Source: Brachypterus glaber
Lineage: Eukaryota > Arthropoda > Insecta > Coleoptera > Kateretidae
Length of the DNA stretch: 64,000 nt
Direction: 5' to 3'
Assembly (NCBI GenBank): GCA_958510825.1
Contig: OY294044.1
Span: forward strand, 107,298,893-107,362,892
Part shown: positions 1-64,000 of the stretch, piece after piece
Layout: the number at the start of each line of letters is the position of its first letter
Numbering within the stretch: position 1 is the first letter of the stretch
The notes under the pieces: generated by a model
Databases searched by the model: none
What the model saw: the letters and a program-made list of their open reading frames with translations, nothing else
Told to the model about the DNA's origin: nothing
Made by a program: the position numbers and the translations under genes

Positions 1-397
1 TTACATTGATAGCCTTATTAACCTAGACGGTCTAGTCTGTGCACTTAACTTTCTTAATGTAACTAAAATAAAAATTCTGCACAGTTTTATCGGAAACTTA
101 TTAAAGCTCCGTTCCTTTATAATTAACGAATAATGCTTTTTGTCTTTAACCTTTAAATATTGGTATTATCGTTTCTTCTTTTAATTAACTTTTTTTTTTG
201 TATTAAAATTTTTGCTTTTTCTTTTTATTAAATTATCTATGAATAATCATCAAATTACTTAAATAGATGGGGTTTAGTACTTAGTGTATTTTTTTCTCTT
301 CTCTTGTATTTTTTTTTATATATATTCAAACCTCTTGTAACAAGATTTGTAATCTTTTATACAATAAACGTTTATTTATTTATTTATTTATTTATTT
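1..397 (+). mobile_element. LINE 3' end with (TTTA)n tail
   Basis: Positions 2-133 read as the last codons of a non-LTR reverse transcriptase (IDSLINLDGLVCALNFLNV, then a basic-hydrophobic end and TAA). This resembles the C-terminal tail seen in insect Jockey/CR1-like LINEs, but it is short and diverged. It is followed by about 230 bp of AT-rich 3' UTR and a (TTTA)n run at 370-397. Truncated by the window edge. Confidence 0.4.
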
Positions 398-423
398 TAT
401 TTTACAAATATTACATAAAATGA

Positions 424-556
424 TAACCTTCATCAATGTGCAAAAACTTGTTACTATGGTTTATAGGGTTCCGTATGGCTCATTTCCGGACCAACCTTTA
501 TAGGAACTTTTTTTCATATTTTCGGACCTAGAATCGCTCTTTAAAATTTTGTAACT
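424..556. mobile_element. MITE end, same family as 31905-32645
   Basis: Contains the block GGCTCATTTCCGGACCAACC and following bases, which recur at 32544 and inverted near 31990. One end only; the other terminus is not recognisable. Confidence 0.5.
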
Positions 557-567
557 TATTTCCCTGT

Positions 568-704
568 TTTAGATTTTAAGCTTTCACGACCATTAAGATA
601 TAAAGAACTTTCACTTTCGGGTTTAGACCGTGTTAATGGATTTTCACTTTCCAAAGTGAAAATCCATTAACACGGTCTAAACCCGAAAGTGAAAGTTCTT
701 TATA
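568..704. mobile_element. Palindromic Penelope-terminus insertion
   Basis: Positions 598-705 form a near-perfect palindrome of about 53-bp arms centred at 651/652. Each arm matches the 3' terminal sequence of the Penelope-like element at 15076 (AAAGAACTTTCACTTTCGGG and onward). The insert is flanked by a 12-bp direct repeat TTATTTCCCTGT at 556-567 and 705-716, as for a target-site duplication. It looks like a minimal, inverted-dimer copy of a Penelope terminus. Confidence 0.7.
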
Positions 705-744
705 TTATTTCCCTGTATTAATAACATTTGAAAAAATCACTTAC

Positions 745-983
745 TGCTTGCTGAGTAAAGTCCACTAGATGCAGCTGATGTAGGGGTACGCGGTGACCTC
801 GAAATTTGCCTTCGAGGTAAATGCAACCTTTGGCTTCCTCCAATTAGTTGAATATCACTGGAGTTTCCGGGACTATGTGAGTAGTTTTGGGATTTGGGAG
901 ACTCCTGATTGTCTGGGATTATGTACGAACAACTGCCCATGTTTGATTTTTCTTCTTCTATAATCCATGTTTCTTCCATCCAT
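745..983 (-). CDS. RTK exon 12: Ser/Pro-rich kinase insert
   Basis: Encodes residues 468-547. Starts EWMEETWIIEEEK, then a Ser/Pro/Asn-rich stretch with SPRTPTSAASSGLYS near the end. Acceptor TTTTCTTTTAG, donor GTAAGT, phase 2 in and phase 1 out. Low-complexity character and position after helix D indicate a split-kinase insert of at least 80 residues. The remaining kinase exons are not in the window. Confidence 0.85.
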
Positions 984-3900
984 CTAAAAGAAAATAGTAA
1001 TGAGTTGCAAAAAGTAGTTATCTTAATTTTTTTTCTATTTTGCGACTTTTATAAGCTCATAATCACACGCATTTTGAGTGTTCTTATAGGCCCATAAGAG
1101 GTCTCTACTTTTTTCTGTTGGGTTGGCAATATACAAAAGCCTATCTCTTGACGTTTTGCGTGCAAATGTTAATGTCGATTTAAAGTTTAATTTTTTACAA
1201 AATTTTGTGTTTGGGTTATTTTTTACCGTAATAAAATTGTGGACTGGTTAATTGCAGTGAAAAAAGAAGAGATGACTGTAAAATATATTAAAATATCATT
1301 TGTTCTTAGAATTTTAAACTTAGTGTAAACTGTAATGCCAACCCAAAACAAAAATTCCTAAATCAGTCAGCAATTAAATGTAAGTTTTTTTAATTTTAGA
1401 GCAAAATATAAAAAATTGTACAAAGCACTCGTTTCATAACACGTTTTTAGAGCACTAGTACTTTAGAAAACTCGCCGCAAGCGGCTTGTTTTCTAAACTT
1501 GTACTCGTGCGCTAAAAACGAATGTTATGAAACTAGTACTTTAATATACTATTATATTGACCGTTATCAAATACCAAACGATCATTATTGAATAAATTCT
1601 GATTTTTTTTATTGGTTGCTAAGTAAACAAGCTTTGACAACGGTGACAATAGTTTATATATAATCTGGTTGGACTTTTTTTTCTGGTTGCTGCAATCAGA
1701 ACCTGGTAAGGGCAGCAACAAAACAAACAAAAATAATTAAAAATCTGGTAAACACAAAAATTTGTCTTGTTGATCTTATAAACCAGAATTCTGGTTGCAG
1801 AACCAGAAAAGTTGTAATTACTAATTTTACTATTGATCTGACCCAACCAGATTTCAGAAAGAAAGGTACCAACAAATTTGTGCTTTTTCCTTAGGGAACG
1901 TTCAAGTATTACGTAACGCAAATTGTACCAAAATTCATACACTTTATACCTCGGTTCTCGCGTTATTCAAGGCTGTAGACATTTCATATTTTGGCTACCC
2001 CCCCTAACACACCCCCTATTAGGGGGGTAGCCAAAATATGAAATCTCTATAATCTATGATAACGCGAGAACCGGGGTATGAAGTGTATGAATATTGGTAC
2101 AATTTGCGTTGAACGTTCCCTTATTTAGAATTCTTACTCAGGAAAAAAATGTTGCCTTTGTGCAAATTCCTTCTTCCTGCTGATCCACTGGTTCCTTAAA
2201 TTTTTCAAATAATCATTTAATGCCCCACCAGGGATATACTCGACAATCATCCAATTGGGCTGGTCTTTTGTACAACAAGCTAATAGTTTTACTATGTTTT
2301 TGTGGTCGCCAACTTTTTTTAATATGTTGATTTCAGCCTTAAAGTTTTCTACTTCTTCTTCTGGGATTCCGTCTACAAAAAATACAAATAAATAAAAAAG
2401 GTATAAAAAAATTAAATAAAGAACCTGGAACACATATAGGGGGGTTCCTGGGCCTCAGAAAAACTGCCTCAAATTTTGATATTTTGTAATTTCGGGGGTA
2501 AACATTAAATTAGGAAAATTGCAGCCAAATTAAATAACCAGTTTCGGAGAAGAACGCTTTTAAAAATCTAATTTTATGACAGATTTTTTGACGTATATTA
2601 AGGTTATTTTTTACTGACGTAAATATTAACTTAATTAGCAGTTTTAAGTTTATTATACTCTATTAATTAAAGAACAGGCAAGATAAATATTATATAAAAG
2701 GCTTTATTATCATTTACTTGTGTTTCTATAAAAATTTTAAAACTTTGGAAAACTTCCACATGCTGGCATTTTCCACGTGTTTGCCAATTATCTGCATATT
2801 TTCTGTTAGAATTTTGCTTGATTAAGTTGAAACATGGTTTGGTACATCGACAAATATTTTATAATTATATATTTTAGATTTTATTGATATATTTTTTCAA
2901 AACAATATCTGATGGTTGACAAATCTCTCATGATATTTTCATATGCAAAACATATTATTAAGATTGCCTAGCAACAACTGAATTCATTAGTGAACCCTTT
3001 ATAGTAATATTTATTAAAAGTTGTTGCTAGGCAATCTCAATAATATATTTTACCTATGAAAATATGATGACAGATTTGTCAAGCCTCAGACGTATTTTTG
3101 GAAAAATATATCAATAAAATCTAAAATATATAATTATAAAATATTTGTCGATGTACCAAACCATGTTTCAACATAATCAAGCAAAATTCTAACAGAAAAT
3201 ATGCAGATAATTAGCTAACACGTGGAAAATGCCAGCATGTGGAAGTTTCACAAAGTTTTAAAATTTTTATAGAAACACATGTATGTAAATGATAATAAAG
3301 CCTTTTATGTAATATTTATCTTGCCTGTTCTTTATTTAATAGAGTATAATAAACTTAAAACTGCTAATTAAGTTAATATTTACGTAAGTAAAAAATAACC
3401 TTAATATACGTCCAAAAAATCTGTCATAAAATTAGATTTTTAAAAGCGTTTTTGTCCGAAACTGGTCATTTAATTTGGCTGCAATTTTCCTAATTTAATG
3501 TTTACCCCCGAAATTACAAAATATCAAAATTTGAGGCAGTTTGACTGGGGCCCAGGAACCCCCCTATATGTGTGCCAGGTTCTTTGAAAAAATAACGCAC
3601 ATCGCCGGATTTGTATGGAATTTCTATGCCCTTGGGAATATACTGTACTGATGAGAACAAATTTCCGTCGAAACAACGCGTCGCGGCGCTGCGTACAATT
3701 TTCAAAGTCCAAACGATTGTGACTATGTTTGTAAGATAAAGCCTTGCTGTTGACCTTCAACTCTATTTGTCCAATATGGGCATATCCACAGGCTCGCATA
3801 ATGCGATGCCGTGATTGGCTTGAAGTGCATGTATCTTGTAAGCCAATCACGTTACCGCATTCTTTAGTACTATATTGTTATGCGAGCTTGTGGATATGCC

Positions 3901-6900
3901 TTGTATCGTCAAATAAATTTTTGAAAACAATAATTTTTCTTCGGTTGCTTACTTTTTGGTTGCTTGATGGCAACAGTCTGAAATGAAGATTTACCATCCA
4001 ATCCAAATAACTTTCCTTTATACACTTCACCAAATGCCCCCTTTCCAATATAATTTTTTTCAATTATTATTTTATTCCGTGGAATTTCGTATTTGTCAGA
4101 ATTCTAAAAAAAATTAAAAATATAGTTTTTTTTAACATATTTCGTTTCATGTTCAACATCAAACAAAATAAAGTAACAGGTTATAACTTTCAACACATTT
4201 TTGTAACAACTGTTAACTATAATATATTGCTAATTTATACAGATTATCCATGCGTTTAGTATACACTTTAAAATAATTTTTATTCTCTTATGGCAACTGC
4301 CCAAGTGATGGCCGTAATCTCGAATGAACTGGGGACCAATCGTTCTGCGCTTTAGTTGAGTAAAATATATGCAGGAGTGTGCATTTTAAGTGTATACTAA
4401 ATTAATAAATTATCTGTATATATTTTCTCACAGACAGCTACCATTGCATCATCTAAGAAATATTTCTTAATTAATCTTATAAAGCCCTATAAGATTTTTT
4501 CACCAAAATTGACATGAATGAAGAAGAAGTAAAAAAAAGTGACACAGAGCCCCTCCCTATAGGGAAAGGGTTAAAAAAATAGAAAAAGTGGTAAATTAAT
4601 TCTACAACAGTTTCCAAAACTTAAATTGTAACTTTAAATAAAGATAAATAAAATACAATATTTACCAATATGAATTCCAGAGGCGTGTACGTAACGTTTA
4701 TTTCTTCATTTTTCAAACTAAAAACAATAAATTATCAAATTATACCATGTGCGTGCAAAAGTCTACTCCCACAAACTTTTGCACTGCTAAATATATTAAC
4801 GTAAATAACATAAAGATTTTTTTTATACGTGACCCTGCACTCTCACTTACGAACTTCTTTTTTTTTGTCGGATTATTACGTAAAAAAGTTGTTTTCATAA
4901 AAATCCATTTTTTTTTTAATTTGACACACTAACTGAGGTTCTTTGTGCAGGGTCACATAGTTGATATTTTTAGGGGCTACAAATAGATGGGCGTAGCTCC
5001 CTTACGACGCATTTTTAGACATATGTTTATGGGAGCTTTTTGTCATATTTTCTGATGTAGAATCACCCCTTAAAATTTCGGACCGTATTTCAAATACACC
5101 GTGTATATAGAGGTTTTTAAGGTTGCTGAAATTGAATCTTATAATATTTTTTTTTTAATTTTACCCCCTGAGTGGTGGGGGAGTTTTTGTTAAGTGTATT
5201 TAATTAAACTTTAATAGTCATTTTTTGACCAAAAATGTTGATATTGTTGTCAGTCTTTTAAGAAAAAATATGTTATTTAATGGAACTAGGGAACCCCGTG
5301 GCTATCAAAAAACCGAGTTTTATTGAAAAAAATGATATACCCAGTTTTAAAGAACTCCATATTGGTTATTAATTATTTAATAATAAATTGTTTCATATTT
5401 TTTGTAAGAAAATTACTAAGCTAAAAATAATTCTGTATAAAGACAACTAGATTTAAAATTAATACCAAAATAAAAAATGACATGTTCTGTCAAAAATTGA
5501 CAAATGATACATGGTTGCACTTAGATTTTAATTCTGAATCATAAATTATGATTCATATTATGTAAAGATATGCAGGGTTTAAAAATCAAATGTTGAACTA
5601 ATTTCTGCCAAAACCGGAAGCGAAACAAAAAAAAAATAAATCTGCCATTTTATAGTCAATGTAAAATGATATAAATCACCAAAGTTTCGTTTTTATTGAA
5701 TGAAAATTAATCTTAATTTTAGGGGTGGACATAAATAAAACTCACCCGTATGCCTAACTACATAATCTATTTTTAAAATTATTTTATTTCTTCAAGCGTA
5801 CTAAAATGTTCATTTTTTATAACTGAACACACTAGTTAGAACTGATCTATTTTTTACAGTAAAAAAATGAGTTCATTGTTGTACGCCGTAAAAAAAAAGT
5901 TAGTTAGCAAAACCACCACTGGCGACAGCACTCTTTGACTTTGATGACAGCCATACTTCAAACTTGTTTGTTTATTATGTAAACAGGTGGTTTACTCGAG
6001 ATTCTGTGCAAAAACCTTGTGTGAAATTGATTAAAAATGATTGAAGAATAATATATGGTTTATACACCTACAAATCTCTCCGAAATTGCAAATGCTACAT
6101 TAGACAAGTTACCATCGAAATCGCGAAAAGTGTACGATTTAGCCTACGAAAAAAATTTAAAATGAGCTAAGGAAGGTTTAAGTTTATTTCGAAAGGATTT
6201 TATTGGCCTATTTTAATAAAAAAACATTAACACAAACTTTATTACTGAATAAATTAAATTCAAAAATTAATATTCAAAAAAAATATATAGGATGCTTGAA
6301 GAAAAAATAGTATGTTTCACTCAGAGGAAAAGTGCTTTTTTTACTCGTCTGTAGTTTTTACGTCTGGGTTACATTTTCTTTCATCTCCGTAATAGCCCCC
6401 GTCCGTTACACGTTACCCTATTAAGTCAACCATTATCCACTAGAATCTGGCCCTACTGAACTGAATATATGTATTAAAATACGACTTTCCTGTGTTTACT
6501 TTGGCGAAGCCGAACCTACCCCCGACTGAGCCTCAGGTACACGGAAGCCCTGCCTTCCTGGGTATCTATTCTTGGGCTCGAGAGAACGTGAACAATTTTC
6601 GTAGGAAGGGAACTGATCACATCATATCAAAGTTCCCCAAAGTTAAAAAATGCTATTCTTGAAGAGCAGGGAGCGTGATGGGATCTCTGCAGCCGGCTGC
6701 AGCGTTGCCAATTATTTTAGCGGATTTTAACCAATCAGATTATGCGACACGTGTTTGCGTGCGCAGGCTGTCATTATTTTCATTATTTGTAAAAAAGTAA
6801 AAAAAGTTGCTGGGGTTTAAATTTTTTTTTAATTAATATATAGAAGTATAATATATTATTAGTAAGAAATGACTGAAAATAAAACCAGAAAAAGATCTAA

Positions 6901-9900
6901 ATATAATAATAATAATAAACGAGAATTTTTGTATTTCGGTATAGTTTTTTATTGAAAAACATATAGATTTCTGCGGCAGAAATCTATATGTTTTTCAATA
7001 AAAAACTATACCGAAATACAAAAATTCTCGTTTATTCTTATATACGGTATACAAAGTCAAAAAATCTTTCTTTAGAAAAAGATCTGCTCCAACTAGCAGT
7101 CAGCAAAAAAATCCTTCTAAATTTTCACCATTTGGTCTTCCGCATCTTGCAGATCTCCCAAAAGGGCAACAGCCCCCACAATTTCCAAATCATCCATCGT
7201 TATATTATTATTATCATAATATGTATAATAATTTATAAATATAAAAAATCTTTTATTAATTACGATTAACTATTATAAAACAAAACGGTATTCAAATTAA
7301 CAACACAAAACCAAAGCAAAAATAGGGTTATGTTCGAATGCGCGCGACTAACTTATATGTCAAAATTTCCGTGAACGACCGCTTCTCACGATCCCGAGTA
7401 GTAGAAGTAAAGTTCCTCAATTTTCGTGCGATGTGAAGTTCAAGAATAAGTAGTTTTGCGTTTCGAGAGAAAGAATATGCAACCCACACTACCTTTCTCC
7501 CGGGAATCCGTTCTCTCGAGCCCGAGAATACATACCCTGGCGCCCTGCAAAAAGTGTACTTCTGCATCCGCTTCGCGTCGTCCGTAAATTCTGCAGACTA
7601 GTAAAAAAAACTTCGCTTTTCCTCTTAGTAAAGCAATATACTATTTTTTATTTGCGTTTTTATTATTTATTTATTTAATACAATATGAATTATACTTTCG
7701 TTACTTTTTAAATATTATCATATACCTTGAAGAAACTAAATTAAATTGTTTGATATTTACAAATTTAAAAAATCTATATAAAACATTTTACTATTCCTTA
7801 AAACGACTTTTGTTTGATTAACGCAGTCGTCCCTCCGAAGTGACTGATCAATTTCGTGCTTTTTAGCACTCTTCAGAGCCACATATCGGTAGTAGGGACA
7901 ACTACGAAAATCAAATCCTTTCCATATATCTCTATATAGAGTTTAAAAATCGTTGTAAGGAAAAGCAAAAACAGCTAGCGACAGTCCAAAAAAGGAAGCA
8001 GTTATTGGTTTCAAGAACCTATTGCACGCTGTCGATAGGGGGCAGATTAATCAATGCCACGGTGGATATGTGGCTCTGAAGAGTGCTAAAAAGCACGAAA
8101 TCGATCAGTCACTTCGGAGGGACGACTGCGTTAATCAAACAAAAGCCGTTTTAAGGAATAGTAAAATGTTTTATATAGATTTTTTAAATTTGTAAATATC
8201 AAACAATTTAATTTAGTTTATTAATTCAGATACCACTGTAAAAGGTGACCTCCTAGCGTTTAGGATTCAATTGGCGGCAATGTCCACCGTGGCATTGATT
8301 AATCTGCCCCCTATCGACAGCGTGCAATAGGTTCTTGAAACCAATAACTGCTTCCTTTTTTGGACTGTCGATAGGTTTATCCAGTCTCTGCTTTTAGCAG
8401 TAGATGTCGCTAGCTGTTTTTGCTTTTCCTTACAACGATTTTTAAACTCTATATAGAGATATATGGAAAGGATTTGATTTTCGTAGTTGTCCCTACTACC
8501 GATATGTGGCTCTGAAGAGTGCTAAAAAGCACGAAATCGATCAGTCACTTCGGAGGGACGACTGCGTTAATCAAACAAAAGTCGTTTTAAGGAATAGTAA
8601 AATGTTTTATATAGATTTTTTAAATTTGTAAATATCAAACAATTTAATTTAGTTTATTAATTCAGATACCACTGTAAAAGGTGACCTCCTAGCGTTTAGG
8701 ATTCAATTGGCGGCAATGTCCACCGTGGCATTGATTAATCTGCCCCCTATCGACAGCGTGCAATAGGTTCTTGAAACCAATAACTGCTTCCTTTTTTGGA
8801 CTGTCGATAGGTTTATCCAGTCTCTGCTTTTAGCAGTAGATGTCGCTAGCTGTTTTTGCTTTTCCTTACAACGATTTTTAAACTCTATATAGAGATATAT
8901 GGAAAGGATTTGATTTTCGTAGTTGTCCCTACTACCGATATGTGGCTCTGAAGAGTGCTAAAAAGCACGAAATCGATCAGTCACTTCGGAGGGACGACTG
9001 CGTTAATCAAACAAAAGTCGTTTTAAGGAATAGTAAAATGTTTTATATAGATTTTTTAAATTTGTAAATATCAAACAATTTAATTTAGTTTATTAATTCA
9101 GATACCACTGTAAAAGGTGACCTCCTAGCGTTTAGGATTCAATTGGCGGCAATGTCCACCGTGGCATTGATTAATCTGCCCCCTATCGACAGCGTGCAAT
9201 AGGTTCTTGAAACCAATAACTGCTTCCTTTTTTGGACTGTCGATAGGTTTATCCAGTCTCTGCTTTTAGCAGTAGATGTCGCTAGCTGTTTTTGCTTTTC
9301 CTTACAACGATTTTTAAACTCTATATAGAGATATATGGAAAGGATTTGATTTTCGTAGTTGTCCCTACTACCGATATGTGGCTCTGAAGAGTGCTAAAAA
9401 GCACGAAATCGATCAGTCACTTCGCGGGACGACTGCGTTAATCAAACAAAAGTCGTTTTAAGGAATAGTAAAATGTTTTATATAGATTTTTTAAATTTGT
9501 AAATATCAAACAATTTAATTTAGTTTATTAATTCAGATACCACTGTAAAAGGTGACCTCCTAGCGTTTAGGATTCAATTGGCGGCAATGTCCACCGTGGC
9601 ATTGATTAATCTGCCCCCTATCGACAGCGTGCAATAGGTTCTTGAAACCAATAACTGCTTCCTTTTTTGGACTGTCGATAGGTTTATCCAGTCTCTGCTT
9701 TTAGCAGTAGATGTCGCTAGCTGTTTTTGCTTTTCCTTACAACGATTTTTAAACTCTATATAGAGATATATGGAAAGGATTTGATTTTCGTAGTTGTCCC
9801 TACTACCGATATGTGGCTCTGAAGAGTGCTAAAAAGCACGAAATCGATCAGTCACTTCGGAGGGACGACTGCGTTAATCAAACAAAAGTCGTTTTAAGGA

Positions 9901-12900
9901 ATAGTAAAATGTATTATATATACCTTGAAGGTTTGTATTAATCAAAATCTTACAGGGAGAAGGGGGGTCAAAAATCCTTAAAATATGTGTGACGTAATTA
10001 GTGCACGGCCCATTACGAGAAATATTATGTATAAGTGGGTAAAAAAATATATTAAATATAAGGGGGTTAAAACTATAAAATTACTTACCCTACAGGTCCA
10101 GAAGCAAAAGTCACAATTTGTGGAACATCTCTCGTTTTGCAAATATTGCAAATAGTTGGAATGTATTTTTTAACTTTCACTAAACCAATACTTTTACTGT
10201 TATAAATAATATAAATTATTATTATTGTTATTATAAATAACATTATAAAATAAAATATTATCCGTGAAGGGGGCCCTGGATCAACTAAAAATAATAATTT
10301 AATTATTTTCATTATTTTTAAGTTCCTTCCCAGATAGCACAGGTTTATATAATGGATATCCCCAGAATATCCGGTATGGGATTTTCGATATCCCCAGGAT
10401 ATACGATTTCGTCTATAGTTTTCCGTAGGACATTCTACAAATACTTTGTTACTAAACGGGAAGCCGAGCAACTTCCAAACCGTGTATCTCAAGGATATTC
10501 CGAAGGTATGCCCTGAGGATATTGTACGTCAGTCCTAATTATGTACACCTGCCCCGACAAAAGTGGCTATCAAATAGTATTCCTTTTATTATCTTTTTTT
10601 GTGAAATATTGCTATTAGCAGCTTGAACATAGGTGCAAGTTATTTAAATTGAATCAAAGAACTTTTACCTCAAGAAGAAACATAATGAAATCTACCGTAT
10701 GCTTTGTTTGAAGCGTGAACCAACTACGGTGAGGGGCTGGTGGGGAGTGACTATTGTTTACACTTAGTACGCGTAAAGAGAGAGAAAGAATGTGTAAACT
10801 CACAGTCTAATGTCGTAAAATGACTGACAGGGGTACATTGTTGCCGATTGGAAACATATACTTTGGATATTTTATTGTAAATTTTAAGAAACATTAGTTC
10901 TGTATGACTTTTATATGAACTAGTAGTTTAATTTTAATAGATTTAAATATACTATATTATTAAACATAATTATAGTATACACAAGTTTTTTACATTTTTA
11001 ATTTAAGTATAATGATTTGAATTCATGATAAGGTGGAAACTACGCAACATCGCTACTAGGTATCCTGAAAGTCGACTAGCGACATCTACATTTTACACCA
11101 CAAAGCTGTATCGCGTTTCTGTTAGTAAATAAACAAAAAAAAAAGATGACACCTTCATAAACATTGGTCTGAAATTACTTCTTAAGGTAAAAGTTCTTTG
11201 AATTGAATCTAATAGTTGCACAAACAAATAAAAGCAATACTATTTGATAGCCACTTTTGTCGGGGACATTTGTACATAATTAATAACTTACTTATTTACG
11301 ATATATATTTCCTTTTTCCCTCAGCGAGGGGTGATACATACGAAATTGACCAACAGAGGAACACACAATATAATTAAAGTCGCGAAAAACACGGTAAATT
11401 AAAAATAATGAAGGAAAAGCCATCGTAGGATATCCCAGGGACATCCGAAAGGACATCCACGGGACATCCCCTCGGGACGTCCCTGGGATGTACGAAGGAC
11501 ATACCGTATATCCTTAGGATATACGGGAAGTATATCCTTAGCACATACCTTTCGGGATATCATTGGGATATACGACTAATATCCCCGAACATGCGACATT
11601 GAGAGTATATTGAGAGGATATCCGGGGATATTGTGTGCTATATGGGTTATTGTCCCTATTTTAATAAATTCATACTTACTGTATATTTTTTTAGTGTCAA
11701 CATATTCGCATTCATATTTATTTAAAAAATGTACTGACAAAAAGTAGTATTCATCCTTAACCAAATGTTTTAAATTTAAAGTATATTTTTCCGTATGATT
11801 GTTATTTGTTATATGATGGATTTGTTGCACCAAAGGCCTATTTTGGATGTCCCTAAAATAACATAGTGTCTCAAAATATGTGTTAAAAGTAAGTTATTAT
11901 AAAAAAATTACTTTCATTTTTCCATATCCAGCATATGGATACGTTGTTGCCACATTTATCGGTTCATATCTAACTATACATTTTTTTCGAAAAAAAAAAA
12001 CTTTGGGGTTTAATCTTTCGATTTTTTTCTCCAAAACTTTGTCCTTTTTCGAAAAAATGTTTTTTTACATGAGTGTAAAATGTTTTTTTACATGAGTGTA
12101 AAATATTTACTTACATTACTACAAATTCAATGTGTCTTAGAAAACTATCTTCACTGTCCCAAAAAATATCAAATACGTCAAAATTATTAGTGTCTTGGAT
12201 TACTTTGGTTAAACTGTAAGGCGAACTATTTGTAGAACATTTACAGTTTTCTTCTACACATTCTAAAAATAAAGATACATACATATTATTTTTTCTACGA
12301 TTTAATAGAAAAGTTAACATTTCTGCAAAAACAAATGACGTTTTCAGACCGAAAAATAACCTATTTCTTAGCATTTTACTTTTCTGCTCGTTGCCATGTC
12401 AGCAAGCGCAAAATTAAATTTTGCGCTCTGAGTGTAGGCAACCGGTATGTCGATCGTAAAACAGCTGTCAGTTATATACGAGATGTGGTACGACATTTGT
12501 TTAACATAGAATTCAAAATTATTAGTATCTTGGATTAATTTGGTTAAACTGTAAGGCGAACTATTTGTAGAACATTTACAGTTTTCTTCTACACATTCTA
12601 AAAATAAATATACATACATATTATTTTTTCTACGATTTGATAGAAAAGTTAACATTTCTGCAAAAACAAATGACGTTTTCAGACCGAAAAATTATCTATT
12701 TCTTAGCATTTTACTTTTCTGCTCGTTACCATGACAGCAAGCGCAAAATTAAATTTTGCGCTCTGAGTGTAGGCAACCGGTATGTCGATCGTAAAACAGC
12801 TGTCAGTTATATACGAGATGTGGTACGACATTTGTTTAACATAGAATTCAAAATTATTAGTATCTTGGATTAATTTGGTTAAACTGTAAGGCGAACTATT

Positions 12901-15900
12901 TGTAGAACATTTACAGTTTTCTTCTACACATTCTAAAAATAAATATACATACATATTATTTTTTCTACGATTTGATAGAAAAGTTAACATTTCTGAAAAA
13001 ACAAATGACGTTTTCAGACCGAAAAATTATCTATTTCTTAGCATTTTACTTTTCTGCTCGTTACCATGACAGCAAGCGCAAAATTGAATTTTGCGCTCTG
13101 AGTGTAGGCAACCGGTATGTCGATCGTAAAACAGCTGTCAGTTATATACGAGATGTGGTACGACATTTGTTTAACATAGAATTCAAAATTATTAGTATCT
13201 TGGATTAATTTGGTTAAACTGTAAGGCGAACTATTTGTAGAACATTTACAGTTTTCTTCTACACATTCTAAAAATAAATATACATACATATTATTTTTTC
13301 TACGATTTGATAGAAAAGTTAACATTTCTGCAAAAACAAATGACGTTTTCAGACCAAAAAATTATCTATTTCTTAGCATTTTACTTTTCTGCTCGTTACC
13401 ATGACAGCAAGCGCAAAATTGAATTTTGCGCTCTGAGTGTAGGCAACCGGTATGTCGATCGTAAAACAGCTGTCAGTTATATACGAGATGTGGTACGACA
13501 TTTGTTTAACATAGAATTCAAAATTATTAGTATCTTGGATTAATTTGGTTAAACTGTAAGGCGAACTATTTGTAGAACATTTACAGTTTTCTTCTACACA
13601 TTCTAAAAATAAATATACATACATATTATTTTTTCTACGATTTGATAGAAAAGTTAACATTTCTGCAAAAACAAATGACGTTTTCAGACCGAAAAATTAT
13701 CTATTTCTTAGCATTTTACTTTTCTGCTCGTTACCATGACAGCAAGCGCAAAATTAAATTTTGCGCTCTGAGTGTAGGCAACCGGTATGTCGATCGTAAA
13801 ACAGCTGTCAGTTATATACGAGATGTGGTACGACATTTGTTTAACATAGAATTCAAAATTATTAGTATCTTGGATTAATTTGGTTAAACTGTAAGGCGAA
13901 CTATTTGTAGAACATTTACAGTTTTCTTCTACACATTCTAAAAATAAATATACATACATATTATTTTTTCTACGATTTGATAGAAAAGTTAACATTTCTG
14001 CAAAAACAAATGACGTTTTCAGACCTGTAAGCAACCGGTATGTCGATCGTAAAACAGCTGTCAGTTATATACGACATGTGGTACGCCATTTTTTTAATAT
14101 AGAATTCTTATTTATTTACGAAAGAATTATGGAGAGTGACAGTGATGAGGATTTTACTTCTAAACCACCAGATTTGCAAAAAAATGTAAGTGCTGTGCCC
14201 TTGTAAAGTTATGAACTTACTGGCTAAAAATTTATTTATTTATTTATTTTAGATCGTAGAAAAAATGGCTCGATCAGCAAATTCGACGCTTCACCAGAAA
14301 TCACTCATATTGCGCTCTTAATACAAAAACTACTACTACAACTACTTGTAAGTGTAAAGTAGCACTTTTCCGCATGCTTTTTTGTTTGGAAAGTTGTACT
14401 TTTCCGCACTAGTGTGCAAAAGTATTCCGCACTAGTGTGCAAAAGTATTACTGATATAAGTAAGATTCTGAACCTCACCCCCTCACCCCCAGCCACCCCA
14501 ACTTTAAAATCTTAAATGGAAACCCCTATTCGTAATACAACATCTAAAAGAGTGTAAAAATACTTTTTCGTGATGCAAAGTCAAATCATATTTAAAATTA
14601 CTTTTAATTTTTGGTTGGCAAAATACAAAGTTTTTTGTATTTGTGTTTAGAACTGGATACTTTCTACCTTAAATAGCCTCAACGACTAAACCATTCCCAA
14701 TCAACCCTACTTATACATTTTAGAAGTCCGGCATATGCCGAAATATTGTCACAAATGCGTGGTTCTTCGTGTCCTGATTAATTTATAACACACGTTCTTA
14801 CCACTTTAGGTTACAGAGATGCCAGAGTTACTTTGCCCAATGGGCACTGCCCACTTTGGGACTACCCAACTATCGACTCTACGCTATTCTGATAATCTAT
14901 TTTTCTCATTCTCATTCTCTTTTGATCTAAGATCTAAGTATTTATACCAAGATGTTTTACAAACAAACCTAGTTTATTTAATTTCAATGCTAGTTTACAA
15001 TAACACTAGAATGCTTGATGTGCAAAACATCTGTATGCAATACAAGGTACTAATTTATAAATAATAACTAAAATTATAAAGAACTTTCACTTTCGGGTTT
15101 AGACCGTGTTAATGGATTTTAACTTTCCGACGTTTCGTCTCTTACTACTAGAGACATCTTCAGGGATTAATCTGAAACTAAGTTTCGAATCAACTTGTGT
15201 CACTATTTATGACGAGTTGTGGTTATTCACCCGTGACGAGCTTTTTCCTATCAAAGACTTCCATATTGCAGGTAAGTGGTAACCAGTGTCCCGATTGATA
15301 TTGTTAGGATGCTTGATGATTTCTATCGATTCCTGTATCTTCCTTGGCATTTTTCTGTTTTCTGTTAATATTTGTTTTGTTTCAGACAAATTGATTTTAT
15401 GACCTGTTTCATGTACATGTTCGGCTACTGCCGATAAGGAAATTTGTTTCTTTCTTATATTGCGCTCATGCTCTTGAAGTCTTGTAGAAATTTTTCTCTT
15501 AGTTTCACCTATGTAAACCGTACCACAGGAGCAGTGTATTTTATATACGCCTTCTGAACTCAGGGGTATTTTGTCTTTTGTTGAAGTCAAACATTGACCT
15601 AATTTTGGGTTGGACCGAAATATAGGCTTAATATTTGACTTTTTCAAAAGTTTACCTATTTTATCCGTGATACCGCTTACATAGGGAAGTATAACTTGTG
15701 TCTGTCTGTCATTGTCACTATTGTCCTGTTGTTTGGGTCTGGGATTTCTGTATTTGTATATGGTCTTATTAATGTCTTTTTTGGTATAACCGTTCATCGT
15801 CAAGGCTTTGGTTAGTTTAAGGAGTTCTGTGTCTAGGGAATTCTTGTCTGAAATCATGAAAGCCCTATGAACAAGTGAATTAACTACCGAGCGTTTTTGA

Positions 15901-17105
15901 GAGGGATGGTGATGTGAAAATGCGTTTAGGTATCTGTCAGTGTGGGTTTTCTTCCTGTATACCGAGTGTCCTATTGAGCCATTTTCCGTTTTGTAAACCA
16001 AAACGTCCAAAAAGGGAAGTGATCCGTTGTTCTCAATTTCCATCGTAAACCGTATAGATTTATGTTGGAAATTGAGGTGATTTAGAAAACCTTGAAGGCT
16101 TTCCATGCCATGGGGCCAAATAGCATAGACATCGTCTACGTATCTGCGCCAAATTTTAGGTTTTAATGGAAATGACTCAATAGCTTTTTTCTCGAAGTAT
16201 TCCATGAAAGCATTGGCCGCAAGGGGTGATAATGGGGATCCCATTGCGGCGCCTGACACTTGTTCATAGAACTCTCCCTGTATCAGAAAATATGTAGATG
16301 TCAGACAAGCTTCAAATAATTTACATAACTTAGGGTCAAGATTTCCAGTTGTAAGTAGGTCTCGTATAATATTTATTGTATCGGGAACGGGAACGTTAGT
16401 AAATAGAGATTCTACGTCGAAACTAACCATTATGTCCGAGGGGTCCAGGGTCACTGTCGATAAGGTTTGTACAAAGTGTGTGGAATTTTTTACATAAGAC
16501 CTCGTTTTTCCAACTAACTGATTTAAGATTTGGGCAAAAAAATAACTAAAATTGTTTTATGAAATTTAGGTAAAGCCTGTATGGCTACCTAGCCAACTCT
16601 TGACAATATTTCCCAGATTAGAAAAGTTTCCTAGGAAACCCGCATTTCCAATAGTTTCTGATCAACAGTTGTATGCAAACGCGGTGCAACCTACAGGCAA
16701 CACATTTCCTACAATACGGTGGAGCTCGTTGTCTGCAACTTACCTTAAATAACATTTCCGCCGTGCGTTGTCCACAATAAATATACGCAAAAGATTTGCC
16801 GTCGGTTGCCCGTAGGTTGCACACAATACGTTGTCAGAAAATGTTTCCGCCAAGAGACAGCCAAATGGTGGCACCCACTTGACGGCGAAAAGCTCCAACA
16901 ATTTACCGGCAAACGGACGGATTCTGGTTATCTGGGTTGATAATAACTTACTTGGAATTTCGTACAAAAAATTCAGTTCCTTTGTCTTACAACATTCAAA
17001 CGAAATATTATATTTACAATTATGTTTTATTCTGATTGATTCTGAGGGATGCTCAATTCGTAGTGATGGAATTATTATGTATTGCTCCTAAAAATAATCA
17101 TCTTT

Positions 17106-17139
<34 letters not shown>

Positions 17140-20100
17140 TATTTCCATAAAGACCGAAGTATTGGATAATGTCACAAAGATATATATATATAGTACATAA
17201 AACATTTAAAATTATAATACAATAAATGAAACATTTAAAATTACAATTACATAATAAATATAACATTTAAACAATCAATTCCAGTTTTTGTTTAAAAATT
17301 CTGACAAGTTATAAAAACAATTTATTTTAAAAAAATCTTTTGAAGCAGCTTTAAATTGACTGAAACCGTTTAAGCAGCGAATATTTTTTGGCAACTTATT
17401 AAATATACTAATGGACGTCATAGTGGGCCCATTTTTTACTTGTATATAGTTAAAGGCAGGGACATACAGTAAATTCTCATTTCGTGTATTGTAACGATTA
17501 ACGTCACCAAAAGTGGAGAACTCACCAATGTTTGCCTTCACATTTAGCACACATTGAAACATATACATGCTATATAAAGTCATTATGCGATTTTCAGTGA
17601 ACACAGATCTACAAGAATCTGTAAACCTCATTTTAAACATAAAACGAATGATCCTCTTTTGCATGATAAAGACTTTATCGACATGTGCACTATTTCCCCA
17701 GCACATCAGACCATAGGAGAGCAGGGAGTTTATACAACCATGGTAATAATTTAAAAGAGTGGGCGTACTTACAGTTTAATAATAAATATTATACAGTGTA
17801 GTCTAAAAGCCACCGCCTCTTATTTTGAACAATTGTCCAAGTTAAAATATCAAATTAAAATTCAGAGCATTAAACAAAAGCTATCTTTTGGAGGGCCCCT
17901 AACACAAACTTACAGCTTGTTTGGGGCTCTCCATAATTCTGTACTACTAACTGAATAAATAAATAATTAATGAATATATTTTAAGCCTATTTTGGGCAGA
18001 TGCCAGAGTTGATTATTTTACATAAATAGAAGAAGGAACCTGAGATCATTTTAAAGCCACTAAAATTTTCTATTCGGCCATGCATTTCCGCATGCAAATG
18101 CAAATTTTTTGTTTTATTTTTTTTTATGCAACTTTTGTCTTTTGGATCACACTGTATACAAAGAGTTCAGGATAAAAATATAAAAATATTTATTTTACAA
18201 TATTTAATTTTTTTATTATGATGGAGTACCTATATCGTTAATTGGGCCGCGTTATGCAGTAAGCTATCAACCCACATTGTGAGATGACAGTAAATTGTTT
18301 TGCCTAATAACTTTTAAACGTTTTGACTAAAACACCTAAAAATAACCATTTGTTTCACCTGTTCATGTATCAGAACATGTAGAAAATATGCCATCTTTAA
18401 TTCCATGGACTGCCACCTATTTAGATTAGATAAAGAGAGAAGTTCTACAGAAAGAGATAAAACTATAATTATTATTGTTTTAAAACAAAATTATGCATAT
18501 TTTAGGTAAAAATAACATTTTAGATTATATTTTAAATTACATGAAGGTAAGATATTTGTTTTTTAAGTAAAACACTATTTTTTTAAAATTTTTATAACAC
18601 AGATATGTACAGTAGGTCTAAAGTTTCCTAGGGAACGTATGACCTACCCCTTAATTTGACAGTCATTGATAATACCCCGTTGTGTGTGAAGATTTTGTAC
18701 TTGTTTTTGTGTTTAATAAGCTGTTTTATGTGTTCTTTAATAATTTTGCATAAAATGCACATTTATTGTTGCTCTGTGATAAAATCCAAATATAATATTT
18801 TTAGGGAATTTTCTTTTTGGGTTGGTATTGAAGACCTAAATTTATGTTGCCTAACGTATTGGACTGCTGTCCATTCCTGTAAAAGATATTGGGTAAAATG
18901 TTCCGTAACCTACTGTCCTCTCACAATGTGAGTTGGTAGCTTTCTGCATAACGCGGCCCAATTATAGTTTAAAAAAATGTAGTTTACATAAGAACAAATA
19001 TTTTCTTACCGTAATATTAAAATTGCCTAAATCATAAAAATTACAGTCAGCATCATAAAAAATACTGTCCTTGTCAGGGGTCTCGATGGAAAAAAATATT
19101 TTTTCATCCATATCTAGAAAAACATTGTTAATGGAAATTTAAATAAATACACTGCCGCACATTAAATCCCGGACACCTATGGTTATGGTTATTAGGGTGG
19201 AGGGTAGCTATCTACACGCACTTAGGCCACTTAGCTGGGCCCATTGTACTACCTCCCTTTGGTCGCAGCAATTTAACCTCTCAGCCATCCAATTCTTTGA
19301 ATATATCTAAGAAGATGTCTGGGAGTGATGCTGCTTATACCGGCCATGTCGAGCCAGTACTCGTCTAGCATGGACCCTCTTATTAAGGCTAACGCTGGAC
19401 AGTGACATAACACATGTTCCATTGTTTCCTCTTCCATGTAGCATCCTCTACAGATGGGGTCGACTGGCTTTCCCATGATGTTGATGCTTATTTAGTTTGC
19501 AGTGACCTGTTACGATGCTTGCAAACTGTCTTATCTTTATTATAGGTTATCCCTTTTTAGTTGCATACAAAAGTGTGCTGTCTTTTCACACGGAGTGGGA
19601 AGGGCCGCTCTTGCATGTTTACAGTCGTTTCTCGTAATCCAATTACGGGTGTGTTTACAACAAGACTTAAATTTAGTGTTTGAATGGAGCAAAAAATGGC
19701 TAATACCTCTAAACTTTGCCAAATGCGTAGTGCTTCATATAGGTAAGAGTAACCCAAAGTTTGACTATTTTTTAAATAATATTCCCCTACAAAAAGTGGA
19801 TCAGTATACTGACTTAGGTGTGTTGATTACTAGTGACCTCTCTTGGACGGCCCACATAACCTCAATTTGCAACAAATCAAAGAGGAATCTGTTTTTATTT
19901 AAAAAAGTGTTTTCAAAACCTAACATTTCTACTGCAGTTAATTTGTATAAAACCTATATTCGTCCTAGACTAGAGTTTGGTTCATCAGTTTGGCATCCTG
20001 ATTTTGTGCGAGATACAAATCTCATCGAGTCCGTACAGCGCTATGCTACAAGGTTACCATATGGTAGAAACAGGCCCACATATTCTGACCGTCTAAGAAT

Positions 20101-23100
20101 ATTTAGACTTCCGTCTGAGGCTGATAGACTTACACGTGGCTCTTTAATTATGACTTATCGGATTTTACATGACCAGTTTAGTTTGGACTTACGTCAAATG
20201 TTTACTCTAAATGAGGATCGTCGTCTCCGTGGGCACAGTCTCAAGTTAAGACAAGAATTTGCCCGTTCCAGACCCAGAAGAAGCTTTTTAAATAATCGCA
20301 TATTTGACACTTGGAACTCTCTGCCAGAAAATGTAGTGAATGCGCCCTCTGTTACCGCCTTTAAAAACCGCTTGGACAATTTTTTGTTTAATATTGATGC
20401 ATAATTAGTATATCTTTTAGTCTCTGCTTTTTAAGCTAATTATATATTTTTTTATTTTTTGAGTTTAATAGGCCTAGCCTCAACTCTTATATTAATAATA
20501 ATAATAATAATAAATAATAATGTGGGTTTCTTGATTACTGAGAGCTGTTTTAAAAGCGACAGATACAGGGATTATGGGCTCTGGACCAACAGGTACAGAG
20601 CCTGAGCCTGCTCGTGCCAATCTATCAGCTTCTTCATTGCCTACATTTCCATTATGCCCCTTTACCCATGAGAGTGTAACAGTATTAGAAACTGCCGCTT
20701 CCTCCAGGGATTGGTGACATTCTAAAACTAGCTTTGAAGTAATTTTGAAAGACTTGATTGCTAGTATGGAAGCTTTGCTATCCGTAATAATAGTTATTCT
20801 TCTATTACTGATTTCCCTTTCAGAAATAGTTCTCTCAGCATTTGTTATGCCTATGACCTCTGCCTGAAAGCCCGAGGCATGCTTGCCAAGGGAAATACTT
20901 ATTTCTAACTCTAGATCAGAAAACTCCTGCACCTGATCCTTCAGTTGTCTTTGAACCATCAGTGTACATGACAATATCAGGTACGCTGTCAGTTTCTTCT
21001 TTAGTGGAAGCATAAGCTTGGTATGATCTATTAAAGATATACCTGGGAGCAACTAGATCGGTCTGAGATTCAAGAATGGGAGCTTGTGACACAAACCGTT
21101 CAAGAATAGACTCATGTCCAGTACGCGTTCTTCTTGCATTCCACGTACTATTTGCTTTCAGCCTAAGAGCTGTCCTTGCGGCCTCACCCTCAACAAAAAT
21201 ATTAAGGGGAGCATAGTCTCTAAAGCTGCAGTTGGAGTTGATCGCATTGCACCGGTTATACTCATAAGAGCTAGTCTTTAAATATGATTTAGTTGCGTTC
21301 TTGCTGTAGTCAGTTGGGTTCTGGGCCACCATACAACTGAGCCATATGTTAGCATAGGCCTTATGATAGCGGTGTACAGCCAAAGGGTGATCCTGGGAGA
21401 CAAACCCCAAGATCTGCCCAGTCCCGGACACCTAAAAAATTGACATTTTTGAAATTCAAATATTTCGAAAACTAATTAATGGATTTGACTCATTCTTTTT
21501 TTGTTTTGAAGCTTAAACATTTTCTACTTTTGGTTGTTTTAAGAATGATTACTTTTTTTTTTCGTATTAACAGCAACAAATAATGTACTACTATATTTCT
21601 TACCCCATCTTCTAGGACTTGCATGGTACGCCACTGCAACTGTTTATCAAATTATTAAAGTCTTTCTTATTGCCGCTGTTTTAATGAATATTTTCTTTTT
21701 TATTTTTTTACTTTTCTCCTTCTGGTTTAGGAGATATCAGGATTTTCCTGAAAGTTGTAATTTTGTCAGTCAACTCAACTAAATCAGCAGAGTTTTTTAT
21801 TTAAAGCTCATGTCTTTTACTTCTTCTTCTACGCTCATGTATTTTACTTCTTCTTTTACAGTTTCTTCATCCCGGGGCAACTTTTTATTGCCGTCTGACG
21901 GAGGCTTAACGGTGATTTCGCAGAACTGCCGCCGGACGGAGTGACCCTATTTTTTCTTCTACTCAAGTTTTTCAAACCCAATTTATGTTTTTGATAAACT
22001 TGATTAGAAGAAAAACGTAACTCGGTTAAGCTTCAAATTTAAAGCACAGCATCAATCAAACTCATGTAGTACTTTTTAAGTTAACTGAAAAAATGACAAC
22101 TTCCAGGAAAATCCTGATATCTCCTAAACCAGAAGTAAAAATGTAAAAAAATAAAAAAGAAAATATTCATTAGAACTGCGGCAATAAGAACGACTTTTAT
22201 AATTTGATAAACAGTTGCAGTGGCGTACCATGCAAGTCCTAGAAGATGGGGTAAAAAACATAGTTGTACATTATTTGTTGCTGTTAATACGAAAAATAAA
22301 AATTTAATCATTCTTAAAACAAACAAAAGTAGAGAATCTATATAAAACATTTTACTATTCCTTAAAACGACTTTTGTTTGATTAACGCAGTCGTCCCTCC
22401 GAAGTGACTGATCGATTTCGTGCTTTTTAGCACTCTTCAGAGCCACATATCGGTAGTAGGGACAACTACGAAAATCAAATCCTTTCCATATATCTCTATA
22501 TAGAGTTTAAAACTCGTTGTAAGGAAAAGTAAAAACAGCTAGCGACATCTACTGCTAAAAGCAGAGACTGGATAAACCTATCGACAGTCCAAAAAAGGAA
22601 GCAGTTATTGGTTTCAAGAACCTATTGCACGCTGTCGATAGGGGGCAGATTAATCAATGCCACGGTGGACATTGCCGCCAATTGAATCCTAAACGCTAGG
22701 AGGTCACCTTTTACAGTGGTATCTGAATTAATAAACTAAATTAAATTGTTTGATATTTACAAATTTAAAAAATCTATATAAAACATTTTACTATTCCTTA
22801 AAACGACTTTTGTTTGATTAACGCAGTTTTAAGGAATAGTAAAATGTTTTATATAGATTTTTTAAATTTGTAAATATCAAACAATTTAATTTAGTTTAAA
22901 AGTAGAGAATGTTTAAGCTTCAAAACAAAAAAGAATCAGTCAAATCCATTAATTAGTTTTCGAAATATTTGAATTTAAAAAATGTGAATTTTTTAGGTGT
23001 CCGGAATTTAATGTGCGACAGTGTATTTAATTATAATTACCATTGCTACTGTAATCCCACGATATATTTAAACGTAAATAGTCATTTTTATCGTTGAATG

Positions 23101-26100
23101 CTTCTATCTTTATATTTTCCATTGATCCAAAATTTTCTGAAAATTGTAAACAATTTTTATTTTAAAGTCTAATGTTGATTTAACGCTATTGTTTTAGGCT
23201 GACAACATAACAGTGTAAAACACATGTAAATTAATGTGTTTATTTTATAAAACGTGTGCATTAAAAAGCAGTAGATACACTCAAAAAAGCGATTTAGCCA
23301 ACGAACTCTTCTCTCTAGAATAGGCATTTTATTCGTTAAAACTGACAAAAACGTCGGCAACATAAACATTCGTCTGTCTTACTCGCACATCTTTGTTCTA
23401 ACAGAGACAACAATACCAGTTACTGGTAATTGTTATTGTTCAGGCCTGAATATACCTACTATTTGTTTACAAACAAACCGAGATGTTGGCGGAACTTTAT
23501 TTTATCGGTATGCGTATTCTAGAAAGAAGAGTTATTAGTTCATTGGGTTTAGCTGAAAAAATATCAGTTGATTAACACACGAAGCGTTTTAATTTTTATT
23601 CATACAGTGCGGTACAAAAGTCGTCACCCGTCTTAACTTTTGAACCAGTTGAGATATTTAGACTTTAAATTTGGAACACATAAATAAGAAGACTCAAACT
23701 ATCTCTTGTCATAATATGGCAAGAGGCTACAAGTATATTATTATTATTATTTAATTTATTTGAAACATTTATTGTTAAGGTTTTCATTTTTTAATATTTT
23801 TCTGAAAAATACATTTTGTATTTTTTTTTGTAAAATTAAATTTATATCATTTAAAATTACTAAAAAGAATAATTGACGTATTAGCATCATAAAATAAATC
23901 ATTTAAAAAAAAACAAAATTGTTTTCTTTTTAAATGTTGACGAAAACTTCCGTTTATTTTAAACCCCCAATAATTGTCTAAAAAAAAAAATACATATACA
24001 ATGTATATTATACATATGAAGGGTGCAGGCTAAGAAGGGGGAATGTCAAGAAATGGTATATTGTTTTTTAAGAGGAAGAGTAAGCTTTTTTTACTAGTCT
24101 GTAGAATTTACGGACTATGCTAAGCGGAGTCCGGAAACTACAGACAAGTAAAAAAAAGCACTTTCCTAGTATTAATAATAACATAGTATTTTTTCTTCAA
24201 GCATCCTATATATATTTTTAAATATTAATTTTTGAATTTAATTTATTCAGTAATATATGTTTTTAATATGTTTTTTTTTTTATTAAAATAGGCCAATAAA
24301 ACCCTTTCGAAATAAACTTAAACCTTCCTTAGCTCATTTTAATTTTTTTTTCGTAGGCTAAATCGTACACTTTTCGCGATTTCGATGGTAACTTGTCTAA
24401 CGTAGCATTTGCAATTTCGGAGAGATTTGTAGGTGCATAAACCATATATTCTTCTTCAATCATCTTTAATCAATTTCACATAAGGTTTTTGCACAGAATC
24501 TCGAGTCAACCACCTGTTTACATAATAAACAAACAAGTTTGAAGTATCGCTGTCATCAAAGTCAAAGAGTGCTGCCGCCAGTGGTGGTTTTGCTAACTAA
24601 CTATTTTTTACGGCGTACAACAATGAACTCATTTTTTTACTGTAAAAAAATTGATCACTTCTAACTAGTGTGTTCAGTTATAAAATATGAACATTTTAGT
24701 ACGCTTGAAGAAAAAGTAAATTTTCAGTAGATCATTTTTAAAGTTTGATTGTTTTGTATTTGGGCAACACTCAATGAATTTTTACAAATATAGTATAATA
24801 AATGTAGTTGAGATTTGAATCGTAGATCTATGTATTAAAAATTTCTTGTCAACATCTGGCGTAAAAATATGAAATCATGAAAAAAATGACCTTCCCCCTT
24901 CAGGCTATATCCTTCATATGTGGTCAAATAGAAATTTTAAAAGCTTTAAAATGATGTATCACAAGACAACTCTTTATATTTAAAACAATTGCCCCCCATG
25001 CCACCCTGTCCACATTTTAAAAGCTGAAAGTATCAAATATATCCAAAAATATATTTAAAGTTGTTTTATTTAGGTGTTCTAAATTTTAAGTCTTTGGCAC
25101 ACAGATCTCTGACAGCCAATGGAATGCGGCAGAAAATTGAAATCGAAAAAACGAGATTCACAAACTAAAAATCTAACCTTTACGGATACAATAAATATAT
25201 ATTTTATAACAGTATTTATTTTAAATCTATTTTACACCATTTCTAAGTTGATATTTCTGTGGATTTTATTTCGCTGTTTTAGATCCATGTGGCAAACCTA
25301 ATGATTTAGGTTTTTGCTGGTATATACTTACCAATTTCTGCATGGGCAATAACCTAAAATCAAAAAAATAATTTTAATTTATACACAATTATAGTATATT
25401 ATTTACCAAGTGAGAGAAGTTTAACATTTTTGACCTGCGTCAAAGACGCGGTCTAAAATGTTAAATCTTCACTCACGTGGGAAATATAGTATTTTTTTCA
25501 CTACCAGTACAATTAATTAGCTATTTATTTATTTATTTTACTAAAATTTAATGAAAAAGCTTATAAATTTAAAATATCACGCTGGCCGTTCGCGGCCATT
25601 AAAAAAACAAATGAATAACTTGACATTTCTGGCAGAAATTTTCTGGTGATCTGCTAAAATTATTAAGTTAGAAAGTGTTTCCGTGTTAAGTGTAATAAAA
25701 TATATAAAAATGAAAAGTGAAATGCAAAGTGATGATTCTGGTACTCCCCCAGAAATAAGGGAACAGGTGAAAACTGCGAGGGAGAATCTATTGCCTCAAA
25801 AATCAATATATGGGGGTTGTACCTCTAGTAATCTATGATCCGTACGGTAATATATGGGTTGTATAATCTATGGTTGAATATGATGGACCAATGATTTTCA
25901 CCTTTCGAAGTGTTTTTTGTAAAACATGTTTTATATGTACTAATTTAGTTAATATTTTTTAATTTATCATGCAATAAATAAATTTGGTGCCTAAAGACAC
26001 TTGTAAATAGCAATGTGAATAATTAATTAAGTGAAACGTCAGATGCCAAAATAGCTGAATAAAAATTCATTATTAACCATGGTGCCATTTCATTATTTCT

Positions 26101-29100
26101 AGAACCTCTGACGTCATAGGTAGAGAAATAATATTTCTACCAATGAAAAGAACAGTAATAAAGATGTGATTTTAGGCTGGTGGTGAAAAAAATTAATTAT
26201 AAAGGTCATGTCCTATTTTTACCAACTATAAAATATAAACGAATATACAGTGCGTGCATTAAGTCTGGAATCACCCGAGTAACTTTTTAGTTACAATTAA
26301 AATACAAAAATCCTCGGACAGGTCGATTTATATTTTTAATTCTGCAAATTTTGGTCTAAATAAAGTTATCAAAATTGGCACCCCCCTGCACCCTCACCCC
26401 CCAACTTTTTTTTTCAAATAGCAACCTACCCCTTGTGATACATCATTGGAAAGGTAATTTAATAAGCTTTACAACAGTGTATGATAAAGCCTAATTTGTT
26501 AAAGGGTCTATGAAAAAACGCATGTTTTATTTAAACATTGTGTGAAATATTACGCATATGGTAATTGTTGCCCTATTTCCTACTTGGCATCTTCCTGAGA
26601 ATCTAAATAAGGTTGTTTTAAACTTATTGTAATATTTTATACCCTGTTGAAAAATGCAATTTTTTTTTCTTTTTATTGACCAATTTTATGTTTACTATTA
26701 AATCGATTTTAATTCCGTTTTTTTACTGTCCACTGTCAAAGAGCTGAAGGACATCAATTTGAACATTTATAGTGAACTAAAGTTATACTTTACATGTCTT
26801 TATAATAAACTAAATTGTGCATTTTATCATTAGCCCTTTACCAAATTAGGCTTTATTATACACCGTTGGAAAGCTTATTAAATTACCTTTCCAACGAAGT
26901 GTCACAAGGGGTAGGTTGCTATTTGAAAAAAAAAAAAAGTTGGGGGGTGAGGGTGCAAGGGGGTGCAAATTTTAATAACTTTTATGTTCGCTCTAAAAGT
27001 TATATTTTCAGCCTTATTTAAATATATTTTTTCACTACTAGCTTTAGAACATACCATTATTTATCATGTTTTCAGACTGTGAATTCAATTTTATTCACCT
27101 ATAGCAGTAAGAATTTTTCCTACGATCCTCTATGGAAATGACATTTAGAACAGTCTTTTGTTCTTTAGAAAAAGCCTCATATCGTACTAGTTTGATATTT
27201 TTATATCACACTAGTGTGATATTTATATATGGAGGTTTGCCTAATTTTATTTAGATATTTACCTAGTAGATTCTACGAATTTTATTCACCTTGTTTTATT
27301 AACCATTTTCCACCTTTCACCACAGCATTTTATATCTTTTAAGTGTTTTAATCCAAATATTTCTGTTTTTCATGTCAAAAATAAAAACTATATAACGTTA
27401 CTATTTTGACCATTACTGTCTAGTCTAGACAGTCTAGATCTTATAAAAATTACTTAATTTTTTATTTAGTTACCTTACATTACATAAAAAACATCAAAAT
27501 ACACAGTATTCTTCTTATGAAATGTAAAACAGTACAATTTTACTGTCTTATATGGCAGCATAACCACAGAAATCTAATTTGTATGCTATTTATAATTATT
27601 TTGTGCTTTGCTTTTCTTAAAAATTATTAAAAATTAAAAAATTTTAAAATAAGAAACTTATATCTGCTTTACAAAATTTAAGGGTAAAAAGTACCAAAAA
27701 TAACGATATACCTTTTCATCTCTCAAATGTAAATGAAATAAATAATTTTTTTTCACAAATTCTTCAACAAAAACCTAATTGCCAAAATAAAATTAAATAT
27801 TATAAAAATAAAAAACTTAACAACAATTGTAATGTTAATTTCAATTTAAGTACAGAGGAGAAGGTAAATAGTTATTTAAACGATATTAAAACTCATGCTG
27901 TGGGGATTGATGGCATTAATGCAAAAATGTTAAAAATTTGTTCGCCGTTTATTGATAAGTACATTTTACACATCATAAACACTTGTATTGAAAGACGTTA
28001 TTTTCCAAAAATGTGGAAATGTGCTATAGGTAAACCTTTGGCAAAAAAAACTAACCCTGAAAATTTTTCTGAACTGCGAATAATAAGTATTTTACCTACA
28101 ATGTCCAAGATCTTCGAAAAAATTATTTTTGAGCAAATACTGAATCATTGCAATTTACACAATGTCATTCCCCCTAACCAATGTGGTTTTAGGAAAGGTT
28201 ACAGCACATCAACTGCGCTTGTATCTGTAACTGATGATATTATAAATAACTGTGATAAAGAGTTTATTACTGCATTGATTCTACTTGACTTCAGTAAGGC
28301 ATTTGACACCATCGATCCTGGTCTTCTGTTGGCCAAATTAGAATACATCGGTTTTATTTTTTTTGGTAACAAGCAATCAATAAAATTTCTTGAGAATAAC
28401 ATGAGTATTGAGATCGATGGTGTTAGACTGCCTTCAACCAATGTCGCAAAAAATTTAGGGTTATTCGTGGATAATGAATTAAGATTTGTAGATCACGTTA
28501 ATAGTTTAATAAAAAAATCAATGTCAAGTTTAAAACTGCTCTATTCCAACAGACACATTCTTACCGAACATCTAAAGAAAAGTCTTTCAGAATCTCTTGT
28601 ACTTTCCCATTTCAATTATTGCGATTTTATTTATGGTCCTTGTCTTGATGAAAACAGTAAATTTAAAATTCAAAAAGTGCAAAATAGTTGTTGTAGGTTT
28701 ATCAAGGGGGTCAACAGGTACAACCGTATGTCCCCTATAATAACACAGTTAAAATGGCTAAAAATGGAACAGAGGCGTAAGTTACATCTTTTAGTATTTA
28801 CTCACAAATCCTTACAAACGAACCCAGTACAAATTATTGCTAATAAATATGTTACTAGAAATCAAATTCATTCCATTAATACAAGAAATAATGTAAAACT
28901 TAATATGCCTACTTTCAGTAAAAGTTTTTTTAAACGATCTTTCAGTTATAATTCTATAAATGAATATAATAAGTTGCCTGAGTCATTTAAGTTGCTTAAA
29001 ATTAACCCATTTAAAACAAAAGTTCAGCAAATTCTTTTTGAAAATCAATAAGGTATTTTGTATTTTTAAATTTCTACAATCAATAGTCTTTTAAGTGTGT

Positions 29101-32100
29101 TGCAGGAGTGTGTGTATTTGTGGTTAATAATTATAATTATCATTTAATTTTATTTTAAGTTAAAGTATTTTTGCGCCATGCTTAGGTGTAAGTTAGTATA
29201 AGTTTCAAATAAAAATCAATCCTATATTTAAAATGTAGTAAAACATATCTTGTGGTTGAGTAAGAGTAGCCTAGCTAGACTTCGCCGCTTGTTATGTATT
29301 TTTTTATAAATAAAGTCTTTTTATTATTATTATTATTATTATTTTATTATATATTTTTTCGGGATCGTAGGAAAATTAGTGTACATAACTCGTTGGAAAG
29401 TGTATTTCATACTCGCGTGAAATATGTTACTTTCCACACTAGTTATGTAATATACTATTTTCTCTCCTAATAGGAGTAAATTTAATAAACAATTGATTTC
29501 TGTCACTTTAGTTCTTTCAGTTCTTTGTGAAATTTTTACTAACTAAACCCAAGAAAATAGCTTTAAATAACTTTTTATTTATTAAATATAATTAATTATA
29601 ATTATTACCAATTAATACAATTAATAATTAGCTAAATATTATGAAAAAATAAATAAAAAAAAAACTAAATTTTTAAACCTCAAGTTTTTATTTGAGCCAA
29701 TATCATTGATCAAGGCTACTTGATTTTTATGAAAATTTTATGAAATATCATTTCTGTTAATAATTTATTTTATTACTTGAATAATAGTTATTTATGGTAC
29801 TAGTGGGTAAAGTAAGATTTTGCCCATGAGAAAATTAACCTGCGAGGCGTCAGCCAAGCAGGTTAATTTTCGAGAGGGCAATATCGGTTTACCCATGAGT
29901 GCCATACAAGGTTTTATTCAATAAATAGCTTAGGGATTCATATTTTTATTAAAAATTCAAATGACATTTACAAGAAAATAATTTGACAAGTGACAGTTGA
30001 GTGGGTAAAATAAATAATTATTCAGTCAATAAAGTAAAAGCCACGCGGGGGTTATTATTGAGTTTATCTATTTAAAATAAAGCTGGTAATTGTCTTATTA
30101 TCTGTATGTATTGGATAAAAGTAATTTGTAACAGTAGCAATTTGACACTCGAGAACGATCGATGCGTGTCAATAAAAATATACTCAAATCCGCTGACGAA
30201 TATACCACGCGCCGGGCATTTCGTTAGAAATTACCATATTTTACGGCTGCAAACTATAGAAATAAGTTCCATATACACATATGTATTTAAATAATTAGTA
30301 GTGTATACCTACACTGGTCAAACAAACTTTAATTCGCGTACATCAGTTTCCAATTATGTGGTGTCTCCTGTGAAGAAATGGCGGTCATGACCTGTCGTGC
30401 TGAATGCTGTAACTAAGGTAAGATTACCATATATATTATTGGAACTGTCGTTTTGTCTTTAATATTCTTTTCAATCATTAATACCTATTCGCAGTCCACT
30501 TAATTAATATCATAAAGGCGATGTTACGGAGGCAATCCCATATCACCGAATGGGACCTTTCGACGTCACACAACAAAGTTTGGTATTTATTAACTTGGTA
30601 CATAATTAGAATTTATAATATCTTAGCTAAGTATTTTTGTTTATTTATTTATTTATTATTATATACATTCCATTAATCTATTCATCATCGTACAGAGTGA
30701 TATTGGTAGCAGGCAGTTTCAGGCTACTGGCCCTCTTCAGAACAGAAAATTTTCTTAGCGTTTGAAGTGAAGGGTTGTCTAGAATAATTATTATGATCAA
30801 GGATAAACAAATTAAAAATATAGACAGTACATTTAAAAGACATAATTCAGGTTCATAATATAGTCTTTTGAAGGTTTTGCTAAAATATATCACCAAGGCG
30901 CTTATTCCTTGATGAGAATAGACTAAAACAAAATTACGGGTTGTTTTTGATGCGCCAAAGAAAATTTGAAACTTAGTTATTAAAAACAAAAATTCCATAT
31001 TCCATATAAAGATAAGGTATTTTTTTTTTCACTACTAGCTTTAGGACATACCATTATTTATCATGTTTGCAAACTGTGAAATCAATTTTCTTGACCTATA
31101 GCAATAATAATTTTTTCTCTCCTAGTAGGAGTAAACTTTATAAACAATTGATTTTTGTCACTTTAGATGTTTCAGTTCTTTGTGAAATTTTTACTAACTA
31201 AACTCAAGAAAATAGCTTTAAATAACTTTTTATTCTTACTATTTATTTAATTTATTTACAATTATTCATAATATTTAAATAGATAGGTATATTATTTATA
31301 ATTCCTACCTAAATTATTAATATGGCATATGGTATTAAATAATTGTTTAACAAATACCTACTGATCATATAAGTAGCGCCTAATCTCGATCGTCAATAAC
31401 CAATATTTACTAAATAATTAATATAGCCAGGGCCGTAGCAAAAAATATTTCGTGGGGGAGAAAGGTCAAAAATCACAACTTTTTTTAGTATAAAATTTTT
31501 GTATTTTTCGACAAATTTAACTTTTTTAAATTACGAAAAATTGTAAAAATTACGAAAAAGTTGTAAATTTCATGTAAATATTATGTAAAATTTACACTTT
31601 TGTAAAATAATTTTTATCTTTTCCAATAACTAAAATTATTATTTATTTTAATTTTTCGTCACCAAAAAGTTGTAAAACATAGGGTCACTCGATCGGTTTT
31701 TGCTTTGTCTACTTTGTGTCTTAGTGTGTTTTGGTGGTTGGTTGGTTTGGGCGAAAACTACCAGAAACCCAAAGGGCTAACCATCAAAACACTAGACAAA
31801 GCAACAACTAATCGAGTGACCCTAGTAAAACAAATTAAAAATGTAAAAGTTGTGTAACAAAAAATAATTTTTATTGATATAAAAGTTCTGGTTAAGTTTT
31901 TATTATACAGGCTGTTCCAGAACTCGCGTACCGAAATTTAAGAGGTGATTCTACATCCAAAAATATGAAAAAAAGTTTCTATAAAGGTTGGTCCGGAAAT
32001 GAGCCCTAAGGGAGCTACGGCCCTTCGAAGATGACGTATTGAATGGGGAACGAAAAAAAGCACCAATAAAATTTTAATGCTGCAGGGTGATTCTTCATTT

Positions 32101-35100
32101 AAAACTGAGCAAAAAAGTATTATACACCAAAACACCTAAATTTAATATTAAAGGAGTAATAGCCTTTTAAAAAGTAACGTTTTCGGTGGCACAAAATGTT
32201 ACTTCCTCTTAATTGCATTTTTTTTTGATAACGGTTGCTCCTACAGTGTTACACTATATGATATTTTATATGTATTTTTACTCTAGAAATCTATATTTTT
32301 TACAACAAATCCAAAAAACATACACATAGAAAAGTTTGGGGCAAAAATGTTTTAAGCCTCATATATTTTGTCCGTCTGGGCACGCCTCTGGATAAATTAA
32401 AAAAATAAACTAACATAAACTTATTGCCCTTATTAATACTAGTATACATGCAAAAGCTCGCCGCTCTAGCTTAAACGGTACCCGAGTTATTAATTAAAAA
32501 CCTTATTTTTATTACAATTTTAAAGGGCCCTAGATCCCTTAGGGCTCATTTCCGGACCAACCTTTATAGGAACTTTTTTTATATTTTTGGATCTAGAATC
32601 ACCTCTTAAATTTTGGCATGCCAGTTATGGATCACCCTGTATATTTTCCAAAATTTAAAAAATTTTACTTAACTTTTATATTTTTAACTTAAGATAGGTG
32701 GACCCATAGATACGGCCCTGAATATAGCTATATCAGCTAACATTAGTGTTTGTTTTAATTATCTTAAACAAATTATAAAAATAATAATAATATATATTAT
32801 AATGTATTGTATTTAATTTGTCTGGATTTTTTCTGTTTTTGGTGGAATTATGCTTAGATTTAATGTAACTTTAATCAATTATCACGACAGTGTGCACGCC
32901 TAGTGAGACAAGCGCTCGACCAGAATTTAATATAGAGTAAGGGAACGTTCAAGTTTTACGTAACACTCCTAGGGGGGGGGTCATTTTGGAGTGTTACGCC
33001 CATGTTAATGGTATATTTTATTTAGCTTATGGCACGTACAAAATAATGAGTTTATAATAGTTATGTGTAGTATTATATAATAAGTATATTAGCAGGGCTT
33101 GATGAGAATTATAAGGCGATGTCCAGATTGGTTAACCATTGGATTGCAACAGGTGTAGCTGCTGCAAAATCCACAATGTCCCCAGAAAATAATCTAAGTG
33201 GGCAGTCGGTGGTTATGTGGCGAATGGTTTGCTCGGCTGCACCACAGCTGCATGACGGATCTGGTCTTAAACGCCATTTGTGAAGGCTATAGTTACATCT
33301 TCCTTGATTTGTTCGGACTCGGTTTAGTGAAGTCCATATTTTTCTCGGTAGGTTAAATCCTGGGGGTAGATTATTAGGGTCCAGGAAGGTATGCCATTCA
33401 GCTGGTGAGTGCAAGAGCCATTGGTTTGTCCATTGCCTAGATCCATTGAAACCTTCATCTGTGAGCTGCTTTGCGGTGACAATGGGAGGTCGCCTGGATT
33501 TCAGCCTTTTGAACTCGACGTTGTTTATGTCTTCGTGTATTGGGAGCATATCATTTTGGTTTATTTTCGTGTACTCGCGTAGCAGGTTGTTTTGTCTGCG
33601 AATATGTGGAGGTTGAATGTGACTCAATACAGGAAGCCAGTGCAGAGGAGTTGGTTTTAGAGTGCCAGAAATTATACGCATTGTATGATTTAGCGTGGTG
33701 TCCACTTTATGGATGTGGGCACTATTGAGCCAAGCAGATGAACAGTACTCAGCAGTAGTATACACAAGGCTTAGGGCTGAAGATCGCAAAGTCGGTGCAG
33801 TGGCTCCCCATGTTGTTCCTGCCAGCTTTTGAAGGATGTGGTTCCGTGTACGAAGCTTTGCTGCAGTGTTTGTTAAGTGGCGATTAAAGGAGAGGGTTCG
33901 GTCTTGGGTTACCCCAAGGTATTTGGGGAACGGGTTATGAGGAAGTATGTTGCCATTTAGAGTAACATTCAGTGTGGTGTTGGCTAGTCTGTTATTTAAG
34001 TGAAAGCAGCACGTTTCCGTTTTTGTGACGCTTGGTGTGAGGCGCCATTTGCGAAAAAAGGTGCTTAGCTTATTTAAATCTGTCGAGAGCTTCTCTTCTA
34101 TTACTTCTAAGGACTTGTGCTGGAAAGTGATACATATATCGTCGGCATAGGCAAATATTCTACCGGAGGTTTTGGGTAAATCGGCAACATAAAGGTTGAA
34201 CAGCAAGGGTGCTAACACGGATCCTTGGGGAAGTCCGTTATTAAGTATTCTGGATTTACTTATACCGTTGTTCATAATTACTTGAAATACACGGTTGGAA
34301 AGCATGTTATTAATCAAACTGGCCATTTTCTTACATTTTAAAGCTTTGAGCAGTTTATAGTGTAATGGTATAGGAAAATAGCGTTACAGGGGGGGGGGTC
34401 CAAAATGATCAAAATTTGCGTTACGTAATACTTGAACGTTCCCTAAGCTAAAACACTATAAGCCAAGCCGTAAAGATATGTAACGTAATATTTTCTAAAG
34501 GAGTTTTATGTTTATCGGACTTTTACCTCTACTTTTACAATTTTTTGAGAAGTTGCGCACCCTGTAACATTTTAATTTTTAATGAAAGTTTTTCAAAAAC
34601 ATTGGGTCCTTCCTCTCGCAGAAGTTGATTTTTCATGAACACTTAATAGGTTTGTTTTGATTCTCGAAAATCGCAGTTCTGAACTGATTCGAAATCGGCG
34701 CAGTTGCTACTGCGCAATGCTCAGTCACAACTGCGCTGATTCCGAATCAGTTCAGAACTGCTATTTTCGAGAATCAAAACAAACCTAATATTGATCGGAT
34801 ATTCCGTTATTGAATTACTTTCCGCACAAAATGGAAGGACACGGACTGGCGGACGAACAGTCGAGCAGAATTCAATAAAAAATATACTACCAAGTAAAAG
34901 AGCTTTCCCATTTTTCACCCCCGCGCGTAAAATGGATTTTTTTTATTATTAGATTCACTTTCAGCAACCATAAAAACCTTAGTATACCAATTTTCACGAA
35001 AACTACCCTCTGCCCCTTTGGGGGTGAAGTTAGAATTTTGTTATAATCAGATTCCCTTTCAACAACTTCAAAAACCCCATTATACCAATTTTCACGAAAA

Positions 35101-38100
35101 CTACCCTCACCCCTCGGGGGGTGGATTTAGAATATTTTTATTATCAGATTCACTTTCAGCAACCTCAAAAACCCCAATACACCAGTTTTCACAAAGACTA
35201 CCCACCCCTCAGCGGTGAAATTAGGAAAAATATATTATCAGATTTATATTCGTCGACCACAAAAACCCCTATATACCAATCTTCACGAAAATATTGAAAA
35301 TATTTAAAAATATTTACCCCTCGACCCCCGTGGGGGTGGAGTTAAAAAAAATTATTATCAGATTCAATTTCAGCAACCTTGAAAACTCCCATACATCAAT
35401 TTTCAAATTTTTGTAAAAAAAATGTATTTTTCCCCATTTGCCCCCCTTTCACCAAAAACAATCCCGAGCAAGAACTTTTGGTAACATACATAACATGATT
35501 ATTAAACACAAGATAGGTTTTGAAAAACTAAATTTTTAAAAGAATGGTGTTGGATTTTTTTATCGTTTAAAGAACGTTTTAAAACTTTTTTTTAAATGAG
35601 TTTTTAAAAGTTTTCATAAATATCTTGCTCTTTACTTTTTAGTTATACGTAACATGTAATTAATAGAAGGGTTTTAACTTTAAAAACTTGTTTTTTTTAT
35701 ATTTTATTATCATTTAAATGAATGACGGTGTACGCGCATTATTACCTCATCATGAACTTAAAAATAAATCACTGCATATAACAAAAAATATTTAATTAAA
35801 ATTAACCAAATTGCATGGATTAATGCAAATGATCATATCCTTCAAGAATATATTTATTTTAAAATAATCGGTTAAGAATTATGAACTTTTTCTATCCTAT
35901 TTCGTACAAGCGCAAAATAATAACAACGAACATCGATTCAGACATATTCAAATATTTTGAAGAACTTTTTTCTATTTTGCGACTCTTATAAGCTCATAAT
36001 CACACGCATTTTGCGTTTCTTATAGGCCCATAAGAGGTCTGTACTTTTTGTTCTTTTGGGTTGGCAAAGACCTGGCCTATCGCTTGACGTTTTCCGTGCA
36101 AATGTCAATTTCGCTTTAAAGTTGAATTTTCTACAAAATTTTGTGTATAGGTTATTTTTACCATGTTAAAATGTGGCTTGGTTAATTGCAGTAAAAAAGA
36201 GAAGAGATGACTATAAAATATATCAAAATATCATTTATTCTTAGAATTTTAAACATGGTATAAACTGTAATGCTAATCCAAAACAAAAATCCCAAAATCA
36301 GTCATCAATTTAAATGTAAGTTTTTTTTAATTTTAGAGCAAAATAGAAAAAATTGTATAAACCACTCGTTTTTAGCGCACGAGTACAAGTTTAGAAAACG
36401 AGCCGCTTGCGGCGAGTTTTCTAAAGTAAGTAAAAGTTATGAAACTAGTACTTTAATATACTATTAAGTGTGAGTAACCGTTTTGAATCTGGATTATACG
36501 GCCGAAAGTTGTACGGCCGAAGAAATGCTTTTACCCCCTCTACTGTATTCTCCAGAGGTTCTCAATATTTGATTAAAACAATGAATTTCTTATGCATATT
36601 GTTACACCAGGCGAGCATTTATTATTTAATTAGCTAAAGCTAAATTATTTAGCCTGAATATAATCCTATTTGATTCTTAAAATATATCCCTTCTAAATTC
36701 TGAAATATCGTATCTGAAAAATGCCTCCCATTAAAAAAAAAACACAAAACCAGCAAACTACCAAACCAAACCATTATTAACGTAAACCAACCCCTCTCAT
36801 TAAAAAAAACACCAAACCAGAAAACTACCAAACTAAACCATTGTTAACATAAACCAACGCCTCCCATTAAAAAAAAATAACACCAAACCAGCAAACTATC
36901 AAACCAAACCATTGTAAACGCACCCATTAAAAAAAACACTAACCAGAAATTGGTGAGTATTTTAACAATTTTTTGTTATAAAAATTTTAACCATTATTTT
37001 ATTATATTTATTAATTTTCAGAGAATAGTAATAAGCAACCAGTTATATATCTCAATGTATAAATACTTGCCTAAGTTTTGAGAGCCACTGAAATCAGTGC
37101 TGTCACTACTACAAACCTCGCTTTCGGCCGTATGATCTTCGGCCGTAATACCCACCTCGGCCGTTTTTGGCGCTAGCGATTTGTTAGACAAGCCCCTAAA
37201 TCATGGATGCCAGAGATGTTTCAGAATACCGCGTAATATGAATTTTCGGTCGAGCGCACGGTTAGACACTGTTCACGGTTACCCTGCTTTCCCCTAATAT
37301 TAAAATCAATAAAGAAGTAATTAAAATATGCTTGCATGCGTCAAATATCAACTACGCAATAAGGGAAAACAATTTTAGAATATGTTCTTTGTTCATCACA
37401 CTTTTCAGGGTTAGGCTTGTTCGCAAAATATTTGTACAAACAATTATAATCTCATTAGATGTAAAACATAAATATTATTGAATATTATAAACTGCAACAT
37501 TAATTAAATTGATGAACGTAAAAATAACCCTATTATAGGTCCAGGCATATAAAAGGCCTGGACCGCCCGGGCGGTTCAGAGCAGTCCAATAGTTTAGTCT
37601 CTAGAGGAAAAAATAAAAGTCCAAACTAGTATGGAACAGACAATATTCCGCGCGAGCGAAAAGTTTGTCATACGAGCCGGTAGGAGAGTATGACGGTCCC
37701 GCGAGCGCGGAATGACTATTCCATAGGTGTTGTAGACTATACTTTTTCTTCGACTGCAAATATGAAACAATGTACGGCTTTAAACTGCGGACCAGGTTAA
37801 AAACAATGTTTTTTGTGACTCGAAATTGTAAATGCAACAAAACGCATATCTTTAAATAAAGCAATTAATATTATTTAATAATTTTATCCAATCAGTACTT
37901 AAAAAAGATTTTTATTTAATTTTAGCACATATTTACAAATTATAATACAAAAATTGAAGGTTATGTCAGATTGTTGTGACAGATCAGGTTTAAATATTTA
38001 ACAATAGATGGAGCAGTTTTAATTATTTGAACTAAATTGATAAAAAACTGGTCAAATATTAAGAAAAACTAATAAACTTTATGTAATTTTAATACAAAAC

Positions 38101-41100
38101 TTTAAATTGCATTAAATTATTCAATATTTCATGGCAAAATTTATTTTTTTGCTAATTTTGCTACAGTTTTCTTTACTTTTATAAACAAGAGATGGCACTA
38201 CATGTGCTCATTCTAACACGATACGAAATATTCATACCGTATCTAGAGCTAGAATGGATTCATTCTGTGTTTGAAAAGTCTGTGTATTTGATTACATTCT
38301 AAAGCAGTCGTAGAAAAATAATAGTATGTATTTAAAATTATTCTACCATTTACCGTAAGCGCTAGAATAGTAAAGTACGGTAATTTTAAATTTCCCGAGG
38401 AATTTCCCAAAATATGAGGTACTATTGTATTAAAAATAATACCCCAGAAAATAAAAAACTTTATTTGTTTAACAATCTTTCGGTTTTCGAAAAAAATATA
38501 CAGTGCGGTCCAAAAGACACCTCCTCCTTTTAACTTTTGAACGAGTTAAGATATCGACTTTCAATTTAGAACTCTTAAATAAGACAACTTAAACTATCTT
38601 TTAGCATATATTTGATATTTTCAGCTCTTAAAATGTGGGCAGGGGGGCATGGGGAGACATTTTTTAAAATGGATCGTCGCGTGATACATCATTTTATAGC
38701 TTATAAAATTCTCTGCCCACATTTTAAGAGCTGAAAGTATTAAATATATGCTAAAAGATAGTTTAAGTTTTCTTATTTAAAAGTTCCAAATTTGAAGTCG
38801 ATATCTCAACTGGTTCAAAAGTTAAGGGGGAGGGTGACTTTTGGACCGCTCTGTATATATTTTTTATTTTTAAAAAATTTATTTTTTTTATTTTTTCTCT
38901 CGAAAAAAAAATTATTTATACATATTTTTTTTTGAAAACAACTTTTAAAAAGAAATATTAAAAAAAAATTATCTTTTTTTCAAAATAACTCGATTTTTTG
39001 TTTAGGCCTGATAAATTTATTTATTTAGCATTTCAAATAATTTTAACTTGCGTATTCGGGAAAATGCAATATACCATCCAGTGTGAATAGTATATATTGG
39101 AATGCGTAGCATTACATATCTTTACGCACGGTTCGAATTGTTGGGTCGATAACAAGAAAAAATGGTCCAACACGAAACTAGGCTTAAACCATTCCTTATA
39201 TGTCTGGCTTTTATTTCAGACCAAATTTAAAATAACACAGGTTTACAAAAAAAAACCTAGGTATTTTGGCACCCTGAATTAGATCCCGGGGTCAGTTTTG
39301 CCCTATCACGTCAGGAAAATGAGATTTCAAGGTCATTGAGGTCAAAATGGTGAGCGGCCCCGCGACAATATCTCAAGCGACCTGTTAACTTTACGGGTAA
39401 CTCTGTAGGTCTTGAATACTTTCTGAACGTTGAGATGTTGTCCCGGGGCCGCTCCCGTTTTCCTGACGTGATTGGACAAAACTGACCCAGATCTGATTCA
39501 GGGCGCCAAAATACCTAGGAATACCATGGTCCGGTCAAATAGTCCTGACTTTTTTTTTGTAAACCTGTGTAATCCATCGACGAAAAAAAATTTTCTTCAA
39601 CTTTTTATTTTTCAGTGTATTTTTTTGGATCAAATTTATTAAATTAGCCAATAATATTAAATTTCTGTTATAAAACTTGGATATTTTAACTGTTTTTAAT
39701 TAATTTATGTCGCTGATTTCAAAAATATTTATACAATGTATATTACATACTTAAGCAAATGATGCAGATTATCATAGTTTGCCATGGTTTATATTTCTTA
39801 AACAAAAACTTTTACAGCAAAACTGATATTATTTTTAAAATCAGAGACCCAAAATTAGTTAAAAACAGTAAAAATATCTAAAAAGTTTAATAAACTTGGT
39901 TCAAACACTACACTAAACAAAAATAAAAAGTTGAAAATTTTTTTGTTTCGTCGATGGATTATTTTAAATCTGGTATGAAATGAAAGCTAGACTTATAAGA
40001 AATAGTTTAAGACTAGTTTCGCGTTGAGCCATTTTTTTTATATTTACCTAAAAAATCTAACCGTGTACGGCTTGTTTTTATACTTGGATACAAATAAGTT
40101 TAAAAATAAAAATATGTAGTACCTAATCTGTGATAAATAAATGATCTATTAAACTTAAAAAGAAAAGTAAATTTACTTAGGTATTTATATACAATATTAG
40201 GGTGGACCTCATATTTTTGTATTATCTTAAAATTTTCATTTTTTTTCCTGGAAAATTCTGAAAATATCAGAGTAATCAAACTTCTCTAAGGGTACTAATG
40301 GGGATTCTAAAATTCGTAAAATTATAATTTTACGAATTTTAGAATCCCCATTAGTAATGGTATACCATAAATCGTAAAAAGTCGTTGAAAATTGTCTTTA
40401 ATGTTTGTATAAGTAAAAAATTAAAAGGGCTTAAAATCTTATTTTTTCCTTTTAAGCACAAAATTATGAGCCAAATTTCAAAATGATCAAAAGATTTTAA
40501 CACGTGTCAGCAATCCGCCAAAGTTGACCCTAAAACGAAAATTTACGAATTTCTACCATAAACATATGTGAGTCAAACGGTAAAAAAATATTTTAAAAAT
40601 GTATCAGATCGAATTGAATTTATTTTTTCTACGACTGCTTTAGAATGTAAGCAAATACACACACTTTTCAAACACAGAATGAATCCATTCTAGCTCTAGA
40701 TACGGTATGAATATTCCGTATCAAGTGTTAGAATGAGCACATGTAGTGCCATCTCTTGTTTATAAAAGTAAAGAAAACTGTAGCAAAATTAGCAAAAATA
40801 TATTTATTTTACCATGAAATATTGAATAATTTAATGCAATTTAAAGTTTTGCATTAAAATTACATAAAGTTTATTAGTTTTTCTTAATATTTGACCAGTT
40901 TTTTATCAATTTAGTTCAAAAAATTAAAACTGCTCCATCAATTGTTAAATATTTAAAACTGATATCTGTCACAACAGTCTGACATAACCTTCAATTTTTG
41001 CATTATAATTTGTAAAAATGTGCTAAAATTGAATAATAATCTTTTTTTAAGTACTGATTTGATAAAAATATAAAATAACATTAATTAATTTATTTAAAAA

Positions 41101-44100
41101 TATGTGTTTTGTTGCATTTACAATTTCCGCAGTTTAAAGCCATATAGGGTTTCATATTTGCAGTCGGAGAAAAAGTATAGTCTATAGCACGTATGGAATA
41201 GTCATTCCGCACTCGCGGGACTGTCATACTCGCCTGCCGACTCGTATGAAAAATTTTCCGCTCGCGCGGAATATTGTCTATTCCATACTAGTTATAGAAT
41301 ATACAATTTTTTAATACATTCCAATATTTATAGTCCGGAAGCCCACGCCCAGTAGAATTTTTTTTATTACCTTACCGTTGAGACTTTGTATATGTGTTCT
41401 TTATGTCCAGTCAAACAACTTCTTACATGAGAAAATTCTCGGTAGCGGGGCGTTTTTTTTTGGGACCAACCCTTAACTTTAGGGCGTCCCAAAACGGTAT
41501 TGCATGAAATTTTTTGTCAGACAAGGTTACCACTTGATTTTAAATATTTTTATTAAACAATCCTGAAAAAATCAGCTGTGAGGTGCTAAATGTTATGACG
41601 TCATAACTATGTTAGGTAATAAACATTCTACTGGGCGTAGGCTCCCGTACTATTATTTATAATATTAACTAGATGAAACGTTGCAAGCACCCTGTCAAAA
41701 CATCGGCACTATTGTACACTAGAGCCATCTAGTTTGCAAATTTCAAACTAGGTGTTTTGTTTGATTTTAAATTCTGTATCTTTAAAACATTATATTCTAG
41801 CAAAAAACTGTATATAACATTTTTTATAGGGCTTAAAAGGAGCTTTTATTTAAAATATAATTTTTTGAAATCGGGTTATAAATATGTAAGAAAAAAACCT
41901 TTAAACGCCAATATCTCGAAAACAATGCGTTTTAGAAAAACGTTGATTATAACAATTTTTGACCAATTTAAAATTATCTTTTATATAAGTGCTAAATTAA
42001 CCGAATACAATAATAACTGCCTTAATTATAAACAAAAAACGCTAAAAATAGGAGTTTTACCCTATTTTTACCCCCTTACCCTCAATTATTTACCGCCAAA
42101 ATCTAATCAGCTCTTTGGAATACGATAAGAAACATTATGCAAAAAACCGCAAGTCGATATCTCATGTAGAAATGGAGTTAGAGAGTTTACACCCAGACAG
42201 ACAGACAGACAGACAGACATACAGACAGACAGACAGATAGACAGACAGACGGACGCAATTTTTTTTTTTTTACTGATTTCGAGAAAGGTCTAAAACGTCG
42301 AGAAATGTGAAAAAAACATGGTCAAAGATTTTGACTTTTCGGCGAAGATTTCAATACATCGGAACTCTTAGTAGCACCGATGTAAAATGATTTTAAAACA
42401 AAACGAGCTAAGAGTCAAATAAGAGCTCCTAAATATTTGGCGCTTAGCTCGTTTTGTTTTAGATCTGATACATTTTTAAAATGTTTTTTACCGTTTGACT
42501 CATATTTATGGTAGAAATTCGTAAATTTTAGTGTTAGGGGCAACTTTGGCGGATTTTCGGCACGGGTTAAAATCTTTTGATCATTCTGAAATTTGGCTCA
42601 TAATTTTGTATGCTCAAAAGGAAAAAACAAGATTTTAAGCCCTTTAACTTATACAAAAATTACAGACAATTTTCAACGATTTTTTATAGTAGTTTAAGAA
42701 TTTTAGGGTCTCCATTAGCACCCTTAGAGAAGTATGATCAGATTTTTCTAGTTACACCTAAATGAAAATTTTAAGATAATAAAAAAATATAAGGTCCACC
42801 CTAATATAATATAGATTATTAAATTATCTAGGGATAAAAACAAAACAAAACAAAAACATTTTTGATTTGCGTCTTTAGAATAATATACGCCTTTTCTATC
42901 CTTTTCAAATAAAAATTTGCCTAATACCTATTATTTTCAATACGATGGAGATCTCTACAACTAGAATTATGAAACAAAAGACGTCTACCCTATCTCTATC
43001 TCATTTGTGCTACACTTTCCAGCCAACCAAATAAATACTGTATTTGTTTTTCATACAAGAAATACAGTATTTATTTGGTTGGCCGGAAAGTGTAGCAGTG
43101 AGCTGCACGAACGAACATAGCTAATGTGAATCCGTAGAATAAGATAATTCTACTAAAATTTAGATGGCGCCAGTAATTTCTTTAATATAGTTACACTTTT
43201 CGCCCGGCCAAGTAAATATTGTATTTGTTCAACAAAGAACAAATACAGAATTTGTTTGGTTGGGTGGAAGTGGGAGTGTATGTATGTATTCTATCCTTTT
43301 TGGGTAGAACTTTTGTCCCTGTCTAATCTAACGGGAGAAATCTTCATTGGATCATAGCGTTCTTGTTTATATACAGGGTTATGCAGAAATAGGGTCATTA
43401 ATTTTAAGGGACAATTCCACAAAGGAAAATATGAAAAAAAGTTACTACAAACATGTCCAAAAATGCGTCGTAAGGGAGCTAGGCCCCTTTGAATGTGGCT
43501 AAAAAATTCGGTTTTTATTTAATAACTCAGGAACACATTCAGATATAGTAAAGAGGTTTTGCACCTAAGCTAATCTTATAAAGGCCCATCTTCATATGTT
43601 ATGTTCATGTACTTATTTTAACCAGGGCCTTATCAGTTTTTTGGCCCAAACTTTTTTCTGTGTAACTTTTTTGTGGAATATGAACCGTCAGGTCAAAATA
43701 CATAAAAAAGGTACTCTTGTTGTAATACTGTAGGATTAACAGTTTCCGAGAAAAAATAATTTGAAGGTGAAATTTCACGGTTCGAGGGCGAAAAATTAAA
43801 TAATAAAATGTTGAAATCCAAAATGTCAATGGTGCAGTATAAATGTACAACAAAAACGAAGAAAAAAACCTCATATACAGGTACTTCCAAATATCAATCC
43901 TAAGGGATCTATGGTCTCCTAAAAATGCACCATTTTTAAAGGGTTATAGTAGCTTTAAAATCCATTTTTCGACCTACATGTATACAAACTTTTTTCTTAG
44001 TTTTTTTTTGATATAGAATAACCCTGAATCATTAAAATTTCGGTTTTCAACATGTTAGTATTTAATTCTTCAAATGATTTTTTCTCGAAAACGGTTAATC

Positions 44101-47100
44101 TTACAGTATAACAATAAAACTGACTTTTTATATATTTTAACCTGAGGAATCATATTATAAAAAAGTTACACAGCAAAAAGTTTGGAACAAAAAACTGATA
44201 AGGCCCTCCCCCGTTTCGCACATCCTTGGTTAAATTAAGTACATGAAAATAACATACGAAGATGGACCTTATTAAGATTAGTTCACGTGCAAAACCTCGT
44301 TGCTATATTCTAGGGAGTTATTAAATAACAAATTTTTTAGCAACTTTCAAAGGGGCTTAGCTCACTTACGACGTATTTTTAGACATAGTAGTAGTAGCAG
44401 TAATTTTTTGGGTTGGCCAAAGCCTGACAAATAGGCCATTTCTGGCCCTTTTTGTCACTTCAGTGAATCCCAGCCATTTACTAATTTGAGTCCTCCTTGA
44501 ACATGCCCGTCCTTTCAATAAAGGTCAGGATATTGGCCCAGGGGAGATCTCTTAGTTCCTCTTGGTTAAGTCTTTGAGTTTCAAATACTTGCAACCTGAT
44601 CCTGTCGTATCTGACAGGCTCGGCTAAGTAATGAGAGGATGTTTCATCCTCTCCGCACCTGGGCATAGCGGATTCTCTAAAACCCGCATAATTGCCAGGT
44701 GCTTCCTTAGCCTGCAGTGGCCCGTGAGGACCCCTATAAGTTGTCTGAGTGCAGCCCTTCCTTTTTCCAGCAACCAGTCGGTATTTAAATTGCTTGGTAT
44801 AAGCCCACTCATCGAGTGCGGTCTTTACCTGCTTCCTTGTAACACACAATATAGGTTCCGGTCCCGTGCAGTCCATACCTGATCCGAGTCTAGCAAGTTT
44901 ATCTGCCTTCTCGTTTCCGGAAATTCCACTATGACCCGGTACCCATACCAGTTGAACGTTTTTGGTCTTTGCTAACTCTTCTAAGGCTTCTGAATACTTC
45001 CTGACTAGGGGTGACCTAGTGCTGGGATTGCACAATGCCTTTAGAGCAGCTTGACTATCCGAGCAGATGTATACATCGTGACCCCGATACTGCCTTATTT
45101 CCCTGCAATTTACCGCTTCCTATATGGCATAGACCTCAGCTTGGAAGACAGTGGAAAAGCAGCCAAGTGGAAAGCTCTTTTGCAAGTCGAGGTCCTCCAC
45201 GAAGAGTCCTTCCCCAGAGCTTTGGATGCCTTCCATACTCCAGCTGTCTGTATAGCACACCAAAGCATTTGGCGCAAATTGTATTTCTTTTTTCTCCCAT
45301 TTCACAGTAGGCCAGGAAAAAAGAAACAGTTTTAAAATTCTGAATTTTTGCATACTACTATTTTTGAAACCGCTGATTTCGAATAAAATAATAAAAAAAT
45401 TCAAAAAAAGATGGATTAAGATCTTGATTTTTTTTTATTTTTTCTTTATTTTATTCGAAATCAGCGGTATCAAAAATAGTCGTATGCAAAAATTCAGAAT
45501 TTTGTCCCTGTTTTTTTTTTCCTGTCTCTCCTTTGTCGGAATCCTGAGAGAGAAGCTTCTATCGAACTTTAATCGGTCCTCTGCCATTTTTAGACATATG
45601 TTTGTAGGAACTTTTTGACATATTTTCCTATGTAGAATAACTCCTTAAAATTAATGACCATATTTCTGAATAAGCCTGTATACACTGCAGTGTACTGTCC
45701 AGCTGGATGTCCAAATGTATTGAATACCGGTAAAAAAATCCATGGGTTGGACTTTTTTTAAAATTAAACCAAAAAATATTACTCCAGTAAAAAAAAATAA
45801 TTATAAAAAAATATTTTTTTTGAGTTTTATTTTGGCTTTGTTTTTAGGACGTTTATACGGTATGTGGGTGTCAAAATTTAGTTAAAGTTTTTATACCTTT
45901 TAGGTATTTCAATGGTCATTTCCTTTGACTGGCCAATGGCCATTGGCCACACCATGCCAATATTAGAAGCTGAAAATATATTTTTTAAGCCCAAAAAACA
46001 TTTAATCTTTCTTAGATTAAGCATCCGGTGAGACACCTGGTATTATCTTTATTAGCCAAACTTACAACATACTGTGAATTTTGTGTTTGACATTGCATGG
46101 AATTTGCTTAAAATGTTCTACCAAAATAAATGCCAAATATTTGTTCAACCAAAATTATGTAGGGGAAAGTGGCACAATGCCGAACAGTGGGCAATACCGC
46201 GTATGCAATTATCTGATATAATAATTAGAAGAGCTAAGTAAAAAAAATATCAAAATATCGTTTGTTCTTTGAATTTCAAGCTTTGCCAGCCCAAAAAAAA
46301 AATCCCTAAATCGGTCATCAATTTAAATGTAAGTTTTTTTTTTAATTTAAGAGCAAAATAGAAAAAAATTGTATAAAGCACTTGTTTCGTAACACGTTTT
46401 TAGCGCACTAGTACTTTAGAAAACTCGCCGCAAGTGAATTTTACGTACGACAGGCCAAAACTTCAAAAAAAAACTGAAAAAATTAAAAATAAGTAGATTA
46501 TATTATTATATTCATATTAATTTAATTTTTTTAAAATAATTATAATCAGTCTAATAAGATATAAACTACCCCTGCACATAGGTCCCCGAACGACTACACT
46601 GATAAAAAGGATTTATTTGGAAATGGCCAATTAAATTATTTGGTTGTGAGTAACAAATTTTATTTGTGTCAAATAAATATTTAGTTCATGTAAACAAATA
46701 TTTCAATTTCAAAATGATTTATTAATGGGAACAAAATAGTTTATTTGACAGAAATAAAATTTATTCGTCACAACCAAATAATTTAATTGGCCACATCCAA
46801 CCAAATATTTAGTTGACACAAATAAACTGTTTATCAGTGTATAAACGAATAAATTAAACTAAACTAAACTAACTGACAATTGACAGGAGAAAAATGTATT
46901 GTCAAAATGGAAAAACAAAAGCATTCGGACTTCATAATATCTTTTTTCTATTTTGCGACTCTTATAAGCTCATAATCACACGCATTTTGCGTGTTCTTAT
47001 AGGCCCATAAGAGGTCTGTACTTTTTGTTCTTTTGGGTTGGCAACAGTCCTGGCCTATCGCTTAACGTTTTCCATGCAAATGTCAATGTCGCTTTAAAGT

Positions 47101-47650
47101 TGAATTTTCTACAAAATTTTGTGTTTAGGTTATTTTTACCATGTTAAAATTGTGGATTGGTTAATTGCAGTAAAAAAGAGAAGAGATGACTATAAAATAT
47201 ATTAAAATATCATTTGCTCTTAGAATTTTAAACATGGTGTAAACTGTAATGCCAATCCAAAACAAAAATCTCTGAATCAGTCATCAATTTAAATGTAAGT
47301 TTTTTTAAATTTTAGAGCAAAATAGAAAAAATTGTATAAAGCACTCGTTTCATAACACGTTTTTGGCGCACAAGTACTTTAGAAAACTCGCCGCAAGCGG
47401 CTCGTTTTCTAAACTTGTACTCGTGCGCTAAAAACGTATGTTATGAAACTAGTACTTTAATATACTATAAGCACTGTGCGATATTTCCTCACTGTCCCCT
47501 ACTTTTAAAATAAATTCCACATGTTTGCTAAATCAAACGTATGTATTTTTTTATACTTACCATCTTATTTGCAGTGGATATCAATAATAAAAAACAGATT
47601 GCTGATATTTTCAAAATCACATTTGTTTGACTGACATAGATCATCCACAT
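745..47650 (-). CDS. Receptor tyrosine kinase, 12 exons seen, 3' end off window
   Basis: Single-pass plasma-membrane receptor tyrosine kinase. Exons (minus strand): 47561-47650, 25332-25353, 23041-23136, 19010-19113, 16952-17087, 12115-12262, 11680-11852, 10089-10284, 4666-4717, 3953-4103, 2138-2372, 745-983. All have AG acceptors and GT donors, and joining them keeps one frame for 547 codons. Residues 1-30 are a signal peptide, about 45-155 and 165-255 two FN3-like modules (Trp64 and Trp184 in strand B), about 265-284 the membrane span. The kinase starts near 344: GKGAFG loop 359-364, VAIK Lys386, alpha-C Glu403, hinge VEY 433-435. The chain then enters a Ser/Pro-rich kinase insert (about 450-547). 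HRD and DFG motifs must lie beyond the left edge. The N-lobe with insert suggests the FGFR/PDGFR/VEGFR/Tie branch; I cannot name the orthologue. Coding DNA is about 3.5% of the locus, the rest mostly mobile elements. Confidence 0.88.
1029..1553 (+). mobile_element. Family A element, copy 1, with terminal hairpin
   Basis: Begins CTATTTTGCGACTTTTATAAG and ends in a roughly 110-bp hairpin (1435-1545: cactcgtttcataac... paired with ...gttatgaaactagtac). Related copies at 35965-36464 and 46941-47468, truncated copy at 46232-46440. In intron 11 of the RTK gene. Confidence 0.75.
1894..2120. mobile_element. Harbinger-like MITE, GGGAACGTTC termini
   Basis: Inverted termini GGGAACGTTCAAGTATTACG and a shortened right copy, flanked by TTA on both sides (1891-1893, 2121-2123). 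An internal perfect hairpin around 1950-2080 includes ggctacccccctaa. The 3-bp TWA duplication fits the PIF/Harbinger superfamily. Ends 17 bp from the exon 11 donor. Confidence 0.7.
2138..2372 (-). CDS. RTK exon 11: kinase alpha-C, hinge, start of insert
   Basis: Encodes residues 390-467. FKAEINILKKV carries the alpha-C Glu403 that pairs with Lys386; NIVKLLACCT and WMIVEYIPGG are the beta-4/5 strands and hinge; LNDYLKNLR is helix D. The exon then runs into a basic start of a kinase insert. Acceptor TTTTTTGTAG, donor GTAAGA, phase 1 in and phase 2 out. A Harbinger-like MITE stops 17 bp past the donor. Confidence 0.93.
2421..3582. mobile_element. Foldback element, about 560-bp inverted arms
   Basis: The whole element is two inverted arms meeting near 3000. 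Termini GAACCTGG(A/C)ACACATATAGG are shared, and similarity runs through the arms with scattered substitutions. No coding sequence. It occupies most of intron 10. Confidence 0.85.
3583..3778. other. Unassigned intronic sequence
   Basis: Between the foldback element and the next hairpin MITE; relatively GC-rich (tcgccggatttgtatgg, acaacgcgtcgcggcgctg). I see no exon with usable splice sites in frame with the kinase exons. It may be the remnant of another mobile element. Confidence 0.3.
3779..3900. mobile_element. Short hairpin MITE
   Basis: Inverted ends GGCATATCCACAGGCTCGCA and its imperfect complement, a 122-bp stem-loop. A diverged relative with GAGGCTCGCATAAC lies near 51210-51315. Confidence 0.65.
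3953..4103 (-). CDS. RTK exon 10: kinase Gly-loop and VAIK lysine
   Basis: Encodes residues 340-389, KYEIPRNKIIIEKNYIGKG then AFGEVYKG and TVAIKQPK. The GxGxFGxV loop and VAIK Lys are the ATP-binding hallmarks of the protein kinase N-lobe, and the lead-in Y-E-I-P-R is typical of receptor tyrosine kinases. Acceptor TTTTTTTTAG, donor GTAAGC, phase 0 in and phase 1 out. Confidence 0.93.
4258..4399. mobile_element. 142-bp MITE
   Basis: Termini AGTATACACTTTAAAAT and ATTTTAAGTGTATACT are inverted repeats around a roughly 110-bp core. In intron 9. Confidence 0.6.
4666..4717 (-). CDS. RTK exon 9: juxtamembrane
   Basis: A 52-nt exon for residues 322-339 (GLKNEEINVTYTPLEFIL). Phase 2 in, phase 0 out; acceptor TTGTTTTTAG, donor GTAAAT. 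The tyrosine (TYTPLEF) could be a regulatory juxtamembrane site; this is inference only. Confidence 0.85.
4829..4956. mobile_element. 128-bp MITE
   Basis: Termini GTGACCCTGCAC and GTGCAGGGTCAC are perfect inverted repeats, with an AT-rich T-tract core. In intron 8. Confidence 0.6.
4960..5770. other. MITE end followed by unassigned intron
   Basis: 4960-5110 (tagctcccttacgacgcatt... then gaatcaccccttaaaattt) matches one end of the elements at 43372 and 31905. From 5110 to 5770 I see only AT-rich sequence with no ORF, terminal repeats or plausible exon. Confidence 0.4.
5771..6370 (+). mobile_element. Recombinase-derived element B, broken copy
   Basis: About 600 bp is repeated in inverted orientation at 24060-24735. 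It includes the start of a small protein (6038 ATGATTGAAGAA), here broken by TAA at the fifth codon, followed by the conserved KLPSKSRKVYDLAYEK stretch. The 24.4-kb copy is intact. Ends with the CTTTTTTTACTCGTCTGTAG terminal block. Confidence 0.65.
6371..7610. mobile_element. Composite inverted element
   Basis: Blocks such as GGGCTCGAGAGAACG occur in opposite orientation near 6570 and 7515, and the right end repeats the CTAGTCTGCAGAATTTACGG terminus of element B. Contains a short ORF (6869 onward) interrupted by a palindromic insertion at 6899-7073. Boundaries are uncertain. Confidence 0.4.
6899..7073. mobile_element. Palindromic insertion with 12-bp duplication
   Basis: Flanked by identical AGAAAAAGATCT at 6887-6898 and 7074-7085. 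The insert carries a long perfect palindrome (arms about 64 bp, centre gatttctgcggcagaaatc near 6975) plus a short unique 3' piece. It splits a small reading frame: MTENKTRKRS before, RKRSAPTSSQQK and onward after. Confidence 0.7.
7823..7905 (-). ncRNA. Hammerhead ribozyme in inverted 5' piece
   Basis: Reverse complement of the unit ribozyme, with one change in the stem III loop (GAAAUUGAUC). Lies in the inverted segment that caps the 5' end of the array. Confidence 0.75.
8483..8565 (+). ncRNA. Type I hammerhead ribozyme, unit 2
   Basis: Paired by hand. Outer stem I 8483-8494 with 8554-8565 (12 bp, two G-U); middle stem I CCGA 8499-8502 with UCGG 8550-8553; inner stem I GUGGCU 8506-8511 with AGUCAC 8543-8548. 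Core CUGAAGA 8512-8518, matching CUGANGA. Stem II GUGC/GCAC 8519-8522/8529-8532 with loop UAAAAA. GAAA 8533-8536. Minimal stem III (A-U, U-A, 2-nt loop) ending in AUC, with predicted cleavage after C8542. Such short stem III is known in Penelope and retrozyme hammerheads, which may act as dimers. Confidence 0.82.
8919..9001 (+). ncRNA. Type I hammerhead ribozyme, unit 3
   Basis: Same 83-nt sequence and fold as the unit 2 ribozyme, exactly 436 bp downstream; all core positions conserved. Confidence 0.82.
9355..9436 (+). ncRNA. Type I hammerhead ribozyme, unit 4, stem I damaged
   Basis: Core, stem II and inner stem I intact, but the distal 3' strand reads cttcgcgggac instead of cttcggagggac, which shortens the middle and outer stem I pairing. 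Confidence 0.72.
9790..9872 (+). ncRNA. Type I hammerhead ribozyme, unit 5
   Basis: Complete 83-nt motif in the last unit, which is truncated about 45 bp later at the 13-bp duplication. Confidence 0.82.
10089..10284 (-). CDS. RTK exon 8: transmembrane segment
   Basis: Encodes residues 257-321. IDPGPPSR is followed by about 20 hydrophobic residues rich in Ile and Phe (IIFYFIMLFIITIIIIYIIY), then a basic stretch ending the membrane span (KSIGLVKVKK), and a cytoplasmic CNICK motif. The hydrophobic run with basic residues on the cytoplasmic side fits type I topology after the ectodomain. Acceptor TTATTTTTAG, donor GTAAGT, phase 1 in and phase 2 out. Confidence 0.9.
10329..11646. mobile_element. 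MITE with CCCAGATAGCACA-like termini
   Basis: Inverted termini CCCAGATAGCACA and CCCATATAGCACA, and subterminal arrays of GGATATCC-type repeats on both sides (e.g. ggatatcccagggacatccg). A second element is nested at 10538-11280. It makes up all but about 77 bp of intron 7. Confidence 0.75.
10538..11280. mobile_element. Nested TA-flanked MITE
   Basis: Termini ATTATGTACACCTGCCCCGA and the complement of GTCGGGGACATTTGTACATAAT, flanked by TA. Interior has similarity between the two halves (aattgaatc, caaagaacttttacc) in inverted orientation. No ORF. Confidence 0.7.
11680..11852 (-). CDS. RTK exon 7: rest of second FN3-like module
   Basis: Encodes residues 199-256, including TEKYTLNLKHL, EYYFLSVHFLN and YECEYVDTKK, the E-F-G strands of an FN3 fold. 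Acceptor TGTTATTTTAG, donor GTAAGT, phase 2 in and phase 1 out. The preceding intron (262 bp) holds no large mobile element; the following intron is 1,395 bp, of which 1,318 bp is one composite MITE. Confidence 0.9.
12115..12262 (-). CDS. RTK exon 6: cysteine linker and start of second FN3
   Basis: Encodes residues 150-198. A cysteine-rich linker (C151, C156, C158) leads into the second FN3-like module with FDIFWDSEDS around Trp184. Starts by completing a Lys codon and ends in phase 2 (AT, completed to Met in exon 7) at a GTAAGT donor. The 5' half of this exon, with its acceptor, is repeated five more times upstream (acceptors at 12597, 12932, 13267, 13602, 13937). Only this copy keeps the 3' half and donor. 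Confidence 0.88.
12263..14025 (-). repeat. 335-bp tandem array carrying decoy half-exons
   Basis: Five near-identical 335-bp units upstream of RTK exon 6. Each holds the exon's polypyrimidine tract, AG acceptor and first 28 or so codons (CVEENCKCSTNSSPYSLTK and following), then switches at gaattc into sequence matching the 5' end of the element at 14026 (cggtatgtcgatcgtaaaacagc). Decoy acceptors at 12597, 12932, 13267, 13602 and 13937. Each half-exon reads on in frame for about 45 foreign codons before TAA. No matching donor was seen at the exon edge. The unit also holds the palindrome gcgcaaaattaaattttgcgc. Confidence 0.88.
14026..14460 (+). mobile_element. Recombinase-derived element C
   Basis: Starts with the sequence fused into the 335-bp units (caaccggtatgtcgatcg), then a small spliced reading frame, then hairpin-forming repeats cgcactagtgtgcaaaagtatt (14405-14450). 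It appears to be an internally deleted transposon keeping only its 5' coding part and terminal palindrome. Confidence 0.55.
14129..14321 (+). pseudogene. N-terminal fragment, tyrosine-recombinase-like
   Basis: Exon 14129-14185 (MESDSDEDFTSKPPDLQKN) ends at GTAAGT; the next acceptor, TTATTTTAG, opens 14253-14321 (IVEKMARSANSTLHQKS then stop). The acidic Ser/Asp start followed by PP, a helix and a KS motif resembles the fragment at 25710 and the start of tyrosine-recombinase-like proteins common in insect genomes. No catalytic part is present. Family assignment is tentative. Confidence 0.4.
14461..15075. other. Unassigned intronic sequence
   Basis: No exon compatible with the RTK phase was found on the minus strand, and no terminal repeats. 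An 81-codon plus-strand reading frame starting at 14819 has no recognisable character. Confidence 0.3.
15129..15163 (-). ncRNA. Hammerhead-like motif in Penelope terminus
   Basis: Reads CUGAAGAUGUCUCU then AGUAGUA then AGAGACGAAACGUC. It has the CUGANGA box, a 6-bp stem II and GAAA, but an extra U precedes stem II, stem III has no loop (GAAACGUC) and inner stem I is about 3 bp. Minimal hammerheads that need dimerisation are known in Penelope elements; this copy may be such a form or degenerate. Confidence 0.42.
15207..16536 (-). CDS. Penelope reverse transcriptase plus GIY-YIG endonuclease
   Basis: The frame is open from the truncation point (about 16536, no Met; QILNQLVGKTRSYVKNS) to the stop at 15207. 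RT palm motifs: MVSFDVESLFTNVP (first Asp), GAAMGSPLSPLAANAFMEY, RRYVDDVYAIW (catalytic YVDD) and LPFLDVLV. After a linker comes a GIY-YIG nuclease module: GVYKIHCSCGTVYIGETKR, then the Arg of LQEHERNI and a CCHH-like region with AVAEHVHETGH. This RT to GIY-YIG order defines Penelope-like elements. The first roughly 300 residues are missing, so this copy cannot be autonomous, but the frame has no internal stops, suggesting recent insertion. An internal Met at 16454 gives a 415-residue reading frame. Confidence 0.93.
16612..16936. mobile_element. MITE with CCCAGAT termini
   Basis: Inverted termini CCCAGATTAGAA and CCCAGATAACCAGAAT. Interior has repeated gttgcacacaat/gttgtccacaat-like blocks. 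Ends 15 bp past the exon 5 donor. Confidence 0.6.
16952..17087 (-). CDS. RTK exon 5: end of first FN3-like module
   Basis: Encodes residues 105-149, beginning EQYIIIPSLRIEHPSES and containing the Cys pair FECCKTK. Starts in phase 0 and ends in phase 1, the only phase combination that links exons 4 and 6. Acceptor TTATTTTTAG, donor GTAAGT. A LINE fragment with a (TTA)n tail ends about 20 bp upstream of the acceptor, and a MITE (16612-16936) ends 15 bp past the donor, so the exon is tightly bracketed by insertions. Confidence 0.87.
17098..17760 (-). mobile_element. LINE 3' fragment with (TAA)n tail
   Basis: 17275-17706 encodes the C-terminal part of a non-LTR reverse transcriptase (CWGNSAHVDKVFIMQKRIIR, ISIFNKLPKNIR, then stop). 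The 3' UTR and a (TTA)n run (17107-17139) follow, ending about 20 bp from the exon 5 acceptor. Same strand as the RTK. No palm domain is left. Confidence 0.85.
17793..18156. mobile_element. MITE, ACAGTGT termini
   Basis: Termini acagtgtagtctaaaagcc and acagtgtgatccaaaagac are imperfect inverted repeats. The AT-rich interior has no coding capacity. In intron 4. Confidence 0.5.
18241..18962. mobile_element. TA-flanked MITE, ATTGGGCCGCG termini
   Basis: Termini ATTGGGCCGCGTTATGCAG are inverted and flanked by TA on both sides (18239-18240, 18963-18964), fitting Tc1/mariner-type target choice. Similarity continues about 50 bp inward (caacccacattgtgag / ctcacaatgtgagttg). A 91-codon plus-strand reading frame inside (18656-18931) is not recognisable. 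Confidence 0.8.
19010..19113 (-). CDS. RTK exon 4: first FN3-like module, middle
   Basis: Encodes residues 70-104 (DMDEKIFFSIETP to NFNIT). Acceptor TTTTTCTAG, donor GTAAGA. It begins in phase 1 and ends in phase 0. N102-I-T is a potential glycosylation site. Read-through of the donor stays open for several codons, but use of the next GT would create a stop with exon 6, so the GTAAGA donor is preferred. Confidence 0.85.
19179..21421 (-). mobile_element. RNase H-bearing LINE fragment, interrupted
   Basis: Inserted into the MITE with a 12-bp duplication TCCCGGACACCT (19167-19178, 21422-21433). Minus-strand coding remnants run from about 21431 to 19273: a reverse-transcriptase C-terminal region, an RNase H domain with frameshift (MYTDGSK, EVIGI, ITDSKASI, LSWVKGHNGNVGNEEADRLA), and the zinc-knuckle-like tail PICRGCYMEEETMEHVLCHC. 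Frameshift and interruption make it dead. Jockey/R1-type by domain order. Confidence 0.85.
19520..20515 (+). mobile_element. LINE 3' fragment nested in another LINE
   Basis: 19502-20404 is open and its main part encodes the thumb and C-terminus of a non-LTR RT (VFEWSKKWLIPLNFAKCVVL, YTDLGVLITSDLSWTAHI, YIRPRLEFGSSVWHP, FKNRLDNFLFNIDA stop). A roughly 100-bp 3' UTR and a (TAA)n tail follow at 20492-20515. It lies inside the minus-strand LINE, splitting its RNase H region from its C-terminal tail. Confidence 0.85.
22338..22897 (-). mobile_element. Single-unit hammerhead retrozyme insertion
   Basis: Flanked by a 13-bp direct repeat AAAAGTAGAGAAT (22325-22337 and 22898-22910). On the minus strand it reads as one unit matching the 436-bp units at 8.0-9.9 kb, preceded at its 5' end by a short inverted piece (22816-22897). 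Same 5' inversion as in the large array. Confidence 0.82.
22387..22469 (-). ncRNA. Type I hammerhead ribozyme
   Basis: Exact-length counterpart of the 83-nt ribozyme at 8483-8565: outer stem I, CCGA/UCGG, GUGGCU/AGUCAC, CUGAAGA, GUGC-loop-GCAC, GAAAUCGAUC all retained. Confidence 0.8.
23041..23136 (-). CDS. RTK exon 3: first FN3-like module, strands A-B
   Basis: Encodes residues 38-69, ending in the LNISWDYSSN motif typical of FN3 strand B with its core Trp (Trp64). N61-I-S is a likely glycosylation site. Acceptor TTTTCAG; donor GTAATT is slightly weak. It starts by completing a Glu codon and ends in phase 1. The composite transposon 19150-23023 stops only 15 bp inside the downstream donor. 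Confidence 0.85.
24060..24735 (-). mobile_element. Recombinase-derived element B, intact copy
   Basis: Inverted relative of 5771-6370. One end is a hairpin (ctttttttactagtctgtag ... ctacagacaagtaaaaaaaag, 24088-24155), the other AT-rich. Carries the small ORF at 24329-24463. Confidence 0.65.
24329..24463 (-). CDS. 44-aa N-terminal recombinase-like remnant
   Basis: Intact short ORF from ATG at 24463 to TAA. It begins MIEEEYMVYAPTNLSEIANA and ends with LPSKSRKVYDLAYEKK. The LPxKSxxxYxxxYxxF-like pattern is typical of the first helix of the core-binding region in tyrosine-recombinase-like proteins found widely in insect genomes (inference from family memory). No catalytic domain follows; only about 140 bp to the terminal region. 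Probably a deletion derivative whose first exon is retained. Confidence 0.45.
   Translation of the reverse strand: MIEEEYMVYAPTNLSEIANATLDKLPSKSRKVYDLAYEKKIKMS
25332..25353 (-). CDS. RTK exon 2: 22-nt microexon
   Basis: A 22-nt exon encoding VIAHAEI plus the first base of a Glu codon. It has a good acceptor (TTTTGATTTTAG) and a good donor (GTAAGT). It starts in phase 0 and ends in phase 1, which is what is needed to join the signal-peptide exon to exon 3. Its shortness makes it the least certain exon; the exact phase bridge and strong splice sites argue for it. It would form the N-terminus of the mature ectodomain just before the first FN3-like module. Confidence 0.65.
25403..25900 (+). mobile_element. 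Recombinase-derived element with terminal hairpin
   Basis: 25405-25495 is an imperfect palindrome (accaagtgagagaagtttaacattttt ... gttaaatcttcactcacgtggg). A short ORF follows at 25710-25838. Same layout as elements B and C: hairpin end plus first coding exon. Boundaries approximate. Confidence 0.5.
25710..25838 (+). CDS. 42-aa N-terminal recombinase-like remnant
   Basis: Begins MKSEMQSDDSGTPPEIREQV and continues to ENLLPQKS before running into unrelated residues and TGA. The acidic start, PPE helix and LLPxKS motif resemble the N-termini of insect tyrosine-recombinase-like proteins and the fragments at 14129 and 24463. The frame seems cut just after the KS motif, where a deletion joint is likely. 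Confidence 0.45.
   Translation: MKSEMQSDDSGTPPEIREQVKTARENLLPQKSIYGGCTSSNL
26250..27010. mobile_element. Foldback element with inverted arms
   Basis: Arms at about 26345-26490 and 26865-27000 are inverted repeats (gcaccctcaccccccaactt versus aagttggggggtgagggtgc; caacctaccccttgtga versus tcacaaggggtaggttg). Interior AT-rich, no coding. Confidence 0.7.
27011..27649. other. Family D piece and unassigned intron
   Basis: 27030-27110 (cactactagctttagaacata...) matches 31025-31110; 27190-27235 is a small palindrome (atatcacactagtgtgatat). The rest is AT-rich intron 1 sequence without recognisable features. Confidence 0.4.
27650..29345 (+). mobile_element. LINE with reverse transcriptase, palm deleted
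   Basis: Open coding sequence from about 27660 to 29051, a 290-bp 3' UTR and a (ATT)n tail at 29320-29345. 5'-truncated; in RTK intron 1, opposite strand. Confidence 0.9.
27660..29051 (+). pseudogene. Non-LTR reverse transcriptase, internal deletion
   Basis: Fingers and palm start are clear: VGIDGINAKMLK, IGKPLAKKTNPENFSELRI, NQCGFRKGYSTSTALVS and the first catalytic Asp in LILLDFSKAFDTIDP. After KLEYIGF the sequence jumps directly to IFFGNKQSIKFL and the thumb (LGLFVDNELRFVDHVN, YCDFIYGPCL, ending ILFENQ). The PQGSxLGP and YADD motifs that should lie between are absent, so about 100 codons are deleted in frame. The rest is open, including codons upstream of the first Met at 27900. Non-catalytic copy of a Jockey/CR1-like LINE. 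Confidence 0.9.
29350..29640. mobile_element. Family D element with hairpin
   Basis: Hairpin gtgtacataactcgttggaaag ... ctttccacactagttatgtaa (29378-29452) followed by a block (tctctcctaataggagtaaa... aactaaacccaagaaaatag) that recurs at 31118-31235. Confidence 0.6.
29641..31018. other. Intron 1: hairpin at 29800-29905, otherwise unassigned
   Basis: 29800-29905 is a palindrome (agtgggtaaagtaagattttg ... accctgcgaggcgtcagc ... ttacccatgagt). 30300-30660 includes locally GC-richer, possibly unique sequence ending in a GTAAGA on the plus strand (30417-30423), but no open frame. 30678-30730 has a stem-loop with ctgaag...gaaac on the minus strand that is not a full hammerhead. Confidence 0.3.
31019..31904. 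mobile_element. Family D copy and AT-rich intron
   Basis: 31025-31250 repeats the 27030 and 29460 blocks in tandem order. 31430-31830 contains an inverted pair gggtcactcgatcgg ... ctaatcgagtgaccc (31682-31825), another small hairpin element. Confidence 0.5.
31905..32645. mobile_element. MITE with about 110-bp inverted ends
   Basis: Left ataCAGGCTGTTCCAGAACTCG and right ATCACCCTGTAT ends; gaggtgattctacat and ggaccaaccttta blocks are inverted between the ends. Related ends at 424, 4960, 43372 and 45672. Confidence 0.7.
32941..34443. mobile_element. Harbinger-like MITE carrying a LINE
   Basis: Termini GGGAACGTTCAAGTTTTACG and the complement GGGAACGTTCAAGTATTACG, flanked by TAA (32938-32940, 34444-34446). 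Subterminal poly-G/C runs. Same family as 1894-2120. Its middle is replaced by a minus-strand LINE. Confidence 0.75.
33109..34326 (-). CDS. Jockey-like reverse transcriptase, 5'-truncated
   Basis: A 405-residue open frame. Motifs: NGLPQGSVLAPLLFNLYVADL, FAYADDICIT (catalytic YADD), KWRLTPSVTKTETCCFHLN, YLGVTQDRTLSFNRHL, then a C-terminal zinc-knuckle-like region CSCGAAEQTIRHITTDCPLR. Lacks fingers and endonuclease, so the copy is 5'-truncated. No internal stop, so it is fairly young. Lies inside the Harbinger-like MITE and on the same strand as the RTK. Confidence 0.9.
   Translation of the reverse strand: MASLINNMLSNRVFQVIMNNGISKSRILNNGLPQGSVLAPLLFNLYVADLPKTSGRIFAYADDICITFQHKSLEVIEEKLSTDLNKLSTFFRKWRLTPSVTKTETCCFHLNNRLANTTLNVTLNGNILPHNPFPKYLGVTQDRTLSFNRHLTNTAAKLRTRNHILQKLAGTTWGATAPTLRSSALSLVYTTAEYCSSAWLNSAHIHKVDTTLNHTMRIISGTLKPTPLHWLPVLSHIQPPHIRRQNNLLREYTKINQNDMLPIHEDINNVEFKRLKSRRPPIVTAKQLTDEGFNGSRQWTNQWLLHSPAEWHTFLDPNNLPPGFNLPRKIWTSLNRVRTNQGRCNYSLHKWRLRPDPSCSCGAAEQTIRHITTDCPLRLFSGDIVDFAAATPVAIQWLTNLDIAL
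34646..34789. repeat. Long hairpin
   Basis: Near-perfect stem: taggtttgttttgattctcg ... pairs with cgagaatcaaaacaaaccta; stem about 60 bp, loop around gttgctactgcgcaatgctc. Confidence 0.8.
34925..35430 (+). repeat. Minisatellite, five units of about 105 bp
   Basis: Units share agattcactttcagcaacc, ataccaattttcacgaaaac and a variable taccctc...ggggtg stretch; diverged between units. Confidence 0.8.
35431..35964. other. AT-rich intron, nothing recognised
   Basis: No ORF, terminal repeat or exon with suitable splice sites on the RTK strand. Confidence 0.3.
35965..36464 (+). mobile_element. Family A element, copy 2
   Basis: Same start (TCTATTTTGCGACTCTTATA) and terminal hairpin as copy 1. Contains a short frame MLKCGLVNCSKKEKR from 36163, whose CxxxxC spacing recalls the start of a THAP domain; too short to assign. 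Confidence 0.75.
36490..37170. mobile_element. MITE with ACGGCCGAA repeats at both ends
   Basis: Termini contain repeated acggccgaaagttgtacgg and inverted ttcggccgtatgatcttcgg. Interior 36722-36943 holds about 3.5 copies of a 63-bp minisatellite (accaaaccagcaaactacc). Confidence 0.65.
37600..38335 (+). mobile_element. Family E element, left inverted copy
   Basis: Begins with a hairpin (agtatggaacagacaatattccgcgcg ... cgcggaatgactattccata) and runs to gcagtcgtagaaaaataat. Inverted counterpart at 40620-41335. Confidence 0.75.
38501..38862. mobile_element. Foldback MITE, GCGGTCCAAAAG termini
   Basis: Arms of about 170 bp: cagtgcggtccaaaagacac ... gtgacttttggaccgctctg; internal blocks aataagacaacttaaactatc pair with gatagtttaagttttcttatt. 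Related to 23605 and 52575. Confidence 0.8.
39095..40035. mobile_element. Nested foldback elements
   Basis: Three concentric inverted pairs: gaaactaggcttaaacc/ggtttaagcc-like outer blocks (39170 and 40000), aggtattttggcaccctgaa with ttcagggcgccaaaatacct (39257 and 39505), and tccatcgacgaaa with tttcgtcgatgga (39577 and 39945). No coding. Confidence 0.6.
40620..41335 (-). mobile_element. Family E element, right inverted copy
   Basis: Inverted match to 37600-38335 over about 700 bp, including the hairpin (tattccatactagttat at its end). Confidence 0.75.
41667..42395 (+). mobile_element. Dispersed repeat with (ACAG)n tract, copy 1
   Basis: Highly similar to 50142-50850 (ctagatgaaacgttgcaagc start; gtttacacccagacag then a CAGA microsatellite; acatcggaactcttagtagc end). 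A 123-codon plus-strand ORF inside is not conserved intact in the other copy, so probably not coding. Confidence 0.75.
42945..43345. mobile_element. Hairpin MITE, copy 1
   Basis: Nearly identical to 60675-61075. The core is a hairpin (cactttccagccaaccaaat ... atttggttggccggaaagtg); ends aatggagat/atctccatt-like. Confidence 0.8.
43372..45672. mobile_element. MITE with nested LINE
   Basis: Ends atacagggttatgcagaaat and the inverse at about 45650 (ctgaataagcctgtat), with inverted blocks gcgtcgtaagggagct / agctcacttacgacgt around 43463 and 44350. A minus-strand LINE fragment interrupts it. Confidence 0.6.
44481..45320 (-). pseudogene. LINE RNase H and C-terminal tail, broken
   Basis: Upstream part (about 45300-45122) carries the start of RNase H (QFAPNALVCYTDSWSMEG, FQAEVYAI) and then a stop; 45035-44481 continues with VQLVWVPGHSGISGNEKADKL and a C-terminal tail in which the usual Cys motif is degraded (AMPRCGEDETSSHYL). 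The canonical TDGSK is altered to TDSWS. Dead copy of an R1/Jockey-type LINE. Confidence 0.85.
45673..46231. other. AT-rich intron, nothing recognised
   Basis: Includes poly-A/T tracts and a small ggccaatggccattggcc palindrome at 45932-45950. No ORF or terminal repeats. Confidence 0.3.
46232..46440 (+). mobile_element. Family A element, truncated in its hairpin
   Basis: Matches the 3' third of family A up to gaaaactcgccgcaagtg, where the second hairpin arm should begin and is missing. Confidence 0.65.
46596..46841. mobile_element. 246-bp MITE, TACACTGATAAA termini
   Basis: Perfect terminal acactgataaa / tttatcagtgt, and extended inverted pairing (ccaattaaattatttggttg with its complement). 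Confidence 0.8.
46941..47468 (+). mobile_element. Family A element, copy 3, adjacent to exon 1
   Basis: Full-length copy with complete terminal hairpin (47342-47455). Ends 92 bp from the exon 1 donor. Confidence 0.8.
47561..47650 (-). CDS. RTK exon 1: start codon and signal peptide
   Basis: Thirty codons from an ATG at 47650-47648, in context AACAATG, with an in-frame TAA two codons upstream, which fixes the start. The peptide is a short N-terminal region, then a hydrophobic core (ISAICFLLLIS) and a small-residue stretch STAN suited to signal-peptidase cleavage. It ends in phase 0 at a strong donor, GTAAGT, which matches the phase-0 start of the microexon 22 kb away. Assignment to this gene rests on strand, phase, signal-peptide character and the lack of another candidate gene. 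A further 5' non-coding exon is possible. A family A hairpin element begins 92 bp inside the first intron. Confidence 0.75.
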
Positions 47651-47944
47651 TGTTTATTCATGTATTCATGTACTCATTTTGAAATTCTAGAAACAAAAAA
47701 CAAAGTTAATTTTGAGAATAATGGTTAGTGTGGTAGTGGTTAAAATTTATAGAAATGATAATGATTTGTTTTAATACCTTAAATTGCGGTTAAAAATTAT
47801 TCATTCATTTTATTCCAGATTATTGCTTTTATTGTAGGGGAAGAGGGGGATGGTTCAACCAAGGGGCACATGCAACCAGTCGCTATAAGGGGCTGTCCGC
47901 AAGTGATGGAAAAAAATGCTTGTTTGACAATCAGTAGGTCTTAA
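47651..47944 (-). promoter_or_regulatory. Upstream region of the receptor kinase gene
   Basis: Sequence immediately 5' of the start codon: likely 5' UTR and proximal promoter, by position only. No TATA box or initiator could be placed with confidence. Bounded upstream by a MITE at 47945. Confidence 0.3.
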
Positions 47945-48949
47945 CCATAGACAAAATAAACAAATAGATTGATTTTTGACCGTCTGCGCATACTTCTGCG
48001 TCCCTACTAAATGCGTCCTCCATTTTGATTCCAATTGTCCAACATAAAGTAAAAAAATATATATTTTATGTTGGTAACACTGTGTTGCGTTAGATAGGAA
48101 TATTTTCTTTGTTAGAGATGTGTCTTTTCATTTCACTTCAGTAGTCAGTAAAAGTTTCTTTTTGTCGTTGTTTTGTTGCAACAGTTTGTTATATATGTGA
48201 AAACTAAATCAATATGTTATACTACACAGATATTTATTTATTTTTACCAGTAATTTAAATATAAAAATATAATTCTTCGCACACACCTCTAACATATTCG
48301 TGCAACAGGTTAACATAACCTAATTTATGTATGTTTTGAGTTTGTTTTTGAGGTTTTTCTGTTATCTTTTCTACGCGTTTGGTGTTTTGTGCTAGAAGGG
48401 TGAACATTTTATTTTATTATAGACTATATAATAGCGTTTTTGAACTTTTAAAGTCTTTCTGTGTTTTTTGTATATTTTATAGTGCTTTTTCAAAGAACTA
48501 TTAAAGTCTTTGCAATGACGTGTTTTATAAAAAGTTGTAGAAACATAAAATGACTGCTACCTGCAGACAGCAGTATCATATTTTTTAGGTAAGTTTGATT
48601 TTTTTTAATATAACATAAGAAACAAATAAAATTTTATATACCTAATGCTTAATAAAAACAATTAACTGTCTGTGATACAGGATAAAATGTAGGTAATTTT
48701 TATTGTTTTTATTTTTGTGAGAATTGTGATGCACATAAAGTAGTAATTTTCACAGAAACAGAATGATATACTTTGACAGTAAATAATAAAAACATTAAAA
48801 AGTAAGGTTATGTCGTTTATTTATTTACATTTTACCCACTAATTTAAATTTCCCGGCTGATTTCTGACGTAACTTCCGATCAAAATGGAGGACTCGTAAA
48901 TTTGTATATAACCTTGAGATGACAGCTCATCTATGTTGTTTGTCTATGG
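47945..48949. mobile_element. MITE, CCATAGACAAA termini
   Basis: Termini CCATAGACAAA and TTTGTCTATGG, flanked by TCTTAA on both sides (47939-47944, 48950-48955). Interior AT-rich, no ORF. Lies about 300 bp upstream of the RTK start codon. Confidence 0.8.
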
Positions 48950-50141
48950 TCTTAACTAAGCCGGAAAATTAAAAAAAAAAACATTCGATTACAAAATCAT
49001 TGTTGGCCTGTGCTATTGAATTGGTTGCCCCAGTCGGATCCTTTTTTTCAGTGTCATATTAAATAAATTTTAAGTACAGATCTAATAAAACTTTCTTTGT
49101 CATAGATTTGGAATATCATGGCAATTTTTAAGGACTAGTGATAAATTGTTATCAACTTTTAGGAAACAAAAACCCATTGTTTTTTTATTCAAAAGTCCAA
49201 TAATCTTATAATAATATAAAATAAAAAGTTGATAAAAACTGACAATAGTTCTGGAAAATCCACAAAATTTGCTTTAAAAAAAAAATAGTTTTGAAAAATC
49301 TACAAAACTTGCCTTTTTTTAAGCGTGAACCAATCAAATCTGTCTTTGAGAAGCCTTTTTTATGTAAACGGTTTAGGATTTTTGAGTCAGGAATAATTAT
49401 AATTATAATTTCTGAGTTAAAAAAACAATTTTTTGAAAATTTTAGCAAAAAATTTAAAAAAATGTAAGCACGATTTTTTAAAATCAAATGTCATGCAAAA
49501 TACATTTCCTACGAGCGTGCGGAAAGATCACTCTTTCTGCACGCATATGCGTGTGGAAAGAAAGCCTTTTCCGCACACATAAATATTGTTTAGTTTCTTA
49601 CTTGTGTAGTGTTATTCTTGTTATATTTATTCATATTATAAAAATGTTTAAATTTCTTACCTGTTAATTGATTTTGATTTGAATTATAAAAATGAGATCT
49701 TTTTCGATTTATTTGATAAAATATAACCGTATATTTTATTTTCACCCTGCTCGTAGGAAAAGTATTGTTCCTGACGCATGCGTAAAAAGGCTTTTCCGCA
49801 CTTGTTAGAAAAATAGCTATTTTATGTTAAAAGTTGACGTTTAATAGCAATAAGAGATGTTCCGAATTTAAAATCTATAACTTTTAAAATAAAGAAAAAA
49901 GGGGGTTTCTATGATTTTGTTACACCCGGTATACAAAATGAGTTTTTTTTTACTAAACCACGAAATTTATTGATAGGTATCAAGAAGGATTAAAGAAAAA
50001 AATTCCGTTGAGGGAAATTCTAGTATGTAAACTCATTATCTTATAAATGAACTTTGAAGGATTATCTTTTATTGATTTTTATAATTGATAAAACCTATTA
50101 TAAATGATAATTTGAGGTAATTGTTATCTAATAAAAAACTA
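48950..50141. other. Intergenic, with CACG-type hairpins
   Basis: 49500-49580 and 49745-49815 are related hairpins (gagcgtgcggaaagatcac, tgcacgcatatgcgtgtgg; cctgacgcatgcgtaaaaagg). Otherwise AT-rich with no recognisable gene; a 93-codon minus-strand ORF at 49206-49487 is low-complexity. Confidence 0.35.
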
Positions 50142-50850
50142 GATGAAACGTTGCAAGCACCCTGTCAAAACATCGCCACTATTGTACACTAAAGCCATCT
50201 AGTTTGCAAATTTCAAAATAGGTGTTTTGTTTGATTTTAAATTCTGTATCTTTAAAACATTATATTCTAGCAAAAAACTGTATATAACATTTTTTATAGG
50301 GCTTAAAAAGAGCTTTTATTTAAAATATAGTTTTTTGAAATCGGGTTTAAATATGTGAGATATGCTAAAAAAAACTTTTACTGCTTTAAACGTCAATATC
50401 TCGAAAACAATGCGTTTTAGGAAAACGTTGCTTATAACATTTTTTGACCAATTTAAAATTATCTTTGATATAAGTGCTAAATTAACCAAATACAATAATA
50501 ATTGCCTTAATTATAAACAAAAAACGCTAAACATAGGAGTTTTACACTATTTTTACCCCCACCAATCGTTTACCCCCAAAATCTAATCAGCTCTTTGGAA
50601 TACGATAAGAAACAATATGAAAAAACCTGCAAGTCGATATCTCAAGTAGAAATGGAGTTAGAGAGTTTACACCCAGACAGGCAGACCGACAGACAGACGG
50701 ACGCAAAAATTTTTTTTACTGATTTCGACTCAGAATGGTCTAAAACGTCGAGAAATGTGAAAAAAACGTGGTCAGAGATTTTGATTTTTCGGCGAAGATT
50801 TCAATACATCGGCACTCTTAGTAGCACTAAGTGCCGATGTAAAAATAATA
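50142..50850 (+). mobile_element. Dispersed repeat with (ACAG)n tract, copy 2
   Basis: Matches 41667-42395 almost throughout, with a shorter microsatellite and several indels. Confidence 0.75.
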
Positions 50851-51590
50851 AAAATTGTTATTCATATTTGGAGGGTTATAGTCCTTCCAATAATGCAAGA
50901 TAGTAGTTTAAAAATCCCGCGATTTTTAAGCTACATCATTGGTTAAAAACTTGTACCTTTTAATATATAAATATTGTGACATTTTTTGTCTATGACGGTC
51001 GTTAAAGCTAATAAAAGAAGAGAAAGTTACATAAAAAAATGATTATACTTAATGTTATTTTGTATGGTATTGAAAAAGGTACTTTTTTAGTTTATTCTTT
51101 ATACACTCTACTCTAAATTAGCATATTCTACATATTGTACAAACGTAAATTATATTGAACACAAGGAAAACGTCAAACTTTTAGGTTACAGTTACAACTT
51201 AAGGCCTATCCTGAGGCTCGCATAACAACCATTACAAGATACATGACGACACATCAAGGTAATCCTGGCATCGCATTCTTATGTACTATGCTTGTTATGC
51301 GAATCTTTGGATAGTCCCTTTCCAGGAAAACAGTACCGACATCTGTTAAATTTTTGATACACTACGATTTATGCATAATTATGCTATGTAATGGCTCTGT
51401 GGTGTAAAACAGGCCGCGTTCCTTACTATCTTGCATAACTGGACGGAGTATAGTTTCTAAATTGGACCTTATTATTAAACTAAGGTCTCCTTTATTTCCA
51501 GATTATCTCATATATCTCAAAAAGTTTGCATGGACTTGGTCCATTTTGAAGGTAAATATAAAATACCATGTCAATTTTGTTGAAAATATA
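50851..51590. other. Intergenic, diverged hairpin MITE at 51210-51315
   Basis: gaggctcgcataacaac ... gcttgttatgcgaatctttgg resembles the hairpin MITE at 3779-3900. No ORF of note. Confidence 0.35.
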
Positions 51591-52390
51591 TTCAGGGGTA
51601 ATATCATAAGTGATACTAGGTTAGGTATCGGTGGTTTTTTACATAAATTTTACGAATATTAATCCCAATTACGAAAATGCAACGACTGCTTTAGCAGGAG
51701 TTGCATTTTCCAAAAATTGGGATTAATATGAGTAAAATTTGAAAAAAAAAGCACCGGTACCTAACCTAGTATCACGAATTGATATTTAGGGAGAGAATAT
51801 AATTTATATTTAATACACATACCTCTTAATTATAACGTATTAATCCACAAATAAATTATGTTTTATAAATTAAAAAGCAAATAATAAGCACGATTTTAGA
51901 TTAGAGAAAAGAGGGGTAAAAAAACCATAGTAGGGGTAAGGTATTTTCACTTATCAGTACAGCATACTACATATATATAAATTGTATTCTCAGGGGTAAT
52001 ATCATAAGTGATACTAGGTTAGGTATCGGTGGTTTTTTACATAAATTTTACGAATATTAATCCCAATGACGAAAATGCAACGACTGCTTTAGCAGGAGTT
52101 GCATTTTCCAAAAATTGGGATTAATCTGAGTAAAATTTGAAAAAAAAACACCAGTACCTAACCTTGTATCACGAATTGATATTTAGGGAGAGAATATAAT
52201 TTATATTTAATACACATACCTCTTAATTATAACGTATTAATCCACAAATAAATTACATTTTATAAATTAAAAAGCAAACAATAAGCACGATTTTAGATTA
52301 GAGAAAAGAGGGGTAAAAAAAACCATCATAGGGGTAAGGTATTTTCACTTATCAGTACAGCATACTACATATATATAAATTGTATTCTCA
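51591..52390 (+). repeat. Two tandem 401-bp units with hairpins
   Basis: Units starting ttcaggggtaatatcataag at 51591 and 51992. Each has a hairpin (attaatcccaattacgaaaatgc / gcattttccaaaaattgggattaat) and a terminal reverse-repeated ataccctaacctagtat-like block. Confidence 0.8.
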
Positions 52391-52574
52391 TATGAATTTT
52401 TAAACACTAATAGTTTATAGAGTTTAGTTTTTATTTTCGAGATTCTTAAATATTATTATTATTATAACATTTGTGCCAGAATGTGTTTTTATCCAAAAAT
52501 AATATTGTATTTATTCTAATGTACAACGATTTAAAACCCACGTGTTTTGCATTACTGACTGACTCAATATATTA

Positions 52575-53282
52575 TACAGAGCGGTCCAAAAGTCACCCCC
52601 CCCCCCTTTTAACTTTTGAACGAGTTTAGATATCGACTTCAAATTTAGAACTCTTAAATAAGACAACTTAAACTATCTTTAAGCATATATTTGATACTTT
52701 TAGCTCTTAAAATGTGGGCAGGGGGGCATGGGGCGACATTTTTTTAAATAGAAAGGTGGGTCGTGTGATACATCATTTTAAAGCTTATAAAATTCTTCAT
52801 TTAACTGTATATTTTTAATTTTTTTTAAACATTTTTTTTGGGTTGAAAATGGGTATTTTTGTCAAAATTTCTCTAAAAAATCCAAACAATTTTTTTAAAA
52901 TTCCTAATTTCATAATGAAAAAACGTAAATTATACTTTTTAACTAATTTTAGTTGACATAAATAAAAATTAACAAAAAAAAACTTAAAAAAATATTTTTT
53001 TAGCACAAAAAACTGAAAAATCAAAACCTTAAAAAACATGAAAATTTAAAAATATATGGTTATATAGAGAATTTTAAAGGCTTTAAAATGATTTATCACA
53101 CGACCCCCTTTTCCATTTAAAAAAAATCCCCCCATGCCCCCCTGTCCACATTTTAAGAGATAAAAGTATCAAATATATGCTTACAGATAGTTTAAGTTGT
53201 CTTATTTAATTATTTAGTTATTTAGTTATTAATTTGAAATCGATATCTCAATTCGTTTGGACTTTTGGACAGCACTGTATAT
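52575..53282. mobile_element. Foldback MITE, GCGGTCCAAAAG family
   Basis: Left cagagcggtccaaaagtcac and right tggacttttggacagcactg ends with inverted subterminal arms as at 38501. Inserted at the left border of the 422-bp satellite. Confidence 0.75.
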
Positions 53283-53409
53283 ATTTTCAATAACGTAAAT
53301 TCTACATTACAAAAATTTTATTTGAGGAAATCTAGGTTAAATCCAGGTTAAAAACTGTTTAACGGTTTATTAGCATTTGATAAATTATCCTCAAACCTGT
53401 TTCTATCTA

Positions 53410-55177
53410 CATTAAAGTCCGGACACCTCAAAAGTTGACATTTTTTAAATTCAAATATTTCGAAAACTAATTAATGGATTTGACTGATTCTTTTTTTGTT
53501 CTGAAGCTTAAACATTCTCTACTTTTGTTCGTTTTAAGAATGATTAAATTTTTTTTTTCGTATTAATAGCAACAAATAATGTACAACTATGTTTCTTACC
53601 CCATCTTCTAGGAATTGGATGGTACGCCACTGCAACTGTTTATCAAATTATTAAAGTCCTTCTTATTTCCGCAGTTTTAATGAATATTTTCTTTTTTATT
53701 TTTTTACTTTTTTCCTTCTGGTTTAGGAGATATATCAGGATTTTACTGAAAGTTGTCATTTTTTTAGTCAACTCAAAAAGTACTAAATCAGCAGAGTTTT
53801 TTATTTGAAGCTCATGTCTTTTACTTTTTCTTTTACGCTCATGTCTTTTACTTCTTCTTCTACAGTTTCTTCATCCCGGGGCAACTTTTTATTGCCGTCT
53901 GACGGAGGCTTAACTGTGATTTCGCAGAACTGCCGCCGGACAGAGTGACCCCATATTTACTTCTACTCAAGTTTTTCAAACCCAATTTATGTTTTTGATA
54001 AACTTGATTAGAAAAAAAACGTAACTCGGTTAAGCTTCAAATTTAAAGCACAGCATCAATCAAATTCATGTAGTAATTTTTAAGTTAACTGAAAAAATTA
54101 CAACTTCCAGGAAAATCCTAATATCTCCTAAATCAGAAGTAAAAATGTAAAAAAATAAAAAAAATAATATTCATTAAAACGGCAATAAGAAAGACTTTAA
54201 TAATTTGATAAACAGTTGCAGTGGCGTACCATGCAAGTCCTAGAAGATGGGGTAAGAAACATAGTTGTACATTTTTGTTGCTGTTAATACGAAAAAAAAA
54301 ATTTAATCATTCTTAATCCAAATAAGAGTAGAGTAGAGAATGTTTAAGCTTCAAAACAAAAAAAAGTCAAATCCATTAAGGAGCTGTCCATATATTACGT
54401 AACGCAATTTTTCAAAAAAATTGACCCCCCCCCCCCCTGTGTAACAAACTGTCACATTTATCAACACCCCCCCCCTCCCCCCTGCGTAACGCGTAACAAT
54501 ATAAAAATTTGTATTTTTTTTTCTAACATATCTTGATACAGAATTCCGCATAATGCAAGACGGTAAAAAGACGGTGTAAAAATGATACATATTTATTATA
54601 ATAATACATATAGCACTTTTTCATAATCAATATCACACAGGGAAAAAAATACTAGGTACCTCTTTTTACACTGAGTGTCACATATAACACGTACATTGTT
54701 TATGCACAGGTACACAAAATAGTACACACATTGGTGTCCTGTGAGTACACATTCCGCGCGAAAATATATCATCGCCGATGATTCATCGGCAAGATCACGC
54801 AAGAACAGGGCCGTAAGATTTTTTTTTAATATCAACGTCAACAGTTTTTTTACTGATTACAATATTATTTAAATACTATACTATATATTTCGTCAATTTT
54901 TGTGTGAAAAGGGGAATTATGGGCCACTAAATAGTAATTTATGTTGAAATAAAAATACATCTGCCAAGCTTAGGAAATAAACATTAAATTTATTAAATTC
55001 CGTTACGTAACGTTTACCTAGACCCCCCCCCCTGTCACAAACTGTAACAATTTCTCTGACCCCCTCCCCCCCTAGGCGCATTACGTAATATATGGACAAC
55101 CCCTAATTAGTTTTCGAAATATTTGAATTTAAAAAATGTCAATTTTTTAGGTATCCGGAATTTAATGTGCGGCAGTG
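53410..55177. mobile_element. TA-flanked MITE inside satellite unit
   Basis: Same family as 19150-23023 (GGACACCT/AGGTATCC ends, foldback core). Left terminus has lost about 8 bp. Contains a nested element at 54380-55103. Confidence 0.8.
54380..55103. mobile_element. Nested MITE with poly-C subterminal runs
   Basis: Termini GGAGCTGTCCATATATTACG and GGGGTTGTCCATATATTACG, flanked by TAA. Subterminal runs of 12-14 C on both sides. TIR resembles the Harbinger-like group (ATTACGTAA core). Confidence 0.7.
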
Positions 55178-58100
55178 TATATACATACCTAAATATTATT
55201 GTATTGATCCTACTCTAAAGCAATTTAAAACACACGTGTTTTTCATAACTAATTATATTTTTTTCAATTCTTTTTTTTTCACAACACAAAAGTAAATATT
55301 TTTCTCACTTAACGCACATTTTTTTATTTTTTTTATAGCCAAAATATTTTATTTTTAACAGCGTAAATTCAAAATTACGAAAAAATAATCGCGGCAATCT
55401 AATCATAAAGTGTAATCTCCATACTATTCAACTGTCGAATGTGTACTGAGATGATGGTATGCTATATATTTTATTTGCAATAACGTAAATTAAACATTAC
55501 AAAAACATTATTTAAGAAAATCTAGGTTAAATCCAGGTTAAAAAGTGTTTAACCGTTTATTAGCATTTGATAAATTATCCCCAAACATGTATCTATCTAT
55601 ATACATACCTAAATATTATTGTATTTATCCTACTCTAAAGCAATTTAAAATACACGTGTTTTTCATAACTAATTATATTTTTTTCAATTCTTTTTTTTTT
55701 CACAACACAAAAGTAAATATTTTTCTCACTCAACGCACATTTTTTAAATCTTTTTATAGCCAATATATTTTATTTTTAACAGCGTAAATTCAAAATTACG
55801 AAAAAATAATTCGCGGCAATCTAATCATAAAGAGTAATCTCCATACTATTCAACTTTCGAATGTGTACTGAGATGATGGTATGCTATATATTTTATTTTC
55901 AATAACGTAAATTAAACATTACAAAAACATTATTTAAGAAAATCTAGGTTAAATCCAGGTTAAAAAGTGTTTAACCGTTTATTAGCATTTGATAAATTAT
56001 CCCCAAACATGTATCTATCTATATACATACCTAAATATTATTGTATTTATCCTACTCTAAAGCAATTTAAAATACACGTGTTTTTCATAACTAATTATAT
56101 TTTTTTCAATTCTTTTTTTTTCACAACACAAAAGTAAATATTTTTCTCACTTAACGCACATTTTTTTAATTTTTTTATAGCCAAAATATTTTATTTTTAA
56201 CAGCGTAAATTCAAAATTACGAAAAAATAATTCGCGGCAATCTAATCATAAAGTGTAATCTCCATACTATTCAACTGTCGAATGTGTACTGAGATGATGG
56301 TATGCTATATATTTTATTTTCAATAACGTAAATTAAACATTACAAAAACATTATTTAAGAAAATCTAGGTTAAATCCAGGTTAAAAAGTGTTTAACCGTT
56401 TATTAGCATTTGATAAATTATCCCCAAACATGTATCTATCTATATACATACCTAAATATTATTGTATTTATCCTACTCTAAAGCAATTTAAAATACACGT
56501 GTTTTTCATAACTAATTATATTTTTTTCAGTTCTTTTTTTTTCACAACACAAAAGTAAATATTTTTCTCACTCAACGCACATTTTTTAAATCTTTTTATA
56601 GCCAAAATATTTTATTTTTAACAGCGTAAATTCAAAATTACAAAAAAATAATCGCGGCAATCTAATCATAAAGTGTAATCTCCATACTATTCAACTGTCG
56701 AATGTGTACTGAGATGATGGTATGCTATATATTTTATTTTCAATAACGTAAATTAAACATTACAAAAACATTATTTAAGAAAATCTAGGTTAAATCCAGG
56801 TTAAAAAGTGTTTAACCGTTTATTAGCATTTGATAAATTATCCCCAAACATGTATCTATCTATATACATACCTAAATATTATTGTATTTATCCTACTCTA
56901 AAGCAATTTAAAATACACGTGTTTTTCATCACTAATTATTTTTTTTTCAATTCTTTTTTTTTTCACGACACAAAAGTAAATATTTTTTTCACTTAACGCA
57001 CATTTTTTTATTTTTTTTTTATAGCCAATATATTTTATTTTTAACAGCGTAAATTTGAACTTACGAAAAAATAATTCGCGGCAATCTAATCACAAAGTGT
57101 AATCTCCATACTATTCAACTGTCGAATGTGTACTGAGATGATGGTATGCTATATATTTTATTTTCAATAACGTAAATTAAACATTACAAAAACATTATTT
57201 AAGAAAATCTAGGTTAAATCCAGGTTAAAAACTGTTTAACCGTTTATTAGCATTTGATAAATTATCCCCAAACATGTATCTATCTATATACATACCTAAA
57301 TATTATTGTATTTATCCTACTCTAAAGCAATTTAAAATACACGTGTTTTTCATAACTAATTATATTTTTTTCAATTCTTTTTTTTTTCACAACACAAAAG
57401 TAAATATTTTTCTCACTCAACGCACATTTTTTAAATCTTTTTATAGCCGAAATATTTTATTTTTAACAGCGTAAATTCAAAATTACGAAAAAATAATTCG
57501 CGGCAATCTAATCATAAATTGTAATCTCCATACTATTCAACTGTCGAATGTGTACTGAGATGATGGTATGCTATATATTTTATTTTCAATAACGTAAATT
57601 AAACATTACAAAAACATTATTTAAGAAAATCTAGGTTAAATCCAGGTTAAAAAGTGTTTAACCGTTTATTAGCATTTGATAAATTATCCCCAAACATGTA
57701 TCTATCTATATACATACCTAAATATTATTGTATTTATCCTACTCTAAAGCAATTTAAAATACACGTGTTTTTCATAACTAATTATATTTTTTTCAATTCT
57801 TTTTTTTTCACAACACAAAAGTAAATATTTTTTTCACTCAACGCACATTTTTTAAATCTTTTTATAGCCAAAATATTTTATTTTTAACAGCGTAAATTCA
57901 AAATTACGAAAAAATAATCGCGGCAATCTAATCATAAAGTGTAATCTCCATACTATTCAACTGTCGAATGTGTACTGAGATGATGGTATGCTATATATTT
58001 TATTTTCAATAACGTAAATTAAACATTACAAAAACATTATTTAAGAAAATCTAGGTTAAATCCAGGTTAAAAAGTGTTTAACCGTTTATTAGCATTTGAT

Positions 58101-58989
58101 AAATTATCCCCAAACATGTATCTATCTATATACATACCTAAATATTATTGTATTTATCCTACTCTAAAGCAATTTAAAATACACGTGTTTTTCATAACTA
58201 ATTATATTTTTTTCAATTCTTTTTTTTTCACAACACAAAAGTAAATATTTTTCTCACTCAACGCACATTTTTTAAATCTTTTTATAGCCAAAATATTTTA
58301 TTTTTAACAGCGTAAATTCAAAATTACGAAAAAATAATTCGCGGCAATCTAATCATAAAGTGTAATCTCCATACTATTCAACTGTCGAATGTGTACTGAG
58401 ATGATGGTATGCTATATATTTTATTTTCAATAACGTAAATTAAACATTACAAAAACATTATTTAAGAAAATCTAGGTTAAATCCAGGTTAAAAAGTGTTT
58501 AACCGTTTATTAGCATTTGATAAATTATCCCCAAACATGTATCTATCTATATACATACCTAAATATTATTGTATTTATTCTACTCTAAAGCAATTTAAAA
58601 TACACGTGTTTTTCATAACTAATTATATTTTTTTCAGTTCTTTTTTTTTCACGACACAAAAGTAAATATTTTTCTCACTCAACGCACATTTTTTAAATCT
58701 TTTTATAGCCAAAATATTTTATTTTTAACAGCGTAAATTCGAAATTACGAAAACATAATTCGCGGCAATCTAATCATAAAGTGTAATCTCTATACTATTC
58801 AACTGTCGAATGTGTACTGAGATGATGGTATGTATTTAGTGTAGAAAATTGGTGTTTTTCCAACCAAAAATGTACCATGTTGTCGATTATAGACAGTAGG
58901 GTGCCCAGTCAAAATTAAATAATGGACTTTTTTAGGGTCCCATCCCCTAACTAAAATTAAATAAGGCAAAAACTCAAAACCTATTAATT

Positions 58990-59800
58990 TCTACCAACCA
59001 AAATTTAACCTGCAACAATTCAGTCAAGCTGCTTGGTATCTTTATCGACGACTCTCTCAAATGGACAGTCCATGTAGACTACCTGGCCCAAAAACTCTCA
59101 AGTGTCACATACTTAATAAGAGAATTAAATAAAACAATGAATACAAACATCCTTTTAACAACTTACCATGCTAATTTTCACTCACTTATAAGCTATGGTA
59201 CCATTTTATGGGGTAACAGTACAAGCTCAAACAGAATATTTATTCTTCAAAAAAGATGCGTCAGAATAATTGCTGGCCTAAAATACAATGACCATTGTAG
59301 ATCTTCTTTCATTAAGTTTGGTATCATGTCTTTACCTTGCATTTATATTTTTCAAACACTGCTTGACATTAAAAAAAATTTTAAAAAGTATGAAACGTTC
59401 ACAAATAAACATAGTTACCCTACCAGCTCAGCAAATAAGGAATTTTTATTAAAAAATAAATCCTTCAAATATGTTAAATCTCAAAAGAATAGTCCAGATA
59501 TAAGTATTTTTAACAAATTACCAGACAGTTACAAAGATCTGCCTTTAAAAAAGTTTAAAATCTTGGTGAGCTCTATGTTGTGCAGGCTCTGCTTCTACTC
59601 TGTGGAGGAATATATGGATGCATCCATGGACACGCTGGATTTTACCAAATGGTAATATATCAGTTTTTTTTTTAAATGTAAATGTATTTGTAATTTGAAT
59701 TTGCAATTTGAATATTTTGTATTTTATATGACTTGTGTAAGAATTTTTAGAAATTTGAAGGCACCAATAAATTAATCTAATCTAATCTAATCTAATCTAT
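58990..59800 (+). mobile_element. LINE 3' fragment with (TAATC)n tail
   Basis: Coding from about 59000 (SVKLLGIFIDDSLKWTVHVD) through 59655 (GTILWGNSTSSNRIFILQKR, ISIFNKLPDSYKDLPLKKF, stop) is the C-terminus of a non-LTR RT. Then a UTR and a (AATCT)n tail at 59773-59800. The thumb sequence is related to the fragment at 17275-17706. Confidence 0.85.
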
Positions 59801-60674
59801 AAATGTTTATTTAGGTCAAAAACCAACCCTCAATTTTTTTCAGATTTTTAAAAAAATATTTAGAGGTCGCGCCCGGCGGGTTTTTGAGAGAGAAAACATG
59901 TTAAGCCTTTTTATTATTATTTAAATATAAAAAGATTGAAATCCGGCGATTTTAGAAGGTGAACTTATTTTTGAATAATAAGGGAATATACAAAACAAAA
60001 ATTACCCTTTTACATGAAAAAATGGCTTTACCAGGGTAAAAACATTTCAAAAATTGATGTATGAAGCTTATTTATGCTACAAAAAAGGTTACTTAGAAAT
60101 TTTTCTCATAGGTCATTTTTTTTATAAATTCATAAATAGATACCAATTAACGCCCCATATTTATTTTTTCGAGAAAAAGAACAGGATGTCAAAAAAAAAT
60201 CACCAATCCCATAAAATGTAAAAAAATCACTTTATTTCGATTAAAGAGATTATATTTGGGCCAAAGAGCATAATAATATGTACAAATTGCTTTGAAATGT
60301 ATTTATTTTTATAACTGGGTATTGCCGATTTTTTTTCGGACTTTAAAAAATAAATGTCTTACATTTTTTTTTTCAAAAAAAAATATTTAATGTGTTTTAT
60401 TACATAATTTAACATATTACAAGGCATTTTGAAAACATTTTTTATTTATTTTTTACAAAACTGACATTTTATTGCAATTTAATGCATTTTTTTAACTTTT
60501 ATTTAGATATTTAATTATTATTTGGACACCCTGTACTTTTTTTTCAAAAAAGTAAGTATAAACCCTGAATTCAGATTGTAACGAAATATCAGAGTGACCC
60601 CTATTGCTTGTATACCAAAAGGTAGTGCGGGGCAATTAGGTACTGCTCTGTTTAAAATATAGTAGGGAAAGAGA

Positions 60675-61075
60675 ATGGAGATCTCTACAACTAGAATTAT
60701 GAAACAAAAGACGTCTACCCTATCTCTATCTCATTTGTGCTACACTTTCCAGCCAACCAAATAAATACTGTATTTGTTTTTCATACAACAAATACAGTAT
60801 TTATTTGGTTGGCCGGAAAGTGTAGCAGTGAGCTGCACGAACGAATATAGCTAATGTGAATCCGTAGAATAAGATAATTCTACTAAAATTTAGATGGCGC
60901 CAGTAATTTCTTTAATATAGTTACACTTTTCGCCCCTCCAAGTAAATATTGTATTTGTTCAACAAAGAACAAATACAGAATTTGTTTGGTTGGGTGGAAG
61001 TGGGAGTGTATGTATGTATTCTATCCTTTTTGGGTAGAACTTTTGTCCCCGTCTAATCTAACGGGAGAAATCTCC
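60675..61075. mobile_element. Hairpin MITE, copy 2
   Basis: About 400 bp nearly identical to 42945-43345, so one of the younger insertions. Confidence 0.8.
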
Positions 61076-61654
61076 ATTGAATTTATACCTTGAACATGAA
61101 CAGTTGAAAAATATACCGTAAAAGTTTATTTTATTATTATGAATAATAAAATTATATTTAAAGTTAGTTTTAAGAAGATTTTATAATGGTTTGAAATGGA
61201 AGTAAAGTGAATTTATTTATATTAATAAATAATTAGTATGCATAGTTTTAACATTTCTTTGCTCAACGAACCTAAACACCCCGAGATAACGAAACGTTAC
61301 GGCGCCCTAAAAAATGGTTTCGTTACAAGATATATTGGAGAATACCCTAGAAAAAAATTACTCTTTGGAAAAAATTCTAAGTGCAGTTTTTCTAGCCTTT
61401 ATTAACCTCATTTGTCAATTTTTACCTCATAAAAAATCCGTTTTATTTTTTTAGAGGGACATAAAAATTGAGAATATTCCTTTATTATCCAGAAACACTT
61501 TTTTGTTCCATAAACTTTCAATATCAAAGTTTTTATATCCTTAAAAAAATAAAATCCCTTCACATGATTTTCTATTTAAAAAAACGCCGGGCGGGACCAC
61601 CAAATATTTTTTTTTTAATCTAAAAAAAAAGGTCCTGGGCACCCTAATAGACAG

Positions 61655-62620
61655 TCATCGGCGAATTTCCAGTGCTCGCATAGTCGCCGCGTCGATTCTA
61701 GCGTTGACGCGAGGTTTTAAATATTTACATTTTTATTTCTTTTGATCTTGATTTTTTTTAATGGTTCCATTTAAACGAGTAAGGTGGGAAAAAAAGTTAT
61801 CGATAAATAAAAATTAAAAACTTTCGCATTCTTAAAAGATAAAAATCGAATATCGTTTTTATCTTCGAAAAACACCGATATATATACTACATATTTATAG
61901 TTAATATGTATAGTCAATATTGTTGTGTGTAACAAATTAGTCGTCAAATGTTTCGATTTAATGACCTTTATAAAAATTTTAATTTCCCTCATAATTCGGC
62001 AAAATTATTCCGTAAGCCTATGCTTCTGTGTTTATTTTCAACGTTGATGAGTCATAACTGAGTTTATTCCGATTACTGATTATAGATCTAGTTCCGGAAA
62101 CAAATCACGGCAGGCCTTAAATACTTTTATCCAATACCTTCACAGAAACACTTGTTTTGCGCACTATTTTAAATGCTAAAAGCGAGTTTTTTCCACTAGT
62201 GACTAAAAATTTTTTCACCCACTCTTTTACGTACAGCTTTTGATCTCACCCAAAATTAGTTACATACCCTATTAATTAGGTATTATAACCATTCTATAAA
62301 TAGAAGCACGTTAACTAAACCATAAAAATTAAAGATAACCCCAAATTATTCTTTAGCTTTTGAATAAAATACTGTTTTTATTAAAAATTCTGTCATCACC
62401 GCGTCCATTTTGACGTTTGTAAGAAATGTAAAACTAGCAATTGTGTATTTTTAATAGGCATACTAAGGCCATGGCTACCTATTATTTTAGTATTGAGAAA
62501 ACTTAATCTTAATATTTTTGACATAATTTTTCGCAAAATTATAGATTTTTATTTAAAAATAAAAGGTGTTGGATAAAATTAAATTCTCATTAAGTGATTT
62601 TATCTCGAAAACGTTACGCC
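61655..62620. other. Intergenic, nothing recognised
   Basis: 61655-61720 is unusually CpG-rich for the window (atagtcgccgcgtcgattct, gttgacgcgagg) and could be a 5' exon or regulatory patch; no ORF supports a gene. The rest is AT-rich. Confidence 0.3.
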
Positions 62621-63047
62621 GCGTTACAGGGGGGGGGTGTCAGTAAAAATGTTACGTAACACTTAAAAAATTATAAACTTAAAAAAAATATTTTGGATCA
62701 CGTTTTTAACAATGATGTAGGCTTAAAGAGACGGATTCCTTGCAAATTTTATTGCACACGGCGTGGTTAACAGCTAAATCCTCTAAACAAAAACAGTTAG
62801 AGATGGAAAAGCATAGCCAATAACCGGTTTTCGGTTAACCGGTTTCGGAAATTACATCAGACCGGTTTTGGGTTAAAATACGGAAGCAATAACCGGTTAA
62901 AAACCGGTTTAAACCATGAAGCAAAATTTCCTTTCATTTATTTTTATTTTTTGTAAAATGTTACGTAACAAATGTTACGCCGCGTTACATGGGGGGTGGG
63001 GGTAAAAAATGGCCAAATTTTGAGTTACGTAATACTTGAACGCTCCC
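62621..63047. mobile_element. Harbinger-like MITE remnant with hAT-like end
   Basis: Right end ACTTGAACGCTCCC followed by TAA, and two poly-G subterminal blocks (62627, 62986), match the 32941 family. 62799-62925 holds TAGAGATGGAAAAGC and several AACCGGTT copies, a sequence style I associate with hAT element ends. Confidence 0.55.
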
Positions 63048-63265
63048 TAAGATGTTTATTAGGATAAAAAAGTCAGTACCGTAGAGTTTATGATGTAGTT
63101 AATTTCACTTTGTTCACGTGTTTTAATCAAATTAGACCGCCTTTATTTATATAAAAAGCAATTTAACAAAATGTAACTAAAAAAAATAACATATATGGTT
63201 TTAACAACTAAAATTGGCGAATTCCCGAAATTGTGTATGGTTACTATTATATTCCCTAACAGCTA

Positions 63266-63499
63266 TTAATAGTCTATTGGCATATAGTTTATTATTTTTA
63301 GGAATTTTATACTTAAACCATACTGGCGCAAATTATGGTGAAGGGATTCTACAGCTTGCTTACTGTAGAAACCCAGAACAAATTGATCCTCTTCACAAAA
63401 TTGTTGAATGTGATAAAAAACCGCGTGTACTTTAGGTGTTACAGGTATATTTAAACTCAAGTAACTTTCTCTGAATTCAGAAATACTTTTTACAAACAT
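63266..63499 (-). pseudogene. Transposon-like ORF fragment
   Basis: A 77-residue frame including FRESYLSLNIPVTPKVHAVF and GFYSKQAVESLHHNL. The TPKxHxxxxH...GxxSxQAxESxH pattern recalls uncharacterised transposon proteins abundant in insects and cnidarians. Truncated on both sides, no start context. Family not certain. Confidence 0.45.
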
Positions 63500-63589
63500 T
63501 TATCAAAAAGCAATCATATAGCCCAATATATCATATAATATCACTGCTTTTGTGCTCATATGATATAGTTACGCCGTTTATTTATATAT

Positions 63590-63960
63590 TATATTTTAAT
63601 CACGGAGATAAAAAAGCATTTTAGACATGAAGGGAAAAAAAGCAGTTTATTATACAAATTATGAAGAAAACCATTCAAGCACATATCACAAAGTCAAAAA
63701 CTGCGTTTTGAAATTCACCTCCTCATTTATTGGCTCTTGTGAAACCCTAAATATATCCAACAAAATATTCTTCGACAAAATATCACATCTCTCCTAGATG
63801 CGCCAAACTACCACGCAAAAATTTTCTATGCAACAGAGTATACATGTGGAACAGTTTAAGTGTTGTAACTGTGACGTCTAGAACTGTAAACCAGTTTAAA
63901 AATAACTTGGACAGGGATATTAAAATAATAAGGAACCAATGGGTGCACTTTCCTCAATAA
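63590..63960 (+). mobile_element. LINE 3' coding fragment, frameshifted
   Basis: The last about 45 codons read RVYMWNSLSVVTVTSRTVNQ then FKNNLDRDIKIIRNQWVHFP and stop, the usual non-LTR RT C-terminus. Upstream sequence is in other frames with stops. Degraded. Confidence 0.7.
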
Positions 63961-64000
63961 CTATTTAGTCTGTGATCTATAACCGTGATTATTTATTTAT

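Follow-up and report, generated by a model that had tools for sequence, protein, structure and literature searches.

How did a tandem array of 436-bp units, each containing a hammerhead ribozyme, come to include one partial unit in the opposite orientation? This question is raised by a locus of Brachypterus glaber in a 64,000-nt window (the whole stretch of DNA that was analysed) on contig OY294044.1 of assembly GCA_958510825.1. The inverted partial unit is the key feature of the locus: it is one of the two reverse-transcription arms of a Penelope-type (PLE) insertion. Animal retrozymes are already known, as is the proposal, drawn from co-occurrence, that PLEs mobilise them. The insertion anatomy turns this proposal into a testable idea.

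Layout of the retrozyme insertions

The array, termed insertion 1, comprises the following features.
7720-7732, plus strand: left target-site duplication, 13 bp, ATATACCTTGAAG
7733-8064, minus strand: inverted arm, a partial unit
8065-9917, plus strand: direct arm, 4.26 tandem 436-bp units
8604-8613, plus strand: A site of one unit, GTTTTATATA; further occurrences start at 8168, 9040 and 9475
8643-8656, plus strand: B site of one unit, TTTAATTTAGTTTA; further occurrences start at 8207, 9079 and 9514
9918-9930, plus strand: right target-site duplication, 13 bp, second copy of ATATACCTTGAAG

The direct arm consists of units of 436, 436, 435 and 436 bp plus a partial unit, with 99% matches, and its outer end lies at the A site (unit position ~113), overlapping the duplication by ~3 bp. 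The inverted arm extends from an outer end at the B site (unit ~155-156) to an inner end at unit ~219, and it carries a 39-bp internal deletion (unit 302-340) and a C>T change in the ribozyme, both absent from the direct units. The original prediction of an inverted partial unit followed by about four and a half direct units was confirmed, as was its 13-bp flanking repeat: ATATACCTTGAAG occurs exactly twice across the window, on either side of insertion 1. Because other insertions carry other duplications, the 13-bp repeats do not belong to the repeat itself but represent a duplicated target. The unit has a GC content of 36.7% and is non-coding (longest ATG-led frame 16 codons, longest stop-to-stop frame 84), with no long frame for the reverse transcriptase and GIY-YIG domain encoded by an autonomous PLE.

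A second copy, absent from the original prediction, was found at ~22335-22898 with its ribozyme on the minus strand.
22325-22337, plus strand: left target-site duplication of insertion 2, AAAAGTAGAGAAT, overlapping the arm end
22335-22827, minus strand: A-ended arm with one ribozyme (22388-22458, 28.4 bits)
22826-22898, plus strand: B-ended arm, 73 bp
22898-22910, plus strand: right target-site duplication

The hammerhead ribozyme

A permissive Rfam scan, read below gathering thresholds, gave HH9 as the best-matching covariance model for the hammerheads of insertion 1: four full direct copies, one cut first copy and one inverted copy.
7824-7894, minus strand: ribozyme of the inverted arm, HH9, 25.2 bits
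8067-8115, plus strand: first direct copy, without the 5' strand of outer stem I, HH9, 25.3 bits
8481-8567, plus strand: full hammerhead by HH9 and fold, with predicted cleavage after C8542 (AUC)
8930-9000, plus strand: hammerhead, HH9, 28.4 bits
9366-9438, plus strand: hammerhead with a 1-nt deletion and a substitution in stem I, HH9, 29.7 bits
9801-9871, plus strand: hammerhead, HH9, 28.4 bits

The covariance model supports the predicted hammerhead, with E values of 1e-4 to 2.8e-3 in a local scan, but all scores (25.2-29.7 bits) fall below the HH9 gathering score of 52 and hence outside that family as Rfam delimits it. A scan of the whole window at gathering thresholds returned no match. Folding 8481-8567 reproduced the pairing originally proposed for stem II and for the 12-, 4- and 6-bp segments of stem I, at -40.7 kcal/mol (z -6.8) and with no equal among 200 shuffles. 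The unit can thus be described as a short tandem repeat enclosing a type I hammerhead with a covariance score below gathering.

In a single ribozyme, stem III is one base pair closed by the palindrome UCGA; cleavage is therefore likely to be efficient only when two ribozymes act jointly, a predicted use of dimers. When two strands were folded, an unconstrained long duplex (-83.8) was slightly more stable than the double hammerhead (-81.5). Variation in the ribozyme (3.9 variants per kb) is not lower than elsewhere (2.6 per kb), which gives no hint of purifying selection on the ribozyme in the insertions compared.

Insertion anatomy across the genome

Exact copies of the ribozyme number 1,993 in the 648-Mb assembly, which marks the family as large and young. 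Fifty-five insertions were dissected, 2 from the window and 53 fetched. Two outward-pointing arms, with one A end (unit ~113) and one B end (~156), were found in 44 of the 55; the remainder comprised 1 two-armed insertion with two A ends, 8 one-armed insertions and 2 missing an end. An A end was thus paired with a B end in 44 of the 45 two-armed insertions whose ends were both resolved. The first set (n=41; 39 fetched and 2 in the window, selected for high identity) contained 35 A/B insertions, including L017, which is interrupted by 304 bp, 1 A/A insertion and 5 one-armed insertions. The second set (n=14) was drawn from the first 19 exact-ribozyme clusters on contig C1, of which 5 were skipped, four of those being longer; here A/B ends were found in 9/9 with both ends resolved, 3 insertions were one-armed, 2 had lost an end, and a duplication of at least 8 bp flanked 11 of the 14.

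The outward orientation is also evident among neighbouring exact ribozymes no more than 1.5 kb apart at the first 100 sites (28 minus-plus, 1 plus-minus, 14 same-strand). A duplication score of at least 8 was reached by 34 of 40 flank pairs from the same insertion vs 0 of 320 mispaired flanks. The copies are dispersed, with target duplications longer than 4 bp, mostly 12-13 bp. Variants shared within an insertion amounted to 21 pairs against 0.83 expected, 10 of the 21 spanning the two arms. The L014 insertion, with its A/A ends, breaks the A/B rule.

Two alternative end points 43 nt apart that delimit a tail present at one end, and inverted and direct copies within a target duplication, follow the PLE pattern, with 8/55 insertions one-armed; judged from sequence, the A/B arm anatomy is the PLE "tail" signature of two internal reverse-transcription starts. 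The original retrozyme reading stands as regards mobility, type I hammerhead and target duplication, given the sub-threshold covariance matches, the fold, the genome-wide dispersal and the other sites, but it had left the inverted unit unexplained.

The insertion sites show some preference, with GTTT in the first 6 bases outside the duplication in 21 of 68 flanks vs 1.7 expected. This preference is weak, occurring on both sides in just 4 of 35 sites, and weaker still in the sites of PLE-1, an autonomous PLE of the same genome; 17 PLE-1 sites score above random when compared with the retrozyme site matrix (p 3e-6). Two independent retrozyme insertions hit identical nucleotides in two copies of another repeat, with opposite polarity.

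PLE-1, an autonomous element with the same signature

A copy of PLE-1 lies within the window.
15207-16556, minus strand: PLE-1 copy, 5'-truncated and one-armed, with a 449-codon stop-to-stop frame encoding a reverse transcriptase and a GIY-YIG-like C-terminus
15129-15163, minus strand: minimal hammerhead-like core downstream of the PLE-1 frame, labelled by pattern and unreported by Rfam

This copy matches RVT_1 (4.4e-9) and is flanked by a 13-bp duplication (15063-15075 and 16541-16553). It shares 47% identity over 440 aa with P0034, whose PF01541 match falls within the aligned C-terminal part; a PF01541 search of PLE-1 itself gave no match. The genome contains 4,583 exact PLE-1 3'-end motifs. 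In regions chosen for close minus-plus ends, A/B ends with duplications were found in 18 of 20. Two PLE-1 copies break the A/B rule, L106 (B/B without duplication) and L052 (one end at another internal site). In 14 other copies the 5' side was inspected, and 2 of them (L048 and L052) proved to have a flanking duplication, the pieces being short and perhaps ending before the far end. PLE-1 is a candidate source family for the mobilising enzyme.

The A and B sequences of the retrozyme and PLE-1 are hardly alike, and alignment of their 3' regions yielded nothing beyond a heavily gapped match. At the PLE-1 A site, two 7-bp helices in pseudoknot order were identified, the best matched by 19 of 500 simple shuffles. 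An RNA structure across A common to both elements was rejected, the helix across the retrozyme A site being no better than shuffles (162 of 500 as good). A PLE bearing the retrozyme's own tail was likewise not found: nine regions, picked by eye for a tail word with no exact ribozyme nearby, all contained retrozyme sequence and gave no PLE protein match.

Insertion mechanism and alternatives

The element is very probably a non-LTR retrozyme integrated by a PLE-type reverse transcriptase-endonuclease, with two cDNAs primed from one staggered cut on a multimeric or circular RNA template. Array transcripts would be cut at the hammerhead, probably by ribozyme pairs, to give 436-nt RNAs able to circularise. 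A PLE-type protein with a GIY-YIG endonuclease would cut the target with a stagger that we infer to be ~12 nt, favouring AAAC-N12-GTTT-like sites to some degree. Reverse transcription on retrozyme RNA would then be primed downstream of the ribozyme by both 3' ends of the cut, one at A and one at B, 43 nt apart, and each polymerase could circle the unit several times if circles serve as template. The two cDNAs would meet and be joined, leaving two outward tandem arms, an A end, a B end and a target duplication. Frangieh 2024 describes a PLE protein that both cuts and extends the two strands and that begins reverse transcription at two internal RNA sites delimiting the tail, a property called unique to PLEs.

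The same PLE-type insertion may instead copy a long unprocessed multimeric transcript, making the ribozyme and circles dispensable, and this version deserves appreciable, if minority, weight. In Anolis, PLE ribozyme mutants left in vitro insertion unchanged and unprocessed RNA is held to be the main substrate (PMC11167929). Several B. glaber arrays also mix variant and non-variant units (350C>A in 2/4 units of L003, 355T>C in 2/4 of L037, 273G>A in 2/5 of L020, and likewise L012, L038 and L040), so some arrays were copied from something other than one monomer circle. Against an unprocessed template, private variants occur in all covering units of both arms in L030 (4/4) and L024 (3/3), and in 4/5 units of L031, whose fifth unit, in the excluded end margin, carries the variant too. 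Such variants throughout both arms are expected from one monomer circle, although a homogeneous source array could equally give them. The enzyme, too, could quite possibly come from another, undetected PLE family, as the differing A and B sequences might suggest; minor families would be hidden because the protein searches score only the best candidates (best 94 of 5,663 and best 68 of 5,231). However, 120 PLE-1 relatives used as queries matched, in the window and fetched loci, only the window PLE-1 copy and PLE-1-flanking pieces, and the nine tail-word regions gave no PLE protein match. PLE-1 is also abundant, 97-100% alike among the copies scored in those searches, and similar to the retrozyme in ends, duplications and sites.

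Other routes fit the anatomy poorly. An inverted arm made by fold-back self-priming of a single cDNA or antisense RNA, rather than by two primings, was suggested in 2013 for rotifer PLEs, which are described as having head-to-head as their commonest inverted order and often palindromic junctions (PMC3846280). It is improbable here: it predicts arms joined at neighbouring unit positions, yet 0 of 34 junctions lie within 20 nt (3.1 expected randomly), the inverted arm of insertion 1 has a deletion and a substitution missing from the other arm, and A plus B ends recur almost without exception in resolved two-armed insertions. Duplications of 12-15 bp are plausible for LINEs, so that target-primed insertion with occasional twin priming would be compatible with them. 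A LINE insertion would nevertheless leave one variable end, whereas both outer ends of two-armed copies lie at fixed unit points; as for LTR-type integration, plant LTR retrozymes are described with 4-bp duplications (PMC7229834), and we consider LINE- and LTR-type insertion very improbable. Least credible of all is a DNA satellite that multiplied through unequal crossing-over or by way of circular DNA, with the hammerhead as passenger: its units would be tandem and nearly identical, as observed, but the insertions are dispersed, are flanked by target duplications and have variable junctions between two fixed ends.

Returning to two-site priming by a PLE-type enzyme, we see an even chance that animal retrozymes are SINE-like PLE partners, in which one PLE dimer would cut both strands ~12 nt apart and start one cDNA per fixed RNA site on ribozyme-made circles. 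This would also account for the inverted repeat and one-ended tail of PLEs, for whose odd layout a two-priming account is suggested.

Relation to known elements

Metazoan non-LTR retrozymes are described as tandem non-coding 150-450 bp repeats with type I hammerheads, low GC and target duplications >4 bp, and insects are named among their hosts without detail (PMC7229834). The B. glaber family agrees in these respects. A further mark of the class is the lack of an LTR, primer-binding site or polypurine tract, and the layout of the B. glaber insertions differs from the plant LTR retrozyme layout. The 436-nt unit, analysed here as DNA, is slightly above the 170-400 nt given for metazoan retrozyme RNAs, which are self-cleaving and expressed in linear and circular form (PMC7229834). 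Like axolotl HHR_Amex1, for which dimers are reported to be needed for good cleavage (PMC7229834), it has a one-base-pair stem III and a palindromic tetraloop, although here the tetraloop is UCGA and dimer use is predicted.

Cervera and de la Pena 2020 (PMC7229834) proposed that PLEs mobilise retrozymes, on the grounds that the two co-occur, share ribozymes and are found as tandem copies; in the accessible text of that paper no description of the two-armed A/B anatomy was found. Penelopes of Adineta vaga (as described in PMC3846280) and Anolis Poseidon PAc (PMC11167929) have direct and inverted pLTR copies, target duplications, a ~30-40 bp tail at one end and two internal reverse-transcription starts near the hammerhead. 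The retrozyme shares direct and inverted copies, a one-ended tail, target duplications and two end points near the hammerhead; unlike these PLEs, it lacks a coding frame, repeats as a ribozyme monomer, and has a tail of 43 nt and an extended stem I. As far as that published account goes, the case for the enzyme inserting animal retrozymes has been built on co-occurrence. With its 1,993 exact ribozymes and fixed ends, and with an abundant PLE of matching signature alongside it in the genome, the B. glaber family supplies a defined RNA, target DNA and a protein candidate that could be assayed directly.

Other features of the window

The array had been placed in a kinase-gene intron. A kinase exon and a putative second one lie nearby, with insertion 1 upstream of them, but no exon was located beyond the insertion.
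2134-2454, minus strand: kinase exon, by Pfam
3909-4103, minus strand: putative glycine-loop exon of the kinase, read by eye

The other window arrays (periods 335, 421, 398 and 97) contained no CTGANGA...GAAA core and no duplication scoring above zero at their edges. When they were checked for two-arm anatomy, three had no minus-strand match, and the 398-bp-period array showed 75-79% self-complementarity.

The window insertion and its hammerhead

The original prediction of a 13-bp direct repeat enclosing an inverted partial unit and direct 436-bp units was borne out at window 7720-9930, where 4.26 direct units accompany the following feature:

7733-8064, inverted partial unit, between the two copies of the 13-bp direct repeat

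By content, the element is a retrozyme of known kind. The hammerhead predicted for each unit is present in the inverted copy, in one truncated copy and in four complete direct ones. It combines a three-part, extended stem I with CUGAAGA, a stem II of 4 bp under a UAAAAA loop, GAAA and an AUC cleavage triplet (predicted cleavage position in one unit, C8542), and the strand 8481-8567 folds far above shuffles (z -6.8). The proposed covariance-model check agreed in part: six sites match Rfam HH9 with E values of 1e-4 to 2.8e-3, none of them reaching the gathering score.

Stem III is a single base pair closed by UCGA, and AUCGAU is self-complementary. When two strands are folded together with their cores left free and a stem III of 6 bp formed between them, the energy is -81.5, equal to two monomers (2 x -40.7), and an inactive long duplex of the two strands lies slightly lower (-83.8 vs -81.5). 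The monomer minimum (-40.7) pairs part of the core; keeping the core free gives -38.4. Because of the 1-bp stem III, the self-complementary AUCGAU and these monomer and dimer energies, two ribozymes together are likely required for cleavage; this need is a prediction, in line with what has been reported for the axolotl retrozyme (Cervera and de la Peña 2020, PMC7229834).

Family size and age

A unit search of the 648-Mb assembly gave at least 165 matches from the best 40 of 857 candidates. Exact matches to the 31-nt ribozyme number 1,031 on the forward and 962 on the reverse strand of this assembly, against none for the reversed control. Copies in the best-scoring set carry ∼2.9 variants per kb relative to the reference unit (208 unit copies, 40 insertions) and are therefore young.

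Arms, ends and target sites

Two sets of insertions were analyzed, with unit position 1 set at window 8501. The first, biased to high identity, comprised 39 insertions fetched from the unit-search list plus the two of the window; the second took 14 of the 19 leading clusters of exact ribozymes on contig C1, leaving out the pair at 3430615 and four clusters of greater length. Two-armed insertions have a minus left arm and a plus right arm, with sense outward on both, and their outer ends lie at unit ∼113 (A) or ∼156 (B). Without locus L017, script classification of the first set gave 34 A/B insertions, three one-armed A, two one-armed B and L014, which the script had split wrongly and which has A at both ends. 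L017 is A/B and is interrupted by 304 bp (L017 3872-4175), a segment with inverted ends that resembles a small DNA transposon. In the second set, all nine insertions with both ends resolved were A/B, three were one-armed (L076, L078, L083) and two had lost an end (L084, L086). Pooled (n=55), the sets hold 44 A/B, 1 A/A, 8 one-armed and 2 insertions with a lost end. Taking the first 100 exact ribozymes of C1, neighbours ≤1.5 kb apart are oriented minus-plus in 28 pairs, plus-minus in 1 and same-strand in 14. L079 and L084 have a common 67-bp right flank (98.5% alike) and were counted separately, although one may be a duplicated locus.

Target duplications measured 12-13 bp in 24 of the 42 first-set rows (L017 counts as two), 8-11 bp in 7 and 14-15 bp in 8, and were not found in three (L016, L019 and one L017 piece). 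A duplication score of at least 8 was reached by 34/40 own flank pairs vs 0/320 mispaired flanks in this set. The second set has duplications of at least 8 bp in 11/14 insertions, with none found for L083, L084 and L086. The sequence outside the duplication weakly favours GTTT (21/68 flanks vs 1.7 expected; of 35 sites, 4 have it on both sides and 13 on one). When half of the 41 sites were used to build a matrix, the remaining sites scored above random (p 7e-12). The second window copy (22325-22910) and L038 hit identical nucleotides in two ∼93% alike copies of another repeat; their polarity is opposite and their junctions differ, and they are two independent insertions. The inferred geometry, a cut leaving ∼12-nt 3' overhangs, fits both the flanking duplication and priming at both ends.

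A Penelope-like element with A and B ends

15207-16556, minus strand, window copy of PLE-1 (RVT_1, 4.4e-9)

On sequence grounds, PLE-1 is called a Penelope-like element (PLE) because of its domains, hammerhead-like core and tail. The window copy is 47% identical over 440 aa to a relative, P0034, whose GIY-YIG domain falls within the aligned C-terminus; the PF01541 profile found no match on PLE-1 itself. Among the best 120 of 1,249 relatives (top identity 56-57%), most are RVT_1 proteins that are unnamed or uncharacterised, those with a name come from insects and other animals, and seven carry PF01541. The best 94 of 5,663 candidates in a protein search of the genome are 97-100% identical to PLE-1, with a stop-free match in 90. 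The 34-nt motif of the PLE-1 end has 4,583 exact matches, and its control has 0.

In 16 PLE-1 copies, the sequence 3' of the minimal hammerhead-like core ends at A (TTCTTTATA) in eight, at B, 28-36 nt beyond A, in seven, and elsewhere in one (L052). Twenty regions were picked for having a minus-plus pair of ends. In 18 of them the ends are A/B and a duplication of 9-16 bp is present; L106 is B/B without a duplication and L105 was unusable. Fourteen further copies with a 5' piece yielded duplications in two, L048 (ends B and A) and L052. The pair L045/L072 has one A end, one B end and a common 12-mer, read by eye. GTT is favoured in PLE-1 flanks, more weakly than at retrozyme sites, and 17 PLE-1 sites match the retrozyme site matrix better than random (p 3e-6). 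L052/L066 joins one B end to an unusual internal site, with a 13-bp duplication. The A start at the 3' end of PLE-1 (L042-L057) is spanned by two helices of 7 bp each, ordered as in a pseudoknot (CCAUUAA/UUAAUGG, CACGGUC/GGCCGUG).

In Anolis Poseidon PAc, the PLE protein is reported to cut and extend both strands, two internal RNA starts delimit the tail, and ribozyme mutants leave insertion unaffected (Frangieh 2024, PMC11167929). Adineta vaga PLEs are described with direct and inverted pLTRs, a tail on one pLTR and duplications (Arkhipova 2013, PMC3846280). PLEs were proposed as retrozyme mobilisers on the grounds of common ribozymes, tandem copies and co-occurrence (Cervera and de la Peña 2020, PMC7229834), a proposal restated in reviews (Cells 2020, Plants 2024). 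Among the open-access journal papers listed by the searches, no title or abstract opening points to a retrozyme with PLE end structure. By their sequence, the present insertions bear the PLE signature, and their scale gives concrete form to the hypothesis of mobilisation by a PLE, in which the enzyme, cleavage and circles are putative.

Template of the copies

Arms exceed one unit in 43/75 cases (the 75 include the wrongly split piece of L014). Pairs of units with an identical variant inside one insertion number 21 vs 0.83 expected, 10 of them across arms. L030 and L024 have a private variant in all covering units of both arms, the pattern that copying from a monomer circle would produce. Private variants occur in only some units of L003, L012, L020, L037, L038 and L040, and this partial sharing requires a switch of template, dimeric circles, linear multimers or a mutation that arose later. 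In the one-armed L016 and L019, the inner ends (unit 46 and 47) lie 3-4 nt away from the position where cleavage is predicted (42/43), as would be expected if reverse transcription had run to the terminus of a cleaved linear RNA. A fold-back origin of the arm junctions was rejected, with 0/34 junctions ≤20 nt apart in unit position.

Other features of the window

27648-29051, plus strand, further reverse transcriptase frame (RVT_1)
33109-34383, minus strand, further reverse transcriptase frame (RVT_1)

Two tandem arrays, 335 bp x 5.5 at 12178-14025 (99%) and 421 bp x 8.7 at 55178-58832 (97%), were searched for a hammerhead core and an inverted arm, and neither was found. Sub-threshold microRNA-model matches on both strands at 599-704, 42999-43107 and 60729-60837 are probably hairpin-forming repeats.
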